DNA from: Cantharellus purpuraceus | Taxonomy: Eukaryota > Basidiomycota > Agaricomycetes > Cantharellales > Hydnaceae | Assembly (NCBI GenBank): GCA_025174535.1 | Contig: JALBUN010000023.1 | Span: 2,852,001 to 2,916,000, forward strand | DNA: 64,000 nt | Direction of reading: 5' to 3' | Shown: piece after piece, positions 1 through 64,000 of the stretch | Position numbering within the stretch: the first letter of the stretch is position 1 | Layout of the letters: each line of letters begins with the position of its first letter | Translations under genes and position numbers: made by a program | The notes under the pieces: generated by a model | The model's database searches: none | Told to the model about the DNA's origin: nothing | Seen by the model: the letters and a program-made list of their open reading frames with translations, nothing else

Positions 1-798
1 GAAGAGGGCCTTATCAAGAATGGTTGTGAAAGGCAAGGAGGTGACCAAGGATCTTGACAAAGAGTCCAAGTTGGACCTCATATGCAATACATGCATCAAG
101 CATGATGATGTGTGTGAGTGGGCAACGGTGAGTGGAATAGTGACTGGATGTTGAGATATCATACTGATTGTTATTTTGTATCTCCTAGACTGGAAAAGCA
201 TGCTCCTGCCTTGCATGCCAGTCAAACCGGCTGAGGTAAAGGGTAGTGCTCCTCCTTGACAGAAACATGATCACAAGGAGGGCAGCAGTGCAGTGGATCC
301 TTCTCCAAAACAACGACGGACTTGGGCAGCAAGTATAGGTCCTATTGCAGAGAGCATTCCCTCTGCATTGGTTAAAGCCATGCAGGATGTCAGTATCAAT
401 GCGGCTGCGGTGGCCCATTGACTGATTGAGGTTTCTGAGCAGGCCAAGAGGATGAACATGGCTCTCCAGGGCATCGAGACCTATATGGGTGAGCTCACAG
501 GAATGTTTCACCATCATACAATGGGACAGAGGTGGGGTCCACTCCAGTGGGAGTTAGATACGCTGGAGTTGGAAGCTCTGGGCACTGTATATGACATGGA
601 CTTGAATTCCTCAGGGTCTTGGGACTCCTCGGAAAATCTCAATAGATTGGATGATGAGAGGTGGTGGTCATGGGAGGAGATAGATAGGATGCTGAGGGAG
701 CAGGAGTTGGAATTGGAGAATCTGGAGAAGGAGGGAACGGTGGATGGAAAATCAGAGGAGTTGGGTGTTGGAGAATCAGAGATAGAGGAGAAGTGAGA
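1..798 (+). pseudogene. Coiled-coil/Cys-cluster gene, copy 1 (3' part)
   Basis: The 5' part lies outside the window. From base 2 one frame gives a Cys motif (ICNTCIKHDDVC, then EW) and runs into a GTGAGT donor. A 61-nt intron (128-188, ending CTAG) follows, then a second Cys motif (KACSCLACQ). The C-x2-C-x6-C ... C-x2-C layout resembles the small Cys-cluster proteins common in Agaricomycetes; the function is unknown. After the second motif a short deletion relative to the 5648 copy causes a frameshift and a TAA at 237. More stops follow until an acidic Glu-rich tail (open 452-796). At about 806 the sequence switches abruptly to gypsy pol on the other strand. I read it as a broken member of a dispersed family; related pieces are at 5648, 13674 and 35095. 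Confidence 0.6.
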
Positions 799-805
799 AT
801 GTGAT

Positions 806-1900
806 GACTAGAGTCCAAAGGGCATAATCCACCACTTGAATGAGCCATAGCGAGTGCAAAATGCAGTTTTCCATTTGTCACCTTCATGAATCTGGACAAG
901 ATGGTAAGCATGCCAGAGATTGATTTTGGTGAAGAATTGAGCCTTCCTAGGACTGTCAAGAAGATTGGAGATGTGAGGAAGTGGGCAATGGTCCTTTTTG
1001 GTGATTTTATTGAGGCCCCTGAAATCAACACAGAGTTGGAGGGAGCTGTCTTTTTTCCAAATGAAAAGGACTGGAGCGCTGCCTGGACATTGGGTCACCT
1101 GGATGAAACTGTAGGATAGATGCTCATTGATGAATTCTCAAAGAGCCTGGAGTTTTCTCTGGGACAAGGAGTAGATTGGGCCAAAAGGAGGAGATGTTCC
1201 CTCTTCCATTTCAATTCTCAAATCATATGGCTTGTCAGCGGGTAGGGTATCAGCATGGGTTTTGCTAAAAACATCCATGAATTTGTGATATTCTGTTGGA
1301 ACGTTCCTCATGTCAACTGGAGGGTCCTCAGAGATCCTTGGAACTGTGGAGGAAATGAACAACTTGAATGTTTGCATGTCAGCTCAGAAGGAGTCATGGG
1401 TGAAGGTTGCCACATTGATGAAAGCAATTTTCAGAGCAACATGCAGAGACAGAGTTACAGAGTTGAGTGGAGCTGATGCTACCAACTCGGATGGCACCAA
1501 GGATTTAGTCTCTATTGGAGTTCGGAACAAGATACTGCCCAATACCCAGTCAATCAATGGATTGTAGTGGGTGAGCCAGTTGTGTCCCAGAACTGCCAAG
1601 CAACTAACATCCAGGAGTTACATAAAAAGCAATGGAGTGGGTTTCTCCTGTAGGAAAACAGAGTGGCAAGTCAATTGTGGATTTGATAATGGAGTTAGAG
1701 GATCCATCAAAAGGCCATAATGGAATCGGAGTGATGTCTTCAGTCTGGAGAAGATGTCTGGAGACAAACGATGAGTCAAGGATGTTAGAAAAAGATGTGG
1801 AGGGGTGTTGTGTATGAATGTGGAATGAAGGTGAGAGATGGTGGCGCAATAAATTTTGAATAGAGGAGCAGTTACTGCAAGGATGCAGATATATGCGGGG
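806..1900 (-). pseudogene. Ty3/gypsy protease-RT fragment (family A relative)
   Basis: Read on the minus strand, pieces appear in the order retropepsin C-terminus (VLGHNWLTHYNPLIDW), the linker before RT (YHKFMDVFSKTHADTLPADK), then RT fingers/palm ([18 protein letters not shown]). The order and spacing match the family A pol at 62.3-63.2 kb, but the protein sequence is clearly more diverged, so this is a sister subfamily. Several frameshifts and stops break it. It is truncated on both sides: gag and the RT catalytic box onward are missing. It abuts the coiled-coil gene tail at about 806. The boundary near 1900 is approximate. Confidence 0.7.
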
Positions 1901-2610
1901 TCGATGGAGAGATGTTGTTTAGTAGAGTGATGTTACCAAATATCAAAATATTCGGTTAAGAATTGGGACTTCTGCAAAATATTTGAGCAGAAATGGGAAT
2001 AGCAACACTTCGAAAAAGTGTTTGCTTAATAGAAATGGATGTAATAATCCAAATAGTTCGTAATTTGAGATAGCAATAGTTGATGCAATATCCTAATGGG
2101 ATATGCAAAAGATTTCAAATAGAACAGGTCGTTTAGGAGTTATTCCAGGAACGACAGAAAGTTGACACAAGCTGTTTGTTTGCAGCTTGGAAGGGATTAA
2201 GAGTAGTGAATCTCCTTATTGATACTCGTACACAGTTGTAGTTAATGTAGTTAATATACAATTTGACAATCACATGATAAAAAAGCCTTTTAGTAAGATT
2301 GAAACATATGATAAAAGAAATGATGTGGATACTAATAATATGTGATGTCATGGGGAAAAACTTTTTACAGAGAAAGGAGTTTTTACCCATTTGACTTGAG
2401 GTTTATGACGAATGAAAACCATCATAATACCTCCCTTTTTGAGTAGTAGCCACCCCCGTAGAATGAAAGGATGGCTCACAAAATAAAATCGAAAAACACC
2501 TTCTCCTCATCCCTTAATCAAAAAATTCCCAAACTTTTCACAACTTTTTCTTATCATAAAACTCCCCCTTCTTGCTCCAATAGATTGTAATATTCCTTGA
2601 ATAAATTCTT
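1901..2610. other. AT-rich spacer, possible old LTR
   Basis: No gene is visible. A stretch near 2130-2170 (GGAGTTATTCCAGGAACGAC) resembles the middle of the family D solo LTRs (25269, 26595, 34330), so part of this spacer may be a strongly diverged D-type LTR. Ends and target duplication could not be found. Confidence 0.3.
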
Positions 2611-2630
2611 GACAATACTCACTCCTACCA

Positions 2631-5600
2631 ATGCCACAATCCACTGCCAATTCCAAACATGCACAAACCGTTGAGGTGCCTGCTCCCAGCATCAACACCA
2701 TCCCCAAGGTTGTCAAAGAACCGACGGACCACTTAGAGGCTGTCAATGAAGAGGACGATACTCCACCCTCCCCAAATCTGGCACAAGCCATCTCCCTGCT
2801 CACCAGCAGCATCCATACCCCACAAGCCCCTAAGACGCTTGTTCAGAAATACATCAAATATGTATATACAACCCATTTCCTCAAATTTTATATAATATAC
2901 TTATATTAAAACATATTTTGATATTTCATACATGATTCTCAAATTTATATAATTTACTTAGATTTAAAACATATTTTGATGTTTTGACATGATTCTCAAA
3001 AATAATTCTTTTTTTTTTCATTTACTGGTGGCAACTGCTTCAAGGGAATATTCTACTCCTGCTACACTTAATTTCTTTCACTCATTCTTTCTTGTACTAT
3101 ACTGGTCAAATAATCTAATGTACCTTGAATCCTCACCTGGCATTTGTATATCTAAATATTCTCTATTATACCAATAATATTAGTATATATATTACTGTTA
3201 TATTCATATAAATAATTATGTTCATCCATAACAAACATCTTATCTTTTAAAGTTTATTAAAATATGAGATATATATTTATATTTATGAAAATTTAAGATA
3301 TCCAAAAAAAACTCGGATATCCAAAATCTTTAAAGATATCCAGATTGTAACTCCCTATTTTTATGATCATTATTAAAATTCTGATGTACATCTTGTATAC
3401 ATCAGAATATTGTATAACAGCATCCTTCTGAACAAGTGTCTAAGTCCTGGACCTTGGTCCAGGAACCTGACCCATTTGATGGCTCCGATCTGTGCAAGCT
3501 CCAACCATTCTTGGTGCAATGCCGGTTGAATTTCCATGACTCCCCTGATGTGTTCACATCTGATCAGGTGAAGGTCACCTTCGCCATGTCCTATCTCAAG
3601 GGCACCACACTGGACTACTTCGAGCCAGCGCTCATGGACAACTCTGATGACCCAATATGGTCAGAAGACTACTCCGACTTCATCTCTGAACTTCAGACCA
3701 ATTTCAGTCCTTACAACCCCAAGGCCAACACCGATCAACTTTGGATGAAGGGAAATCACAAAATCACAAAATACATTGTGAGTTTCCAGCAGCTAGCCCC
3801 AAAAGTCCAATGGGGCAATGCCACACTCTGACACCAATTTTACATTGGTCTCCCATCCCACATCAAGGACAAGATATCACACATCAGTAAGCCAGATACT
3901 TTGGTAAACCTTTGCAAGCTCGCCCAATCCATTGATGCCCATTATTGGGAACGTCAATTGGAGGTCTCCCATGAAAATTTGGCTAACAACAAATCGGACA
4001 AATCATTGGACAAGACCCCAAAGTCCAACAAGGGGTCCAATAAGAAGACCACCACCAACTCAGGCCATAAATCAAACACTTGTAACGCCGCTGCTTCTGG
4101 TTCCGGTCAGAACAACTCCGGAACCGGCAATAACTCTGGAGCTCACAAGAACACTCTGGACCTCTCTGCCGAGCTGGGGAAGGATGGAGGGCTTGCCCAG
4201 CAGGGGTGCCAGCGCCACATGGACAACAACCTTTGTCTGTTCTGCAGAAAACCTGGCCATCAAGCCAAGGATTGCAACAAGGCAACCTCTTCAGCAGCAA
4301 AGGCAAAGGGCCATGCCACAATAGACCCAAAAAAATAGTAAGCAGTCCTATAGCCTCCATATGGGCTGAGGGCTGCATTGGTACTCCCCATACGATAAAT
4401 GAGGTCCACCTGAATGCATCTGCTCTTTCCCACTCCAACTCCCTCACCCTCCTCATCTACTCCTCCTCCATTCCCAATACCACTATCCAAGCATTAATTG
4501 ACTCTGGTTCTACTCACTGTTTCCTTGATTCCTCTTTTTCTGATTTACATAAACTCCATACATACACCATAACTCCAATATCACTCCAATTATTTGATGA
4601 CACTACTAATGCTGTTATTTCACAAGCTATAGATCTGTCCATCCATTTTTCTGTCAGAGAAATCTAGAACCTTACATTCTATGTTACTCTGCTTGACTCC
4701 AGCTGTTCTGTGGTTCTCGGACATAATTGGCTCACCCACTACAATCCATTGATTGACTGGGCATTGGGCCATATCACATTCCACTCTCCAGTGCAGGCTG
4801 TGTCATCCCTGATGTCACCAGCAACTATAGGTGTGAAATTATCTTCCACCTCTGCTGACTCCACTCTGATAGATACTCCATCTACCCCTCTGTCTATATC
4901 AATGGTGGATGCTATGGTCTTCACCAGACTAAGCAAACTGGATGGCTCTCACATGTTCCAGGTTCACCTCTCCGATCCAATGCTCCTTGCTGCCCATTCC
5001 ACCCAATCAACTCCACCAGACCTATCTATGGTTCCTAAGGAGTATCATGAGTTTGCCAATGTGTTCAGCAAGTCTAAAGCCAACTCCCTAGCAGAACACT
5101 GACCATATGATCTCAAGATTGGGTTGAATGACAACTCCACCCCTCCACTTGGCCCTATCTACTCACTATCCCAAAAAGAGCTACTGGCTCTCCAAACATT
5201 CATAGATGAGAACTTGGCCACAGGCTTCATCCGCCCATCCTTATCCCCCCATGGAGCTCCAGTCCTATTTGTCTGCAAAAAGGATGGATCACTCCACCTA
5301 TGCGTCGACTTCCGTGGACTTAACAAGACCACTAAGAAAGACCGATACCCAATACCCTGCACCACAGACCTACTTGAGAGCCTGTGAAAGGCTAAGATCT
5401 ATTTCAAAATAGATCTCCAACATGCCTACCATCTAGTCCACATCTGAGAAGGTGATGAGTGGAAAATGACTTTCTGCACTCAATATGGATCTTTCGAATG
5501 GTGCATCATGCCTTTCAGACTAACCAATGCTCCAGCTGCCTTCCAGCAGTTCATGAACTATACCTTTGCTGACCTCCTCGATGTTACCAACCTTGTTTAC

Positions 5601-5647
5601 TTAGAAGACATTTTGGTATATTTGGATAACAAAGAAGAGCAAATCAG
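2631..5647 (+). pseudogene. Ty3/gypsy family A copy A2, gag-pol remnant
   Basis: Gag starts at 2631 (MPQSTANSKHAQTVE), is interrupted by the MITE at 2834-3440, and resumes with the Gag core (TLDYFEPALMD). The Gag zinc knuckle CLFCRKPGHQAKDC lies at about 4230-4275. The seven-A run before TAG (4329-4335) is kept as in the copy at 60284. Pol follows: protease with LIDSGSTHCFLD, RT with [22 protein letters not shown] and YLEDILVY. Stops at about 4665, 5101, 5385 and 5446 match CGA or similar codons of the 60-kb copy turned into TGA/TAG, typical of CpG decay. It is cut inside RT at about 5647 and joined directly to a coiled-coil gene fragment. RNase H and integrase are missing. No 5' LTR is seen upstream. 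Confidence 0.85.
2834..3440. mobile_element. Harbinger/Tourist-like MITE, copy 1
   Basis: This 607-bp AT-rich non-coding element has terminal inverted repeats GACGCTTGTTCAGAA and TTCTGAACAAGTGTC. The direct repeat TAA flanks it (2831-2833 and 3441-3443). Removing it restores the gag reading CCCCTAAGTCCTGG seen uninterrupted at 61030, which proves insertion. A 3-bp TAA/TTA target duplication is the hallmark of the PIF/Harbinger superfamily; that assignment is inference. A second copy is at 46405. Confidence 0.85.
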
Positions 5648-6348
5648 TGGGTGACAGTGAGTGGGACCAAAGAATGGAATTTTTTTGTTATGCTGATCAT
5701 TATTTTTTAGACAGGGAAATCTCACTCTTGCCTCTCTTGCCAAAGCAATTGGTTGAAGTGCAAGGTGAAAGGTAGTGCTCCCCCACATCAGAAATGTGAT
5801 CATGAGAAAGGCACTAGTGCTGGAGATCCCACTCCTAAATGTCAGACAAGGATCACAAGTACTGGCTCTGCTATTGAAACTGTTCCTCCCACATTGGTTG
5901 AGGCTGTGCAAGACATCAGTCTCTACACAGCAGCCATGCTCGTTGGTTGATTGAGACTTCTGAGCAAGTGAGGGGAACTACTACAGTTCTCCAGGGCATT
6001 GAGGCCCACATTGGCAAGCTCACTGGCCTGTTCCATGCCTATGCAATGGAGCAGAGCTGGAGGCCACTCCATAGGGAGTTGGCTGCACTGAAGATGGAAA
6101 CTCTGGGTGTCATGAATGAATCAGATTCAGATTCTTTGTGTTTATGGGATACATTGGAGAACTTCCATGGGTCAGATGACAAGAAGTGTAGGTTGCCAGG
6201 GGAGATGGATCAGTTGATCATGGAGATGGAGCAGGAGGTGGAGGTGTCAGAGAAGGAGGGAACCATGGATGAAGAGTCTGGAGATGAGGAGTCTGATGTA
6301 GGAGAGTCAGAGTCATGGAGAAGTGTATTTAGAGAATGTGATGAATAA
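5648..6348 (+). pseudogene. Coiled-coil/Cys-cluster gene, copy 2 (3' part)
   Basis: It begins at a Trp codon just before an intron donor (GTGAGT at about 5657), with the acceptor TTTTAG at about 5709. Exon 2 carries the cleaner second Cys motif HSCLSCQSNWLKCK, followed by a Ser/Pro-rich linker with a stop at about 5948. The second part (5947-6348) ends in an acidic, Glu-rich helix (VEVSEKEGTMDEESGDEESD). It aligns along its whole length with copy 1, and supplies the bases that copy 1 has lost after the second Cys motif. The first exons are missing: the left border is a sharp junction with gypsy RT. Function is unknown. Whether the family is a host gene or transposon cargo is open. Confidence 0.55.
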
Positions 6349-6721
6349 TGAATGATTTTTCTTAGAAAAAATGGAGTGAATCAAAACAGTATGGTTAGTA
6401 GTCCATAAGGACAATGTCTCTGTGACTTTGAGCGCATACAAGTGATACATGACTTGATGTAGGAATTAATGGAACCATGAAGTTTGGGCCAGACATAGTC
6501 TCACCTGACTAGATCTATAGTTCAGTTTTGTACAAAATGACTGGAGATCAGATGATCATGTCTGTTCTGGAGTACATGGAGTTGGAGATTGTTCACTTCA
6601 GGAATGTAGATGCAGTTGTTGAGATGGAGTAAGCCTTCCAGATCAAGGGACCAGCAATTGGTCAGTTTATTGAGATGATTGGAGATGGTGGGATCTGATT
6701 GGAGTGTGGATTGGATATCGG
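6349..6721. other. Non-coding spacer, target of Gy1
   Basis: No gene or known repeat is recognised. The last five bases, ATCGG (6717-6721), are the target duplicated by the Gy1 insertion. Confidence 0.4.
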
Positions 6722-7083
6722 TGTCAGGGTTCAAATAAGTCATATTCTATTTTTAGTATTTTCTCTTGACACCCCTATCAGCGCAGCCTGTCAGGGTGCG
6801 TCTCCCCTATTTCATTGCCCCTATCACTTCCCCTATCTTTCCTCCCCTATCTTGGTTCTCCTATCCGTCTCCATCATTTAGTATAAAGACTTGCCTTGGT
6901 GCAGTGTGATCCCCTCAGCTTGATCTCTGAGGATATCCGCTGTACCAGGTAAGTCCCATGTATTTATCAGAAACAGCTGTATAGACTGAGGATATCCGCT
7001 GTACCAGCTGGCATTATTTCTTATCGGCTCTCACTTATTGAGTATCTTGTTGTTGTGGCCTCGTCATCAGCGTCGCCCTCACA
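6722..7083 (+). repeat. Gy1 5' LTR
   Basis: This 362-bp LTR starts TGTCAGGG and ends CCCTCACA. It carries a TATA box (6882) and a 22-nt direct repeat (6927-6948 and 6986-7007). GTAAGT follows the first repeat unit and CCAG ends the second, so a 59-nt leader intron (6949-7007) is possible. Confidence 0.95.
6882..6926 (+). promoter_or_regulatory. Gy1 LTR core promoter and predicted RNA 5' end
   Basis: The TATA box TATAAAG is at 6882-6888. About 34 nt downstream begins CAGCTTGATCT (6916-6926), which is exactly complementary to the primer site after the LTR. Transcription starting at 6916 would place these 11 nt at the RNA 5' end. The start site is inferred, not measured. Confidence 0.6.
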
Positions 7084-7096
7084 GAAGATCAAGCTG
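7084..7096 (+). promoter_or_regulatory. Gy1 primer binding site, self-priming type
   Basis: AGATCAAGCTG (7086-7096) lies two bases after the 5' LTR. It is the exact reverse complement of 6916-6926 inside the LTR. In Tf1 of fission yeast the first 11 nt of the RNA pair with the PBS to prime reverse transcription; the length and position here fit that model. Confidence 0.7.
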
Positions 7097-7152
7097 CATA
7101 AGACGACCCCACACCTCATAACACTTTCCCTATTAACTACTTCACCGATACC

Positions 7153-8295
7153 ATGACCGATCAGCTCCCTGAAGCCTATTGGGACACTCTAGGTGAAAGT
7201 GGTGGCTTTCTGCGAGCGTTGTTCAACACCCAGGCGCAGCAGCTCCAGCAGCTGCAACTCCAGAACCAGCACCTCCAAAGCCAGTTCGCCAATGTCCAGA
7301 ACAACCTAGCAGATGCTGCCACTGCTGCTGCCATCGCTGCAGCACAGACCATCTCTCAGACCACCTCATTTCCCACACCTTCTCCTACATCGTCATCCGT
7401 TTGCCCAATAAGGGCAGCTGAACCAGCCAAATTCAATGGAGATCGTGCAGAGTCGGAAGGTTTCATTCGCTCTATCAGGCTTGCCATTGCAGTCCAGCCT
7501 ACATCTTTCCCAGATGAGCGGACCAAGATCCTCTATGCCCTCTCTTTTATGACAGGAGGTTCTGCTGAAGTATGGGCGCACAATGAGACACAGGCAGTCA
7601 TTGACAGGACCTCACCGCTCTCCACCTTGGAGGAATTCATTAAGCAAGTGGAGAACGCTTTTGGGGACCCTGACCGCTCTCGAACAGCACGAACAAAGCT
7701 ACATGATCTTAGGATGACACCTGGCATGTCAGCGGATGAATACACGGCACAGTTTGAGATACTAGCAGGAAGGACTGGGTTTAATGATGCAGCACTGGAA
7801 GATGCCTATGCCCGAGGGCTCCCTGCAATGATTCTTGACAAGATCCATGCACAGCCATCCCTCCCATCCGATCTCAAGGCATGGAAGGAAGCGGCCTGTC
7901 AAATTGACCGCAACCACCGTCGTCTTCTAGAAGTGAGACGTGCTCAGACTTCCCTCACTCCTGCCCGCTCTACCCCATCCCGCCCTCACAGCACTCCAGT
8001 CATCTCTGTACCAACTACCTTGGCAACCTCTAATGGTGCTGCACCTATGGATATTGACTCCAACCGCCATCGCATTGAGACTCGGACGTGCTATAACTGT
8101 GGAAAGCATGGCCATATATCCCCAGCATGCCCTGAACCACGCAAGGAACGTATCCGAGCTGATCTCACACAAACAGCAATTGCAGGCATGATATCAGAGT
8201 CAGTAGCAGCTGCACTGAAGGCCAAGGAAGAAGCGCAGAAGGCAGTAATTCCAAAGCAAGAGGAGAAGCAGGATTTTCAGACCAGTCAGCAGTGA
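7153..8295 (+). CDS. gag: Gy1 Gag polyprotein
   Basis: This 380-residue capsid/nucleocapsid protein forms the cytoplasmic particle that packages the element RNA. The N-terminus has a Gln/Leu-rich helix (residues 30-60) and an Ala-rich stretch. The middle (about 90-260) is a retrotransposon Gag domain (FNGDRAESEGFIRSIRLAI ... ARGLP). A CCHC zinc knuckle, CYNCGKHGHISPAC, lies at about 315-328 and would bind RNA. ATG 7153 is the first start after the PBS; no internal stop is present. Its end overlaps the pol frame, which lies in -1, so pol probably needs -1 frameshifting or reinitiation. I found no canonical slippery heptamer at the overlap. Confidence 0.9.
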   Translation: MTDQLPEAYWDTLGESGGFLRALFNTQAQQLQQLQLQNQHLQSQFANVQNNLADAATAAAIAAAQTISQTTSFPTPSPTSSSVCPIRAAEPAKFNGDRAESEGFIRSIRLAIAVQPTSFPDERTKILYALSFMTGGSAEVWAHNETQAVIDRTSPLSTLEEFIKQVENAFGDPDRSRTARTKLHDLRMTPGMSADEYTAQFEILAGRTGFNDAALEDAYARGLPAMILDKIHAQPSLPSDLKAWKEAACQIDRNHRRLLEVRRAQTSLTPARSTPSRPHSTPVISVPTTLATSNGAAPMDIDSNRHRIETRTCYNCGKHGHISPACPEPRKERIRADLTQTAIAGMISESVAAALKAKEEAQKAVIPKQEEKQDFQTSQQ

Positions 8296-11200
8296 AGAGC
8301 ATGCCCTGCCTGACAAACCGGTTTTCAGTTCTTGAATCATGTACTGTAGGGCTCACAAGCGATATGTTACACGCACACTCCCTTGTCCATCAGACTGAAA
8401 CCAAAACAGCCATGCCTGAAAACCCTTCTCAACTTCCAGCTAAACATGATGACCCTCCTCGTCTCTACCTTCGATCTGCAGACATCCGTCGATGTACAAG
8501 AATTCCCATGAAAATCCACTCGGTAGACACTGGATACCCTCTAGCTGTGGATGCACTCCTCGATAGTGGTGCTACAGGAATGTTCATTGATGCAGAATAT
8601 GTCAAAGCAGAGAAACTTCGAACACACCCTCTACCACGTGCCATACCTGTTTATAACATTGATGGGACCCCAAATGAAGCAGGTTCAATCAAGGAAGAAG
8701 TCGATCTCATCTGCACATATGGGACCCATACTGAACGTGCCACATTTTCAGTCACAAGCCTGGGAACCTTTGGGATAATTGTTGGGCACACCTGGCTTGT
8801 GAAGCACAACCCAGAGGTAGACTGGCGTACAGGAAAGGTACAGATGACTCGCTGCCCTGATTCATGTGGAGAAGTACCAGAACACAAAGAGCATTCGCTT
8901 GGTACAACTCCTTCAAATGGCAAGAACTCACACGGGCAACCCCAATACGAGGGAGACCGAACATTTGTTATCTTTGTAGAAGAAGACTTGGAGAATATCT
9001 ATGCTGGTTCAACAGTTTCTCAACAGCTCGCACAGAAGGCTGCAGAATCCACTCCAGTCAAAACCTTTGAGGAGATTGTCCCAAAGGCGTACTGGGGATT
9101 TAAGGATGTTTTTGCAAAGGAGTCCTTTGACCAACTTCCACCTCGAAAACTGTGGGACCACGCTATTGAACTCACTCCAGGAGCACAACCCTTCAGCACA
9201 AAGGTCTATCCAATGTCCCCAAATGAGCAGAAGGAGTTGGACGCATTCCTTGAGGAGAACCTACGGAATCATCGTATTCGTCCTTCCAAGTCACCCATGG
9301 CATCCCCTGTCTTTTTGTGAAGAAGAAGGACGGTAATCTTCGTTTTGTGCAAGACTACCTCAAGCTGAATGATATCACAATCAAGAATGCCTACCCACTA
9401 CCCCTGGTACCAGACATCATGAATAAAATTGCCGCAGCCAATGCCAAGTACTTTACCAAGCTTGACATCCGATGGGGATATAACAATGTGCGTATTAAAG
9501 AGGGCGATGAGTGGAAGGCAGCCTTTCGAACCAATCGTGGTCTATTTGAACCCCTGGTCATGTTCTTTGGTCTCACAAACAGCCCAGCAACCTTTCAGAC
9601 GATGATGAATGGCATTTTCAAGGAGCTCATTGACGATGGCACTATGGTAGTGTTCATGGGCGACATCCTCATTTTCACTGAATCCCTAGAACAACACCAC
9701 ACGATCGTGCAATCTGTCCTTGAAATTCTTTGGGCCAACCACCTGTACCTCAAACCAGAGAAATGCCTTTTCTCGCAACAGAAGGTAGATTATCTTGGAT
9801 TGATTCTCTCACAGGGACAGGTAGCTATGGACCCAGTTAAGGTGGCTGGAGTCAGGGACTGGCCCACACCGCGCAATGTGACAGAAGTCAAATCCTTCCT
9901 GGGTTTCATCAATTTCTATCGTCGCTTCATTGAGGACTTCTCACATATCGCAAAGCCTCTGAATCGGTTAACAAAGGCAGATACACAGTGGTCCTGGATA
10001 CCTGATGGCCCAGAACAAGAAGCCTTTGATAAACTCAAGCAGCTTGTCACGTCAACTCCAATCCTTGTCCTCCCAGATCAAACCAAGCATTTTCGACTAG
10101 AGACAGATGCTTCAGCATATGCAACAGGTGCTGTTCTATCTCAACTCTGTGACGATGAGAAATGGAGGCCGGTAGGTTTTGTATCCAAGAGCCTTTCAGA
10201 TGCAGAGCGCAACTATGCCATCCATGATAAGGAATTGCTCTCAGTCATCCGTGGACTAGAAGAATGGCGCCACATCTTGGAAGGGACCAAATACAAGATT
10301 GAAATCCTTAACGACCATCAAAACCTCACATATTTCCGTACAGCTCAAAATCTCAATCGTCGACAAGCTCGCTGGTCACTATACCTTTATCGTTTTGACT
10401 TTGAACTGATCCACCGTCCTGGACGACATTCAGCCAAACCTGATGCCCTCTCACGACGTGTAGATCATAAGCGGGGGGAGGAAGATAACCAGAACCAGAT
10501 TCTTCTTGGCCCTGAGCTGTTCCACATCGATGCGACATCCACCTATCCAGGGCCAGAAGCTCAAATGATCACAGGAGAAGGAGACATATTCCTGGAACGT
10601 GTGCGGAATTGCACCAACAGAGATGAAAAGGTTGTAAAGGCTCTTAAGGAACTTGGCCCCTCTCGGAATTTACGAGGACAGGAATGGACCGAGGAGAATG
10701 GACTCGTCCTCTATCGTGGCAAGGTATATGTCCCTCTTGACCCAAAATTGCGCCATGACATTGTAAGGGCACACCACGATACTCACATTACAGGTCACCC
10801 TGGTTGCTGGAGAACAACAGAACTTGTATCCCGCAGCTACTGGTGGCCTGGATTTGGACGATACATTGCCAAATACGTCAAGGGATGTGACCTCTGCAAT
10901 CGGACAAAAACTTTCCCTGCTCCTCCTATGGGTAAACTCCTGCCTAATCGTGTCCCAGATCGGAGGTGGCAAGTGATATCTGTTGACCTTATTGTAGAAC
11001 TACCCATCAGCCATGGCTATGATGCACTCCTTGTCGTTGTGGACCGTCTTTCCAAACGAGCACATGTTATCCCTACCACCTCTGACATCAACTCCATAGG
11101 AGTTGCACGACTTTTCTGAGACCATGTGTGGAAACACCACGGCCTTCCTGAGGAGATCATCAGTGACCGTGGCACCCAGTTTGTCTCTCAATTTATGCGT

Positions 11201-12190
11201 GAGCTCAATAAGCTTTTGGGGATCAAGGTTGCAGCATCCACAGCATATCATCCACAAACCGATGGTCAGACGGAAAGGGTCAATCAAGAAATTGAACAAT
11301 ACTTGAGGCTTTTCGTCAATCAGCGCCAGGATGACTGGATTGAGTGGGTTCCTCTTGCCGAATTCACATACAACAACCGCATCCACTCCTCCACGCAATC
11401 AACCCCCTTCATGCTTGATACAGGCCAACACCCAAGGCTTGGGTTAGAGCCAATCCGAGAGACACGACTTGAAGCACTGGAAGAATTCACTGAGCGTATG
11501 GAGACAGCCACCACTGAGGCTCGCTCCGCCCTGGAAAAGGCAGCAGATGATATGGCACGATTCTATGATGCCCATCGGCAAGCAGCCCCAGTATACAAAC
11601 TTGGTGACAAGGTCTGGCTCAATGCACAAAATATCACCACCACCCGTCCAACCAAGAAACTTGATCACAAATGGTTAGGACCGTATGTGATTAATAAAGT
11701 GGTCTCACGAAATGCCTATGGCCTACGACTTCCCCCAATCTTTGGCCGCACTCATCCAGTGTTCTCTGTTGTCTTACTCCGTCCTTATGAAAAGGATCCC
11801 ATCCCTGAACGCCAGTCATCTCCTCCACCACCTCCAGTCATTCGAGATGGAGTACAGGAATATGAAGTTGAGAAGATCCTTGACAGCAGAGTTTTCCGAG
11901 GAAGACTGGAATACCTGGTGCGTTGGAAGGGCTATGGAGCTGCTGACGACCTCTGGATCCCAGCTAAGGATGCCAGTGGGGCTAGAAGGCGCATTGCAGA
12001 CTTCCATCAGGAAAATCCTGAAGCCCCAAGGCGTATTTCGGCAGCCACCTATGCGGCTCTTCCCTTCAGACACTTTGAGAACTTCACAGAACCTCCCAAA
12101 CAGGTCCTCTTTGATTGGACAGCTGGCAGAAACCCAACACGTGGTATTGGACACATTTCAGAGCCGCAGAATAGGCACAGTGAAGCTTAG
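8292..12190 (+). pseudogene. pol: Gy1 Pol (protease-RT-RNase H-integrase-chromodomain), three lesions
   Basis: The retropepsin has LLDSGATGMFID (about 8552-8590). RT carries RFVQDYLKLN and FFGLTNSPATFQ. RNase H begins at FRLETDASAYATGA. Integrase has an HHCC finger (HHDTHITGHPGC ... CDLCNRTK) and a DDE core (SVDLIVEL, ISDRGTQF, QTERVNQEIE). The chromodomain follows (YEVEKILDSRVFRGRLEYLV, then RWKGYG). Lesions: a lost base in a T run at about 9317 shifts the frame between protease and RT. The second is a TGA at 11117-11119 where the context expects CGA (ARLF, stop, DHVW). The third is the catalytic FxDD box, which reads FMGD, losing the first metal-binding Asp. Otherwise it is complete, so it looks recently dead; a misassembled base in the T run is possible. 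Confidence 0.9.
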
Positions 12191-12229
12191 CGCTCACCAA
12201 ATTCATCCATGCTGAAATTCCACTAACTG

Positions 12230-12237
12230 TATATAAG
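12230..12237 (+). promoter_or_regulatory. TATA box ahead of Gy1 third ORF
   Basis: TATATAAG lies 60 bp before the ATG of the third ORF, between pol and the ORF. A pyrimidine-rich leader and a good start context (CCACCATGC) follow. It suggests a separate short mRNA; unproven. Confidence 0.45.
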
Positions 12238-12296
12238 CCAGTGAATCCACTTCCCCTTCCTCAGTAAAACCATCATCGTTCACTACCCAACCCACC

Positions 12297-12734
12297 ATGC
12301 CTTACCAGTCTGAATCCACCCCTCTACGCTCACTCCGTTCCTACCCCTCAATCACTTGGTCAGTTGACTCAAGGGATACTGCACGTGCTGTAGAGGATTA
12401 TAACCTCCCATCTCCACCTCCACAAGTTCATTTCCCCTTCTGGCATCGTAATCCATCCAGACGCCAGACATACTACATCGGGGACCCTCTATTCATCGGC
12501 AACTATGACATACCATATGCCTTCCAAGGGCTCGCCGGTAAAGTCACCTATGAGGGAGGGGAGATGATACTTGGGGCAGTTTTCAGCACGAACAATCCCA
12601 TATCCCCTGGAGAGTTCACCATCCCACTTTACCCCAAGGCAGAGAAGAGTCACCATCAACACTCGTCATGGGCTCTACTTTGGCAGAGAGTGAGAAGGGA
12701 CCTTGCAGAGTGCTTCAGGGTGTGTCTCTCTTGA
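12297..12734 (+). CDS. Gy1 third ORF, unknown small protein
   Basis: This open 145-residue frame sits between the chromodomain and the polypurine tract, where most gypsy elements have nothing. The product has a Ser/Pro-rich start, a core DPLFIGNYDIPYAFQGLAGK (residues 62-81), and a basic C-terminus (WQRVRRDLAECFRVC). No signal peptide or membrane segment is evident, so an envelope role is not supported. The core resembles APIFFHNSIEPYTF in the family C third ORF at 17547 (shared P-x-F, N, P-Y-x-F), and both start with a W-S-x-D segment before a PPP motif. That suggests a conserved accessory gene of gypsy elements. Function is unknown. Confidence 0.65.
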   Translation: MPYQSESTPLRSLRSYPSITWSVDSRDTARAVEDYNLPSPPPQVHFPFWHRNPSRRQTYYIGDPLFIGNYDIPYAFQGLAGKVTYEGGEMILGAVFSTNNPISPGEFTIPLYPKAEKSHHQHSSWALLWQRVRRDLAECFRVCLS

Positions 12735-12787
12735 GATGGATGGGACGATAGTGCATATCGAGACGACATGCATTAAGAGGGAGGTGA

Positions 12788-13149
12788 TGTCAGGGTTCAA
12801 ATAAGTCATATTCTATTTTTAGTATTTTCTCTTGACACCCCTATCAGCGCAGCCTGTCAGGGTGCGTCTCCCCTATTTCATTGCCCCTATCACTTCCCCT
12901 ATCTTTCCTCCCCTATCTTGGTTCTCCTATCCGTCTCCATCATTTAGTATAAAGACTTGCCTTGGTGCAGTGTGATCCCCTCAGCTTGATCTCTGAGGAT
13001 ATCCGCTGTACCAGGTAAGTCCCATGTATTTATCAGAAACAGCTGTATAGACTGAGGATATCCGCTGTACCAGCTGGCATTATTTCTTATCGGCTCTCAC
13101 TTATTGAGTATCTTGTTGTTGTGGCCTCGTCATCAGCGTCGCCCTCACA
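12788..13149 (+). repeat. Gy1 3' LTR
   Basis: It is the same length as the 5' LTR and has no difference that I can see. It is followed by the target copy ATCGG (13150-13154). Confidence 0.95.
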
Positions 13150-13209
13150 ATCGGAGTGGAGTGTATCAATGTCCATAGTGATGGCTGCTTGGAGGACTTG
13201 TTTTGGAAC

Positions 13210-13673
13210 TGTTATGCACTAGGTCCAATGGAAGGTCAGAACTTGGGTCAGAGTTGGAGTTGGTGTTGGGGTGCATTGTGGGGATTGGAATGGACTTGGC
13301 TTCAGCTTATGTGCTGTGCCCTCACTAATACCTGTGTCTGAGATTTCAGAGATGGAGTATGACTTAGATAGTCCAGATCAGACTTAGGAGCTAGATGTGA
13401 TTTGATATTCAAAGTAGTATGACTTAAATACATATTTGAAATCTAATAATAATTACTCCAGTGAAGGCTGATGGCCTTACATGAATATGTCCAAGTCTGA
13501 CAGGGATGGATGTCCAGTTCCTACAGTGATGCTGATGCATCAGTGGAACTGGAGATGGATAGGTGGAGTTGATGATGATGATCGGATGGACTAATGGAGA
13601 TGTGATGGTTTCCAAATGGAGTATAGATTTCATTTCCACAGGGATCTGGGCATTAATAAATATAGTCATAACA
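13210..13673 (-). repeat. Solo LTR of gypsy family A
   Basis: On the minus strand it runs from TGTTATGACT to GTGCATAACA, the same termini as the LTR at 60284. No family A internal sequence adjoins. Flanking pentamers (GGAAC, GTATC) do not match, so a target duplication is not visible. Its right edge touches the promoter of the coiled-coil gene, exactly as at 35876/35877. Confidence 0.8.
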
Positions 13674-15008
13674 GTATCTCTCCATTAAGGCTGAGCCCTT
13701 GAGGCATCAGGTCCATAGACTGAATAGCTGAGACAGTTGGACATAGTTGGAGTTTATACTGGGGGTCTGGAGGGCATATAAAAGGAGGGGTGTGTTGAGG
13801 TCTTATCCTCAATGATGTTGAATCCTTTTACAAACATGAGTGTGGCCAGGCTTGAGCAGTTGCTCCTGGCCTGACAGAAAGAAGAGGAGGATGAATGGAA
13901 GCAGAAGGAGGAGGAAGAGGAATGGAAACAGTAGGAGGAGGAGGAGACAGCAAAATTGAGATGGAAGGAGGAGGAGGAAGTGGAACAGAGATGGAAGGAG
14001 GAGGAGGAAGTGGAACAGAGATGGAAGGAGGAGGAGGAAGTGGAACAGAGATGGAAGGAGGAGGAGGAAGTGGAACAGAGATGGAAGGAGGAGGAGGAAG
14101 TGGAACAGAGATGGAAGGAGGAAGAGGTGAAGGCAGAGCAAAGACAAAAGAAGGAAGAGGCAAAGATGGAGTGAGCTTGCAAGGTCAAGGAGCTGGAGGC
14201 CATGATGGAGGCTGTGACATTGAAGGAAGTGGAGGAGCAGGCATGCAAACTAGAGGCTGCCATGGAGGTAGCAGAGGAGGTGACCAAGGTGGAGGTGACT
14301 AGTCACCCAGAGAGTCCAAGCATGCCAATATGGATGTGGACCCCTGAGGTCACCATCATCTCAGTTACATGAACAAAACCATCCCGTCCGATGCCTGCTC
14401 CACCAGCAAGCTCACCAGTGCATTTGTGGCCATGGCCATTGTTCATGTTGGGTGCAGCTGAAGCAGATGATGTGGTGGAGGTGGAGAAGGAAGAGATGGA
14501 GGCAGATCTGGATGCAGATCAGGAAGTGGATGTGGACCCAGAAGTGGATGTAGAGCCTGACCCACTCTTGAACCGCTATGAAGAAATGGCCTGGGTGGAG
14601 GCAGTTGAAGACCATAGGTGTGCAGAGTTATATGCTGCTACAATGAAGAAGAACCTTGAGGTTGAGGTCTTCTCATCAAAGGCATATTCAAGTGAGGCTA
14701 CAGCAAAGTGTGAAGAGGAGTGGAGGGTGATATGGCATAAGGTGGAAGACCAATTAATAGTGGCTCATAAAAAGGAGTCATGTGTCTCCAGGTCAGTAAT
14801 CACGCTCTGTAAGTGTGAGATAGATAAGGCTGTGGCAGAGCAACAGGACAAGAAGGAGGAGAGGGAGAATTTGGAGGCCATGTCAAAAAGGAGCAGACCA
14901 CCCAAGACTCCAGCTCTGGTGGAGCCATTTGGCAGGCCTAGCATCATATGTGACTTGTGTCATGACACGGGCATTCAGTGTATATGGCCCACTGGCCCAA
15001 CCCAGTGA
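13674..15008 (+). pseudogene. Coiled-coil/Cys-cluster gene, copy 3 (5' part)
   Basis: A TATA-like GCATATAAAAGG (about 13775) precedes the reading frame. The protein begins near 13836, then has a long charged coiled coil made of tandem WKEEEEVEQR units. It continues through KVKELEAMMEAVTLKEVEEQ, a Pro-rich hinge (MPAPPASSPVHLW), an acidic stretch (DADQEVDVDPEVDVEPDP) and a second helix. It ends at the first Cys motif IICDLCHDTGIQCIWPTG. Stops at about 13932, 14172 and 14371 split it; 14391-15008 is open. Copy 1 at the window start matches from the Cys motif onward, so together the copies show the whole architecture. Compare copy 4 at 35095. The function is unknown; a DNA- or protein-binding Cys cluster is inference. 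Confidence 0.55.
13959..14108 (+). repeat. 30-bp coding minisatellite, five units
   Basis: Five consecutive identical 30-bp units (13959, 13989, 14019, 14049, 14079) encode WKEEEEVEQR; a degenerate sixth follows. The length is a multiple of three, so unit loss or gain keeps the coiled-coil frame. Copy 4 at 35.5 kb has fewer, less regular units. Confidence 0.95.
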
Positions 15009-16022
15009 CTTTGATCCTGTGACTGGTGTCAGGGTCAGAAAGGAGGGTGTAGGATTGATGGGAAATTCAATCCTTGGAGCCAGAGCATCAATGTATGGGA
15101 ACTGGTTTTCCCTGAAAAGATCTTGTTGATGGTCCCAAAATTGTATATTTTTGCTTCATGGCCTTAAAATATCAGCATATACATGCTGCTTTCTCTTGAT
15201 TTAGGGTCATTTAAATATTCTCTATTTTTTCATATTTTTTTTTGGGAATTTTCCATGCAGAAATGGGTTCACAAATTTATTGTCCTGCTGGGTGAAGTTT
15301 TGGACCCACATGGAGCCACAAAACTTTGCAGATGTCAGCAAAGTCACCTGATCTACTGACTCATTTTCAATCACATGACTCATTTCAATCTCCAACCCAA
15401 TCTGATCACCACTGCCAGACTACTCAATATCTTGGCAACCACAGCTTCTCCTGACTCCATTTATTGGTGGAGCTTTCAATCAAAGCTGTGCCTACCCATA
15501 GCTGTGCTGATCAGCCTGGGAAACAGAGCATTGCCTGAGCTATTTGAGTAATAGTGACTCAGGCTATGACTCCTGCCATGACTCATATCTATTAATAGGT
15601 AGAAGGATTAGTCAGCTCCTGTAGATACAGTATATAAGGAGGCCGTTTTGCCTCTGAATAAATCACCATTCTGCCCCATCATTTGCACATCAGTGTGACT
15701 GGAGTGACATACAGTGTCATCCTCTATATCTCAGTAACTGTTGATTGTCCAGTTCAAGGGTCACTTACAGTTGTGTAACTGTATTCAATTGCACTTGAAG
15801 TAGTGATTGTCCTGCTTTGGGTGTGAGTGTAGTATCTACCTTGCATGACTACAAATCTACAGGGTGAGATTGTCTGTCGATAGTCCTGCCATTAGTGCTC
15901 TTTGTTTAAGTTACTAGTGTGTACTGCCTTTGCAGAGCATTAGGATCTTGAACTTGTGTGAAGCAGTTGCTAGACTACTTCACATATTGCTGTTACCTGC
16001 TTCAGAGTGTCACTGGTTGGAT
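15009..16022. other. Unassigned, LTR- or promoter-like sequence
   Basis: No protein is recognised. A TATA box (AGTATATAAGGAGG, about 15629) with a following leader-like region suggests an LTR or promoter running to the right. GGTGTCAGGGTCAG near 15030 could be a TG end, but no matching second copy is in the window. Confidence 0.35.
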
Positions 16023-16899
16023 GGTTGGATTCATCCACCTACTTCCTCTAGCCTTTAAGTGCATTCCCCTCTTTTTGAAATATCTGGACCTCTAAGTGTC
16101 CATGAACTCTAGACTCTGGAAGTCATATTCATTCTCTACTGCTAAGAAACATATTACCTTCCTGCATATCATCTGCATTGACCATTACAATGGATTGTAA
16201 CCAAAGTACAAATGTTAAATCATTTATGGAGTTGTGCTGCAGTAGGATGTGATATTCTTCTCAGCTGTTTATTCATGGAATTGTGGTGATTTAGAGTTTG
16301 CCCTAACACCATAATTTTGTGGGTTCCAGAACAGTCAAGCCCCAGAAGGGAAGGCAGAGAAGGAGTTGGGGGAACATCTGAAGAAAAGATGACAGACAGA
16401 GAGGGGTGCCATTGCAGCAGGGGAAAGTGGTGTTGGGTCAGAAGGGGTGACAACTGGTGCTGGTATGGGGCATTGTCAGTTTGCTTATGGAGTAGATCCT
16501 ATAAGCCTGCACACAATGGTCCTAGCAAACAGACAGTGTGTAATGCAGTTGTTCAGCATGCCAAAGAACAGTCAGGCTGAGGGGTAGTTGTTTTGGAACC
16601 TGCAAAATTATGGTGTTAGGGCAAACTCTAAATCACCACAATTCCATGAATGAACAGATGAGAAGAATATCAAACCCTGCTGCAGCACAACTCCAGAAAC
16701 AATTTAATGTTTGTACTTTGGTTACAATCCTTTGTATTGGTCAATGCAGACTATACGCAGAAAAGTAATACGTTTCTTAGCAGCAAGAAATGAATAAGAC
16801 TTCCAGAGTCTAGAGTTCATGGACACTTAGGGGTTCAGATATTCCGAAAAGAGGGGAATGCACTTAGAGGCTAAAGGAAGTAGGTGGATGAATCCAACC
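16023..16899. repeat. Foldback element with 305-bp inverted arms
   Basis: Bases 16023-16327 and 16595-16899 are reverse complements with the same spacing throughout (paired positions sum to 32922 at both ends), so there is no net indel. Outer ends are GGTTGGATTCATCC and its complement. The 267-bp centre includes a fragment of LTR C (16468-16586). No target duplication or transposase is seen. It could be a MITE-like foldback or a rearranged LTR pair. Confidence 0.8.
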
Positions 16900-16901
16900 G
16901 T

Positions 16902-17534
16902 TGTCGGTTCACTTAAGGAATAGATCCTATAAGCCTGCACGCAACGGTCCTAGCAAACAGACGGTGTGTAACGCAGTTGTTCAGCACTCCAAAGATCAAT
17001 CAGGGCAAGGGGTAAGTAACAGGGAAGTGGGATAGTGCTCTGTGGTTGGATGGGGATGGGAGCTAAAGGTCAGTCCTGATGGCTGATTGTGCTCTGTGAC
17101 TGGATGACAATGCGGAGCCTGGTTGGGAGGTACGCGAAAGCTGGTTTCAGGAGAAGCAACCTCTCGGTGGCGGAGGGAAATCTGATCGTTGAACCAAGGT
17201 GTTTTACCTCAGTGTAGAGATGATGGATTGTGATGTAGAGCATAGAGCGTAGACTTAGAGCTTGGACTTTGACTTTAGAGCGTTGGCTGAAAACTTGTTG
17301 ATTGATTCCAAAGGCGAAAACTAGCGCCCTTTTATATACAAATCCCCAGGGCACAACAACACAATATGAGGAGCAAATGATGCGATATGATGCAAGAAAT
17401 GCTGATCAAGCCAGCTGATGAAGCGTGTGAAGTTGAACTACTAATGGGGAAATCATGGAGAAATGAAGCAACAGATAGGGGTAATCTTTGTAAGAATAGG
17501 GGGTGATGAGTAATAAAAGAACCAAAAATAGTTA
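16902..17534 (-). repeat. LTR of gypsy family C, truncated
   Basis: It starts TGTCGGTTC next to the foldback and contains the TATA region TATATAAAAGGGCG on the minus strand (about 17332). It is the inverted partner of 18001-18633. The apparent 94-residue ORF here is LTR sequence, not a gene. Confidence 0.75.
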
Positions 17535-17858
17535 AGCCACCTCCACATGTCAAAATACTTCCAAAACTCTTTCAACATCCAAGATCCCCACCATGTCTCT
17601 CTTATGCCATTGGCGCCCATATTCTTTCACAATTCCATTGAACCATATACATTCCTCGACATTTCACCTCTATATCGTAACACGGATAGAAGAGTCGAAC
17701 GTGAGGTAGAATTTCAGTTGCCATCGCTGACCTATCCTCCCACTTCAATCCGACTCAGGTTACATCATGTCAGGCAAAGGGACCGAATACTCTTGGAACG
17801 GGATACCATATGGAGATGGATCACTAAGACAATAAGGAGTATTTGTTGTGGATGCTGA
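17535..17858 (+). pseudogene. Family C third ORF, 3' part
   Basis: Open from 17547, it encodes APIFFHNSIEPYTFLD, then a basic Arg-rich tail ending RWITKTIRSICCGC, with the stop at 17856. The minus-strand copy at 19430-19850 shows the missing N-terminus (MASNSIPLS ... HWSLDMEDYQKYAELYG, PPP). It lies just before a polypurine tract (CATAGGGAAGATGG) and the LTR, the same place as the Gy1 third ORF, which it resembles. The left end is a junction with the inverted LTR. Function unknown. Confidence 0.5.
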
Positions 17859-17911
17859 CTGAAGTCCTCATGTGACTCAGGGTCAATTTACCTTTGGAGC
17901 CATAGGGAAGA

Positions 17912-18633
17912 TGGTATTGGTGGACGTTTCTATTGTTCTTTTATATGACTCACCCCTGTTTCATCTTTTAATTCATTCATACACGACTTACTCATCCTTG
18001 TTCTATTTTTGGTTCTTTTATTACTCATCACCTCCTATTCTTACAAAGATTACCCCTATCTGTCGTTTCATTTCTCCATGATTTCCCCCTTTAGTAGTTC
18101 AACTTCACACGCTTCATCAGCTGGCTTGATCAGCATTTCTTGCATCATATCGCATCATTTGCTCCTCATATTGTGTTGTTGTGCCCTGGGGATTTGTATA
18201 TAAAAGGGCGCTAGTTTTCGCCTTTGGAATCAATCAACAAGTTTTCAGCCAACGCTCTAAAGTCAAAGTCCAAGCTCTAAGTCTACGCTCTATGCTCTAC
18301 ATCACAATCCATCATCTCTACACTGAGGTAAAACACCTTGGTTCAACGATCAGATTTCCCTCCGCCACCGAGAGGTTGCTTCTCCTGAAACCAGCTTTCG
18401 CGTACCTCCCAACCAGGCTCCGCATTGTCATCCAGTCACAGAGCACAATCAGCCATCAGGACTGACCTTTAGCTCCCATCCCCATCCAACCACAGAGCAC
18501 TATCCCACTTCCCTGTTACTTACCCCTTGCCCTGATTGATCTTTGGAGTGCTGAACAACTGCGTTACACACCGTCTGTTTGCTAGGACTGTTGCACGCAG
18601 GCTTATAGGATCTATTCCTTAAGCGAACCGACA
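17912..18633 (+). repeat. 3' LTR of gypsy family C
   Basis: It follows the polypurine tract and ends CCGACA, the complement of the inverted copy's start. It holds TATATAAAAGGGCG at about 18194. The left boundary is uncertain by about 10 bp because the first bases do not read TG clearly. Confidence 0.65.
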
Positions 18634-19916
18634 CTGTGGAGGTGGCTTAACATGCCCGTGGAGGTGGCTTAACATGCCCGTGGAGCTTGGCGTATTTTTG
18701 ATAGTCCTCTGTGTCCAGAGACCAGTGTGACGTATTATTAGAAGTGATGTTGGAGAGGGGAATAGAATGGGAAGCCATGTGAATGTGGAAGATGAGAGTG
18801 AGCAGGAGAGATGGTTAAGATGGTAGGTTGTGCTCTGTGACTGGAAGACAATGGGGAGCACAGTTGGGAGGTACACAAAAGCTACTTTCAGGATATGCAA
18901 CCTCTCGGTGGGGGAGGGAAATCTGATCGTTGAACCAAGGTGCTTTACCTCAGTGTAGAGCTGATAGATTGGGATGTAGAGCATAGAGCATAGACTTAGA
19001 GCATGGACTTTGACTTTAGTACATTGGCTGAAAACTTGTTGATTGATCCAAAAGGCAAAAACTAGCACCCTTTTATATACAAATTCCCAGGGCACAACAA
19101 CACAATAGGAGGAGCAAATGATGCGATATGATGCAAGAAATGCTGATCAAGCCAGCTGATCAAGTGTGTGAAGTTGAACTACTAATAGGGAAATCATGGA
19201 GAAATGAAGCAACAGATAGGGGTAATCTTTGTAAGAATAGGAGGTGATGAGTAATAAAAGAACCAGAAATAGAACAAGGATGAGTAAGTCATGTATGAAT
19301 GAATTAAAAGATGAAACAGGGGTGAGTCATATAAAGGAGCAATAGAAATGTCCACCAATACCATCTTCCCTATAGCTCTGAAGGTAAGTTGACCCTGAGT
19401 CACATGAGGACTTCAGTCAGCATCCACAACAAACACTCGTTATTGTCTTAGTGATCCATCCATATGATATCCCATTCCAAGGGTATTCAATCCCTTTGCC
19501 TGACACAATGTAACCTGAGTCAGATTGAAGTGGGAGGATAGGTTGGCAATGGTGACTGAAACTCTACCTCACGTTCGACTCTTCTATTCATGTTACGATA
19601 TAAAGGCAAAATGCCAAGGAATGTATATTGTTCAATGGAATCGTGAAAGAATATAGGATTGCCAATGGCATAAGAGAGACATGGTGAGGATCTTGGATGT
19701 TGAAAGAGTTTTTGGAAGTATTTTGACACATGGAGGTGGCTTAACATGCCCATAGAGCTCAGCATATTTTTGATAGTCCTCCATGTCCAGAGACCAGTGT
19801 GATGTATTATTAGAAGAGGTGTTGGAGAGAGGAATAGAATTGGAAGCCATGTGAATGATGATGAAAGGATTGGTGTGAATAGAAGGCTGATAATGATCAA
19901 TGGCTATGAAACACAA
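18634..19916 (-). pseudogene. Family C fragments: third ORF, LTR piece, third ORF
   Basis: On the minus strand a third ORF starts at ATG 19850-19848 (MASNSIPLSNTSSNNTSHWS) and continues after a frameshift (NPIFFHDSIEQYTFLG) to about 19430. A polypurine tract and a family C LTR follow (about 19390 to 18824), truncated on its right side. Then a second, shorter piece of the third ORF start lies at 18640-18780. At 18634-18670 a 25-bp sequence (starts GTGGAGGTGGCTTAACA) is repeated in tandem. Upstream of ATG 19850 the sequence TTTTAAATAG may be the ORF promoter. Confidence 0.6.
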
Positions 19917-20575
19917 GTGATGATCAATGGCCTGAAATAGAGACTGAGGTGGAGAGGGAGTTGTGGCGCTATTTAAAAGCTTGATACAAAAGACACTGGC
20001 AGAGTTTGACTGTCAAAGTGGTTTGATATATGTCCTCAATGTGTCCTGGCTCATCAGTGTGTTACAGCACCTAACAGCACCATAGGCCAGCTTATAAGTC
20101 AGTCTGCAGTCAGAGCACCTCTGGCAGACTGAGGGGTTGCTGGTGGGCTTGTTGAAGTCCATGAAGTGAAGAGAGGTCCTAGAAGGATGGTAGACCGCTG
20201 AGCTGCACTGGTTGTGCAAGTACTTTGCCCTGCTGGAGACTGACTCAGATATGGGAGATGAGAGGGACTGGGTGTTGGATATGGAGAGTGACAGTGAGTT
20301 GGAAATGGCAATGGAAATGGAGGTTGAAATGGAAAAAGAAAAGGGAAAAGGCAAGAGGAAGTGGGATGTATGATTTGTAGAAAATAAAATGATTTTTGAT
20401 CATAAATTTATTTATTTTTGGAGCAGATTTAAGAATAGCAAAAGTTTGACTTGTAACTTTGAAGATGGAAGACAGAGCAGAGTGAGGGTTTTGGATTTCA
20501 GGTAGACACTGTAGTTTCTGTGAAATGTGATATAACATAATGATGCAATAATAGGATCAGAGTTAATGATAGGAC
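19917..20575. other. Family C pre-ORF region and unassigned Met/Glu-rich piece
   Basis: About 19929-20070 is repeated at 37061-37187 inside the Copia element (GGCGCTATTTAAAAG core), so it is mobile or duplicated family C sequence. On the plus strand 20230-20373 encodes an acidic Met/Glu-rich peptide (DWVLDMESDSELEMAME) of unknown origin. The rest shows nothing recognisable. Confidence 0.4.
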
Positions 20576-20839
20576 TTAAAGATTCATAAGAGGGCCAGGT
20601 TTATCTGGATAAGTGGAATGGAAATTGGAGATGGATTCAGATGCATGATCAAGTTTGGATGTGGAAATCCATGAAGATTCTTTGTCAGTGCCTTCATATC
20701 CAGTCCATTTGACTAGGTACTGGAGTTTGCACTTGTATTGGCAATCAATCTTTGAGTCAAGGATCTTGGATATCTCATATTCATTGCCTCTCTCAATGAT
20801 GATCAGAGGAGGCAGAGATTGGGTGTGACTGGGAAACAT
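20576..20839 (-). pseudogene. Gypsy chromodomain fragment
   Basis: YEISKILDSKIDCQYKCKLQ followed by YLVKWTGYEG and SSWISTSKL is a chromodomain at the C-terminus of a gypsy Pol. Such domains guide integration to heterochromatin. No integrase precedes it on this strand. It may be the pol end of the family C copy to its left; the link is inference. Confidence 0.75.
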
Positions 20840-20849
20840 GTGAGAATAT

Positions 20850-21381
20850 ATTCAACACTACTGTAACTCTTGCACTACATGTATGTGCTCAAAATCACAA
20901 AGACACAAACCCTACAGAATGCTTAAGCAGCTTCCAGTTCCAGAGCAACCATGGAACTCTATCTCCATGGATTTCATATAGAAGCTCCCTCCATTGCTTG
21001 GATACAACACTATACTTGTGATTGTTGACAGGTTCACTAAACAGTCACCATTCATTCTGACACATGACACCATCACCTCCATCTTACTAGCCAAGTTGTT
21101 CATCCTCCATGTGTTTTCTAAACATGGAGTCCCATCACACATTACATCTAATCAGTGCTCAGAGTTCATATCCTCCTTTTTCCAAACATTAGGAAAGGTC
21201 CTCAACATGAAGCTCCACTTCACCTCTGGTTATCATCCTGAAGGAGATGGACAAACAGAATGCATGAATCAGTCCCTGGAGCAATATATCTGAGTCTATT
21301 GTAACTATCAACAAGACAACTGGACTGATCTACTTCTGATTGCAGAGTTTTCCTACAACAACACTCCAAATGCTACCACTG
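20850..21381 (+). pseudogene. Gypsy integrase core fragment
   Basis: The frame reads LPVPEQPWNSISMDFI, a stop, then LVIVDRFTKQSPFILTHDT, HGVPSHITSNQCSEF (second catalytic position, Asp changed to Asn), and YHPEGDGQTECMNQSLEQYI, followed by a stop at 21291. The conserved integrase D,D-35-E layout is clear but degraded. It is cut at 21381 by the LTR of B1. Confidence 0.75.
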
Positions 21382-21655
21382 TGTAAGGTTGGACTTAGTT
21401 CACACCAACACAGAACTCAACCAAAATATATTGGTTGTGCTATGTGCAACAGTGTGGTAAAATCTAAGTTACTCTAACTACATGTGGACCTACACATATA
21501 CTTGGGTCCACTTGATTACATAATAACTATACATATGCACCCTATGGGCACATATATCTATCAAGAAAAGCAGTACTCCTTAAGGGAATGCTGTATATAT
21601 GAATATCTATATCTATATATTATTCTATAGTAAGTAAGTACCTAGGGTACTTACA
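21382..21655 (-). repeat. Family B 3' LTR (B1)
   Basis: On the minus strand it begins TGTAAGTACC and ends CTTACA. The first 21 nt form a hairpin with arms GTAAGTACC / GGTACTTAC. A polypurine tract (AAAAAGGGGAGGG, minus strand) lies just before it at 21656-21668. Confidence 0.85.
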
Positions 21656-21692
21656 CCCTCCCCTTTTTGAATGAGACATGACCTCATTCCAC

Positions 21693-22800
21693 TCAATTGT
21701 ACAGCTCCTTATGGAGCTGTTCAGATGAATCAGTGTCCATATGATCATCTTGATCATATGGCTCTGGAGAGGGATGGCTCTCAGCCATCCCCAACATCGT
21801 CATAGTATCCTCATCTACTTGAATGGATGAGGAGGAGGCAACCATTAATGTGGTGTCTCGATCAAGGTCATGATCTAGCTGATCATGACCCAAATGCTTG
21901 GCAAGGGAGCATTTAACAGCTTTATGGGCTCCTCAAGAGGCTCCTTGAGTCTCTTGCTTTCACTTACCAACCCGCCAGGGTTGGTTGAACACTTCTCCAG
22001 AGGCAATGTGACTAGCAAATGCCTCCAGGATAGCAGTGCAATCAGAGGTGATGCCTTCCATTTTCAGACAGTTCAGATTGGACTTGAGAGCTAGGTGTGA
22101 TTTGATATTCAAACTGGGGAATGAAGTCCCCAGTCAGGCAACTTAAAGCACATATTTGAAATCTAATAATAATTACTCTGGTGATGGGTCTCCAAGGCCA
22201 ACAGCCTTATGTGAATATGTCTGAGTCCAACGGAGACAGATGTCCAGGTTCCTATGTTGATGCTGATGCATCAATCGGAACTGGCGGCAGATGAGATTGA
22301 TGGTGACAATCAGACAGACTAAATGGAGATGTAATGGTTTCCAAATGGAGTATAGATTTCATGTGCATGGGGATCTGAGTGGATCAAGTGGGCATTAATG
22401 AATATAGTCATAACATTGAACCTGTATAAACAGTTGTCCTTGAACAACTTATCATAATCCTTATGACAAGCACTAGTGACATTGTCTTTGATGTCACAAA
22501 TCAACTGTGGCCATGCAATTCTCAAGGCTCTCTCCACTGAAGTGGTATAATTGGCTCCTATTCTGAGCCTCAATTAAGTGTGAGACATAGTCATTGCACT
22601 TTTTGCACCCATGAGGGTGATAGATGGCAGTGCCTCTGTGCCATCCATCAATCTTCCAGGTCATCTCATCTTGATGACCTTGGATCATTTCTGCAGCACT
22701 CATTGCAGGTGCTGCAGATGTGGAAGATTGTTCAACTTCCATTGGATGCTCATCTTGAGCATCCATCACCTTCTGGGAGATGACATTTTGATGGGGGTGA
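21693..22800 (-). pseudogene. Family B third ORF (B1), split by LTR A
   Basis: The first part (to 22494) reads MMDAQDEHPMEVEQ, a Ser/Ala-rich stretch, a HPHGCKKC motif and a helical segment. The end (21893-21693) reads DQLDHDLDRDTTLMV and an acidic C-terminus. An LTR A sits between. B3 has the same start at 48106 (MSSLRREMMDAQDEHPM). The frame lies downstream of the chromodomain. It is not similar to the Gy1/C third ORF. Function unknown; a short Cys motif suggests metal binding at most. Confidence 0.45.
22052..22415 (-). repeat. Truncated LTR A nested in B1
   Basis: It ends ATAGTCATAACA at 22415, the family A LTR start on the minus strand. The other end is missing and its left limit is approximate. 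Confidence 0.75.
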
Positions 22801-23357
22801 TGGTGGTTTGAAAATTCTTATTGGGAATTTCTCTCAGTGACTATGTCACATGGGCATGATGCAATTAATTATCACTTATGCCTTTCATGCTACCATGAGT
22901 AGCATGAAGATAAACTGCTCCCTATGGGAGCAATTTTCACTGCTATTGAGCTGCCTATTATCATGGCAGCTCTATTCCCTCTAGGAACTACCATTATTTG
23001 AGGTAGTTCCTCCTCTCCTTGTTGAGCTACCATCATTGATGGTAGCTCCATTTCTTCCCCCTTGAGCCCCATTAAAGCTTTGGGACTCTATCTCTCTGAG
23101 AACTACTGTCTATGAGGTAGTTCTTGCACTCAAGTCACCCCTCAAAGCTCTAAATAATTGTCTAGAGCTTCCAGATCCTTACAATGTGTAAGGTTCCCAG
23201 GTGATGTCTCCCAACATCCATAGAACTTGAAATTCAAGTTCTCTATTGCTTATCCATCAATGAGCAATGATTTCATTGATAAGCCATTCCTGCTCATTGT
23301 TGTTCCCAAAGTCATAAAATGACTTTGCTTCCCATTTTGGAAATCTGGCCTCATCAT

Positions 23358-24227
23358 TCAACACATATGATCAAATGACTGACATGGAACGTAGGTGTAA
23401 TGCCTACTAGTCAGCTCCAGTGGCAATTCCAGTGTCACTGTTGAAGCTTTATTATGGGCTTTGAGTATCTTATAGGGCCCAATAAATTTGGGCACTAGCT
23501 TGCTGGCTCTACCCTTGGGTAGAGTCAAGTTTTTCATTGAGAGGTAGACCTTGTCACCTCTCTGGAAGGTTGGACCTTCACAATGTTTCTTATTAGTATG
23601 AAATATCTGGCCAATGTGACTTTCTATGATCATGTCATGTGCCACTAGCAGGTTTATTTGAGCCTGCTGTGTGTATTGTTTGACAGTGTCATTATTCATG
23701 GGTATGCCTATTCTAGGCATATACCCATAGTTAAGCTCAAACAGAGTAAACCCTGTTGTTGAGTTTATGTTGGAGTTTAATGCAAACTCCACCATTGGAC
23801 ACTTATGTGCCCAATCTTTCTGATCACTTCATACAACTGTATGAAGTATTTGACCAATGGAATGATTTGCTTGTTCTGTCACTCCATCTGTTAGTGGATG
23901 GAACACTGTGGACATGAGGAGCTTCACTCCCATTATCCATTGTAATTCACACCAAAAGATCAATGTGAGTCTTGATCAGACACAATTGAGTCTGGTACAC
24001 TGTGAAAGGCATACAACTTCTCCAAGGAATAGCCATGCTACTCCTTTTGCTGTCACATGCATATTCATAGGTATTATATGTACCTGCAATGTGATGTGAT
24101 CTATGACTACCAGTAGGTAGTCATGGTCATTCAATTTTGGTAATGGGTCCATAAAGTCCATTCCTATTGATTGCCAGGGCCACTCTGGCACTGGCAGACT
24201 GTGAAGAAGCCTCATGGGTTTCTTCAT
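23358..24227 (-). pseudogene. Family B integrase remnant (B1)
   Basis: It reads LHSLPVPEWPWQSIGMDFMD (first Asp of the catalytic triad), [15 protein letters not shown], and after a gap MVEFALNSNINSTTGFTLFE with the C-terminal GDKVYLSMKNLTLPKGRASK. Upstream zinc finger, RT and RNase H are deleted. Several stops are present. Confidence 0.8.
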
Positions 24228-24321
24228 AGCTTTTGGGAAAGACTGTATGGTGGGTAGTGTGTTATTAGAGTTACCCCTTTGGCATCATCTACTATGCCAC
24301 TACTCCCTTTTTGTGGGGAGT

Positions 24322-24730
24322 TTATACCCATGATGGGGTATGGGGAACATCTATATGGTGCTCTTTGTTGGTGGGGACTTCCTCAGTTCCCATTATGATC
24401 CAACCTTGGCCATCAAAGTCCAGGCATATTTGTAGCTTCTGTAGGAATGAGGTTCTGAGTATTACATCGTAATACTCAACATTGGTGACATTGAAGTATT
24501 CTTTGATGTCCAGGCTACCAAATCTTATGGTAGCATGAGTACCATAGTTTATGGTACTTCTGCTCCCAATGTATGCCAGTTGCAGTGGGATGGGTTGCTC
24601 CAGTGCAAAGGTTTTCATGCCTGTCACACATGTGAATTCAGGGGGTATCATTATCCCCTCACTCCCACTGTCTAATAGACAGTGAGCAATAGTCCTGCCA
24701 ATCTCCCAATACCTGGAGATCGTTTTATTA
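24322..24730 (-). pseudogene. Family B retropepsin (B1)
   Basis: The minus strand gives LLDSG (with a stop after it), MIPPEFTCVTGMKTFALEQP, GTHATIRFGSLDIKEYFNV and YYDVILRTSFLQKLQICLDF. In B3 the equivalent box is YYDVILGTPFL. The aspartic protease would cut Gag-Pol; this copy is broken. Confidence 0.75.
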
Positions 24731-25268
24731 TTTATGCATGGCCTATTGGGTCATGCTGTCAACTTCTGTTGGCTCTTATGATTATGCATAGGTTCAGCCA
24801 ACTTGTCGATGCTGACAGCAGCTATATGTAGCTGTCATGGTTCCCTGTTTATCATGGATCCTTTTGTATTGCAGAAATGCACCATGCATGCACATTTTGG
24901 TAGAATTTGATCACTTGGTCAAATTCATATTGTATTAGAGTGATACATTGGCATCACCTCCTCTTTAGGAGTGTCATCCTGATTGTCCCATTCATATGGG
25001 ACAACATCTTTGTTCCATTCATCAGCTACTTCTATAGCTGGTGCTTTCTCTTCTGGATGGTCCTTTGAATCATCCATTGCTCCTTCATGTTCTCCCTCTA
25101 TCAGGGAGAACTCATCTACATTGTCCTCCACTATGTGTGAGGACATGTCCTTCCAGACTGCTGCAGACCTTATGTTGCCCTTTAATTTGGGGCAGCTAGA
25201 TCACATGTGGCCTGTCTGGCCACATTTATAGCATACAATGTTACTAGTAACATTGTTAGATCGGTCAC

Positions 25269-26003
25269 TGTTGTGAATGTAAATAATTGCCTTGCTGGAA
25301 AGTCATGAGGAGTAGAAGTTGAATAGAGGAAGGGGGGACGATGGGAATTAAGTGTATGCATGGTTGAATTGAAGATATGCTTTAGAAGTATCTTCATATG
25401 AGGTTTGATGAGATTTGGTGAGGTCCTCAATTGACAATTTTCATAGGCAGCAGGAGCAGATAACTTGAATTTGAGTGTATTGCTCAATATAAAATCAGCC
25501 AGTGGTTGTATGGCTTCGTAATTCAAGATTCAAATATAGTATGTGAAATTCTAATAGAATATGCAAAACTTGTAGAAAGATGCATTCGTTCTGGAGTTAT
25601 TCCAGAGACAAATAGTCCCAGACACACAGATAGAATCAGTGAGAGATAATTACTCCAGTCAATTCAAGTGCAATACAGGAGTGATTTATACATGATAATT
25701 AATCACATGTAATGATGAAATGGTTTGTAAGTGTCCTGGGCAATGACAGAATAGATGAGATGTGATGATGTGTGGGGGGGTGTCTATGATGCAAAGAATG
25801 ATGAAATAAAAGATAAGAAATTGCCCAGGCAGCTCTGGAACTCACAGGGGCTTTGCCTGTTCCCTATATCATCTCCTTAATTGTTTCTCTTCACCCCCTT
25901 TGCCTCTCCAATACTCCTGAGCCTCCTATATGCTCCTGTCACCTTTAATTCTATTCTCCCCTCCTCCTCCTTTCTCTCCAGAGGTCCAGCAGCTAGAACA
26001 ACA
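25269..26003. repeat. Solo LTR D, copy 1
   Basis: This 735-bp LTR begins TGTTGTGAATG and ends GAACAACA. The target duplication GTCAC is at 25264-25268 and 26004-26008. It interrupts the B1 gag; B2 and B3 lack it at the same place. No internal D element sequence is present. Confidence 0.9.
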
Positions 26004-26594
26004 GTCACTACCTACATGAGTCAGTGGTTTCAATTGATAATTATTAGCATTAAATCCAGAGCCACCACTATGGGGTTCCAGCCTTGGCACACTCACTTGT
26101 TGCAAGTGCATATTGGGAGCCATGTACACATGTCCATGGGGCATAGGTCAGCTTCCTGCATTGGCTACACCAGTAGTTCTACAGACTACTGGTCTATGAG
26201 CTGAGGAGGACATGTTTATCATGCTCTCTGGGCATCACATACCATGATGGTATCACATTGCCTCTTTTATTATTCAAGCAGTCTCATATAACTGCTTGTT
26301 GCTGCTAAATTTAGCATTGAAGCCCTTCTTGAGGACTTCTTGTCTCAAAGGTTCATGCATTGCTGTCACAAACCTCTTCCTGAAATGTGTACACATCTGG
26401 CAGCCTTATCATGTGGCCCACATACTTATTTAGATTGTTCATTAATTCATGAATGGTCTTTTGATTCTGCATCACAGAGTCAAATTTATTTGACACATGA
26501 TGATGTGTCAGCATGTGTAGAAATCTACACTGCAATCCTTGGATTGCAGTCTCCAGGGTCCAGTCTTGGACTGCTCTGTTGTAGTGTTCTACAT

Positions 26595-27344
26595 TGTTGT
26601 TCCAGCTGCCAGACTTCTGGGGAGAAAGAAGAGGAAAGGGAGATTAGAGGGGACAGGGGAGGAACAGGAGCATATAGGAGGCTCAGGAGGTTTGGAGGGG
26701 TGAAGGGGGTAAAGGAGGATGGTTACAGGAATGGGATAGGGGACAGGAGAAGCCCCTGTGAGTTCCAGAACTTCCTGGACATTATTTCACTTTTATTTTC
26801 ATCATTTCATCATCATGGACACTTCCCCCTATCATCATCTCATCATCCATCCCATCATTGACTCAGGACATTCACGAATGACTTCATTCATTCATAGGAC
26901 TTAGTATCATATATAAATCACATCTGTAATGCACTTGAAAATAGAGAGTAATTATCTCTCACATATTCTGTCTGTGTGTCTGAATCTATTTGTATCTGGA
27001 ATAACTCCAGAACGAACATGTATTTCTATTAGCTTTTACATATCCTATTAGAATATTGCATATCCCACTTGAATCTTGAATTACGAAGCCATATAATCAC
27101 TGCCTACGTTTTTATTAAGCATTTACTTCAAATTGAATCACCTACTCCTGCTACCTGCTGAATTAGCTTGTATCCAGACGAGGACTTATCCAAATCACTC
27201 CAAACTTCACACAAAGATACTATTCAAGCTTATCTATCACACGAATGTGCATACATCGTGTTACCACCACTGCTCCATTTTCTATTTGACTTCTGCTTGT
27301 CACTACAACCCAGCAAGGCAATTATTCACATCATTTATATAACA
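26595..27344. repeat. Solo LTR D, copy 2 (opposite orientation)
   Basis: This 750-bp LTR begins TGTTGTTCC and ends ATAACA. The target duplication TACAT is at 26590-26594 and 27345-27349. It is the inverted relative of 25269-26003, about 590 bp away. Confidence 0.9.
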
Positions 27345-28911
27345 TACATTTTTGTAGAACCATTCCTGGGCCTCACCTTTAAGGCAAGTGTCTAAGTACA
27401 ACAGCTGAAACTTTGTATGTGATGGCCCAAGAAGATTATTCATCTTCAGCCATCATAGCATTCCTGCTACAAAGATCTTGAACTCTTTGAGATCTGCACC
27501 TCCTGAGTATTGCTCAGGGGGTGACACCTTTATGCCAGCTTTGGCAAGTACAGACTTCTCTGGGTCTGTATCTTTGTTATCAACTATGGCTACTCATACC
27601 ATGCAAGTAATACTATTGATAGGATCAATTGTGTCCAATTGATCCAGGATTCCTTGACCTTCTAAGGTCAATGGTGTGGATTGCTCCCAGTGATGAGGAG
27701 CATCCTCTTGAGGGACCCATTGGGTATCTTGCTGCTCATGGCAGGTGTCCCCTGAGGGACCTACTGCTCATATGTGCTGATAACTATTCAGTGCATTTCA
27801 CGACTGTTGATTTAGGTCGACAGTGACATTGAGCTCCTGTTGAAGCTGCTGCTCTCGTTAGAGTTGGCAGAGCTCCTGTTCCACATGTTTAGCCTTCCGT
27901 TCAAGGGCTAATCTATGTTTTTGAGAAGCCTCAGCTTCTTGCTGTTTCCATCGCTCAATCTCTTGATTGAGCTCATGATCTAGATTGGGGAGTTTCCTCC
28001 TCAATCTGTATCAGTAATCCTCGCCTTACAGGGATTGCTGGATTTCTGATTCCCTCCAATGGGGGGACCTTGTTTCTTCTATCCAACCAATCACTCTGTT
28101 GGATCCTCTCACTCCAGGGAGATCTAGACTCTCCAGATTCAGATTCTTATCAATGCAACTTGCATCACCCAGAGCTTTCTTGGAGCAATTTTATCATCAT
28201 TCCCAGCTCTGTGATCTGCTGTCCCATAGTGGTGGCAGCATGTTCTGCTATGGCAACCATTTTGGCTGCCTGAGCACTAGCTTCACTAATGCTCTTCATC
28301 TCATGCTGATTGCACATGAGTTACTTGGTCAATCTTGTGATTGACTGGTTTTACACTGCTCTGTGCTGTGTAATGCCCTAGTAGAAGTATTGCTACTTCT
28401 ACTTGTGCCCATCTTGTGATTATGTTCCTTTCCTTTAGGAACGTTGGAGGCAGTTAATGACTGTCTCCTTCTTTCTTCTCTTATCAAAGAACCACTCAAT
28501 GAGGGGTTCTTGTTTGACAGATGATCTATTGTATGATTGTACATGTGATCTCATGACTGTGATGACTCTCTCCTAGAGTCTTCCTTATGAGAAGTCCCTA
28601 CAACTTCTCTAGGATCTAGCTCCCCTTCATAGGAGCTTCTACTGCTGGCTATGCACCACCGTTCATTGTTTATGATGTCCTGGGCACTGCCAACACAACT
28701 CACTCTACTTCCAGTCATCATTATGATGACTCTTTCTCTTCTGCTTCTGTAGACTAACTAAGTTAGTCTACTAGTTGCTCACTTGTGTGAGTGACTGGGG
28801 GGAGTTGGTATATGTCTGTACACCAGCAACAGCCAGTTTTCTATCACTGGCTAGAAAACTTCAGTAATGAGGAAGAATCAACTGATTCTTTCCTATGGAA
28901 GTTCAAAAATG

Positions 28912-29118
28912 TGTAAGAGTTGTGACTTAGTTCACACTGACAGAACTCAACCAAATTTATTGGTTGTGCTATGTGCAATATGGTGTGGTTAAAATCTAAG
29001 TTTCTTTCTAACTACATGTGGACCCACACATATACTTGGGTCCACTGATTATATAATAACTGTATATATGCACCCCATGGGTGCATATAGCTACCAAGAA
29101 AGCAGCATTCCTTAAGGG
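28912..29118 (-). repeat. Family B 5' LTR (B1), truncated
   Basis: It starts TGTAAGAG at 28912 (the LTR end on the element strand) and is cut at 29118 by a family A fragment; about 65 bp are missing. Confidence 0.8.
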
Positions 29119-29483
29119 CACCTTGACCATTTGTGCATGTTTGGAGTTGGCAGTGGATTGTGGCATTGGGGTAGAAGTGAGTGTGGCAGTTCAAATATAC
29201 TGTTACACACTGGGTCTGATGGGGGGGGGGGGATCTTTGGGGTTGGAGTCAGAGTTGGGGTAAGGTCATGGTGGTCAGAATGGACTCGGCTTCAACTTAT
29301 GGCAATGGAGTATGCCTTAGATAGTTTAGGATCGGACTTAGGACCTAGACGTGATTCAATATTCAAACTGGGGAATGAAGTCCCCAGTGGTACAACTTAA
29401 ATATATATTTGAAATCTAATAATAATTACTTCAGTTAATGGGTCTCCAAGGCTGGTGGCCATACATGAGTATGTCTGAGTCTG
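29119..29483 (-). pseudogene. Family A fragment A3: gag start and partial LTR
   Basis: On the minus strand the family A LTR part lies at 29201-29483 and the gag start region (the complement of CCACTGCCAATTCCAAACATGC) at 29119-29175. It is truncated on both sides and contains a run of about 12 G at 29221. The LTR end lies directly against family B integrase sequence. Confidence 0.75.
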
Positions 29484-32105
29484 TTCACACCAAAAGATAG
29501 ATGTGAATTTCAAATCTTGATCAGACACAATTGAGTCTGGTACACCATGAAGGTGTACAACTTCTTTAAGGAATAGCCATGCTACTCCTTTTGCTGTTAC
29601 ACACATGTTCGTAGGTATTATATGTACCTGCAATGTGAAGCGATCTATGACTACCAGTAGGTAATCATCATAGTCATTTGATTTTGGTAATGGACCCATT
29701 AAGTCCATACCTATCAATTGCCAGGGCTGTTCCAGTACTGACAAGCTATGAAGAAGCCCTGTGGGTTTCTTTGTACTGTCTTTATTCATTTGGCACTTTG
29801 TGCATGAAGTGCAGAATGGTTTGACATCGGTGGTCATGCCTGACCACCAGTACAACCATCAAATGTAATTCACAGTCTTTAGTTGACCAAAATGGCCAAC
29901 TACTTGGTGTGCATGGTTGACTATTATCTCGACCAGCCTCCTCCCCTTCAGGAACACTGAGCAGGGTATACAGATGATATTGCATTTGTATATATTTTTG
30001 GTCCATATTAGACCATCATGCACATCAAATCGTGCATGCTCTTTAGGTGCTTCCAGCACCTTACAAAGGACAGTATCCTTTCTACATGTGCCTTGTACAA
30101 TCTGCATGAGGTTGATCCCATGCTTGACATGGGATTGCAATGGTGTTCCATCATCATCTGATGACATCACTCCAACATCCTCTATTTCTTTAGAGGAATT
30201 AGAATCATCATTCAATGATTCTGTTTGAACATTGAGTGCTTCAGCTTCTAGCACTCTGTTCTCTTTTTTCTCAAGCAGTCACCTTTGGGTGACTGCTGCT
30301 GTCCTGATCTCAACAAATCATTCCATGGGGAGCAGTTCTCCTTCAGGGTCGAGATGTACATCTGCACTCACATAGATGTAGTTGGGATGACTCTCTGTTG
30401 GGAAGTCATCAGCATAGTAGCGCAATAGACAATCCGCTACTTTGTTCTCTACCCCATCTATATGCAGGGTGGTGAAGTTGAAATGGGATAGGAACTCCCA
30501 CCACCTAATCTGTCTAGGAGACAGGTTCTTTTGGGTCTCAAAGTATTCAAGACCCTTGTGGTTGGTTACTAGGATGAACTTTCATCCTAGTAGCTTATCT
30601 TCACATCTCATTAGGGCTTCAAGCACAGCTATAGTCTCGTGCTTGTGGGTCTTATAGTGCTGTTTTGCAGCACTAAATTTCTTGGATAGGAATCTGGCAG
30701 GCTGACAGGTCTGCCAATCTTTTCCTTGTCCATAGACAGCTCTGACTCCAGTTTTGGAGCCATCAGTAATGACCCAAATAGTATTGGGGTTATTGACATT
30801 GATGGGATTCAATATTGGAGCCCTACATGCTAGGAGCTTGATGCTTTTGAAGCATTTCTCCAGCAGCGGTGTCCATAAGAATGGACGATTATTATGAGTA
30901 CAGCCCAATAAAGGGGTTGTGTATGCAGTTATGTCTGGCATATAGTGCACCAGATACTGCACTAGTCCAAGAAAATGTTGGACTTTGTGGTATGACCTAG
31001 GTCATCTCCATTCTCGTATTCACTGCATTTTATCAGCATCTGCATGCATGCCTTGGTCATCTATTAGGTGACCAAGGCAATCCATACTCATTGATTATAG
31101 ATTGATCTTATCCTTGCTCAGGAACATATGTGCTTTCCTGAGCTCAGTGAACACCATCTCTAGGTGGTGTTCATGCTCTCATATAGTACAAGAGTACACA
31201 AATATGTCATCCAGATATACATGGATGAATCTTCTGATATAGTCTCAGAAGATGGCAGTCATGAGCTGCTGAAATGTCAAGGGGGCATTGCAGTCCCTTG
31301 CTGCATGACTTGACTGACAAATGTCCCCAAGATGGTTGCAAATGCTGTCTTGGGTATATCCATTGGCCTGATGCGTATCTGTTTGTATGCCTCAGACATA
31401 TTGAGTTTAGATTGATATGTACAGCAGGCAACATCATGTCTAATGTTGTCCTGATCAGTGAAGGGCATTACATCCTTCACCATATTATCATTCTGTTCAT
31501 GCAAGTCAAACATGGTGCAGAGCTTCCTATTTTTCTTGGGAATGCATAGCATTGGTACAGCCTGCCGGGCTGTAGCCAATACCCACCATTTAGCAATGGT
31601 GTATCACAGAACTTTCTCTGAAAGTTCTGCTTGGTAGTGCTCTGGACACTTAGGCAAGCAATAATGTATTTGCCTGTCAGGATCCATGAGATTAATCTCA
31701 TGGTTAACTTCTCTAAATGGGGGAAGTTCTAAGGGTATGCTGCTGAGTAGGTCAGCATACTTTTCTTTCCATTGATCCCTCAACTGAGGGATCTGACCAG
31801 CCATGTAAGTGGTTGATCCTTCACAAGACAAAGCTATTCACCTTGTGCTCTTATTTGGATCCTCCATTGGGGGGTCCTTTACTGAGTCTAGTCCTTCTTT
31901 TAGGAAGGACTGCGTTGTGGGTAGCTCATGTTTAGAGTTACCCCCTTGTCATCATTTATTAACACCAACACTCTTTCTTTGTATTGAGTTTATACCCTGT
32001 GATGGGGTACGAAGAGCATTGGTATTATGCTCTTCATTGGTGGGGACTTCTTCAGTTCCCATCATGATTCAGCCTGGGCCATTAAAGTCCAGGCATATTC
32101 CTAGT
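29484..32105 (-). repeat. 2.6-kb inverted duplication, left arm
   Basis: The partner is 43670-46290. Paired positions sum to 75774-75776, so only a few small indels separate them. The 126-residue RNase H frame is identical in both, as are in-frame stops. Beyond 32105 similarity drops to the normal level for family B. Confidence 0.9.
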
Positions 32106-33896
32106 TTTTGTAGGAATGGGGTACCAAGCATTACATCGTAATACTCAATGTTGGTGACATCAAAATATTCTTCAATGTCTCAATTACCAAACTTTATGGT
32201 AGTGTGAGTACCATAATTTATGGTACTCCTGCTCCCAACACATGCTAATTGCAGTGTGATGGGTTGCTCTAGTGTGAAGGTTTTCATACCTTTCACACGT
32301 GTGAATTCAGGGGATATCATTATCCCCTTGCTCCCACTGTCTAATAGACAGTGAGCTAGTGTTCCACCAATCTCCCAATACCCAGAGATTGTTTTATTAA
32401 TTATGCATGGCCTATTAGGTCATGCTGTCAACTTCTGTCTGCTCCTATGATTATACATAGGTTCAGCTGATCTGTTGACACTGACAGCATCTATATGCAG
32501 CTGTTGTGATTCCCTGCTTCTTGGGAATCTTGTTGCCCTACAGAAATGCACTGCATAGGTGTGTTTCAGTGGAATTCGATCATTGGGTCAAATTTGTATT
32601 GCATTAGAGCGATACATTGGCATAGCCTCCTCTTCAGAGGTGTCATCTTGGTTGTCCCATTCATATGAGGCAATCTCCTCATTCCATTCTTCAGCTACTT
32701 CTATGGCTAGCGTTTTTTCCTCTAGATGGTCCTTGGGATCATCCATTTCTTCTTCATGTTCTCCCTCTATCAGGGAGAACCTGTCTACATTGTCCTCCAC
32801 TATGTGTGAGGACACATCCTTTTGAACCACAGCTGACCTTACATTGCCCTTTAGTTTGGGGCAGCTGAGTTGCATGTGACCTGTCTGGCCACATTTGTAG
32901 CACACAACATTACTGGTAATGTTGTTCTATTGATCACCACTTGCATGTGCTGGTGGCTTTGATTGATAATTACCCTTAAAGGGGTAATTGTTGGAATTGA
33001 ACCCAGAGCCTCCACTATGGGGTTCCAGCCTTGGTGCACTTGCTTGTTGTGAGTGTGTATTGGGAGCTGTATACACACATCCATGGGGTGTGGGTTGACT
33101 CCCTGCATTCATCATACCAGTAGTTCTCTTGACTACTGGTCTATGGATTGAGGAGGACATGTTAGTCACATTCTCCAGGCATTGCATACCATGGTGGTAT
33201 TGTGTCACTTCCTCTATCATTCAAGCAGTTTCGTACAACTTCTCAATACTGCTAAATTTGGCATTGAAACCCTTATTGAGGACTTCTTGTCTCAGAGGTT
33301 CACACATTGCGGTTATGATCCTCTTCCTGTACGTGTATGTGTCCAGTGGCATTATCATGCAGCCCACATACTTATCAATTGTTTATTAATTGGTGAACAA
33401 CCCTTTGACCCTCCATTACAGAGTCAAATTTATTTGATGCATGATGATGCATCAGGGTGTGTAGGAATCTATGCTGCAATCCTTGGATTGCAGTTTCCAG
33501 GGTCCAGTCTTGGACTGCCCTGTTGTAGTGTACTACATTCCTGTAGAACCATTCCTGGGCCTCACCTTTAAGGTGAGTGCCTAAGTACAATAGCCGAAAC
33601 TTTGTACTTGATGGCCCTAGGAGATTGTTCATCTTCAGCCATCATAGCATACCTGCTACAAAGATCTCAAACTCTTCGAGATCCGTGCCTCCTGCATATT
33701 GCTCAGGAGGCAATACCTTACACCTTGGCAAGTACAGACTTCTCTGGGTCTGTATCTCTATTATCAACTATGGCTACTCGCACCATGTGAGTAATGCCAT
33801 TGATAGGATCAATTGTATCCAATTGATCCAGTATGCTTTGACCTTTTAGGGTCAATGGCACTGATTGTTCCCTGTTATGGGGAACATCTTCTTGAT
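29484..33896 (-). pseudogene. Ty3/gypsy family B, copy B2 (integrase to gag)
   Basis: Minus-strand order: gag helices (33632-33375, LKGEAQEWFYRNVVHYNRAV), zinc knuckle CYKCGQTGHMQLSC (about 32900), acidic linker, protease (about 32390-32110), RT (31831-31207, LCTMFDLHEQND), RNase H (30962-30582, TIWVITDGSKTGVRAVYGQG), and an integrase part (29855-29490, WWSGMTTDVKPFCTSCTKCQ). It has many stops. Both ends are truncated: within gag at 33896 and within integrase at 29484. Bases 29484-32105 are an almost exact inverted copy of 43670-46290. Confidence 0.85.
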
Positions 33897-34329
33897 GTTA
33901 TGATTTATGAGTTGGATGCCTTGCTGGGTCCAAAGTCAAGTAGAGGTTGGATGGGAGGTGTATATATGCATGTTTGTAGATTGTGTAAGTGTCCTATGGC
34001 CTTGTGGATGTTACCAATGGATATATATAAATGAGAAGCAATCAGATCATTTGAGATATTGACAAAACTTGAAGAAACACAGAAGATATGATAAAAACAA
34101 TGATTTTGCTTTCAGATATGGCAACCCATCAAACAGGGTTGGAGAGGCTAAAACTCTTGTTCTTTTCATTGCTAGCTAGGCTTGTTTTATACAAGCTATA
34201 CATATATAGAGTCTGTATGAGCATTATTGAGCTGAAGGGATAATGGGAAAATAAATGAGCATAAAAACAAATGAAGGGTGATCCCCTAACCTCTACCTCC
34301 TAACCTACTTACCCATTTGAGGTTGGGTC
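33897..34329. other. Unassigned AT-rich segment, possible LTR
   Basis: It begins TGTTATGATTTATG right at the B2 break and contains TATATATAAATGAGAAG and TATACATATATAGAG. No second copy is in the window and no gene is seen. Its right end GGGTC is the target of LTR D copy 3. Confidence 0.35.
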
Positions 34330-35094
34330 TGTTATTTGGAAGTGAGTCCAATATGAATTTTCAGACTTACCTCTGGGGGGAATAGAGCTGGGGAGAAAGG
34401 AGGAGAGAGGGACAGGGGGACAGGAGCATATAGGAGGCTCAGGAGGTTTGGAGGGGTGAAGGGGGTGAAAGGGAACAGTTAAATGAATGTTATAGGGAAC
34501 AGGGGAAGCCCCTGTGAGTTCCAGGCCATTCTGGACATTCCATTATTTTTTATTTTCATCATCTCCTCATCACAGACTATCCCCTCCATCATCACTTCAT
34601 CACATATTCTATCATTGGGCTAGAACATTTATGAAGGACTTTTACATTCATGAGGCCCCTTATCATGTATAAATTATGCTTTTATTTCCCTTGAACAATT
34701 CAAAGTAATTATCTCTCATCATTCTTGTCTGTGTTTAAACTATTCGTATCTGGAATAACTCCAGAACAAACACGTATTTCTACTATATTTTGCATATTCT
34801 ATTATAATATTGCACACTCCATCCAAATACTTAATTATGAAGCCATAATGTCACTGGCTATTTTCCTATTGAGCATTTACTCATATCTGAGTCACCCGCT
34901 CCTGCTGCTTGCTTAAATTATCAATATCTAGATAAAGACTCAACCAAATTACTTCAAATTTCGTGGGAAGATACTATTCAACTGTATCTTCCATTTGACT
35001 ATGCATATGCCTAGTTCCCATCACTCCCTCAGTCACTATTCGACATCTACTCTTCACTCCCCCACAGCAAGGTGATTTTACACTTTTCTCAACA
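34330..35094. repeat. Solo LTR D, copy 3
   Basis: This 765-bp LTR begins TGTTATTTGG and ends CTCAACA. The target duplication GGGTC is at 34325-34329 and 35095-35099. Orientation is as in copy 2. It inserted in the coiled-coil gene copy 4. Confidence 0.9.
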
Positions 35095-35876
35095 GGGTCA
35101 GGCTCCATATCCGTCCTGACATCCACACCCACCTCAGGCTCCACATTTGCATTGAGCCCCATGTCTGCATCAGGATCCACCTCTGCTTCTGCCTTCTCTG
35201 CCTCCACCACATCATCTTCTTCAGCCACACCCACAAACAATGGCTGTAGTCGCAAATGCACTGGCAAGTCTACCTGTGGGGCAGGTGTCAGATGGGTCAA
35301 CTCTGTCTGTGTGACTGAGATAATGGTGACCTTGGGGGTCCATGCCTGTATTGGCATGCTTGGACTCCCTGGTTGACTAGTCACCCCTGCCCTGGTCACC
35401 TCCTCCTCTACTTCCATGGCAGCCTCTAACTTGTGTACCTGTTCCTCCACTTCCTTCAGCCTTGTGGCCTCCATTGTGGCTGCAAGTTCCTTGACCTTGC
35501 GCACTCACTCTGCTTTTGCCTCTTCCTCCCTCTGGCTCTGCTCCACTTCCTTTTCCTCCTTCCATCTCTATTCTGCCTCCTCCTCCTTCCATCTCTGTTC
35601 CACCACCACCTCCTCCTTCCATCTCCATTTCACCACCTCCTCCTTCCATTTCTGTTCCTCTTCCTCTTCATTCCGTTGGGCCAGGAGCAACTGCTTGAGC
35701 TTGGCTACACTTATATTTGCAAAGGGATTCAACATCATTGAGGATAAGACCTCAACATGCCCTCCTTTTATATGTCCCTAGACCCCCAGTATAACTCCAA
35801 CTGTGCCCAACTGTCTCACCTATTCAATCCGTGGACATGAGGCCTCAAGGGCTTGGCCTTAATGGAGAGATACTGT
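35095..35876 (-). pseudogene. Coiled-coil/Cys-cluster gene, copy 4 (5' part)
   Basis: The minus strand starts near 35740 after a TATA-like TATAAAAGG (about 35766). It reads Glu/Lys-rich coiled coil (KVKELAATMEATRLKEVEEQ), a Pro-rich hinge and the acidic repeat VDPDADMGLNANVEPEVGVD. It aligns with copy 3 up to VEPDP, then is cut by LTR D at 35094. The region 34974-35504 is open but runs into the LTR. The sequence between TATA box and LTR A (35770-35876) matches 13674-13790, including the LTR junction. Copy 4 has fewer coiled-coil units. Function unknown. Confidence 0.55.
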
Positions 35877-36132
35877 TATGACTATATTCATGAACACCCA
35901 GATCCCCATCCAATCCACCCAGATCCCCGCACACATGAAATCTATACTCCATTTGGAAACCATCACATCTCCATTAGTCTGTCCAATCATCTCTGTTGAT
36001 CTTGCTCATCCGCCTCCAGTTCCAATTGATGCATCAGCATCACCATAGGAACCTGGACATCTGTCCCCATCCAACTCAGACCTATTCATGTAAGGCTGCT
36101 GGCCTCAGAGACCCATCACCAGAGTAACTATT
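35877..36132 (+). repeat. LTR A, 5' half
   Basis: It begins TGTTATGACTATATTC at the coiled-coil gene promoter edge and stops at CTATT (36128-36132), where the Copia LTR starts. The missing right half fits the LTR A piece at 59454-59728. Confidence 0.8.
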
Positions 36133-36311
36133 TAATAAGGAAATGGTGCTAGACAAGAACTACGCTATGGTCAATAAACTATAATATGCACAAGAAACTC
36201 ATGCTCACCTCAGTGAATAGAAGATTCACTGAGGTGTTATGGTCATGCAGTGTGACTGTACAGTAGCAGTTGATCATGTGCGTTCCAGCTTGCCACACGA
36301 TTCCTTCAACA
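36133..36311 (-). repeat. Copia 3' LTR
   Basis: On the minus strand it begins TGTTGAAGG and ends CCTTATTA. It contains a 13-bp-arm hairpin (36206-36218 / 36224-36236). A near copy in the other orientation is at 59729-59891. Confidence 0.8.
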
Positions 36312-39203
36312 CTCCCCCTCAAGCTGAACGCAATCCAATGGAGTGACACAGGTGTAACAATTGTGGGGCCAGCAACACCTTTGTCAACATATCTGCCAGC
36401 ATGTTGTGGGTGGGACAATAATAGATGGAGATCAGTCTGCATTCGGCCACATCCCAAATGAAGTGGTATCAGATATTGGTGTGTTTGGTATGTGCATGGA
36501 ATTGATTGTTCTTTGAGACTGATATAGCTGACTGACTGTCGCAATAGAAGGTGACAGGTTGGGTGAGTGGTCAAGTAATCTCTGTGATGAACATCCACAT
36601 CCAAAGCACCTCTTTGGCTGCTTGAGTGGCTGCAATGTACTCAGCCTCCATAGTAGACAGTGCAACTATAGGCTGCTTCTTCGAGCTCCAGGAGACAGCC
36701 CCACCATCAATGGTGAAAACATAACCTGAAATTGAGTGACACTGATACTGCAAAGCTCCATCTGCATCCATGAACCCTTCAAGTCCAATCCTGTTTTATT
36801 TCCCATCCTCAGCCCAACTCCAGTAGCCACCTCTCCCTATGGTGAGTTTTTGATCTACAGTCCCTTTTAGATAGCAGAATACACACTTCACCTCCTCCCA
36901 GTGAGTGCGGCCAGGGTTCTGCATGAATTGGGAAAGGAAGGTGACAGCAAACATGATGTCAGGCCTCATTCTGAGTGTAGCAGGACCTGATCGCCTCCCA
37001 ATATGGTACATTCTTCATGGCTTTGTACTGACATGGATTATCAGGGCATTGGCTAGAATTAGAGACTGAGGTGGAGAGGGAGTTGCGGCGCTATTTAAAA
37101 GTTTGATATGAAAAGACACTGGCAGAGTTGGACTGTCAGAGTGGTTCGTTATATGTCCTTGATGTGTCCTGGCTCGTCACTGTTTAAAGTTGAGCCTCTG
37201 CATAATCTGGCAAAGAAGCTCATACCACTCATGGCCGGCTTGCCTGAACCTGTAGATAGCTCATTTCAAAAGGTAGACATGATTCTCTTTCCCTGGAACT
37301 TCATAACCTTTTTCTTGACGCATGTAAATGGTCTCCTTGAGTGGTGTATTGAGGTAAGTGCTATTCACATCTGTTTGCTCAAGTTCCCAGTCATTTCTGA
37401 CTGCGAGTGCAGCTGTGATCTGGATTGCAGAAAGCTTTGCAGTTGGTGCAAATGTCTCATTGTAGTCAATTCCCTCTGCCTGTGAGAATCCCTGTGCGAC
37501 AAATCAGGATTTATGACTTGCAATCTCTCCAGCTGAGTCATGCTTGTACTGCAGTACAAGACAGCTAGCAATGATGTTGGCATCCAGGGGCAGCTTCACT
37601 AGTATCCAGGTGCCCATCTTTTCATGTTGCCTTAACTCCTTCTTGATTGAGGCATCCCAAGCTGGCCAACCATCAAGTTTCCTTGCTTGCTCCACTGTTT
37701 CTGGGTTGGTTCCTGTGGTTCCAGTGCCTATGGCAGCAAGCTCCAACTGTGGTGGCATCTCCCCCTCAATCTCATTGTCTGCACTGTCTGGATCCATGAG
37801 GGCAAGTAGCGTGAGTACCTGGTGAGTTGCTGAGGCAACAGTGTTGGCAGGAGGTGGATCCACAAACTCAGAGTGAGTCTGCATCCCTTTGGGATATAGG
37901 TGCGTTTGTGCACCCCATGCTTGTTCCCTGGCCTCGTGCAATATCTTGCACATATGCTGATGCCTTATGCAGCCTCTGGCCTCATCCTTCCTGCTGGGGT
38001 TTGAGCATCATGTCTGTTGGCTCAAACCCTTCAAGCGGGTCATCCTGTGGTGCGTCAGGGGGCTTCAAGGGATGCTGGGGTTGAGCCTCACGTTCCTCAG
38101 TATGAGGTGAGTTGCTCCTGTCCTTCTTTTGAGTTGTGGCGACACACTGATTGTGCCCTGGGCTCTCGTTGTCATTCTTAGCTGGCACATCACTTGGGGT
38201 GACAATCACAGTGTCATCAAATGAGATGTTGTGCTCATTCATCACATGTTATTTCCCAGGCCAGTAAATCCAGTGAGCCTTGCTTTCTCTGCTATATCCA
38301 ACCCAGCGCCCCTCATCTGCCTTTGCATCTAGTTTACCCTGGTCCTCCTTCAGGACCCATACCTTTGCTCCCCACTCTGATAAGTTGGTGAGGTCAGGCT
38401 TCTGGTTAAACATCAGATCAAAGGGTGTCTTACTGCCCAACTGGTAAGTGGTCATGCAGTTTTTGATCCAGGCAGCATGCTGAATAGACTCCATCCAGAG
38501 AAACTTGGGAAGGTCAGCTGCATAGTGCATTGCATGTGCATGCTCAACTAGGGTGCAATTGAGTCTCTCTGCCATGCCATTTTGTTCTGGCATGTCATGC
38601 ATGGTGAGGTTCTGAATTGTACCCTTTGACTTCAAGTGCTGATCAAATTCTTCAGATAAGTATTCTCCCCCTCAATCACTTTGGAGTCGTTTGAGCTTGG
38701 CATTGTGTTGCATCTCTGCCCATGCCTTGTAGTGCTTGTAGCAAGCAAAGGTATTGCTTTTTTTTTTCATTGCATCCACCTTGCTCCAGTGAGTATGATC
38801 ATCAGTGAATGTGGTGAAGTACTCATGTCCATTGTAGCTCTTGGGTGTAGTAGGCCCCCACACATCTGTATGAGTCTTCTTGCCAAATCTTGATGAGTGT
38901 GGCCCTGTCCTGGCCTTTGGAATGGCTTTCCAAGTCATTTTCCCTTTTGCACATGATGCACAGAAGGTGGGTATGCTTTGCTTATCTATCTCAAGGCCAG
39001 TGATGATTCCTTTGGTCACCACCTCTTTTATGTAGCAGGGGAAGATATGACCCATCTGGCAGTGTGCCTCATCTATTGAGAGGGTCCCACATGCTGCACT
39101 GGTGTAACTGGTAGGTTGTTTGTGCTCGACCTTGTATAGGCCTCCTATGAGTGGTATCCAGCCAACAGTTGTCCCTTTTTGGTCATGAATTGTGCAGTGC
39201 TTG
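36312..39203 (-). pseudogene. pol: Copia Pol: integrase, RT and RNase H, broken
   Basis: On the minus strand: GAG-pre-integrase (CGTLSIDEAHCQMGHIFPCY), integrase zinc finger H..H..CASCAKGK and core (HTDVWGPTTPKSYNGHEYFT, then MPEQNGMAERLNCTLVEHA). RT follows (WILVKLPLDANIIASCLVLQ, MRQEKGYEVP), then RNase H (GFMDADGALQYQCHSISGYV, VALSTMEAEYIAATQAAKEV). This family makes DNA and integrates it. Many stops and frameshifts occur, and the RT palm with the YVDD box is lost around 37057-37190. It cannot be functional. Confidence 0.85.
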
Positions 39204-40292
39204 TCACACTGTAAAAGCAGCCTTGTCACATTGGGTGAGTGATATCAGCATGAATGCCAAGTCTTTGCAGTAGAATACATCTTTGACTGTTATGTAATTC
39301 ATCACTTTATCGTTCGGGATGGCAATGCACATATCACTGATGCCAGTTGCATTGAATATAGCCTTGTCTGCAGCAGCTATGGGGTAGGGTGGTGTTTCCT
39401 TGAAGTTTATGAAGTGATGTTGGTCAGGGGACATGTGGGAAGATGTGACAGAGTCATAGACATTGATCCCCAAGCCTTTCCATGAGCTTGCCTCCTGAGG
39501 GGATGCCTGGGAGATGAGCATCATTGTGAATGCCCATTCATCACCCTCAGTAGCAATGCTGGTGGATTTCTTATTTTTGTCATCATCTTCCTTCTTCTTC
39601 CCCTTCTTGTTGCAGTCCACCTTCATATGCCCTGTCTTCCTGCACTTCCAGCATTCAATATCTGTCTTCTTGGTCTTTGAGTTGCCTCCAGTGTGACGGC
39701 CTTTCCTGCAGCTCTTTGCAGCTGTGAGCATGCTTTCAGCTGCCTTCAATTGATGTTCTTATATCTTTAGCCTGTCAAATTCCTCAAGTAGGCTCCCAAT
39801 GATGGCATCTGGCTTTAACTTGATCTGGGCATGCTTTGCTGACAATGATATGGCATTGATGAGTGACCAGTAAGACTCATCTGCAAGCCCAGCTTCCATT
39901 CCTGAAAGTTGTTCCTGCATTCACATCATAGCTTCCAGGTGTGTGTGTACATTGGAATCATCTTCACATTTCATTTCATATATGCGATGGCATATGTCAA
40001 CCTTGACTGTGAGTGCCATACTCTCATGCTTTGTGCAGACCATGTCCCACACCTCCTTCACAGTCAGCAGTTTCCTGACTTCGATTAGGAGTGCTTCTGG
40101 AATTGTCATGAAGATCTGTTCCTTGATCAGTGCTTCATGTTGATGGTAGTCATCCCAACACCTCTCTGCCTTTTCATAGGCTTCCTCATCTGATTCAGTA
40201 ATCTCTTTATCTGCAGGGAGTACGGGTAGCTTGCCTGGCACTCTAATGTGGCCAGTGATATGTTGCATGACACCTTTGTTTGAGCCTAGCAT
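39204..40292 (-). pseudogene. gag: Copia Gag and protease region
   Basis: On the minus strand Gag begins near 40292 (MLGSNKGVMQHITGHIRVPG). It contains a Copia Gag helical domain (VWDMVCTKHESMALTVKVDI), a CCHC knuckle CWKCRKTGHMKVDC (about 39650) and a Lys-rich stretch. The protease box reads VYDSVTSSHMSP, where family members have Asp-Ser-Gly-Ala; the Gly is replaced by Val. A stop near 39745-39920 splits the region. Confidence 0.8.
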
Positions 40293-40415
40293 AGCGAGTG
40301 TCTGAGTCTTCCATGTGACCCAGTTTGACCCACCCAGGCAAGTTTGGGAATCACAAAACTCTTTGCTGTGTTGCTGATATCAGCGGGGCCCATAACCTAA
40401 TAAGGAAATGGTGCT

Positions 40416-40684
40416 TGTAAGTACCCAAGGTACTTACTTACTATAACATATAAGTATAATTAATATATGCAGTATTCCATTAAGGAATGCTGTCCTCTTG
40501 GTAGATATATGTGCCCATAGGGTGCATATGTATAGTTATTATGTAATCCAGTGGACCCAGTACACATGTGGGTCCACTTATCATAGATAGAACTTAGTTA
40601 ACTACCACACTGTACAACACATTACCCAACCAATACACTTGGTTGAGTTTTGTGCAATGGTGTGAACTAAGACACATATTAACA
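40416..40684 (+). repeat. Family B 5' LTR (B3)
   Basis: It begins TGTAAGTACC and ends TTAACA. Hairpins include GTAAGTACC / GGTACTTAC at 40417-40437. It is about 269 bp, like the B1 3' LTR. Confidence 0.85.
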
Positions 40685-41059
40685 CTTTTTTGAACTTCCA
40701 AAGGAAGAATCAATTGATTCTTCCTCATTATTGAAGTTTTCTAGTCAATACTAGAAAACTGGCTGTTGCTGGTATACAGATGTATACCAACCCCCCCAGT
40801 GGCTCATATAAGTGAGCAACTAGTAGACTAACTTAGTTAGCCTGCAAAGATAGAAGGAAGAAAGGAGTCATCATAATAATGACTTGCAGTGGAGTGAGTC
40901 ATGCTGGCAGCAAACAGGACATCATAAATGATGAACAGCAGCACATAGCCAGCAGCAGAAGCTCCCAGGAAGGGGAGCTAGACCCTAGAGAAGTTGCAGG
41001 GACTTCTTGTAAGGAAGACTAGAAGAGAGTCGCCACGATTGTGAGACTGCACAGATGAT

Positions 41060-42965
41060 CACACAATAGATCATCTGTCAAACAAGAACCCTTCATTGAG
41101 TGGTTCTTTGATTAGAGAAGAAAGGAGGAGACAGTCATCCACTGTCTCCAATGTTCCTAAAGGAAAGGAACATGCTCAATATCCAAGCACAAGTAGAAGT
41201 AGTAATACTTCTACTAGGGAATTGTGCAGCATGGAGCAGCATGAAACCCACAGGTCAATTGCAAGATTGACTGAACAACTCATGCATAATCAACATGAGA
41301 TGAAGAGCATTAGCAAAGCTAGTGCTCAGGCAGCTAAGATGGCTGCTGAAGCAGGGCATGCTGCCACTACTATGGGGCAGCAAATAGCAGAGCTGGGAAC
41401 AATGTCAAAATCACTCCAAGAGAACTCTGAGCAATGCAAGTCACATTGCCAAAGATCAGATTGTCAACAAGAATCTGAATCCAGAGAGTCTGGACCTCCC
41501 CAGGGTGAGAGGGTCCAACCGAATGATCAGTTAGACAGAGGAAATGAAATTCCCCCAATGGAGGGAATTAGAGACCCAGTAATCCCTGTGAGGCAAGGAC
41601 TACTGATCCAGATTGAAGAGGAAACTCCTCAATCTATGGCAAAGGAGCTCAATCAAGAGATCGAGCTATGAAAACAATGAGAAGTTGAGGCTTCTTGTAA
41701 ACATAGATTAGCCCTTGAACAGAAGGCTAAACATGCAGAGCAGGAGCTCAGCCAGCTGTTTAGAGAGCAGCAGCCCCAGCAAGAGCTCAATGTGGCTGTC
41801 GATTTAAATCGACAGTTGCAACATGTGCTGAACAGTTATCAGCATGTACAAGTGGGGGGCCTTTCAGGAGACACCTGCCATGAGCAACGAGATACCCAAT
41901 GGGTACCTCAAGAAGATGTTCCCCATAACAGGGAACAATCAGTGCCATTGACCCTAGAAGGTCAAGGCATACCAGATCAATTGGACACAATTGATCCTAT
42001 CAATGGCATTACTCACATGGTGCGAGTAGCCATAGTCAATAATAGAGACACAGACCCAGAGAAGTCTATACTTGCCAAGGCAGGCATTAAAGTATCGCCT
42101 CCTGAGCAATACGCAGGAGGCACAGATCTCAAAGAGTATGCTATGATGGCTGAAGATGAACAATCTCCTAGGGCCATTAAGTACAAAGTTTCAGCTATTG
42201 TACTTAGGCACTCACCTTAAAGGTGAGGCCCAGGAATGGTTCTACAGGAATGTAGAACACTATGACAGAGCAGTCCAAGACTGGACCCTGGAAACTGCAA
42301 TCCAAGGATTGCAATGTAGATTCCTACACACCCTGATGCATCACCATGCGTCAAATAAATTTGACTCTGTAATACAGGGTCAAAGGACCATTCATGAATT
42401 AATGAATGACCTAGATAAGTATGTGGGTCACATGATAATGCCACTGGATGCGTACATGTACAGGAAGAGGATCATAACCACAATGCGTGAACCTCTGAGA
42501 CAAGAAGTCCTCAAGAAGGGTTTCAATGCCAAATTTAGCAGTATTGAGCAGTTGTACGAAACTGCTTGAATGATAGAGGAAGCAATGCAATACCACCACG
42601 GTATGCAATGCCTGGAGAATGCAACTAATGTGTCCTCCTCAACCCATAGATCAGTAGTCAATAGAACTACTGGTATGATGAATATGGGGAGTTGACCCAT
42701 GCCCCAAGGATGTGTGTATACAGCTCCCAACACACACTCACAACAAGTGAGTATGTCAAGGTTGGAACCCTGTAATGGAAGCTCCAGGGCCAATTCCAAC
42801 AATCACCTTTTCAAGGGTAATTATCCATCAAAACCACCAGCACACGCGAGTGGTGATTGATCAAACAATGTTACCAGTAATGTTGTGTGCTACAAATGTG
42901 GCCAGACAGGTCACATGCAACCTAGCTGCCCCAAATTAAAGGGCAACGTAAGGTTTGCTGCAGTC
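41060..42965 (+). pseudogene. gag: Family B gag (B3)
   Basis: The 41096-41671 part is open (SGSLIREERRRQSSTVSNVP ... MAKELNQEIEL), rich in Gln/Glu helices. After a TGA it continues (LDRQLQH-type helix, FTLEGQGIPDQLDTIDPING) and then the capsid-like core LKGEAQEWFYRNVEHYDRAV (about 42220-42290). It ends in the CCHC zinc knuckle CYKCGQTGHMQPSC (42890-42931). Gag would form the particle and bind RNA. At least four stops or frameshifts are present. The acidic segment after the knuckle (DGFSLIEGEHEEAMED) links to protease. Confidence 0.8.
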
Positions 42966-43348
42966 TGAAAGGACGTGTCCTCACACATAGTGGAGGATAA
43001 GGTAGATGGATTCTCCCTGATAGAGGGAGAACATGAAGAAGCAATGGAGGATCCCAAGAACCATCTAGATGAAAAAGTATCAGCTATAGAAGTGGCTGAT
43101 GAATGAGATGAGGAGGTCACCCCATACAAATGGGACAACCAAGATGAGCTATGCCAATGTATTGCTCTAATGCAATACAAATTTGACCCAATGATCAAAT
43201 TCCACTGAAACACACCTATGCAGTGCATTTCTGTAGTGCAACAAGATTCCCGAGAAGCAGGGAATCATGACAGCTGCATATAGCTGCTGTCAGTGTTGAC
43301 AGATTGGCCAAACCTATGTATAATCATAGGAGCTGACAGAAGTCAACA

Positions 43349-43666
43349 GTGCAACCAGATAGACCATGCATAGACAATAAAACAATCTCTGGGTATTGGG
43401 AGATTGGTGGAACACTAGCTCACTGTCTATTAGACAGTGGGAGCAAGGGGATAATGATATCCCCTGAATTCACATGCATGACAGGTATGAAGACATTCAT
43501 GCTAGAGCAACCCATTGCACTGCAATTAGCATGCGTTGGGAGTAGGAGTACCATAAATTATGGTACTGTCACTACCATAAAGTTTGGTAGTCGGAACATT
43601 GAAGAATATTTCAATGTCACCAATGTTGAGTATTATGACGTAATACTTGGTACCCCATTCCTATGA
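43349..43666 (+). pseudogene. Family B retropepsin (B3)
   Basis: It reads GYWEIGGTLAHCLLDSGSKG: the catalytic Asp-Ser-Gly is intact. IMISPEFTCMTGMK follows, and the second hallmark is YYDVILGTPFL. A TGA follows at 43664 before the RT linker, so the polyprotein is interrupted. Confidence 0.8.
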
Positions 43667-43669
43667 AAG

Positions 43670-46290
43670 TTAGGAATATGCCTGGACTTTAATGGCCCAG
43701 GCTGAATCATGATGGGAACTGAAGAAGTCCCCACCAATGAAGAGCATAATACCAATGCTCTTCGTACCCCATCACAGGGTATAAACTCAATACAAAGAAA
43801 GAGTGTTGGTGTTAATAAATGATGACAAGGGGGTAACTCTAAACATGAGCTACCCACAACGCAGTCCTTCCTAAAAGAAGGACTAGACTCAGTAAAGGAC
43901 CCCCCAATGGAGGATCCAAATAAGAGCACAAGGTGAATAGCTTTGTCTTGTGAAGGATCAACCACTTACATGGCTGGTCAGATCCCTCAGTTGAGGGATC
44001 AATGGAAAGAAAAGTATGCTGACCTACTCAGCAGCATACCCTTAGAACTTCCCCCATTTAGGGAAGTTAACCATGAGATTAATCTCATGGATCCTGACAG
44101 GCAAATACATTATTGCTTGCCTAAGTGTCCAGAGCACTACCAAGCAGAACTTTCAGAGAAAGTTCTGTGATACACCATTGCTAAATGGTGGGTATTGGCT
44201 ACAGCCCGGCAGGCTGTACCAATGCTATGCATTCCCAAGAAAAATAGGAAGCTCTGCACCATGTTTGACTTGCATGAACAGAATGATAATATGGTGAAGG
44301 ATGTAATGCCCTTCCCTGATCAGGACAACATTAGACATGATGTTGCCTGCTGTACATATCAATCTAAACTCAATATGTCTGAGGCATACAAACAGATACG
44401 CATCAGGCCAATGGATATACCCAAGACAGCATTTGCAACCATCTTGGGGACATTTGTCAGTCAAGTCATGCAGCAAGGGGACTGCAATGCCCCCTTGACA
44501 TTTCAGCAGCTCATGACTGCCATCTTCTGAGACTATATCAGAAGATTCATCCATGTATATCTGGATGACATATTTGTGTACTCTTGTACTATATGAGAGC
44601 ATGAACACCACCTAGAGATGGTGTTCACTGAGCTCAGGAAAGCACATATGTTCCTGAGCAAGGATAAGATCAATCTATAATCAATGAGTATGGATTGCCT
44701 TGGTCACCTAATAGATGACCAAGGCATGCATGCAGATGCTGATAAAATGCAGTGAATACGAGAATGGAGATGACCTAGGTCATACCACAAAGTCCAACAT
44801 TTTCTTGGACTAGTGCAGTATCTGGTGCACTATATGCCAGACATAACTGCATACACAACCCCTTTATTGGGCTGTACTCATAATAATCGTCCATTCTTAT
44901 GGACACCGCTGCTGGAGAAATGCTTCAAAAGCATCAAGCTCCTAGCATGTAGGGCTCCAATATTGAATCCCATCAATGTCAATAACCCCAATACTATTTG
45001 GGTCATTACTGATGGCTCCAAAACTGGAGTCAGAGCTGTCTATGGACAAGGAAAAGATTGGCAGACCTGTCAGCCTGCCAGATTCCTATCCAAGAAATTT
45101 AGTGCTGCAAAACAGCACTATAAGACCCACAAGCACGAGACTATAGCTGTGCTTGAAGCCCTAATGAGATGTGAAGATAAGCTACTAGGATGAAAGTTCA
45201 TCCTAGTAACCAACCACAAGGGTCTTGAATACTTTGAGACCCAAAAGAACCTGTCTCCTAGACAGATTAGGTGGTGGGAGTTCCTATCCCATTTCAACTT
45301 CACCACCCTGCATATAGATGGGGTAGAGAACAAAGTAGCGGATTGTCTATTGCGCTACTATGCTGATGACTTCCCAACAGAGAGTCATCCCAACTACATC
45401 TATGTGAGTGCAGATGTACATCTCGACCCTGAAGGAGAACTGCTCCCCATGGAATGATTTGTTGAGATCAGGACAGCAGCAGTCACCCAAAGGTGACTGC
45501 TTGAGAAAAAAAGAGAACAGAGTGCTAGAAGCTGAAGCACTCAATGTTCAAACAGAATCATTGAATGATGATTCTAATTCCTCTAAAGAAATAGAGGATG
45601 TTGGAGTGATGTCATCAGATGATGATGGAACACCATTGCAATCCCATGTCAAGCATGGGATCAACCTCATGCAGATTGTACAAGGCACATGTAGAAAGGA
45701 TACTGTCCTTTGTAAGGTGCTGGAAGCACCTAAAGAGCATGCACGATTTGGTGTGCATGATGGTCTAATATGGACCAAAAATATATACAAATGCAATATC
45801 ATCTGTATACCCTGCTCAGTGTTCCTGAAGGGGAGGAGGCTGGTCGAGATAATAGTCAACCATGCACACCAAGTAGTTGGCCATTTTGGTCAACTAAAGA
45901 CTGTGAATTACATTTGATGGTTGTACTGGTGGTCAGGCATGACCACCGATGTCAAACCATTCTGCACTTCATGCACAAAGTGCCAAATGAATAAAGACAG
46001 TACAAAGAAACCCACAGGGCTTCTTCATAGCTTGTCAGTACTGGAACAGCCCTGGCAATTGATAGGTATGGACTTAATGGGTCCATTACCAAAATCAAAT
46101 GACTATGACTACCTACTGGTAGTCATAGATCGCTTCACATTGCAGGTACATATAATACCTACGAACACGTGTAACAGCAAAAGGAGTAGCATGGCTATTC
46201 CTTAAAGAAGTTGTACACCTTCATGGTGTACCAGACTCAATTGTGTCTGATCAAGATTTGAAATTCACATCTATCTTTTGGCATGAACTA
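43670..46290 (+). repeat. 2.6-kb inverted duplication, right arm
   Basis: Inverted partner of 29484-32105; see there. The right limit coincides with the point where B2 is broken by the LTR A fragment A3. Confidence 0.9.
43943..45400 (+). pseudogene. pol: Family B reverse transcriptase and RNase H (B3)
   Basis: RT pieces: LCIPKKNRKLCTMFDLHEQN, CNAPLTFQQLMTAIF, a stop, then RRFIHVYLDDIFVYS with the YLDD catalytic box intact. RNase H: TIWVITDGSKTGVRAVYGQG and HYKTHKHETIAVLEALMRCE, a stop at 45191, then FILVTNHKGLEYFETQKNLS. Stops interrupt the frame at about 44168, 44528, 44596, 44678, 44754, 44769 and 45191. Most are TGA replacing a Trp or Arg codon. The same stops occur in B2, so both copies descend from one dead sequence. 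Confidence 0.85.
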
Positions 46291-47442
46291 CAGCAGATAA
46301 TGGGAGTGAAACTCCTTATGTCCACAGCATTCCATCTGCAAACAGATGGAGTGATGGAATGAGCAAATTGTTCCATTGGCCAAATACTTCATACCATTGT
46401 ATAAGATGCTTGCTCAGAAATACAACAAATATGTATATACAACCTATTTTCCTCAAATTTTACACAACACACTTAGATTAAAACTTATTTTCATATTTCA
46501 ACGTGATTCTCAAATTTTACACAATATACTAGATTAAAACATATTGTGATATTTTGGCATAATTCTCAAAAATAACTGTTTTTTCCCCATTTAGTGGTGG
46601 CAACTCTCTTGAGGGAACATCCAAATATCATTGATTCTTTCTTATACAATACTTGTAATATAATTTGCATTATCTTTAATTCCCACCTGGTATTTGTATA
46701 TCTAAATACACTATATAATACCAATTATATTAATACATACATTCCTATTATATCCATGTAAATGATTATGTTCATCTCAACCAAATGTCTTATCTTTTAA
46801 AGTTTGTTAGAATATAGAATATATGTTTATATTTACAAAAATTTCACACATCCGAAATCTTCTAAGATATCCAAATTGTAACTCCCTGGCTTTATGTATC
46901 ATTGAAATTCTGATGTATATCTCATATACATCAGAATATTGTATACTGACATGATTCTGAACAAGCATCTAAAGTGATCAGAAAGATTGGGCACACAAGT
47001 GTCCAATGGTGGAGTTTGCACTAAACTCCAACATAAGCTCAACAATGGGGTTTACTCTGTTTGAGCTTAACCACAGGTATATGCCTAGAATAGGCATGCC
47101 CATTAACAATGACACCAAGTTCAAGGGTGTCAAATGATTTGCACAGCAGGCTCAAATGAACCTGCTAGCAGTGCACGACACAAATATAGAAAGTCATGTC
47201 ATTCAGACATTTCATGCCAATAAGAAACACCAACCTTCCAGAGAGGTGACAAAGTCTACCTCTCAATGAAAAACTTGACTCTACCTAAGGGTAGAACCAG
47301 CAAACTAGTGCCCAAGTATATCGGGCCCTATAAAATAATCAAAGCCCAATCATAAAGCTTTGATGGTGACACTGGAACTGCCACCAGAACTGACTAGTAG
47401 GCATATTATGCCTATGTTCCATGTCAGTCTCATTTGACCGTA
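45408..47442 (+). pseudogene. Family B integrase (B3), split by MITE
   Basis: The N-terminal finger lies at 45840-46000 (NHAHQVVGHFGQLKTVNYI, stop, WWSGMTTDVKPFCTSCTKCQ). The catalytic core has [30 protein letters not shown] and, at about 46340, QTDGVMEWANCSI where the Glu is expected. Then comes the MITE (46405-46969), followed by the C-terminal part GDKVYLSMKNLTLPKGRTSK with frameshifts. It would join element cDNA to the chromosome; it is dead here. Confidence 0.75.
46405..46969. mobile_element. Harbinger/Tourist-like MITE, copy 2
   Basis: This 565-bp AT-rich element has inverted ends GATGCTTGCTCAGAA and TTCTGAACAAGCATC. It is flanked by TAA at 46402-46404 and 46970-46972. The uninterrupted family B sequence near 23835 (minus strand) shows the empty site. 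It is related to copy 1 at 2834 along its whole length. Confidence 0.85.
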
Positions 47443-47443
47443 T

Positions 47444-47680
47444 GTGCCAAATGATGAGATGAGATTCCTGAAACAGGAAGCAAAGTCATTTTATGACTTT
47501 GGGAACAATGACAAGCAGGAGTGGCTCATTGATGAAATCACCACTCATCGATGGATAAGCAATAAAGAACTTGAATTTCAAGTTCTATGGACATTGGGAG
47601 ATGTCACCTGGGAACCTTACACATCATGTAAGAACCTAGAAGCTCTAGATGATTATTTAGAACTTCAAGGGGTGATTTGA
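47444..47680 (+). pseudogene. Family B chromodomain (B3)
   Basis: EWLIDEITTHRWISNKELEF followed by QVLWTLGDVTWEPYTSCKNL matches a chromodomain (aromatic cage region, then W-E-P). The frame ends at 47678-47680. It closes Pol and probably targets integration to silent chromatin. Confidence 0.8.
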
Positions 47681-48105
47681 GCATGAGAACTACCTCATAG
47701 ATGGTAGTTCTCAGAGAGATGGAGCCCCAAAGATCTAATGGGGCTCAAGGGGGAGAAGTGGAGCTACCAAGAATAATGGTAGCTCCTAGTGGGATGCGAC
47801 AAAGAGCTACCATCAATGATGGTAGCTCAACAAGGGGAGGAGGAACTACCTCGATTAAATGGTAGTTCCTAGATAAGGATAGAGCTATCATAACAACAGG
47901 CAGCTCAATGGTAGAAAAAACTGCTCCCATAGGGAGCAGTTCACTGTCGTGCTACTCATAGTAGCACAAAGGGGTAAGCAATAATTGATTGCATTACACC
48001 CATGTGACATAGTCACTGGAAAAATTCTCAATAAAGAATTTTTGAGCTCAGCCATAAAAGGCTAGCGGTGCTTCTTTGAACCACCACAAACCCCCCTCCA
48101 TCAAA
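47681..48105 (+). repeat. Array of hairpins in the family B 3' region
   Basis: Non-coding stretch with consecutive inverted repeats: GAGAACTACC (47685) with GGTAGTTCTC (47703), GGAGCTACC (47760) with GGTAGCTCC (47778), and GAGCTACCATC (47804) with GATGGTAGCTC (47818). Next come AGGAACTACC (47841) with GGTAGTTCCT (47861), and AACTGCTCCC (47919) with GGGAGCAGTT (47932). Several share the core GCTACC/ACTACC. The B1 copy (22900-23130) has matching hairpins. A TATA-like CATAAAAGG at about 48053 precedes the third ORF. Confidence 0.9.
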
Positions 48106-48245
48106 ATGTCATCTCTCAGAAGGGAGATGATGGATGCTCAGGATGAGCATCCAATGGAAGTTGAACAAACTTCCACAGCGGCAGCACTGGCAATGAGTGC
48201 TGCAGATATGATCAGAGGTCATGAAGATGAGATGACCTTGAGATA
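48106..48245 (+). pseudogene. Family B third ORF, start (B3)
   Basis: MSSLRREMMDAQDEHPMEVE is followed by an Ala/Ser-rich stretch and ...GHEDEMTL, then a stop and truncation by family A sequence at 48246. The full-length relative is in B1 (21693-22800). Confidence 0.5.
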
Positions 48246-48628
48246 GGACATGGCAAAGGTGACCTTCACCTGATCAGATGTGAACACATCAGGGTGGTTG
48301 TGGAAATTCAACTGGCATTGCACCAAGAATGGTTGGAGCTTGCATGGATTGGAGCCATCAAATGGGTTGGGTTCCCGGACCTTGGTCCAGGACTTAGGGG
48401 CTTGTGAGGTACAGATGCTGCTGGCAAGCAGGGAGATGGCTTGTGCCAGGTTTGGGGAGGGCGGAGTGTCATCCTCTTCATTGATGGCCTCTATGTGGTC
48501 CATCGGTTCTTTGATGACCTTGGGGATGGTGTCAATGGTGGGAGTGGGCACCTTGACAGTTTGTGTGTGTTCAGAATTGGCAGTGGATTGTGGCATTGGT
48601 AGGAGTGAGTATGCCAGTTTGAATATAC
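48246..48628 (-). pseudogene. Family A fragment A4: gag N-terminus
   Basis: On the minus strand it begins MPQSTANSEHTQTVKVPTPT (48596) and runs through SWTKVREPNPFDGSNPCKLQ to about 48249. It is cut inside gag. The family A LTR lies upstream at 48629-49160, so this is the 5' end of a minus-strand element whose remainder is gone. Confidence 0.85.
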
Positions 48629-49160
48629 TGTTAGGTCCAATTGGGGGTCAGAGGTTGGGTCAGAGGTTGGGTTGGGTCAGAGGTTGGGTCAGAGTCGGAG
48701 AGGGAATCGGGGTGCATCATGGGGGTCGGAATGGACTTGGCTTCAGCTTATGTGCTGCACCCTCACTAATACCAGTGTCCGAGATTTCAGAGACAGAGTA
48801 TGACTTAGATAGTTAGGATTGGACTTAGGAACTAGGTGTGATTCAAACTGGGGAATGAAGTCCCCAGTTGGGCAACTTAAATACATATTTGAAATCTAAT
48901 AATAATTACTCCGGTGATGGGTCTCTGAGGCCGACAGCCTTACATGAGTATGTCTGAGTCTGATGGGGACAGATGTCCAGGTTCCTATGGTGATGCTGAT
49001 GCATCAATTGGAACCAGAGATGGATGGGTGAGATTCAGTGGTGACAATTGGACAGATAAATGGAGATGTGATGGTTTCCAAATGGAGTATAGATTTCATA
49101 TGTGTGGGGATCTGAGTGGATCAGACAGGGATCTGGGCATTAATGAATATAGTCATAACA
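48629..49160 (-). repeat. LTR A, 5' LTR of fragment A4
   Basis: It runs from TGTTAGGTCC (a few bases lost compared with TGTTATGCACTAGG) to GTCATAACA. It includes a short tandem duplication of GTCAGAGGTTGGG (48653-48690). Confidence 0.8.
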
Positions 49161-50154
49161 CTCCATTTATTGTTCTCCTTATAAGTAGTTTCTTCTTATG
49201 GGTTACAACAAACTGCTAGCTTTTATATTGCTTAGTATTAGTTTGGTGTAAGGGAGCGGTGCTCCTTACATGGAGATACAGCAGGAGTTACAAGTCTAAT
49301 CAAACCACTCATTCATCTGCTAGTCTATTACCATTCTGGCAGTATGTTCTATTTCTTTCTGTTTTGTTTACTTCAGGCCACCCACATCATGCTTTATTAT
49401 TCCACAAGCTGCCACACTTATTTGTTACTTGTTCCACAAATTACTATTCCTTTTGTTCCGGTTCCACACACCATCACCACACTTCTTTGTTAATTGATCC
49501 ACAAACCACTACTTCCTTCTTTTGTGTTCCATATCCACACCACTTCCACATTCTTATTCCACACACCCGTCTATCCATTCCACAACATTAGATAAGAGAC
49601 TCCTTAGATAGCTATAAAACGGATGTACTGTTAGATAGAATAAGACAAGTTTTCCCTGGTTCTTTGAAACAACAGGTGGCGAACTCACAGAAATCACTTG
49701 TTCCTTAAAAAAAAAACTTCACAAAAGCTAATCCTCAAACACATCAGCCAAAAGCACACTCAACACAACAAGGAAACTTACATTGGACTTGAGTCCAAAC
49801 TCCAAACTCCTTTCCATGTTCCATATCTGTCTTATTGTCCTATTGCTTTATCATTCAATTCTTCACATACTTATATGGGCTACTCTCTGTATGTTACAGT
49901 AGTTTGTATATCAACTAAGATTTGCCCATCAACTTCTTGGTTGCTAGCTTCTTGACAATTCAAACTCTGGATCCCTGATCCAACTCCATACTCCTAACTC
50001 CAAAATATTAGACTGATGATCTGAGGGGGCACAACACACAAGTTGAAGCCAAGTCCACTTGATCTGACTCAATAGTTATTGCCCCCACTCTGTCTCCAGT
50101 TGAACTGGTACAGTAAGGCCCCCCTCCCCTTCCTCACTAGCATGCAAACTCCAA
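49161..50154. other. No gene recognised
   Basis: AT-rich, with pyrimidine-rich tracts and repeated CCACAxx words at 49380-49590. No coding or repeat assignment. 50028-50110 resembles a decayed LTR A piece (GGGCACAACACACAAGTTGA). Confidence 0.35.
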
Positions 50155-50480
50155 TTACTGCTTTGAACCCCATGTACCAGCCCTTAACACAGTGGTGAAA
50201 CATAATTGCATGGCATTATGAAGTGCATTGAACTTTGAATTGATACCACTTTGATAGGTCTTCCTTTTCAGGTGGTTCCATGCATCAGATGCACTAGTGT
50301 ATTGTTCTATCTCTTGGGCAAGGGAATCCTCAATGACCTGACAGAGAGCTCTCACAATCCAGTCATTCATTTTGTCCCATTCAACCTTTTTTGCACTGTC
50401 TTCAAGAGGCTCCTTTTCTGCCCCTTAATGTAAGACCATATGCCACTTGATCAGAGGATCACATGGCACTTCCTGGACCA
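50155..50480 (-). pseudogene. Copia-type Gag fragment, second family
   Basis: The minus strand reads DKMNDWIVRALCQVIEDSLA, QEIEQYTSASDAWNHLKRKT and FNALHNAMQLCF, typical of the Copia Gag (UBN2-like) domain. It differs from the Gag at 39204. It is interrupted by a stop at about 50435, and no pol follows. Confidence 0.65.
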
Positions 50481-50903
50481 TTGAGGCCAAGTACCAGTGA
50501 ATATTCCAATGGACTTCTTTGTGAGTCTGACTTCCATCATATTGATGAATTTTTTCAGAAGTGATCATGTGGAGTAAAATCTTTAGATTTCATAGTGTGG
50601 ACTGAGGCCCAACCTATTGTAATCTGAATAATAAAGCTCAGTCCATATATTGTGGATATGGCTGATTATCTATATGAATAATAAACCTGTACAACATAGA
50701 TCTAAGTAATGGGTAAAGAGTATATGCATCAATGTTTCTCACCTCAGCATATATTGTGGATATGGCTGAGGGTTAGGAAAAACACCACAGATGTATTATA
50801 TACATCTGTAAGAGAAAAATAGATAATGGGGTTCTGATGGACACCCGATTCCATGGTGTGTCATCAACATGGACATACTGAACATATGCTCTATATTCCA
50901 ACA
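50481..50903. other. Spacer with direct and inverted repeats
   Basis: TATATTGTGGATATGGCTGA occurs twice (about 50655 and 50752). A hairpin ACAGATGTAT / ATACATCTGT lies near 50783-50805. It may be the LTR of the neighbouring Copia fragment. Confidence 0.35.
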
Positions 50904-51392
50904 TGTTGGGTTGGAGCTTTAGGGTTGGAGTAGGAGTCAGAGTTGGAGTTGGGGGAATGGTTGGAACAGACTTGGCTTCAGCTTATGTGCTGTGCCCTCA
51001 CTAATACCTGTGTCTGAGATTTCAGAAATGGAGTATAACTCAGATAGAAGGATTTAGACTTACTAGATGTGATTTGATATTCAAACTGGGGAATGAAGTC
51101 CAGTACAACTTAAATACATATATGAAATCTAATACTAGTTACTCCAGTGATGGATCTCCAAGGCTGATGGCCTTACAAGAATAGATGTCTGAGTCTGATG
51201 GGGATGGATGAACAAGTTCCTATGGAGATGCTGATGCATCAATGGAATTGGAGATGGATGGGCAGGCACAACAGTGATGATCAGATGGATGGATGGAGAC
51301 ATAATGTGTTTCCATAAGAGTATAGATTTCATGTGCATGGAGATCTGATGAGATCTGATGGGGATCTGGGTATAATGAATGAGGTTGTAACA
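50904..51392 (-). repeat. Solo LTR A
   Basis: It ends GTTGTAACA at 51392 and contains the conserved LTR A centre (TTGATATTCAAACTGGGGAA). The left end is degraded. No internal sequence adjoins. Confidence 0.7.
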
Positions 51393-51602
51393 CCCTTCTG
51401 GCATGATCCTATCCAAGAATGTCCTATATCCCAATTCTGACAGAGATGACAGTGATAGCTGGCTTTGTGAGATGGTGAAATATCAGACTGAAATGATTTG
51501 ACCAGCAACATGTCAATGCAAGTCTGTGAAGTTTCAAGTATAAGAATCAGACGGAGGTCCCAACATTGTTCTAACATGGGTAACACAGGATATAAATTGT
51601 TT

Positions 51603-52642
51603 CTAAGATACATTTAAAGTGGTATGTGTTCCTTCCTGGTTGCTTGAAAGTTTCTTCGCCCAATCATATCCCAAGTCAACATCAGGCTTCTTCCAATTAT
51701 CTAGTGCCTCCACCGCAGGAGGTCCCCAATCGAACGTCTCGTGGGCCGATAAATCAGAAGGCCCATCTACAAAGACGACTAGGCCTTCATTTTTGGGCTG
51801 GATGAAGCCGTTGCGAACGCCGGCTCGAATAAGGTCTCGCAAAGGGTTATAAAACCCCAAGACATTCAATACAACCACAGCTAAGAAGCGATGAGGCTTA
51901 CTATGAAGATGGATAAGGCTCGACTCAAATTTACTCACGCTTCTCATGTAGCCCAATCTGCGACCAGGTGGTGACTTCCAGGAGCTAAAAGACGTAAACA
52001 ACCTTGAGTAGGTGAATGACTAGTGAACACACCTCCTCAAACGTTCCAAAGCCACCTGGAAGACCGAAAAATCCACGCACGAGTTTGGCCATCTCTACTT
52101 TTCTTTCGTGCATTGAGTGTACTACAATTGTCTCTGCCTGGTCATATATACGTTGAGTAGTGATAAGAAGACAATTGATTGGAAGCGTTGCTTACATTTT
52201 CCATACCGGGCATCTGGCCATCACTGTCCAATGCCACGAACCTTGGATTATGACCATCACCCAGGATCTTGCACAATTGCTTGCCTTGTTGTACCATGGC
52301 ATAAGGCACAATTCCTGTCAGCATAAACATGAATTGTACACGAACTTCAGCTAGAGTATCCGTGCATAAACTACTTGCCCGTAACATGAGCTCCGGCTTT
52401 TAGGGCAGCACCAGAAGCCGTTCCCATTATACCTTTCTTGCCCCCACCATATACAAAGCCCATTCCAGATTTTGCGATAGCAGATCCAAGCGCTGCAATG
52501 ACACGTGAATACGTGAATGCCGCAACATTGCAACTGAGCGTTAAATATTGATCTCTAACCCACATTCTGCCGCATGTATAAAGGCTGGCTGGTTTCCAGG
52601 ACTTGAACCACAAAAGACTGCCACTGCGTTAGGAATGGACAT
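51603..52642 (-). CDS. LOG-family phosphoribohydrolase (lysine decarboxylase-like)
   Basis: Six exons, joined in transcript order: 52642-52564, 52492-52379, 52314-52196, 52137-52033, 51984-51939, 51880-51603; total 741 nt, 246 residues. The fold is Rossmann-like: [10 protein letters not shown] near residue 10 and [12 protein letters not shown] near 40. The family signatures SMHERK (112-117) and PGGFGTFEE (131-139) hold the catalytic Arg and Glu. LOG enzymes release a free base (such as a cytokinin) from a nucleoside 5'-monophosphate; the fungal substrate is not established. Most introns have GT-AG ends and all keep frame, but intron 2 starts GC (GCAAGTAG). Start ATG 52640-52642 begins right before the nucleotide-binding strand. 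The length is usual for the family. Transcribed in the same direction as the next gene upstream, 277 bp away. Confidence 0.9.
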
Positions 52643-52919
52643 CTTGAAGTTCCAATGACACAATAACGGTGAGAAGTACTTGGTAACGGATCGTTGACTC
52701 TTGGTTGACTCGGTACGGCATACATAAATAAACCTGATTAAGCGTGACTAAATATTACTGAATCGGGCCTTTTGCCACGTGACTGGAATTGGACAGACCC
52801 GTATATGGCTGAGTAGTTCCTGCTGATAGACCACTTGGGTTCCCACCCTGATTACTAGTAAGCTTGCCGTGGACGCTCAGGTTGAATTAGCACCATATTT
52901 AACATGCCAAACAGACTAA

Positions 52920-54452
52920 TTAAGTATCTACATAACTCACGAATTGTTCCGCATGAGGACCTGTGGTCGAGCGACCCCACTTTGGTTCATCTGATCTCTT
53001 CGCTTCGCCGTTCCTCAAAACACGATACCTTCGGCCACGCCAGGTCACCTCATTTCCGAAAACCCCCAGTATCCAAATGGGGAGTGCCAGCAACTCTCGA
53101 CAGGCCCATGCTCGAACGAAAGACCAACGTCTTGAGGGGAGAAGAGGGTCTCCAGCGAGTGATGTGAAGATGTCAAGGTCGACTAGTAACCACGAAGTGA
53201 TGTGGGCAGGCAAGAGAAGCCACCATGGCAATCCCACGAGGGTATGAAGAGCCCACGCACCAAGCAAACCCGCAATAATAGATTCAGTAAATGGTTCCAA
53301 CAGCGTTGCTGCTAGGACCATGTGCTTCCGTACTCGGATCCAACGAACGCGCCGCCACACATAGGTCGAAATATCCATGTCACCAATGGCGTTGCTAGCT
53401 ATGTCACACGATAGATCATGTCGAAGGCCAAGCTCGTGCCATAATGCACTAGCGATCATATTGTCCTCTGCAAGAAAGCGGGAAAATGCAGGTAAACCGG
53501 CTTGGACGGAAATGGAAGATGGTGTGGAAGGCCGCAAACTCCCCGTGAGGCGATCGACGTCTGAGCGACGGTACATGTTCGATTTGCCAACAACGCAGGA
53601 TTCAATGGCGATTGCGTTGATAGCGAGGTACATTTTAGCATGGTTTGTGTTGAGGAATGCTTCTTCGATACGTGCACCGAAAAGATCCTTAGTTGTAAAG
53701 GCAAATGGTATGTGATGCACTAGACCTATCCGACGCTTCTTGCCCTTGCTGGGGGTGAACTCTGTCTCCGGGGGGTCAAGGACATCAACAGCGCGTGCCA
53801 GCGTGCCATGTGCAACCTGGACATTGGAATCCAAAACCCAGATAATATCGTATTTTGCTTGCCTATACGGTCGTATTAAATTGTTGACTTTGGGGTTTAC
53901 ACCAACAACCTCCTCGCCTATGTGAAAGGATGAGTTTAGTTGTCACCCAGGGACGAGAACAACAACCTATCACGATAGATGCATCAACGGCAGGATTTCG
54001 CGCAACAAGATCCCGCATCACCGGCAATGCTGGGTCGTCCTCATTTGCCACGGCAAGTAGTATTTCAAACTTGGGATAATCTTGTTTGAATGTTGAGTCT
54101 AAGTTTGCATAAAGATCTGCATCTAGTCCTTTTAATGGTCTGATAATAGAGACGCCTGGGACCTCGTCTGGAGAAGTGGAGGCTAGAGGGGACCTAGGAC
54201 GAACTTGATATCGTTTACGCCTGATAAAAATGGCAGAATGTTCTACAAACACTTCGGCGAGGAAGCGCAGACTCACGCAGTGTGCCATCCAAGCAGGCCG
54301 ACCGACCATAGTAGAACATACCACACGAGCGCGATGAGAGCAGCCCAAAACCTTGTGGTTGAGGACATGCTTGTTGGCTGCAGACGTGCCTGTTCCTGCC
54401 TGTACTTGGTCGGAGTGAGCCAAGCGACAGTAAGACCGGCGCCACCGCCCAT
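52920..54452 (-). CDS. GCS1: Ceramide glucosyltransferase (GT21)
   Basis: Three exons: 54452-54277, 54220-53967, 53917-52920; total 1,428 nt, 475 residues. It transfers glucose from UDP-glucose to ceramide, making glucosylceramide in Golgi/ER membranes. There is an N-terminal membrane anchor (about 35-56). The GT21 signature residues are present: D1 in VANEDDPAL (120-121), D2 in WVLDSN (173), D3 in LAEDNMI (295), and the R-x-x-R-W box RRVRW (332-336). Further hydrophobic segments follow (about 345-430). The start is the first true ATG in frame; an apparent earlier start is a GTG. Introns of 56 and 49 nt have GT-AG ends. It is head-to-head with the SCAP-like gene across 262 bp. No lesions are seen. 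Confidence 0.93.
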
Positions 54453-54714
54453 AATCACTTCAAACCAGCTGTAGGCTTCCCTTATCGTCTTTCATGAGGC
54501 TGCTGAGACGATCGCAGCGGTTTGTAGGGTTTCCAATCTATGATATGCACACAAGCTAGCACTGTCCTAACGACATTGACCTATTCTACACCATGTTAAA
54601 CCCTGTGAGGCTTCCCCACCGCGTCAGGAGCGTAACATCTCAACACTTTCACCACTTCGGAATGTCAGTTTCGTTTGGTTCGATACTTCCTCCTTAAACA
54701 CTCCACACTAACTC
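54453..54714. promoter_or_regulatory. Shared divergent promoter region
   Basis: These 262 bp separate the start codons of the ceramide glucosyltransferase (left) and the SCAP-like gene (right), so both promoters must lie here or overlap the genes. No clear TATA box or sterol-regulatory element was recognised by eye. Confidence 0.5.
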
Positions 54715-57700
54715 ATGCCGCGCTGTAGCCATTGTGCGTCTCATCCCAAACGAGTCATCCTCGTATCCTGCGTGGTCATTACTTCGCTCTTCTACCCCGC
54801 TCTCGCACCCTACTCCTCGTCTAACCCCCAGTATACTCTCAGTTATCTCTCATCTCTGTTTGATGCATATCAGTCCGACTTGCAAGAGATATGGGAAAGC
54901 CACGACGCGTTGCATATCCTTGAAGACGCTGCTACAAGGGCAAGATGTGGCATGGAGAGAACATTGCGGGTCGAAAGAGTTTTTGTACCAAGCTCTGAAT
55001 TGACACCAACCGGTGCTGCTACGCCTGCCACACTCCAATTTGCTTCAAAACTGAGCGATAGGATCGGGAGCGTTTTGAGGGATTCACAACCCCCACTGTC
55101 CTGCGTCCGTGCCCCCAACAAGCAGTGTTTTGTTTTGTCTCCTCTTTTGTTGTTTGACCATGGTATACCTTCCACACCGATCGAAATTCTCAACACGATG
55201 AATGTATTCCCAAACATCACCATTTCTGGAATTCCACTAGGCGTGCCCATGCTTTTCTCAGGAAGGTCTTTCACAGATGATCATCTCGGAACATCGGTTG
55301 AGCATGTCGCGTTTCTCGCGTGGACATACTTCTTCCTTGAAAAAGACTGCCTAGCTTCAGATGGCCACGAGCAGTGGTTAAAGACCCTTGAAACAGCCAC
55401 TTCTGACACCCTAGGATCCATCTCGGTGACACCCTTTGTGTTCCAGAAGCCAAGATTTCTCGCTTTGCAGTACGACCCTACTCTTTCCCGCCCTTCCCAT
55501 TTCTCCGCCATTTCGCTCCTCCTCTATCTATCTTACCTCGGGGTTTTCCTTTCCTTTTCGGGATCATTGCGTCGGATGGATACGGTGCACTCGCGCTTTG
55601 GATTGACCTTTACGGCCCTCGTCGAGATCGTAGCCAGTACAATTGCCAGTGTTAGCGTTTGTGCTCTTGCTGGCTTTCGAATAACCATGGTGCCCTGGTA
55701 AGCTTGTTACAATCGCTTTACTACAGCGGGTTCTTATCCTTCATGCGTCAGGGGTATTCTGCCTGTTATTATAGTCTTCGTTGGCGCCGAGAATATGTTT
55801 CTGCTTGTCGATGCTGTTACGTCCACGTCAGTTACGCTTTCGGTAAAACAACGTATTGGAACCGGCCTTGCCGTCGCAGGCACGTCAAATACACTCAACA
55901 CAGTTTCGTATAATGCTATCCTAGGAGTCATTGCATTTTTCGCAACTGGTGCTATCCGCCAATTTTGCTCTTTTGCCATAGTCTTATTGGTTGCGCATTG
56001 GTTCTTGATCCACACATTTTTCGTTGCTGTTCTTTCCATTGATCTGCAGCGTCTGGAGGTCCGTATGCTGAATCGTTTTTTTATGGCATGGACTGAGTTG
56101 CAAGTGTAGTTGAGCGACATGCTAACCCAAGACAAAGCATTAAAGCCAACAGTTCCTCCCGTAGCACCTAGACCAACTACCGAGCCCCTGCCTTCCAGAC
56201 GTAGACGAACAATGAATCAAATCCAGCAGCGACTTCGGGTTGTACCCACCAAGAACGGTAGTCTTGTACTGGTGAGTGATTAGCGTAGGTGTTTCCCCTG
56301 CGTGCTGAGCGTTCTTTATAAAGATGCTTACCGTAACAGTGACCCTATATTATGTCACATACCCGTTCCCCAATCGTCCAGAAGTCGATGCGGATCCACT
56401 TGCTTTCCTCCAGCATGCGATGCGACGTCCTCCTCCGATAGTCGAGGAATCATCATCCCCAGCCTTGTGCCTTTGGAACACCTTGAATCCTGAGCGTGAT
56501 CCTCTCGTCAACATCCGGATTGAGACGCCCATGGTGGTTGCGCAAACCACCCCAGGCACCATTCAAGCACCAAACGTACGCCGACAAGATATGCGCAGTA
56601 ATGAGCACATGGCACGCCGTGCCTTCTGGCTGCTCAAAATTGTGATGCTACCCATCGGGACGACAACGAGTTGCCTCTATTTACTCTTGCTCTACCTCTT
56701 AAAGGACGCTGAGCTTCTCGAAGCCCAGCGAAACAGACCAGAGGCAGGTTCTGAAGATGACCCATGCTCTACTACTCCACAAGTTGAAGGCAACGTGACG
56801 TTCACGCCGCTTCCTCGGGCTTTCGCCACAGACGTGGAGTTCATTGCCACGAACCATGATGCTTCCGTTGTCGCCATTGTCAGCGCGGAAAATGAGCTCG
56901 TTGTTTGGAATGAAGGGTACCGCAAGTTGGACGTTTGGGGTGCCTTTACACCTGGCTCCAGTGCATCAGGCGCCCGGTCATGCATCACCACGGTCGCCCT
57001 GGACTTCAGCGGGCAATATTGTACCATCGGTACGAACTCTGGTGTCGTATGTATTTGGAGAATCCAATCGGACAGATTCCCTGCCCACACAGATTCTCAA
57101 CTCATCTCAATTATTTTGCCTGCCCCCATCACAGACATAACGTTTGTATCGGCTGATCATCGTTCTTCATCACCAACACATTCGACCAAAGTCGATATGC
57201 ATTTATGTCCTTCAGAAGAGAATTTGTCCGTCGTCGTGGCATGCGATAACGGGAGGGCCTTCCAGACCGATCCCAGGAGTTGGACCACCGTCCGCTCAAT
57301 CCATCCGTCACACGCAGAGAATGTGTTTCGCTCGCATCTTCTCCACACGGCTGGCCATGGTGCCTACGTTGCATATACGTATTGCGACGGCACTGCGGAG
57401 CTTTTCTCACCTACAGATGGTTGTGGGTGGGAATCTATGTGTCTCATACAGGCTGGCAATCACATGGACCTTGTCACGGAGTTGTGTTTAAACTTTGTCA
57501 AGGTGGATGGTTCATTTGGCGTCGTCCTAGGTGCAGCTACTAGTGCAGGTCTAGTCTCCCTGTGGGACCCAGCAAAAGGAGAGTGCATCTTCTGTTTAGA
57601 CAATGTTTTCGTGGATGCTACCCAGTTGCGGATCGCCCCTATTCTTTCGCAACCCTGTCAGCGGTGCGGCGAATTCACTCCAGATGCTTTCGCATTTACC

Positions 57701-58435
57701 TTCTCCGTTGGTCATACCGTGTTTGTGCATCGTGCCTCACTCTCCTCCGCGACGAAACGGTGCACTTGCCCTGTCAGGCGCAAGGTCTTCACCCGTGAGT
57801 CTCTTGGCCGACGCTCACGGAGTGGAAGCACGACGACTACGAAAAGCTCCCCTTCGAGAATTCGGTTAAAGTTACCTGGGTCAGAGAAAGAAGTAAACCG
57901 GCGCGTTTGCGAATCGCTGCCGGCGATCATCTCTGAGACAGAAGGGCACGAGATTCCCTTAGTCTGGCCACCTTCGTCTTCCAAAGGACTCCCTAATAGT
58001 GGTATTATCGCTTCTGACTCAATATGGCGGTCCCTCGTCGTGGACCATCTTACTGATATTAATTGCGAGCGTGGATGCTGGGATTTAATCGACGGACAAA
58101 AGTTAATCGGCCTTCGTCGACGTTCCCGTCTCGGGCAGAATGGTATGCGTAAACCTGGTGGCTGGACGCCCTTAGTTCCGATTGGGAAGGGAGAGCTCAC
58201 AGCATCGGTTCTGGAGAGATGGGAATTATGGACATTCAATCCTGCTAGGGCTGATGCGGATGTGAAGGTGTCTAGTTTGTTGGCAATAAGGCCTACGTCA
58301 AGCTTTATGACGAGAGGCAGCTTATATCCTAGACTACCATTTACAAAGGTCTACCCTATAGTAGTCCGCCCTTCTGCCTGTGTCGCCGGTTTTGGTAACA
58401 CAGTAGGGGTAATAGGCTTATCGCATCAAACATAG
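54715..58435 (+). CDS. SCP1: SREBP cleavage-activating protein (SCAP/Scp1-like)
   Basis: Four exons: 54715-55697, 55752-56058, 56110-56271, 56324-58435; 3,564 nt, 1,187 residues, close to known SCAP lengths. It escorts SREBP and senses sterols in the ER membrane. The N-terminus VILVSCVVITSLFYPALAPY is the first membrane helix, followed by a lumenal loop. The sterol-sensing domain spans about 263-430 (LLLYLSYLGVFLS, VEIVASTIASVSVCALAGF, GILPVIIVFVGAENMF, VLSIDLQRLEL). A further helix lies near 585-610. The cytosolic C-terminal half has WD-repeat-like strands (FIATNHDASVVAIVSAENEL, VALDFSGQYCTIGTNSGVVC). The 51-nt intron 2 removes an in-frame TAG and restores the family motif IDLQRLELSDM; its donor GTCCGT is weak. 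Introns 1 and 3 are 54 and 52 nt. Confidence 0.92.
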
Positions 58436-59453
58436 GGAAAACATAGTCTTGTAGGCTTCGCTCTTGCCTGTAACAATTAGCTTGATTGATCGTGTATTAT
58501 CTAATCTACACATAGACAATATATATTTGGAACTGCAAGGCAGTTGTTTTTAACTCGTACTCTCAGGCATCAGGTAGATGATCACCCCAGGTAAGTGAAA
58601 ACTCACAGGCACACATGCTGTAGCCCCTTTCACATTGTATATTATGACTAGAACACTAATAAAATGTGTCATAAATATGTGTGTACCAGTACAAGTGCCT
58701 AGCCCCTGTATTAACTGTTGTCAGATCAGACATTCAAGCAAGGTTAGAGTAGATGGGCAATAAGAGAGAATAAAAGGAAGGGTAGGGACAACAAGACAAT
58801 AATGGATTGGACAATAAGATGGACAAAAGTTTCTTATCATCTGACCCATCAGATTGAGAGTGGAGTGGAATAGTCAACTTGTGTAAAAGTGGGTAGATTC
58901 CTGCTACTGAATCAAGTCTTCTACAATCTATTTTGACTGACTTTAACAGCAGCATGTTTGCCACAAGGCAACTGAGGAGGGTAAATGCACATTACAGCAG
59001 TTTGCATTATGTAAGGCCAGTTTGAAAGCCTCAAATTTGTGAATGCAATATCTCGCTCATTTCAGAATGAAACAAAATGTTCCATAACCTACAGTCCCTA
59101 ATGTAGTTTTATTTTGTGATTTTCTCCTTAGTAAACTTCACTTTTTCTGGCAATACAAATTTTTGTGAACTGTTTTTTGCATTATTCAACATATCACTGT
59201 GGTCAGTTAGCTTTTGAGGTTATTGAAACATAGATAAAGTAGTGTATGGAACAACCAGAAAGTCTTATATTTCAATACATGACGAATTAGACTAAGCATG
59301 GTATCTGCATTGTGTCAAGAGTAGAACCAGTGTTAGGTCACTCATTGAATGGTCACCTTGGTTGTGAAAGTTGAATTACTTGGTCTCCTTACCAGCTTCA
59401 TGGGTGAAGAATCAGACTTCAAGACCAAGCAGCTAGCATCATTTGGGCTTGGG
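58436..59453. other. Intergenic, no gene recognised
   Basis: This is the 3' flank of the SCAP-like gene. AT-rich; no transposon family of this window is recognised. The frames present are short and lack recognisable motifs. Confidence 0.4.
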
Positions 59454-59728
59454 TGTTATGCACTAGGTCCAATTGGGGGTTGGAGCCTGGATCAGAGGTG
59501 GGGGTTGGAGTTGGAGTCAGGATTGGGATGCGTCATGGGGGTTGGAACAGACTTGGCTTCAGCTTATGTGCTGCACCCTCACTAATACCTGTGTCTAAGA
59601 TTTCAGAGACAGAGTATGACTTAGATGGTTCAGATCAGACTTAGGAGCTAGGCATGATTTGATATTCAAACTGGGGAATGAAGTCTCCAGTCATACAACT
59701 TAAATACATATTTGAAATCTAATAATAG
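59454..59728 (-). repeat. LTR A, 3' half
   Basis: On the minus strand it covers the LTR A end (to GTGCATAACA at 59454). It begins at CTATTATTAG, exactly where the half at 35877-36132 stops. The Copia LTR follows at 59729. Confidence 0.8.
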
Positions 59729-59891
59729 TGTTGAAGGAATTGCATGGCAAGCTGGAATGCATGGGATCAACTGCTACTGTACAGTCACACTGCGTGACCA
59801 TAACACCTCAGTGAATAGAAGATTCACTGAGGTGAGCATGAGTTTCTTGTGCACATTATAGTTTATTGACCATAGTGTAGTTCTTGTCTAG
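59729..59891 (+). repeat. Copia LTR, truncated
   Basis: It starts TGTTGAAGG and matches the Copia LTR at 36133-36311, read in the opposite genomic direction, but lacks the last 18 bp or so. Its hairpin loop is inverted relative to the flanks compared with the other copy. Confidence 0.8.
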
Positions 59892-60283
59892 GTATTGCTT
59901 AATGTTAACCACTTAGTGAATCTTCTATTCACTGAGTTCTTGTCTAGCATATAACTTGGATATAGTAAAGAGAGGAGGAACTTAGTTGCTCAGCAAAGGA
60001 GGTGAACTAATGATAAAGAGGGAGAACAATGTATGATAATTGAACTAAGGAATTTTGATACATGCAACTGTTATTTTATAGTAAACTCTCATCCTCCTGT
60101 TGGCAATATTGGGCTCCGATGTTTGCTCCCTGTGCTGCAACCTCAGTAGCCAGCAAAGTCCATCCTCAGTCAGGCTTTCCTGTAATGCTGTTCTATGGTG
60201 CTATATTGCCAATGCTTGGTAGATTATTTGGTGATCCAGCATGGCATGAATGAACTTGTGCTGATACCATCCTCATCGCCTGA
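59892..60283. other. Spacer before family A element
   Basis: It starts with another hairpin block related to the Copia LTR (AGTGAAT, CTTCT, ATTCACT at 59914-59932). The remainder shows no gene. Confidence 0.4.
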
Positions 60284-60799
60284 TGTTATGACTATATTCA
60301 TTAATGCCCAGATCCCCGTCTGATCCACTCAGATCCCCGCGCACATGAAATCTATACTCCATTTGGAAACTGCTACATCTCCATTTACCTGTCTGATTGT
60401 CACCGACGATTCTGCCCATCTGTCTCCGGTTCCAATTGATGCATCACCATCACCATAGGAACCCAGACATCTGTCCCCATCGGACTCGGACAAGCTCACA
60501 TAAGGCCGTCGGCCTTGGAGACCCATCACCGGAGTAATTATTATTAGATTTCAAATATGTATTTAAGTTGCCCAACTGGGGACTTCATTCCCCAGTTCAA
60601 ATATCAAATCACGCCTAGTTCCTAAGTCCGATCCTAACTCTCTAAGTCATACTCCGCCTCTGAAATCTCGGACACCGGTATTAGTGAGGGCACAGCACAT
60701 AAGCTGAAACCAAGTCCGTCCTGACCCCCATGACGTGCTCCGACTCCGACCCAACCTCTGACCTGATCTCCAATCCCCAATCGGACCTAGTGCATAACA
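60284..60799 (+). repeat. Family A 5' LTR
   Basis: This 516-bp LTR has perfect 7-bp inverted ends TGTTATG / CATAACA. It is the reference for the other LTR A copies in this window. Confidence 0.9.
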
Positions 60800-60831
60800 G
60801 TATATTCAAACTGCCACACTCACTCTTACCA

Positions 60832-61973
60832 ATGCCACGATCCACTGCCAATTCCAAACACGCACGAACCGTTGAGGTGCCCCCTCCCAGCATCGACACC
60901 ATCCCTGAGGTCATCGAAGAACTGACGGACCGCATAGAGGCCATCAATGAAGAAGACAACACCCCGCCCTCTCCAAATCTGGCGCAAGCCATCTCCCTGC
61001 TCGCCAGCAGCATCCATAACCCACAAGCCCCTAAGTCCTGGACCAAGGTCCAAGAACCCGACCCCTTCGACAGCTCCGATCCACGAAAGCTCCAGCCATT
61101 CTTGGTGCAATGCCGGTTGAATTTCCGTGACCACCCCAATGCATTCACATCTGATCGGGTGAAGGTCACCTTTGCCATGTCCTATCTCAAGGGCACCACA
61201 CTGGACTACTTTGAGCCAGCGCTCATGGACGATTCCGATGACCCAATATGGTCAGAGGACTACTCCGACTTCATCTCTGAACTTCGGACCAATTTTGGTC
61301 CTTATAACCCTGAGGCCGATGCCGAGAACGAACTTGATCGACTTCGGATGAAGGAAATCACAAAATTGCAAAATACATTGTGAGTTTCCAGCAGCTAGCC
61401 CCAAAAGTCCAATGGGGTGACGCCGCACTCTGATGCCAATTTTATGTCAGACTCCCATCCCACATCAAGGATGAGATATCACGCGTCGGTAAGCCGGATA
61501 CTTTGGCTACCCTCTGCAAGCTCGCCCAATCCATCAACACCCATTATTGGGAATGTCAATCCGAGGTCTCCTGCGAGAACTTGGCTAACAACAAATCGGA
61601 CAAATCATCGGACAAGACCCCAAAGTCCAACAAGGGGTCCGATAAGCAGGCCACCGCCAACTCAGGCCAGAAGTCAAACACTGGTAATGCTGCTGCTTCT
61701 GGTTCCAGTCAGAACAACTCTGACACCAGCAATAACTCCGGAGCTCGCAAGGGTACTCCGGACCTCTCCACCAAGCTGGGGAAGGATGGAAAACTCACCC
61801 AGCAGGAATGCCAGCGCTGCATGGACAACAACCTCTGTCTGTTCTGCAGAAAGCCTGGTCACCAAGCCAAGGATTGCAACAAGGCAACCTCGTCTGCAGC
61901 AAAGGCAAAGGGCCGTGCCGCCAATGCCACGACGGACAAGTCTGATGCTAAAGCGACGGACCCAAAAAAATAG
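60832..61973 (+). pseudogene. gag: Family A Gag (A5)
   Basis: ATG 60832 starts MPRSTANSKHARTVEVPPPS. A Gag core follows (FAMSYLKGTTLDYFEPALMD). The CCHC zinc knuckle is CLFCRKPGHQAKDC at about 61837-61878, then an Ala/Lys-rich tail. Near 61361 one A is missing from an A run, shifting the frame and ending at TGA 61381. A TGA at 61431 replaces an expected CGA. From 61503 to 61973 the frame is open. Gag ends in a TAG overlapped by a seven-A run that leads to pol. Apart from the two lesions it is complete at about 380 residues. Confidence 0.85.
61964..61973 (+). promoter_or_regulatory. -1 ribosomal frameshift site, gag to pol
   Basis: The heptamer A AAA AAA (61964-61970) is followed directly by the gag stop TAG. 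Slipping back one base continues into pol (IVSSPIASIWAEGC). The same seven As and TAG are kept in A2 at 4329-4338. Activity is inferred. Confidence 0.65.
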
Positions 61974-64000
61974 TAAGCAGTCCTATAGCCTCCATATGGG
62001 CTGAGGGCTGCGTAGGTACTCCCCGTATGACAAACAAGGTCCGCCTGAACACATCCACTCTTTCCCACTCCGACTCCCTTACCCTCCTCGTCCACTCTGA
62101 CTCCATTCCCGATACCGCTATTCAAGCGTTAATTGACTCCGGTTCTACTCACTGTTTCCTCGATTCCTCTTTCTCCGACTTACATAAACTCCATACATAC
62201 ACCATAACTCCAATACCACTCCGATTATTTGATGGCACTACTAATGCTGTTATTTCACGAGCTATAGATCTGTCTATCCATTTTTCTGTCAGAGAAATCC
62301 GGAACCTTACATTCTATGTTACTCCGCTTGACTCCAGCTGTTCTGTGGTTCTCGGACATAACTGGCTCACCTGCTACAATCTGTTGATTGACTGGGCATT
62401 GGGCCATATCACATTCCATTCTCCAGTACAGGCTGTGTCATCCCCGACGTCACCAGCAACTTTAGGTGTGAAATTATCTTCCACCTCCGCTGACTCCGCT
62501 CCGATAGATATTCCGTCTACCCCTCCGTTTATATCGATGGTAGACGCTATGGTCTTTGCCAGACTAAGCAAACTGGATGGTTCTCACACATTCCAGGTCC
62601 ACCTCTCCGATCCGATATCCCTCGCTGCTCGTTCTGCCCGATCAACTCCACCGGACCTCTCTATGGTTCCCAAGGAGTATCATGAGTTCACTGACGTGTT
62701 CAGCAAGTCTAAAGCCGACTCCCTAGCAGAACACCGACCATACGATCTCAAGATTGAACTGGATGACAACTCCACCCCTCTGCTTGGTCCTATCTACTCG
62801 CTATCCCAAAAAGAGCTACTGGCTCTCCAAACATTCATAGACGAGAACTTGGCCACAGGTTTCATCCACCCATCCCTATCTCCTCATGGAGCTCCGGTCC
62901 TATTTGTCCACAAAAAAGACGGATCACTCTGTCTATGCATCAACTTCCGTGGACTCAACAAGATCACCAAGAAAGACCAATACCCGATACCCCACACCAC
63001 AGACCTACTCGAGAGTCCTCGAAAGGCTAAGATCTATTCCAAAATAGATCTCCAACATGCCTACCATCTAGTCCGCATCTGAGAAGGCGACAAATGGAAA
63101 ACGACCTTCCGCACACGATATGGATCTTTCGAGTGGTGTGTCATGCCCTTCGGACTAACCAATGCACCGGTCGCCTTCCAGAGGTTCATGAATGATACCT
63201 TTGCCGACCTCCTCGATGTGACCGTCCTCGTTTACTTAGACAACATTCTGGTATATTCGGACAATGAAGAAGAACATCAGACACATGTCCGAGAGGTACT
63301 CCGACATCTCCGAAAGCATGGCCTCTTCACCTGCGCTGACAAATGCGAATTCCACTCCGACTTGGTCGAATACCTAGGCTATATCCTCTCCCTGGCAGGA
63401 TTGACAATGTCTGATGACAAAATCAAAGCCATACAGGAATGGCCGGAACCCCAGAAAGTCAAGGACATACAGTCCTTCCTAGGGTTCACCAACTTCTACC
63501 ACCGCTTCATTCATGGCTACTCCAATATCACCGTTCCACTCACCCGACTTACTAGGAAGGGTACCCAATGGAATTTCACTGATGAATGTAGACAGAGCTT
63601 TGAGACCTTGAAGAAGGCCTTTACTTCTGCTCCAATACTGACTCATTGGGTTCCAGACATTCCTATCCTATTAGAGACCGATGCCTCCGACTATGCACTT
63701 GCTGCGATCCTGTCCATTATCTCTCCAGATGACGGACAAGTCCACCCGATCGCTTTTCACTCACATACATTTATGCCCCCTGAACTGAACTATGATGTCC
63801 ATGACAAAGAGCTCCTTGCCATATATGAAGCCTTCTGGATATGGAGACACTACCTTGAAGGTCCCTCCGATCCAGTGGACGTCATAATGGACCACAAGAA
63901 CTTGGAATACTTCTCCACAACGAAACTACTCACCCAGAGACAGGTCTGATGGTCCAAGTACCTATCTTAGTTCAATCTCATTATCCGTTTCCATCCTGGT
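61974..64000 (+). pseudogene. pol: Family A Pol (A5): protease, RT, RNase H, partial
   Basis: Protease has LIDSGSTHCFLDSSFSDLHK (about 62130-62190) and SVVLGHNWL. RT: LCINFRGLNKITKKDQYPIP, MPFGLTNAPVAFQRFMNDTF. RNase H: ILLETDASDYALAAILSIIS, NYDVHDKELLAIYEAFWIWR. TGA codons at 63080 and 63947 stand where CGA is expected. The catalytic YLDD box reads YLDNILVY: GAC to AAC, again a CpG change, removes a metal-binding Asp. Both damage types fit cytosine deamination at CpG. Integrase should follow outside the window. Confidence 0.88.

Follow-up and report, generated by a model that had tools for sequence, protein, structure and literature searches.

A retrotransposon family of Cantharellus purpuraceus saturated with short perfect hairpins

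Results

Copies of family B, a degenerate Ty3/gypsy LTR retrotransposon of an agaricomycete fungus, are saturated with short perfect hairpins that are limited in size and conserved between subfamilies. Our leading explanation, a tentative one, is that the active ancestors carried about 120 hairpins (about 12 are expected by chance), written by synonymous codons in the coding parts, kept by purifying selection and decayed after death of the copies, and that they may have served escape from silencing.

The elements and their identity

The window is a stretch of 64,000 nt from Cantharellus purpuraceus (GCA_025174535.1, contig JALBUN010000023.1, 2,852,001-2,916,000, forward strand). It harbors three copies of family B, with the following parts:

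40416-48245, forward strand: B3, hairpin-saturated copy, with a repeat of another family inserted at about 46402-46972
29483-33898, reverse strand: B2, partial copy, 94% identical to B3 41905-46288
21656-29118, reverse strand: B1, identity to B3 about 80%; contains other sequence and lacks the equivalent of B3 43877-46005 (most of pol)
40416-40690, forward strand: 5' LTR of B3; its length was deduced from both ends of B1 (21394-21655 against 40671-40416)
40702-40725, unstranded: perfect 24-nt palindrome in the B3 leader
41045-42220, forward strand: gag-like open frame of B3 in two pieces; 14 hairpins in 1173 tested bases, 1.6 in synonymous shuffles
42885-42953, forward strand: CCHC zinc knuckle of B3 (PF00098, E 1e-6)
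43400-45457, forward strand: protease-reverse transcriptase-RNase H frame of B3, with stops; 30 hairpins in 2055 bases, 2.5 in synonymous shuffles
45666-46390, forward strand: integrase part of B3 in other frames, which aligns with that of Gy1; the 501 tested bases contain 4 hairpins, synonymous shuffles 0.7 (maximum 4)
46402-46972, unstranded: inserted repeat in B3, not family B, 75.8% identical to 2831-3443 and probably the LTR of another family; two hairpins by strict count
46973-47680, forward strand: pol continuation of B3, with a weak chromodomain-like end
47684-48095, forward strand: stretch of B3 lacking any long open frame; its 412 bases contain 8 hairpins with arms of at least 7
48103-48246, forward strand: beginning of an additional open frame downstream of pol; B1 has similar residues, and the frame is cut off in B3

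Family B matched the RT_RNaseH_2 profile with 53.8 bits (cut-off 29.8), and a 119-residue piece of B3 reached 27.3 bits with RVT_1, just below the cut-off of 29.6. A 401-residue stretch with X at stops found 447 proteins at E 1e-20 or less, and the matches listed carry PF00078. Among the best 120 of these 447, the closest relatives were 66-70% identical and lay on short contigs, and the next, at 50-60%, came from Trametes, Pleurotus, Sparassis, Ceratobasidium and others. Downstream of RNase H, frames of B3 aligned to the Integrase_H2C2-containing part of Gy1, and also to other loci. The end of the B3 pol gave a weak signal for a chromodomain, the mark of the chromovirus clade (PF00385, E 0.039), with 14.3 bits below the cut-off of 25.1. 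The two ends of B1, taken as LTRs with approximate limits (21380-21586 and 28910-29118), were 86.9% identical over an alignment of 214. In its LTRs, its CCHC knuckle and the order of reverse transcriptase-RNase H and then integrase, family B is like other Ty3/gypsy elements of Basidiomycota; it differs by its saturation with short perfect hairpins, a contrast drawn here with Gy1, family A and eight other reverse-transcriptase loci of the same genome.

Hairpin density is far above chance in all copies

Perfect hairpins with an arm of 7 or more and a loop of 10 or less were counted and compared to 200 dinucleotide shuffles. B3 had 88 hairpins in 7258 bases (shuffle mean 5.1, maximum 13), B1 had 59 in 6871 bases (mean 5.6, maximum 15) and B2 had 48 in 4416 bases (mean 3.4, maximum 10). 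For arms of 9 or more the counts were 32, 27 and 18 for B3, B1 and B2, respectively, versus 0.3 each in the shuffles. Gy1 was at chance level with 3 hairpins in 6428 bases (shuffles 4.0), and so was family A with 2 in 3133 bases (shuffles 1.6) and 5 in 3025 bases (shuffles 1.8). The difference in hairpin density between the families proposed in the initial annotation was thus borne out. Its eight named example hairpins were all recovered, with shifts of one or two bases at most, and of about 18 hairpins counted there in 43387-44220 we found 16 with an arm of 7 or more, or 17 including one that overlaps the edge. The spacing of about 45 bp given there was too short: when CpG decay was allowed, B3 had 98 + 24 = 122 hairpins in 7258 bases (shuffles about 12), which covered 37% and 45% of its two parts and corresponded to one hairpin per about 60 bases. 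The stretch after pol (B3 47680-48245) was densest, with 23 hairpins per kb. A search for regular spacing in the first part of B3 revealed random-looking gaps (coefficient of variation 0.94 versus 0.99, p 0.33), and the largest gap was 135 versus 196 expected (p 0.04).

All 60 fetched family-B loci were rich in hairpins (5.4-12.9 per kb versus 0.5-1.4 in shuffled sequences). These loci, found with pol and gag queries, represent 54 places, since six elements (among them B2 and B3 of the window) yielded one locus with each query. Density at the eight other reverse-transcriptase loci was 0.6-2.6 hairpins per kb versus 0.5-0.7 in shuffled sequences. An origin by chance or base composition, from small inserted palindromic elements or through an artefact of assembly is favored only by the frequent occurrence of short inverted repeats in general. 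We regard it as extremely improbable, considering the excess over dinucleotide and synonymous shuffle controls, the agreement of 60 of 60 loci and the position of hairpins within reading frames, where they encode residues common to homologues.

Coding-part hairpins are written by synonymous codon choice

In the coding parts of B3, 48 hairpins were observed versus 4.8 in synonymous shuffles. Their codon phases were 25:5:18, with avoidance of the third-third phase (synonymous-shuffle expectation 1.8:1.2:1.8). At stems, the encoded residues agreed with the majority among 31 homologues no less well than elsewhere, which also led us to reject inserted palindromic elements as a source. The number of encodable hairpins allowed by the B protein was not above that of the homologues (rank 23 of 32, a value slightly lowered by six X residues). 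Hairpins in the coding parts are therefore written by the choice of synonymous codons. It had been claimed that codon meaning does not explain the hairpins; this is only half right, because those in the coding parts use the latitude that the genetic code leaves. Hairpin density in the non-coding parts was similar to or higher than in the coding parts.

The hairpins are limited in size

The ancestral stems of family B mostly have 7-12 pairs and loops of up to 12; loop sizes ranged from 0 to 12 with an abrupt fall beyond. Arms of 4, 5 and 6 occurred 155, 57 and 22 times versus 134, 44 and 14 times in the control, while arms of 7-11 occurred 64 times versus 7.6. Pairs leaving a loop of 0 were near chance (8 of 38; pooled 37 of 157), and those leaving a loop of 1 or 2 retained some excess (12 of 36 and 16 of 38; pooled 48 of 116 and 50 of 157). 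An earlier test for all-or-none pairing gave 40, 85, 105, 376 and 622 stems with 0 to 4 mismatches versus 1.7, 20.3, 98.1, 319.8 and 658.8, with single mismatches of AC 25, GT 9 and other 51, which does not look all-or-none. This test mixes 7-pair stems with chance outer pairs and was replaced by the arm-length test, in which 30 stems with a single inner mismatch were found versus 13.5 in the control, so that some imperfect stems do exist.

Perfect hairpins of this kind could also arise by templated arm conversion, in which the nascent strand would fold back at imperfect inverted repeats in the course of reverse transcription and one arm would be copied from the other. Events damaging the proteins would be purged, the survivors would look synonymous, and no benefit would be required. 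Stem lengths close to all-or-none without wobble preference, an argument of the type used for nematomorph mitochondria (PMC6649704), are in line with this, as are the limited total span and the density peak after pol. Inverted spacers point in the same direction: AGA/TCT (L024), TGAA/TTCA (two copies), AA/TT (L061, L062, L063) and one in B3. When inversions were scanned by exact reverse complement, most of the 18 centers looked like CpG decay (CACA versus TGTG) and AGA/TCT alone was retained. Since the eight other reverse-transcriptase loci lack hairpins, such conversion would need to be special to the reverse transcriptase of family B.

Stems are conserved between subfamilies and decay in dead copies

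Among the matches listed, hairpin positions were largely common to subfamilies that are about 80% identical. Between subfamilies, stems had a 3-6 times lower rate of transversions than other sites, and this was true of non-coding DNA too. The test compared the single copies B1, L069 and L070 with B3. For B1 versus B3, transversions affected 4 of 327 stem sites and 28 of 483 other sites in non-coding DNA (p 0.0007), and 5 of 789 stem sites versus 72 of 1952 in coding DNA (p 1e-6). Private transversions that arose after insertion were equally frequent in stems (82 of 1032), loops (27 of 336) and spacers (97 of 1315). We read the deficit in stems together with this equal mutation after insertion as purifying selection on base pairing and not as chance or neutral arm conversion; from the substitution patterns we infer that selection was the keeper of the hairpins. 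Within the main subfamily, shared non-CpG variants were found at 26 of 1032 stem, 38 of 1315 spacer and 20 of 336 loop sites (stems versus all other sites, p 0.17), a lower rate in stems than in loops but not clearly lower than in spacers; shared transversions (2, 2 and 3) were too few to judge.

Templated conversion predicts that in non-coding parts the arms change together at the neutral rate. In B1 versus B3 (40416-41040 and 47680-48245) only 3 of 213 ungapped stem pairs had a change in either arm that preserved the pairing, both bases being altered, while the spacers of these regions differed at 18-21% of sites, CpG changes aside. Compensatory changes were few, and all 14 listed were transitions. 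In dead copies double changes matched the independent expectation, both for the CpG type (41 versus 43.6 in gag, 83 versus 90.6 in pol) and for other types (1 versus 1.1 in gag, 1 versus 2.2 in pol). The hairpins are a trait of the active ancestors, and dead copies lose them by independent mutation, much of it of the CpG type, presumably as a result of CpG methylation. A templated palindrome-making process, as initially suggested, keeps the inverted spacers of a few copies in its favor and may apply to the origin of hairpins; the lack of arm conversion in dead copies and the nearly frozen stems speak against it. All in all, we consider templated conversion an unlikely, but serious, alternative.

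Both strands fold

Local folding of the sense strand was far below that of shuffles (mean z -4.3 for B3 and -3.4 for B1), and the antisense strand folded as strongly (z -4.7 and -2.9). Gy1 and family A had z values of -0.5 to 0.1, and the sense controls 0.1 and -0.3. A preference of G.U over A.C was sought in fixed mismatches and shared variants, and none was seen. The 30 fixed single mismatches included GT 6 and AC 6 (GT 6 and AC 5 in a second count, n=30). Variants shared by 3 or more copies were GT 24 and AC 46 (GT 19 and AC 28 with CpG sites removed), and private variants AC 78 and GT 78 (AC 59 and GT 66). This counts against selection on sense RNA only, which predicts the opposite. The suggestion of a structured genomic RNA finds partial support in the conserved stems and the strong sense folding; equal folding of the antisense strand and the missing preference for G.U do not fit it.

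Selection could instead have acted on DNA, if the hairpins serve the first-strand cDNA (protection, compaction, strand transfer) or are short palindromes to which a protein binds. The similar folding of the two strands and the unpreferred sense wobble agree with this, and so does the excess of A.C among shared variants, because a sense A.C is a G.T on the minus strand; the 46:24 bias is, however, weak and came from one of several tests. Sense-strand loops were richer in A (0.40 versus 0.34 in B3, 0.39 versus 0.33 in B1), which hints at RNA. Inspection of the hairpin list by eye revealed no loop or arm motif shared throughout the element; four neighboring hairpins have CTACC/GGTAG arms. We find selection on DNA doubtful, and more so than templated conversion. 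A search of 40300-48300 against Rfam gave 0 matches at the gathering threshold.

Discussion

We prefer selection for structure as the explanation of the hairpins, at the tentative level stated above. Hairpins would have been built through synonymous codons in gag, protease, reverse transcriptase and integrase and would also have filled the non-coding parts, and in the active phase purifying selection on Watson-Crick pairing would have kept them. They would fold single-stranded forms of the element: the genomic RNA and probably also the first-strand cDNA or antisense RNA. Dicer has a size limit that short stems escape, and an array of stems this short may be no substrate for it. Pairing of sense and antisense strands and the finding of targets by guides may be hindered, and by this the element could escape RNA silencing. 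This role is a guess, and RNA packing is the main alternative use. The initial annotation also offered a possible role in interaction with the host. Counting against selection are the shared variants of the main subfamily, which are not clearly rarer in stems, the wobble without preference and the equal folding of both strands. The more specific idea that the genome evolved codon by codon into minimal perfect hairpins on both strands, as an armor against RNA silencing or sense-antisense pairing, appears improbable to us, although slightly less so than selection on DNA.

RNA viruses have ordered RNA structure on the genome scale, which is spread and is not known to be made of perfect hairpins of limited size. 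Family B is like them in predicted structure along the whole genome with folding energies far below shuffles; it differs in its size-limited perfect hairpins and in the equal folding of both strands. The literature searched, which covered few subscription journals, held no description of a retroelement saturated with hairpins in this way, in agreement with the initial annotation.

The nearest precedent are coding palindromes in mitochondria of Nematomorpha. For four genomes, PMC6649704 reports 110 repeats with a minimum length of 15 bp, a mean of 43 bp and a maximum of 142 bp; no fewer than 48 of them are species-specific. As in family B, perfect inverted repeats lie in functional genes with both arms coding for conserved residues, imperfect repeats are few and the third-third phase is depleted, there in the longer repeats. 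Those repeats are mitochondrial with long arms, whereas family B is a nuclear retroelement with arms mostly of 7-12 and roughly one hairpin per 60 bases, in non-coding parts as well, and with positions largely common to subfamilies. In yeast genes, according to PMC8604942, template switching at inverted repeats inverts short spacers between perfect arms, as seen in family B; the yeast cases are scattered single events, while in family B saturation extends to whole elements and no homogenization of arms is seen in dead copies.

If the reverse transcriptase makes the hairpins, this would be a form of mutation by which coding sequence is turned into palindromes. If selection maintains them, they point to an unknown replication step or to escape from silencing. 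Relatives in public mushroom genomes would allow both origins to be compared. Family B combines protein coding with a genome-wide constraint on the nucleic acid and is thus a rare natural test of the effect of local hairpins on a retroelement. Should the hairpins really be an armor, which we think improbable, they would amount to structural adaptation of a new kind, spanning the whole genome of a retrotransposon.

Hairpin density in the window

The initial annotation had described the retrotransposon family B as saturated with short hairpins through gag, protease, reverse transcriptase, 3' region and LTRs, in contrast to the retroelements Gy1 and family A. We applied its criterion for perfect local inverted repeats (arm at least 7, loop at most 10) with 200 dinucleotide shuffles per element. 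The excess of family B over shuffles and over both controls was confirmed, and every example given there was present in the strict hairpin list.

Hairpins in retroelements of the window, observed versus shuffled
B1, 21656-29118, minus strand, family B: 59 versus 5.6
B2, 29483-33898, minus strand, family B: 48 versus 3.4
B3, 40416-48245, plus strand, family B: 88 versus 5.1
Gy1: 3 versus 4.0
Family A, two stretches: 2 versus 1.6; 5 versus 1.8

When the whole window was recounted, 21-34 kb and 40-49 kb reached 4-16 hairpins per kb versus about 1 in shuffles, and the remainder had 0-4 (mean 0.9). By the strict count, two hairpins fell in 46402-46972, where B3 carries an inserted repeat that belongs to another family. 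The saturation stands, while its reading is narrower than first proposed.

At 47684-47870, four hairpins have the arm motif CTACC/GGTAG in common, as if duplicated from one. An identical 13-pair hairpin (CACCTCAGTGAAT) occurs at 36206-36236 and 59804-59834, in two copies of another repeat.

Identity and extent of family B

Family B was assigned to Ty3/gypsy because reverse transcriptase and RNase H precede integrase and a CCHC knuckle and LTRs are present. Among the best 120 of 447 protein matches, the nearest (66-70% identity) came from short contigs, followed by proteins from Trametes, Pleurotus, Sparassis and others (50-60%). Stops were numerous in B3, and inner stops in 150 scored reverse-transcriptase matches across the genome were mostly TGA. 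Decay of methylated CpG turns CGA into TGA, and the predominance of TGA points to the loss of CGA codons by this route in the fungus. Since pol of B2 and B3 was 99.9% identical and gag only about 90% (29483-33898, 41905-46288; fetched loci L010 versus L009, L067 versus L039), one of the two seems to be a composite of two different copies. An extra open frame with similar residues (DAQDEHPMEVEQ...) starts after pol in B3 (48103-48246) and B1 (22494-22817, minus strand).

The surrounding genome (40 Mb, 50 contigs) was searched with pol, gag and 3' queries, each giving at least 40 scored candidates, so that copy numbers are minimum values. The 60 loci from the pol and gag queries all had 5.4-12.9 hairpins per kb (shuffled 0.5-1.4); they represent 54 places, as six elements, including B2 and B3, gave both a pol and a gag locus, and a few more are near-identical duplicates. 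Eight other reverse-transcriptase loci of this genome had 0.6-2.6 per kb. More distant relatives of family B in this genome (L069, L070, L071) were also hairpin-rich, with 13 of the 42 hairpins of L070 sitting in a foreign tandem repeat; a 1-kb stretch, L072, had one hairpin. The L070 repeat (800-1232, outside family B) consists of thirteen units at 34-base spacing, each with one CTTATAAG hairpin.

Four places (G000 C37:34142, C37:57384, C35:79775 and C1:3861484), lying on small contigs or close to where a contig ends, had equal match scores, suggesting a duplicated region. The ceramide glucosyltransferase-like gene of the window matched Ramaria rubella best among named species (73%), ahead of Sphaerobolus (67%) and Clathrus (66%). 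By this comparison the host would be an agaricomycete, probably close to Gomphales.

Coding hairpins and codon choice

Three coding stretches together held 48 hairpins versus 4.8 under synonymous codon shuffling: gag 14 versus 1.6, PR-RT-RH 30 versus 2.5, and integrase 4 versus 0.7 (shuffle maximum 4). In the number of hairpins that its codons could form, the encoded protein did not stand above its homologues (rank 23 of 32), and residues under stems agreed with the majority of 31 homologues at 71% of 91 positions, other residues at 64% of 304. The coding hairpins are written by synonymous codon choice. Their codon phases were 25:5:18, with third-third as the avoided class; PMC6649704 describes the same avoidance for longer repeats in nematomorph mitochondria.

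Decay in dead copies and proposed selection on pairing

Mean identity was 91% for thirty pol loci and 90% for thirty gag loci; ordinary pol copies differed pairwise by CpG-type changes at 5.7% of sites and by other changes at 3.2%. After removal of near-duplicates, stem pairs were compared in 27 pol and 27 gag copies. In non-CpG pairs one side alone had changed in 348 cases, and of the two double changes one was compensated and one was not; CpG-type pairs showed 796 single changes, 118 compensated and 6 other doubles. Because double changes matched the expectation for independent columns (CpG-type 124 versus 134.2, non-CpG 2 versus 3.3) and private transversions were alike in stems (82/1032), loops (27/336) and spacers (97/1315), dead copies neither create nor repair hairpins. 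The hairpins belong to the active ancestors of these copies.

Between subfamilies, each comparison involving single copies only, transversions were rare in stems: B1 versus B3 had 4/327 in non-coding stems and 28/483 at other sites (p = 0.0007), and 5/789 versus 72/1952 in coding sequence (p = 1e-6). Against B3, L070 had transversions at 1.4% of stem sites and 3.7-4.5% elsewhere, L069 at 0.8% and 1.6-2.6%. Arm conversion without benefit would also produce hairpins, but predicts that stems change in pairs as fast as neutral sites do. Of 213 ungapped pairs in 40416-41040 and 47680-48245 (the latter includes the point where the extra frame begins), only 3 differed in both arms and still paired. 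Hairpin positions were mostly common to subfamilies, with 14 cases of at least two lost pairs, several from gaps or poor alignment. Since stem transversions are rare and paired changes scarce, we prefer selection on pairing as what would keep the hairpins. This preference is weakened by the use of single copies and by the main subfamily, where shared non-CpG variants showed no clear depletion in stems (26/1032, compared with 20/336 in loops and 38/1315 in spacers), perhaps since many of these variants are recurrent transitions.

Size, strand and apparent template switching

Loop lengths of 0-12 were enriched in B3 and B1 and those of 13 or more hardly so; total span peaked at 20-25 and had faded by 31. 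In the pol and gag alignments, arms of 4-6 were barely above control and arms of 7-11 eightfold above, and none of at least 12 with a loop of 3-12 was found. Innermost pairs leaving loop 0 were near chance (8/38, with about a quarter expected rather than an exactly computed rate), compared with 12/36 for loop 1 and 16/38 for loop 2, so that the evidence leans towards single-strand folding.

Fixed single stem mismatches comprised 6 GT, 6 AC and 18 others. Stem variants in at least three copies were 24 GT and 46 AC (19 and 28 without CpG sites), and private ones 78 each (66 GT and 59 AC without CpG sites). Sense and antisense strands fold about equally strongly. By these results the constraint on pairing shows no sense-RNA wobble. 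Sense-strand loops were somewhat A-rich. As a candidate function, the hairpins may act on both strands or on first-strand cDNA, either of which would agree with these results.

In a few copies hairpin spacers were inverted, resembling the template switching described for yeast genes in PMC8604942. Template switching does seem to happen at family B hairpins and may be a by-product of having them. No account of a retrotransposon saturated with hairpins turned up in the literature covered, which mostly excludes subscription journals. The Ty3/gypsy element type is already known; what is new is the saturated coding sequence.
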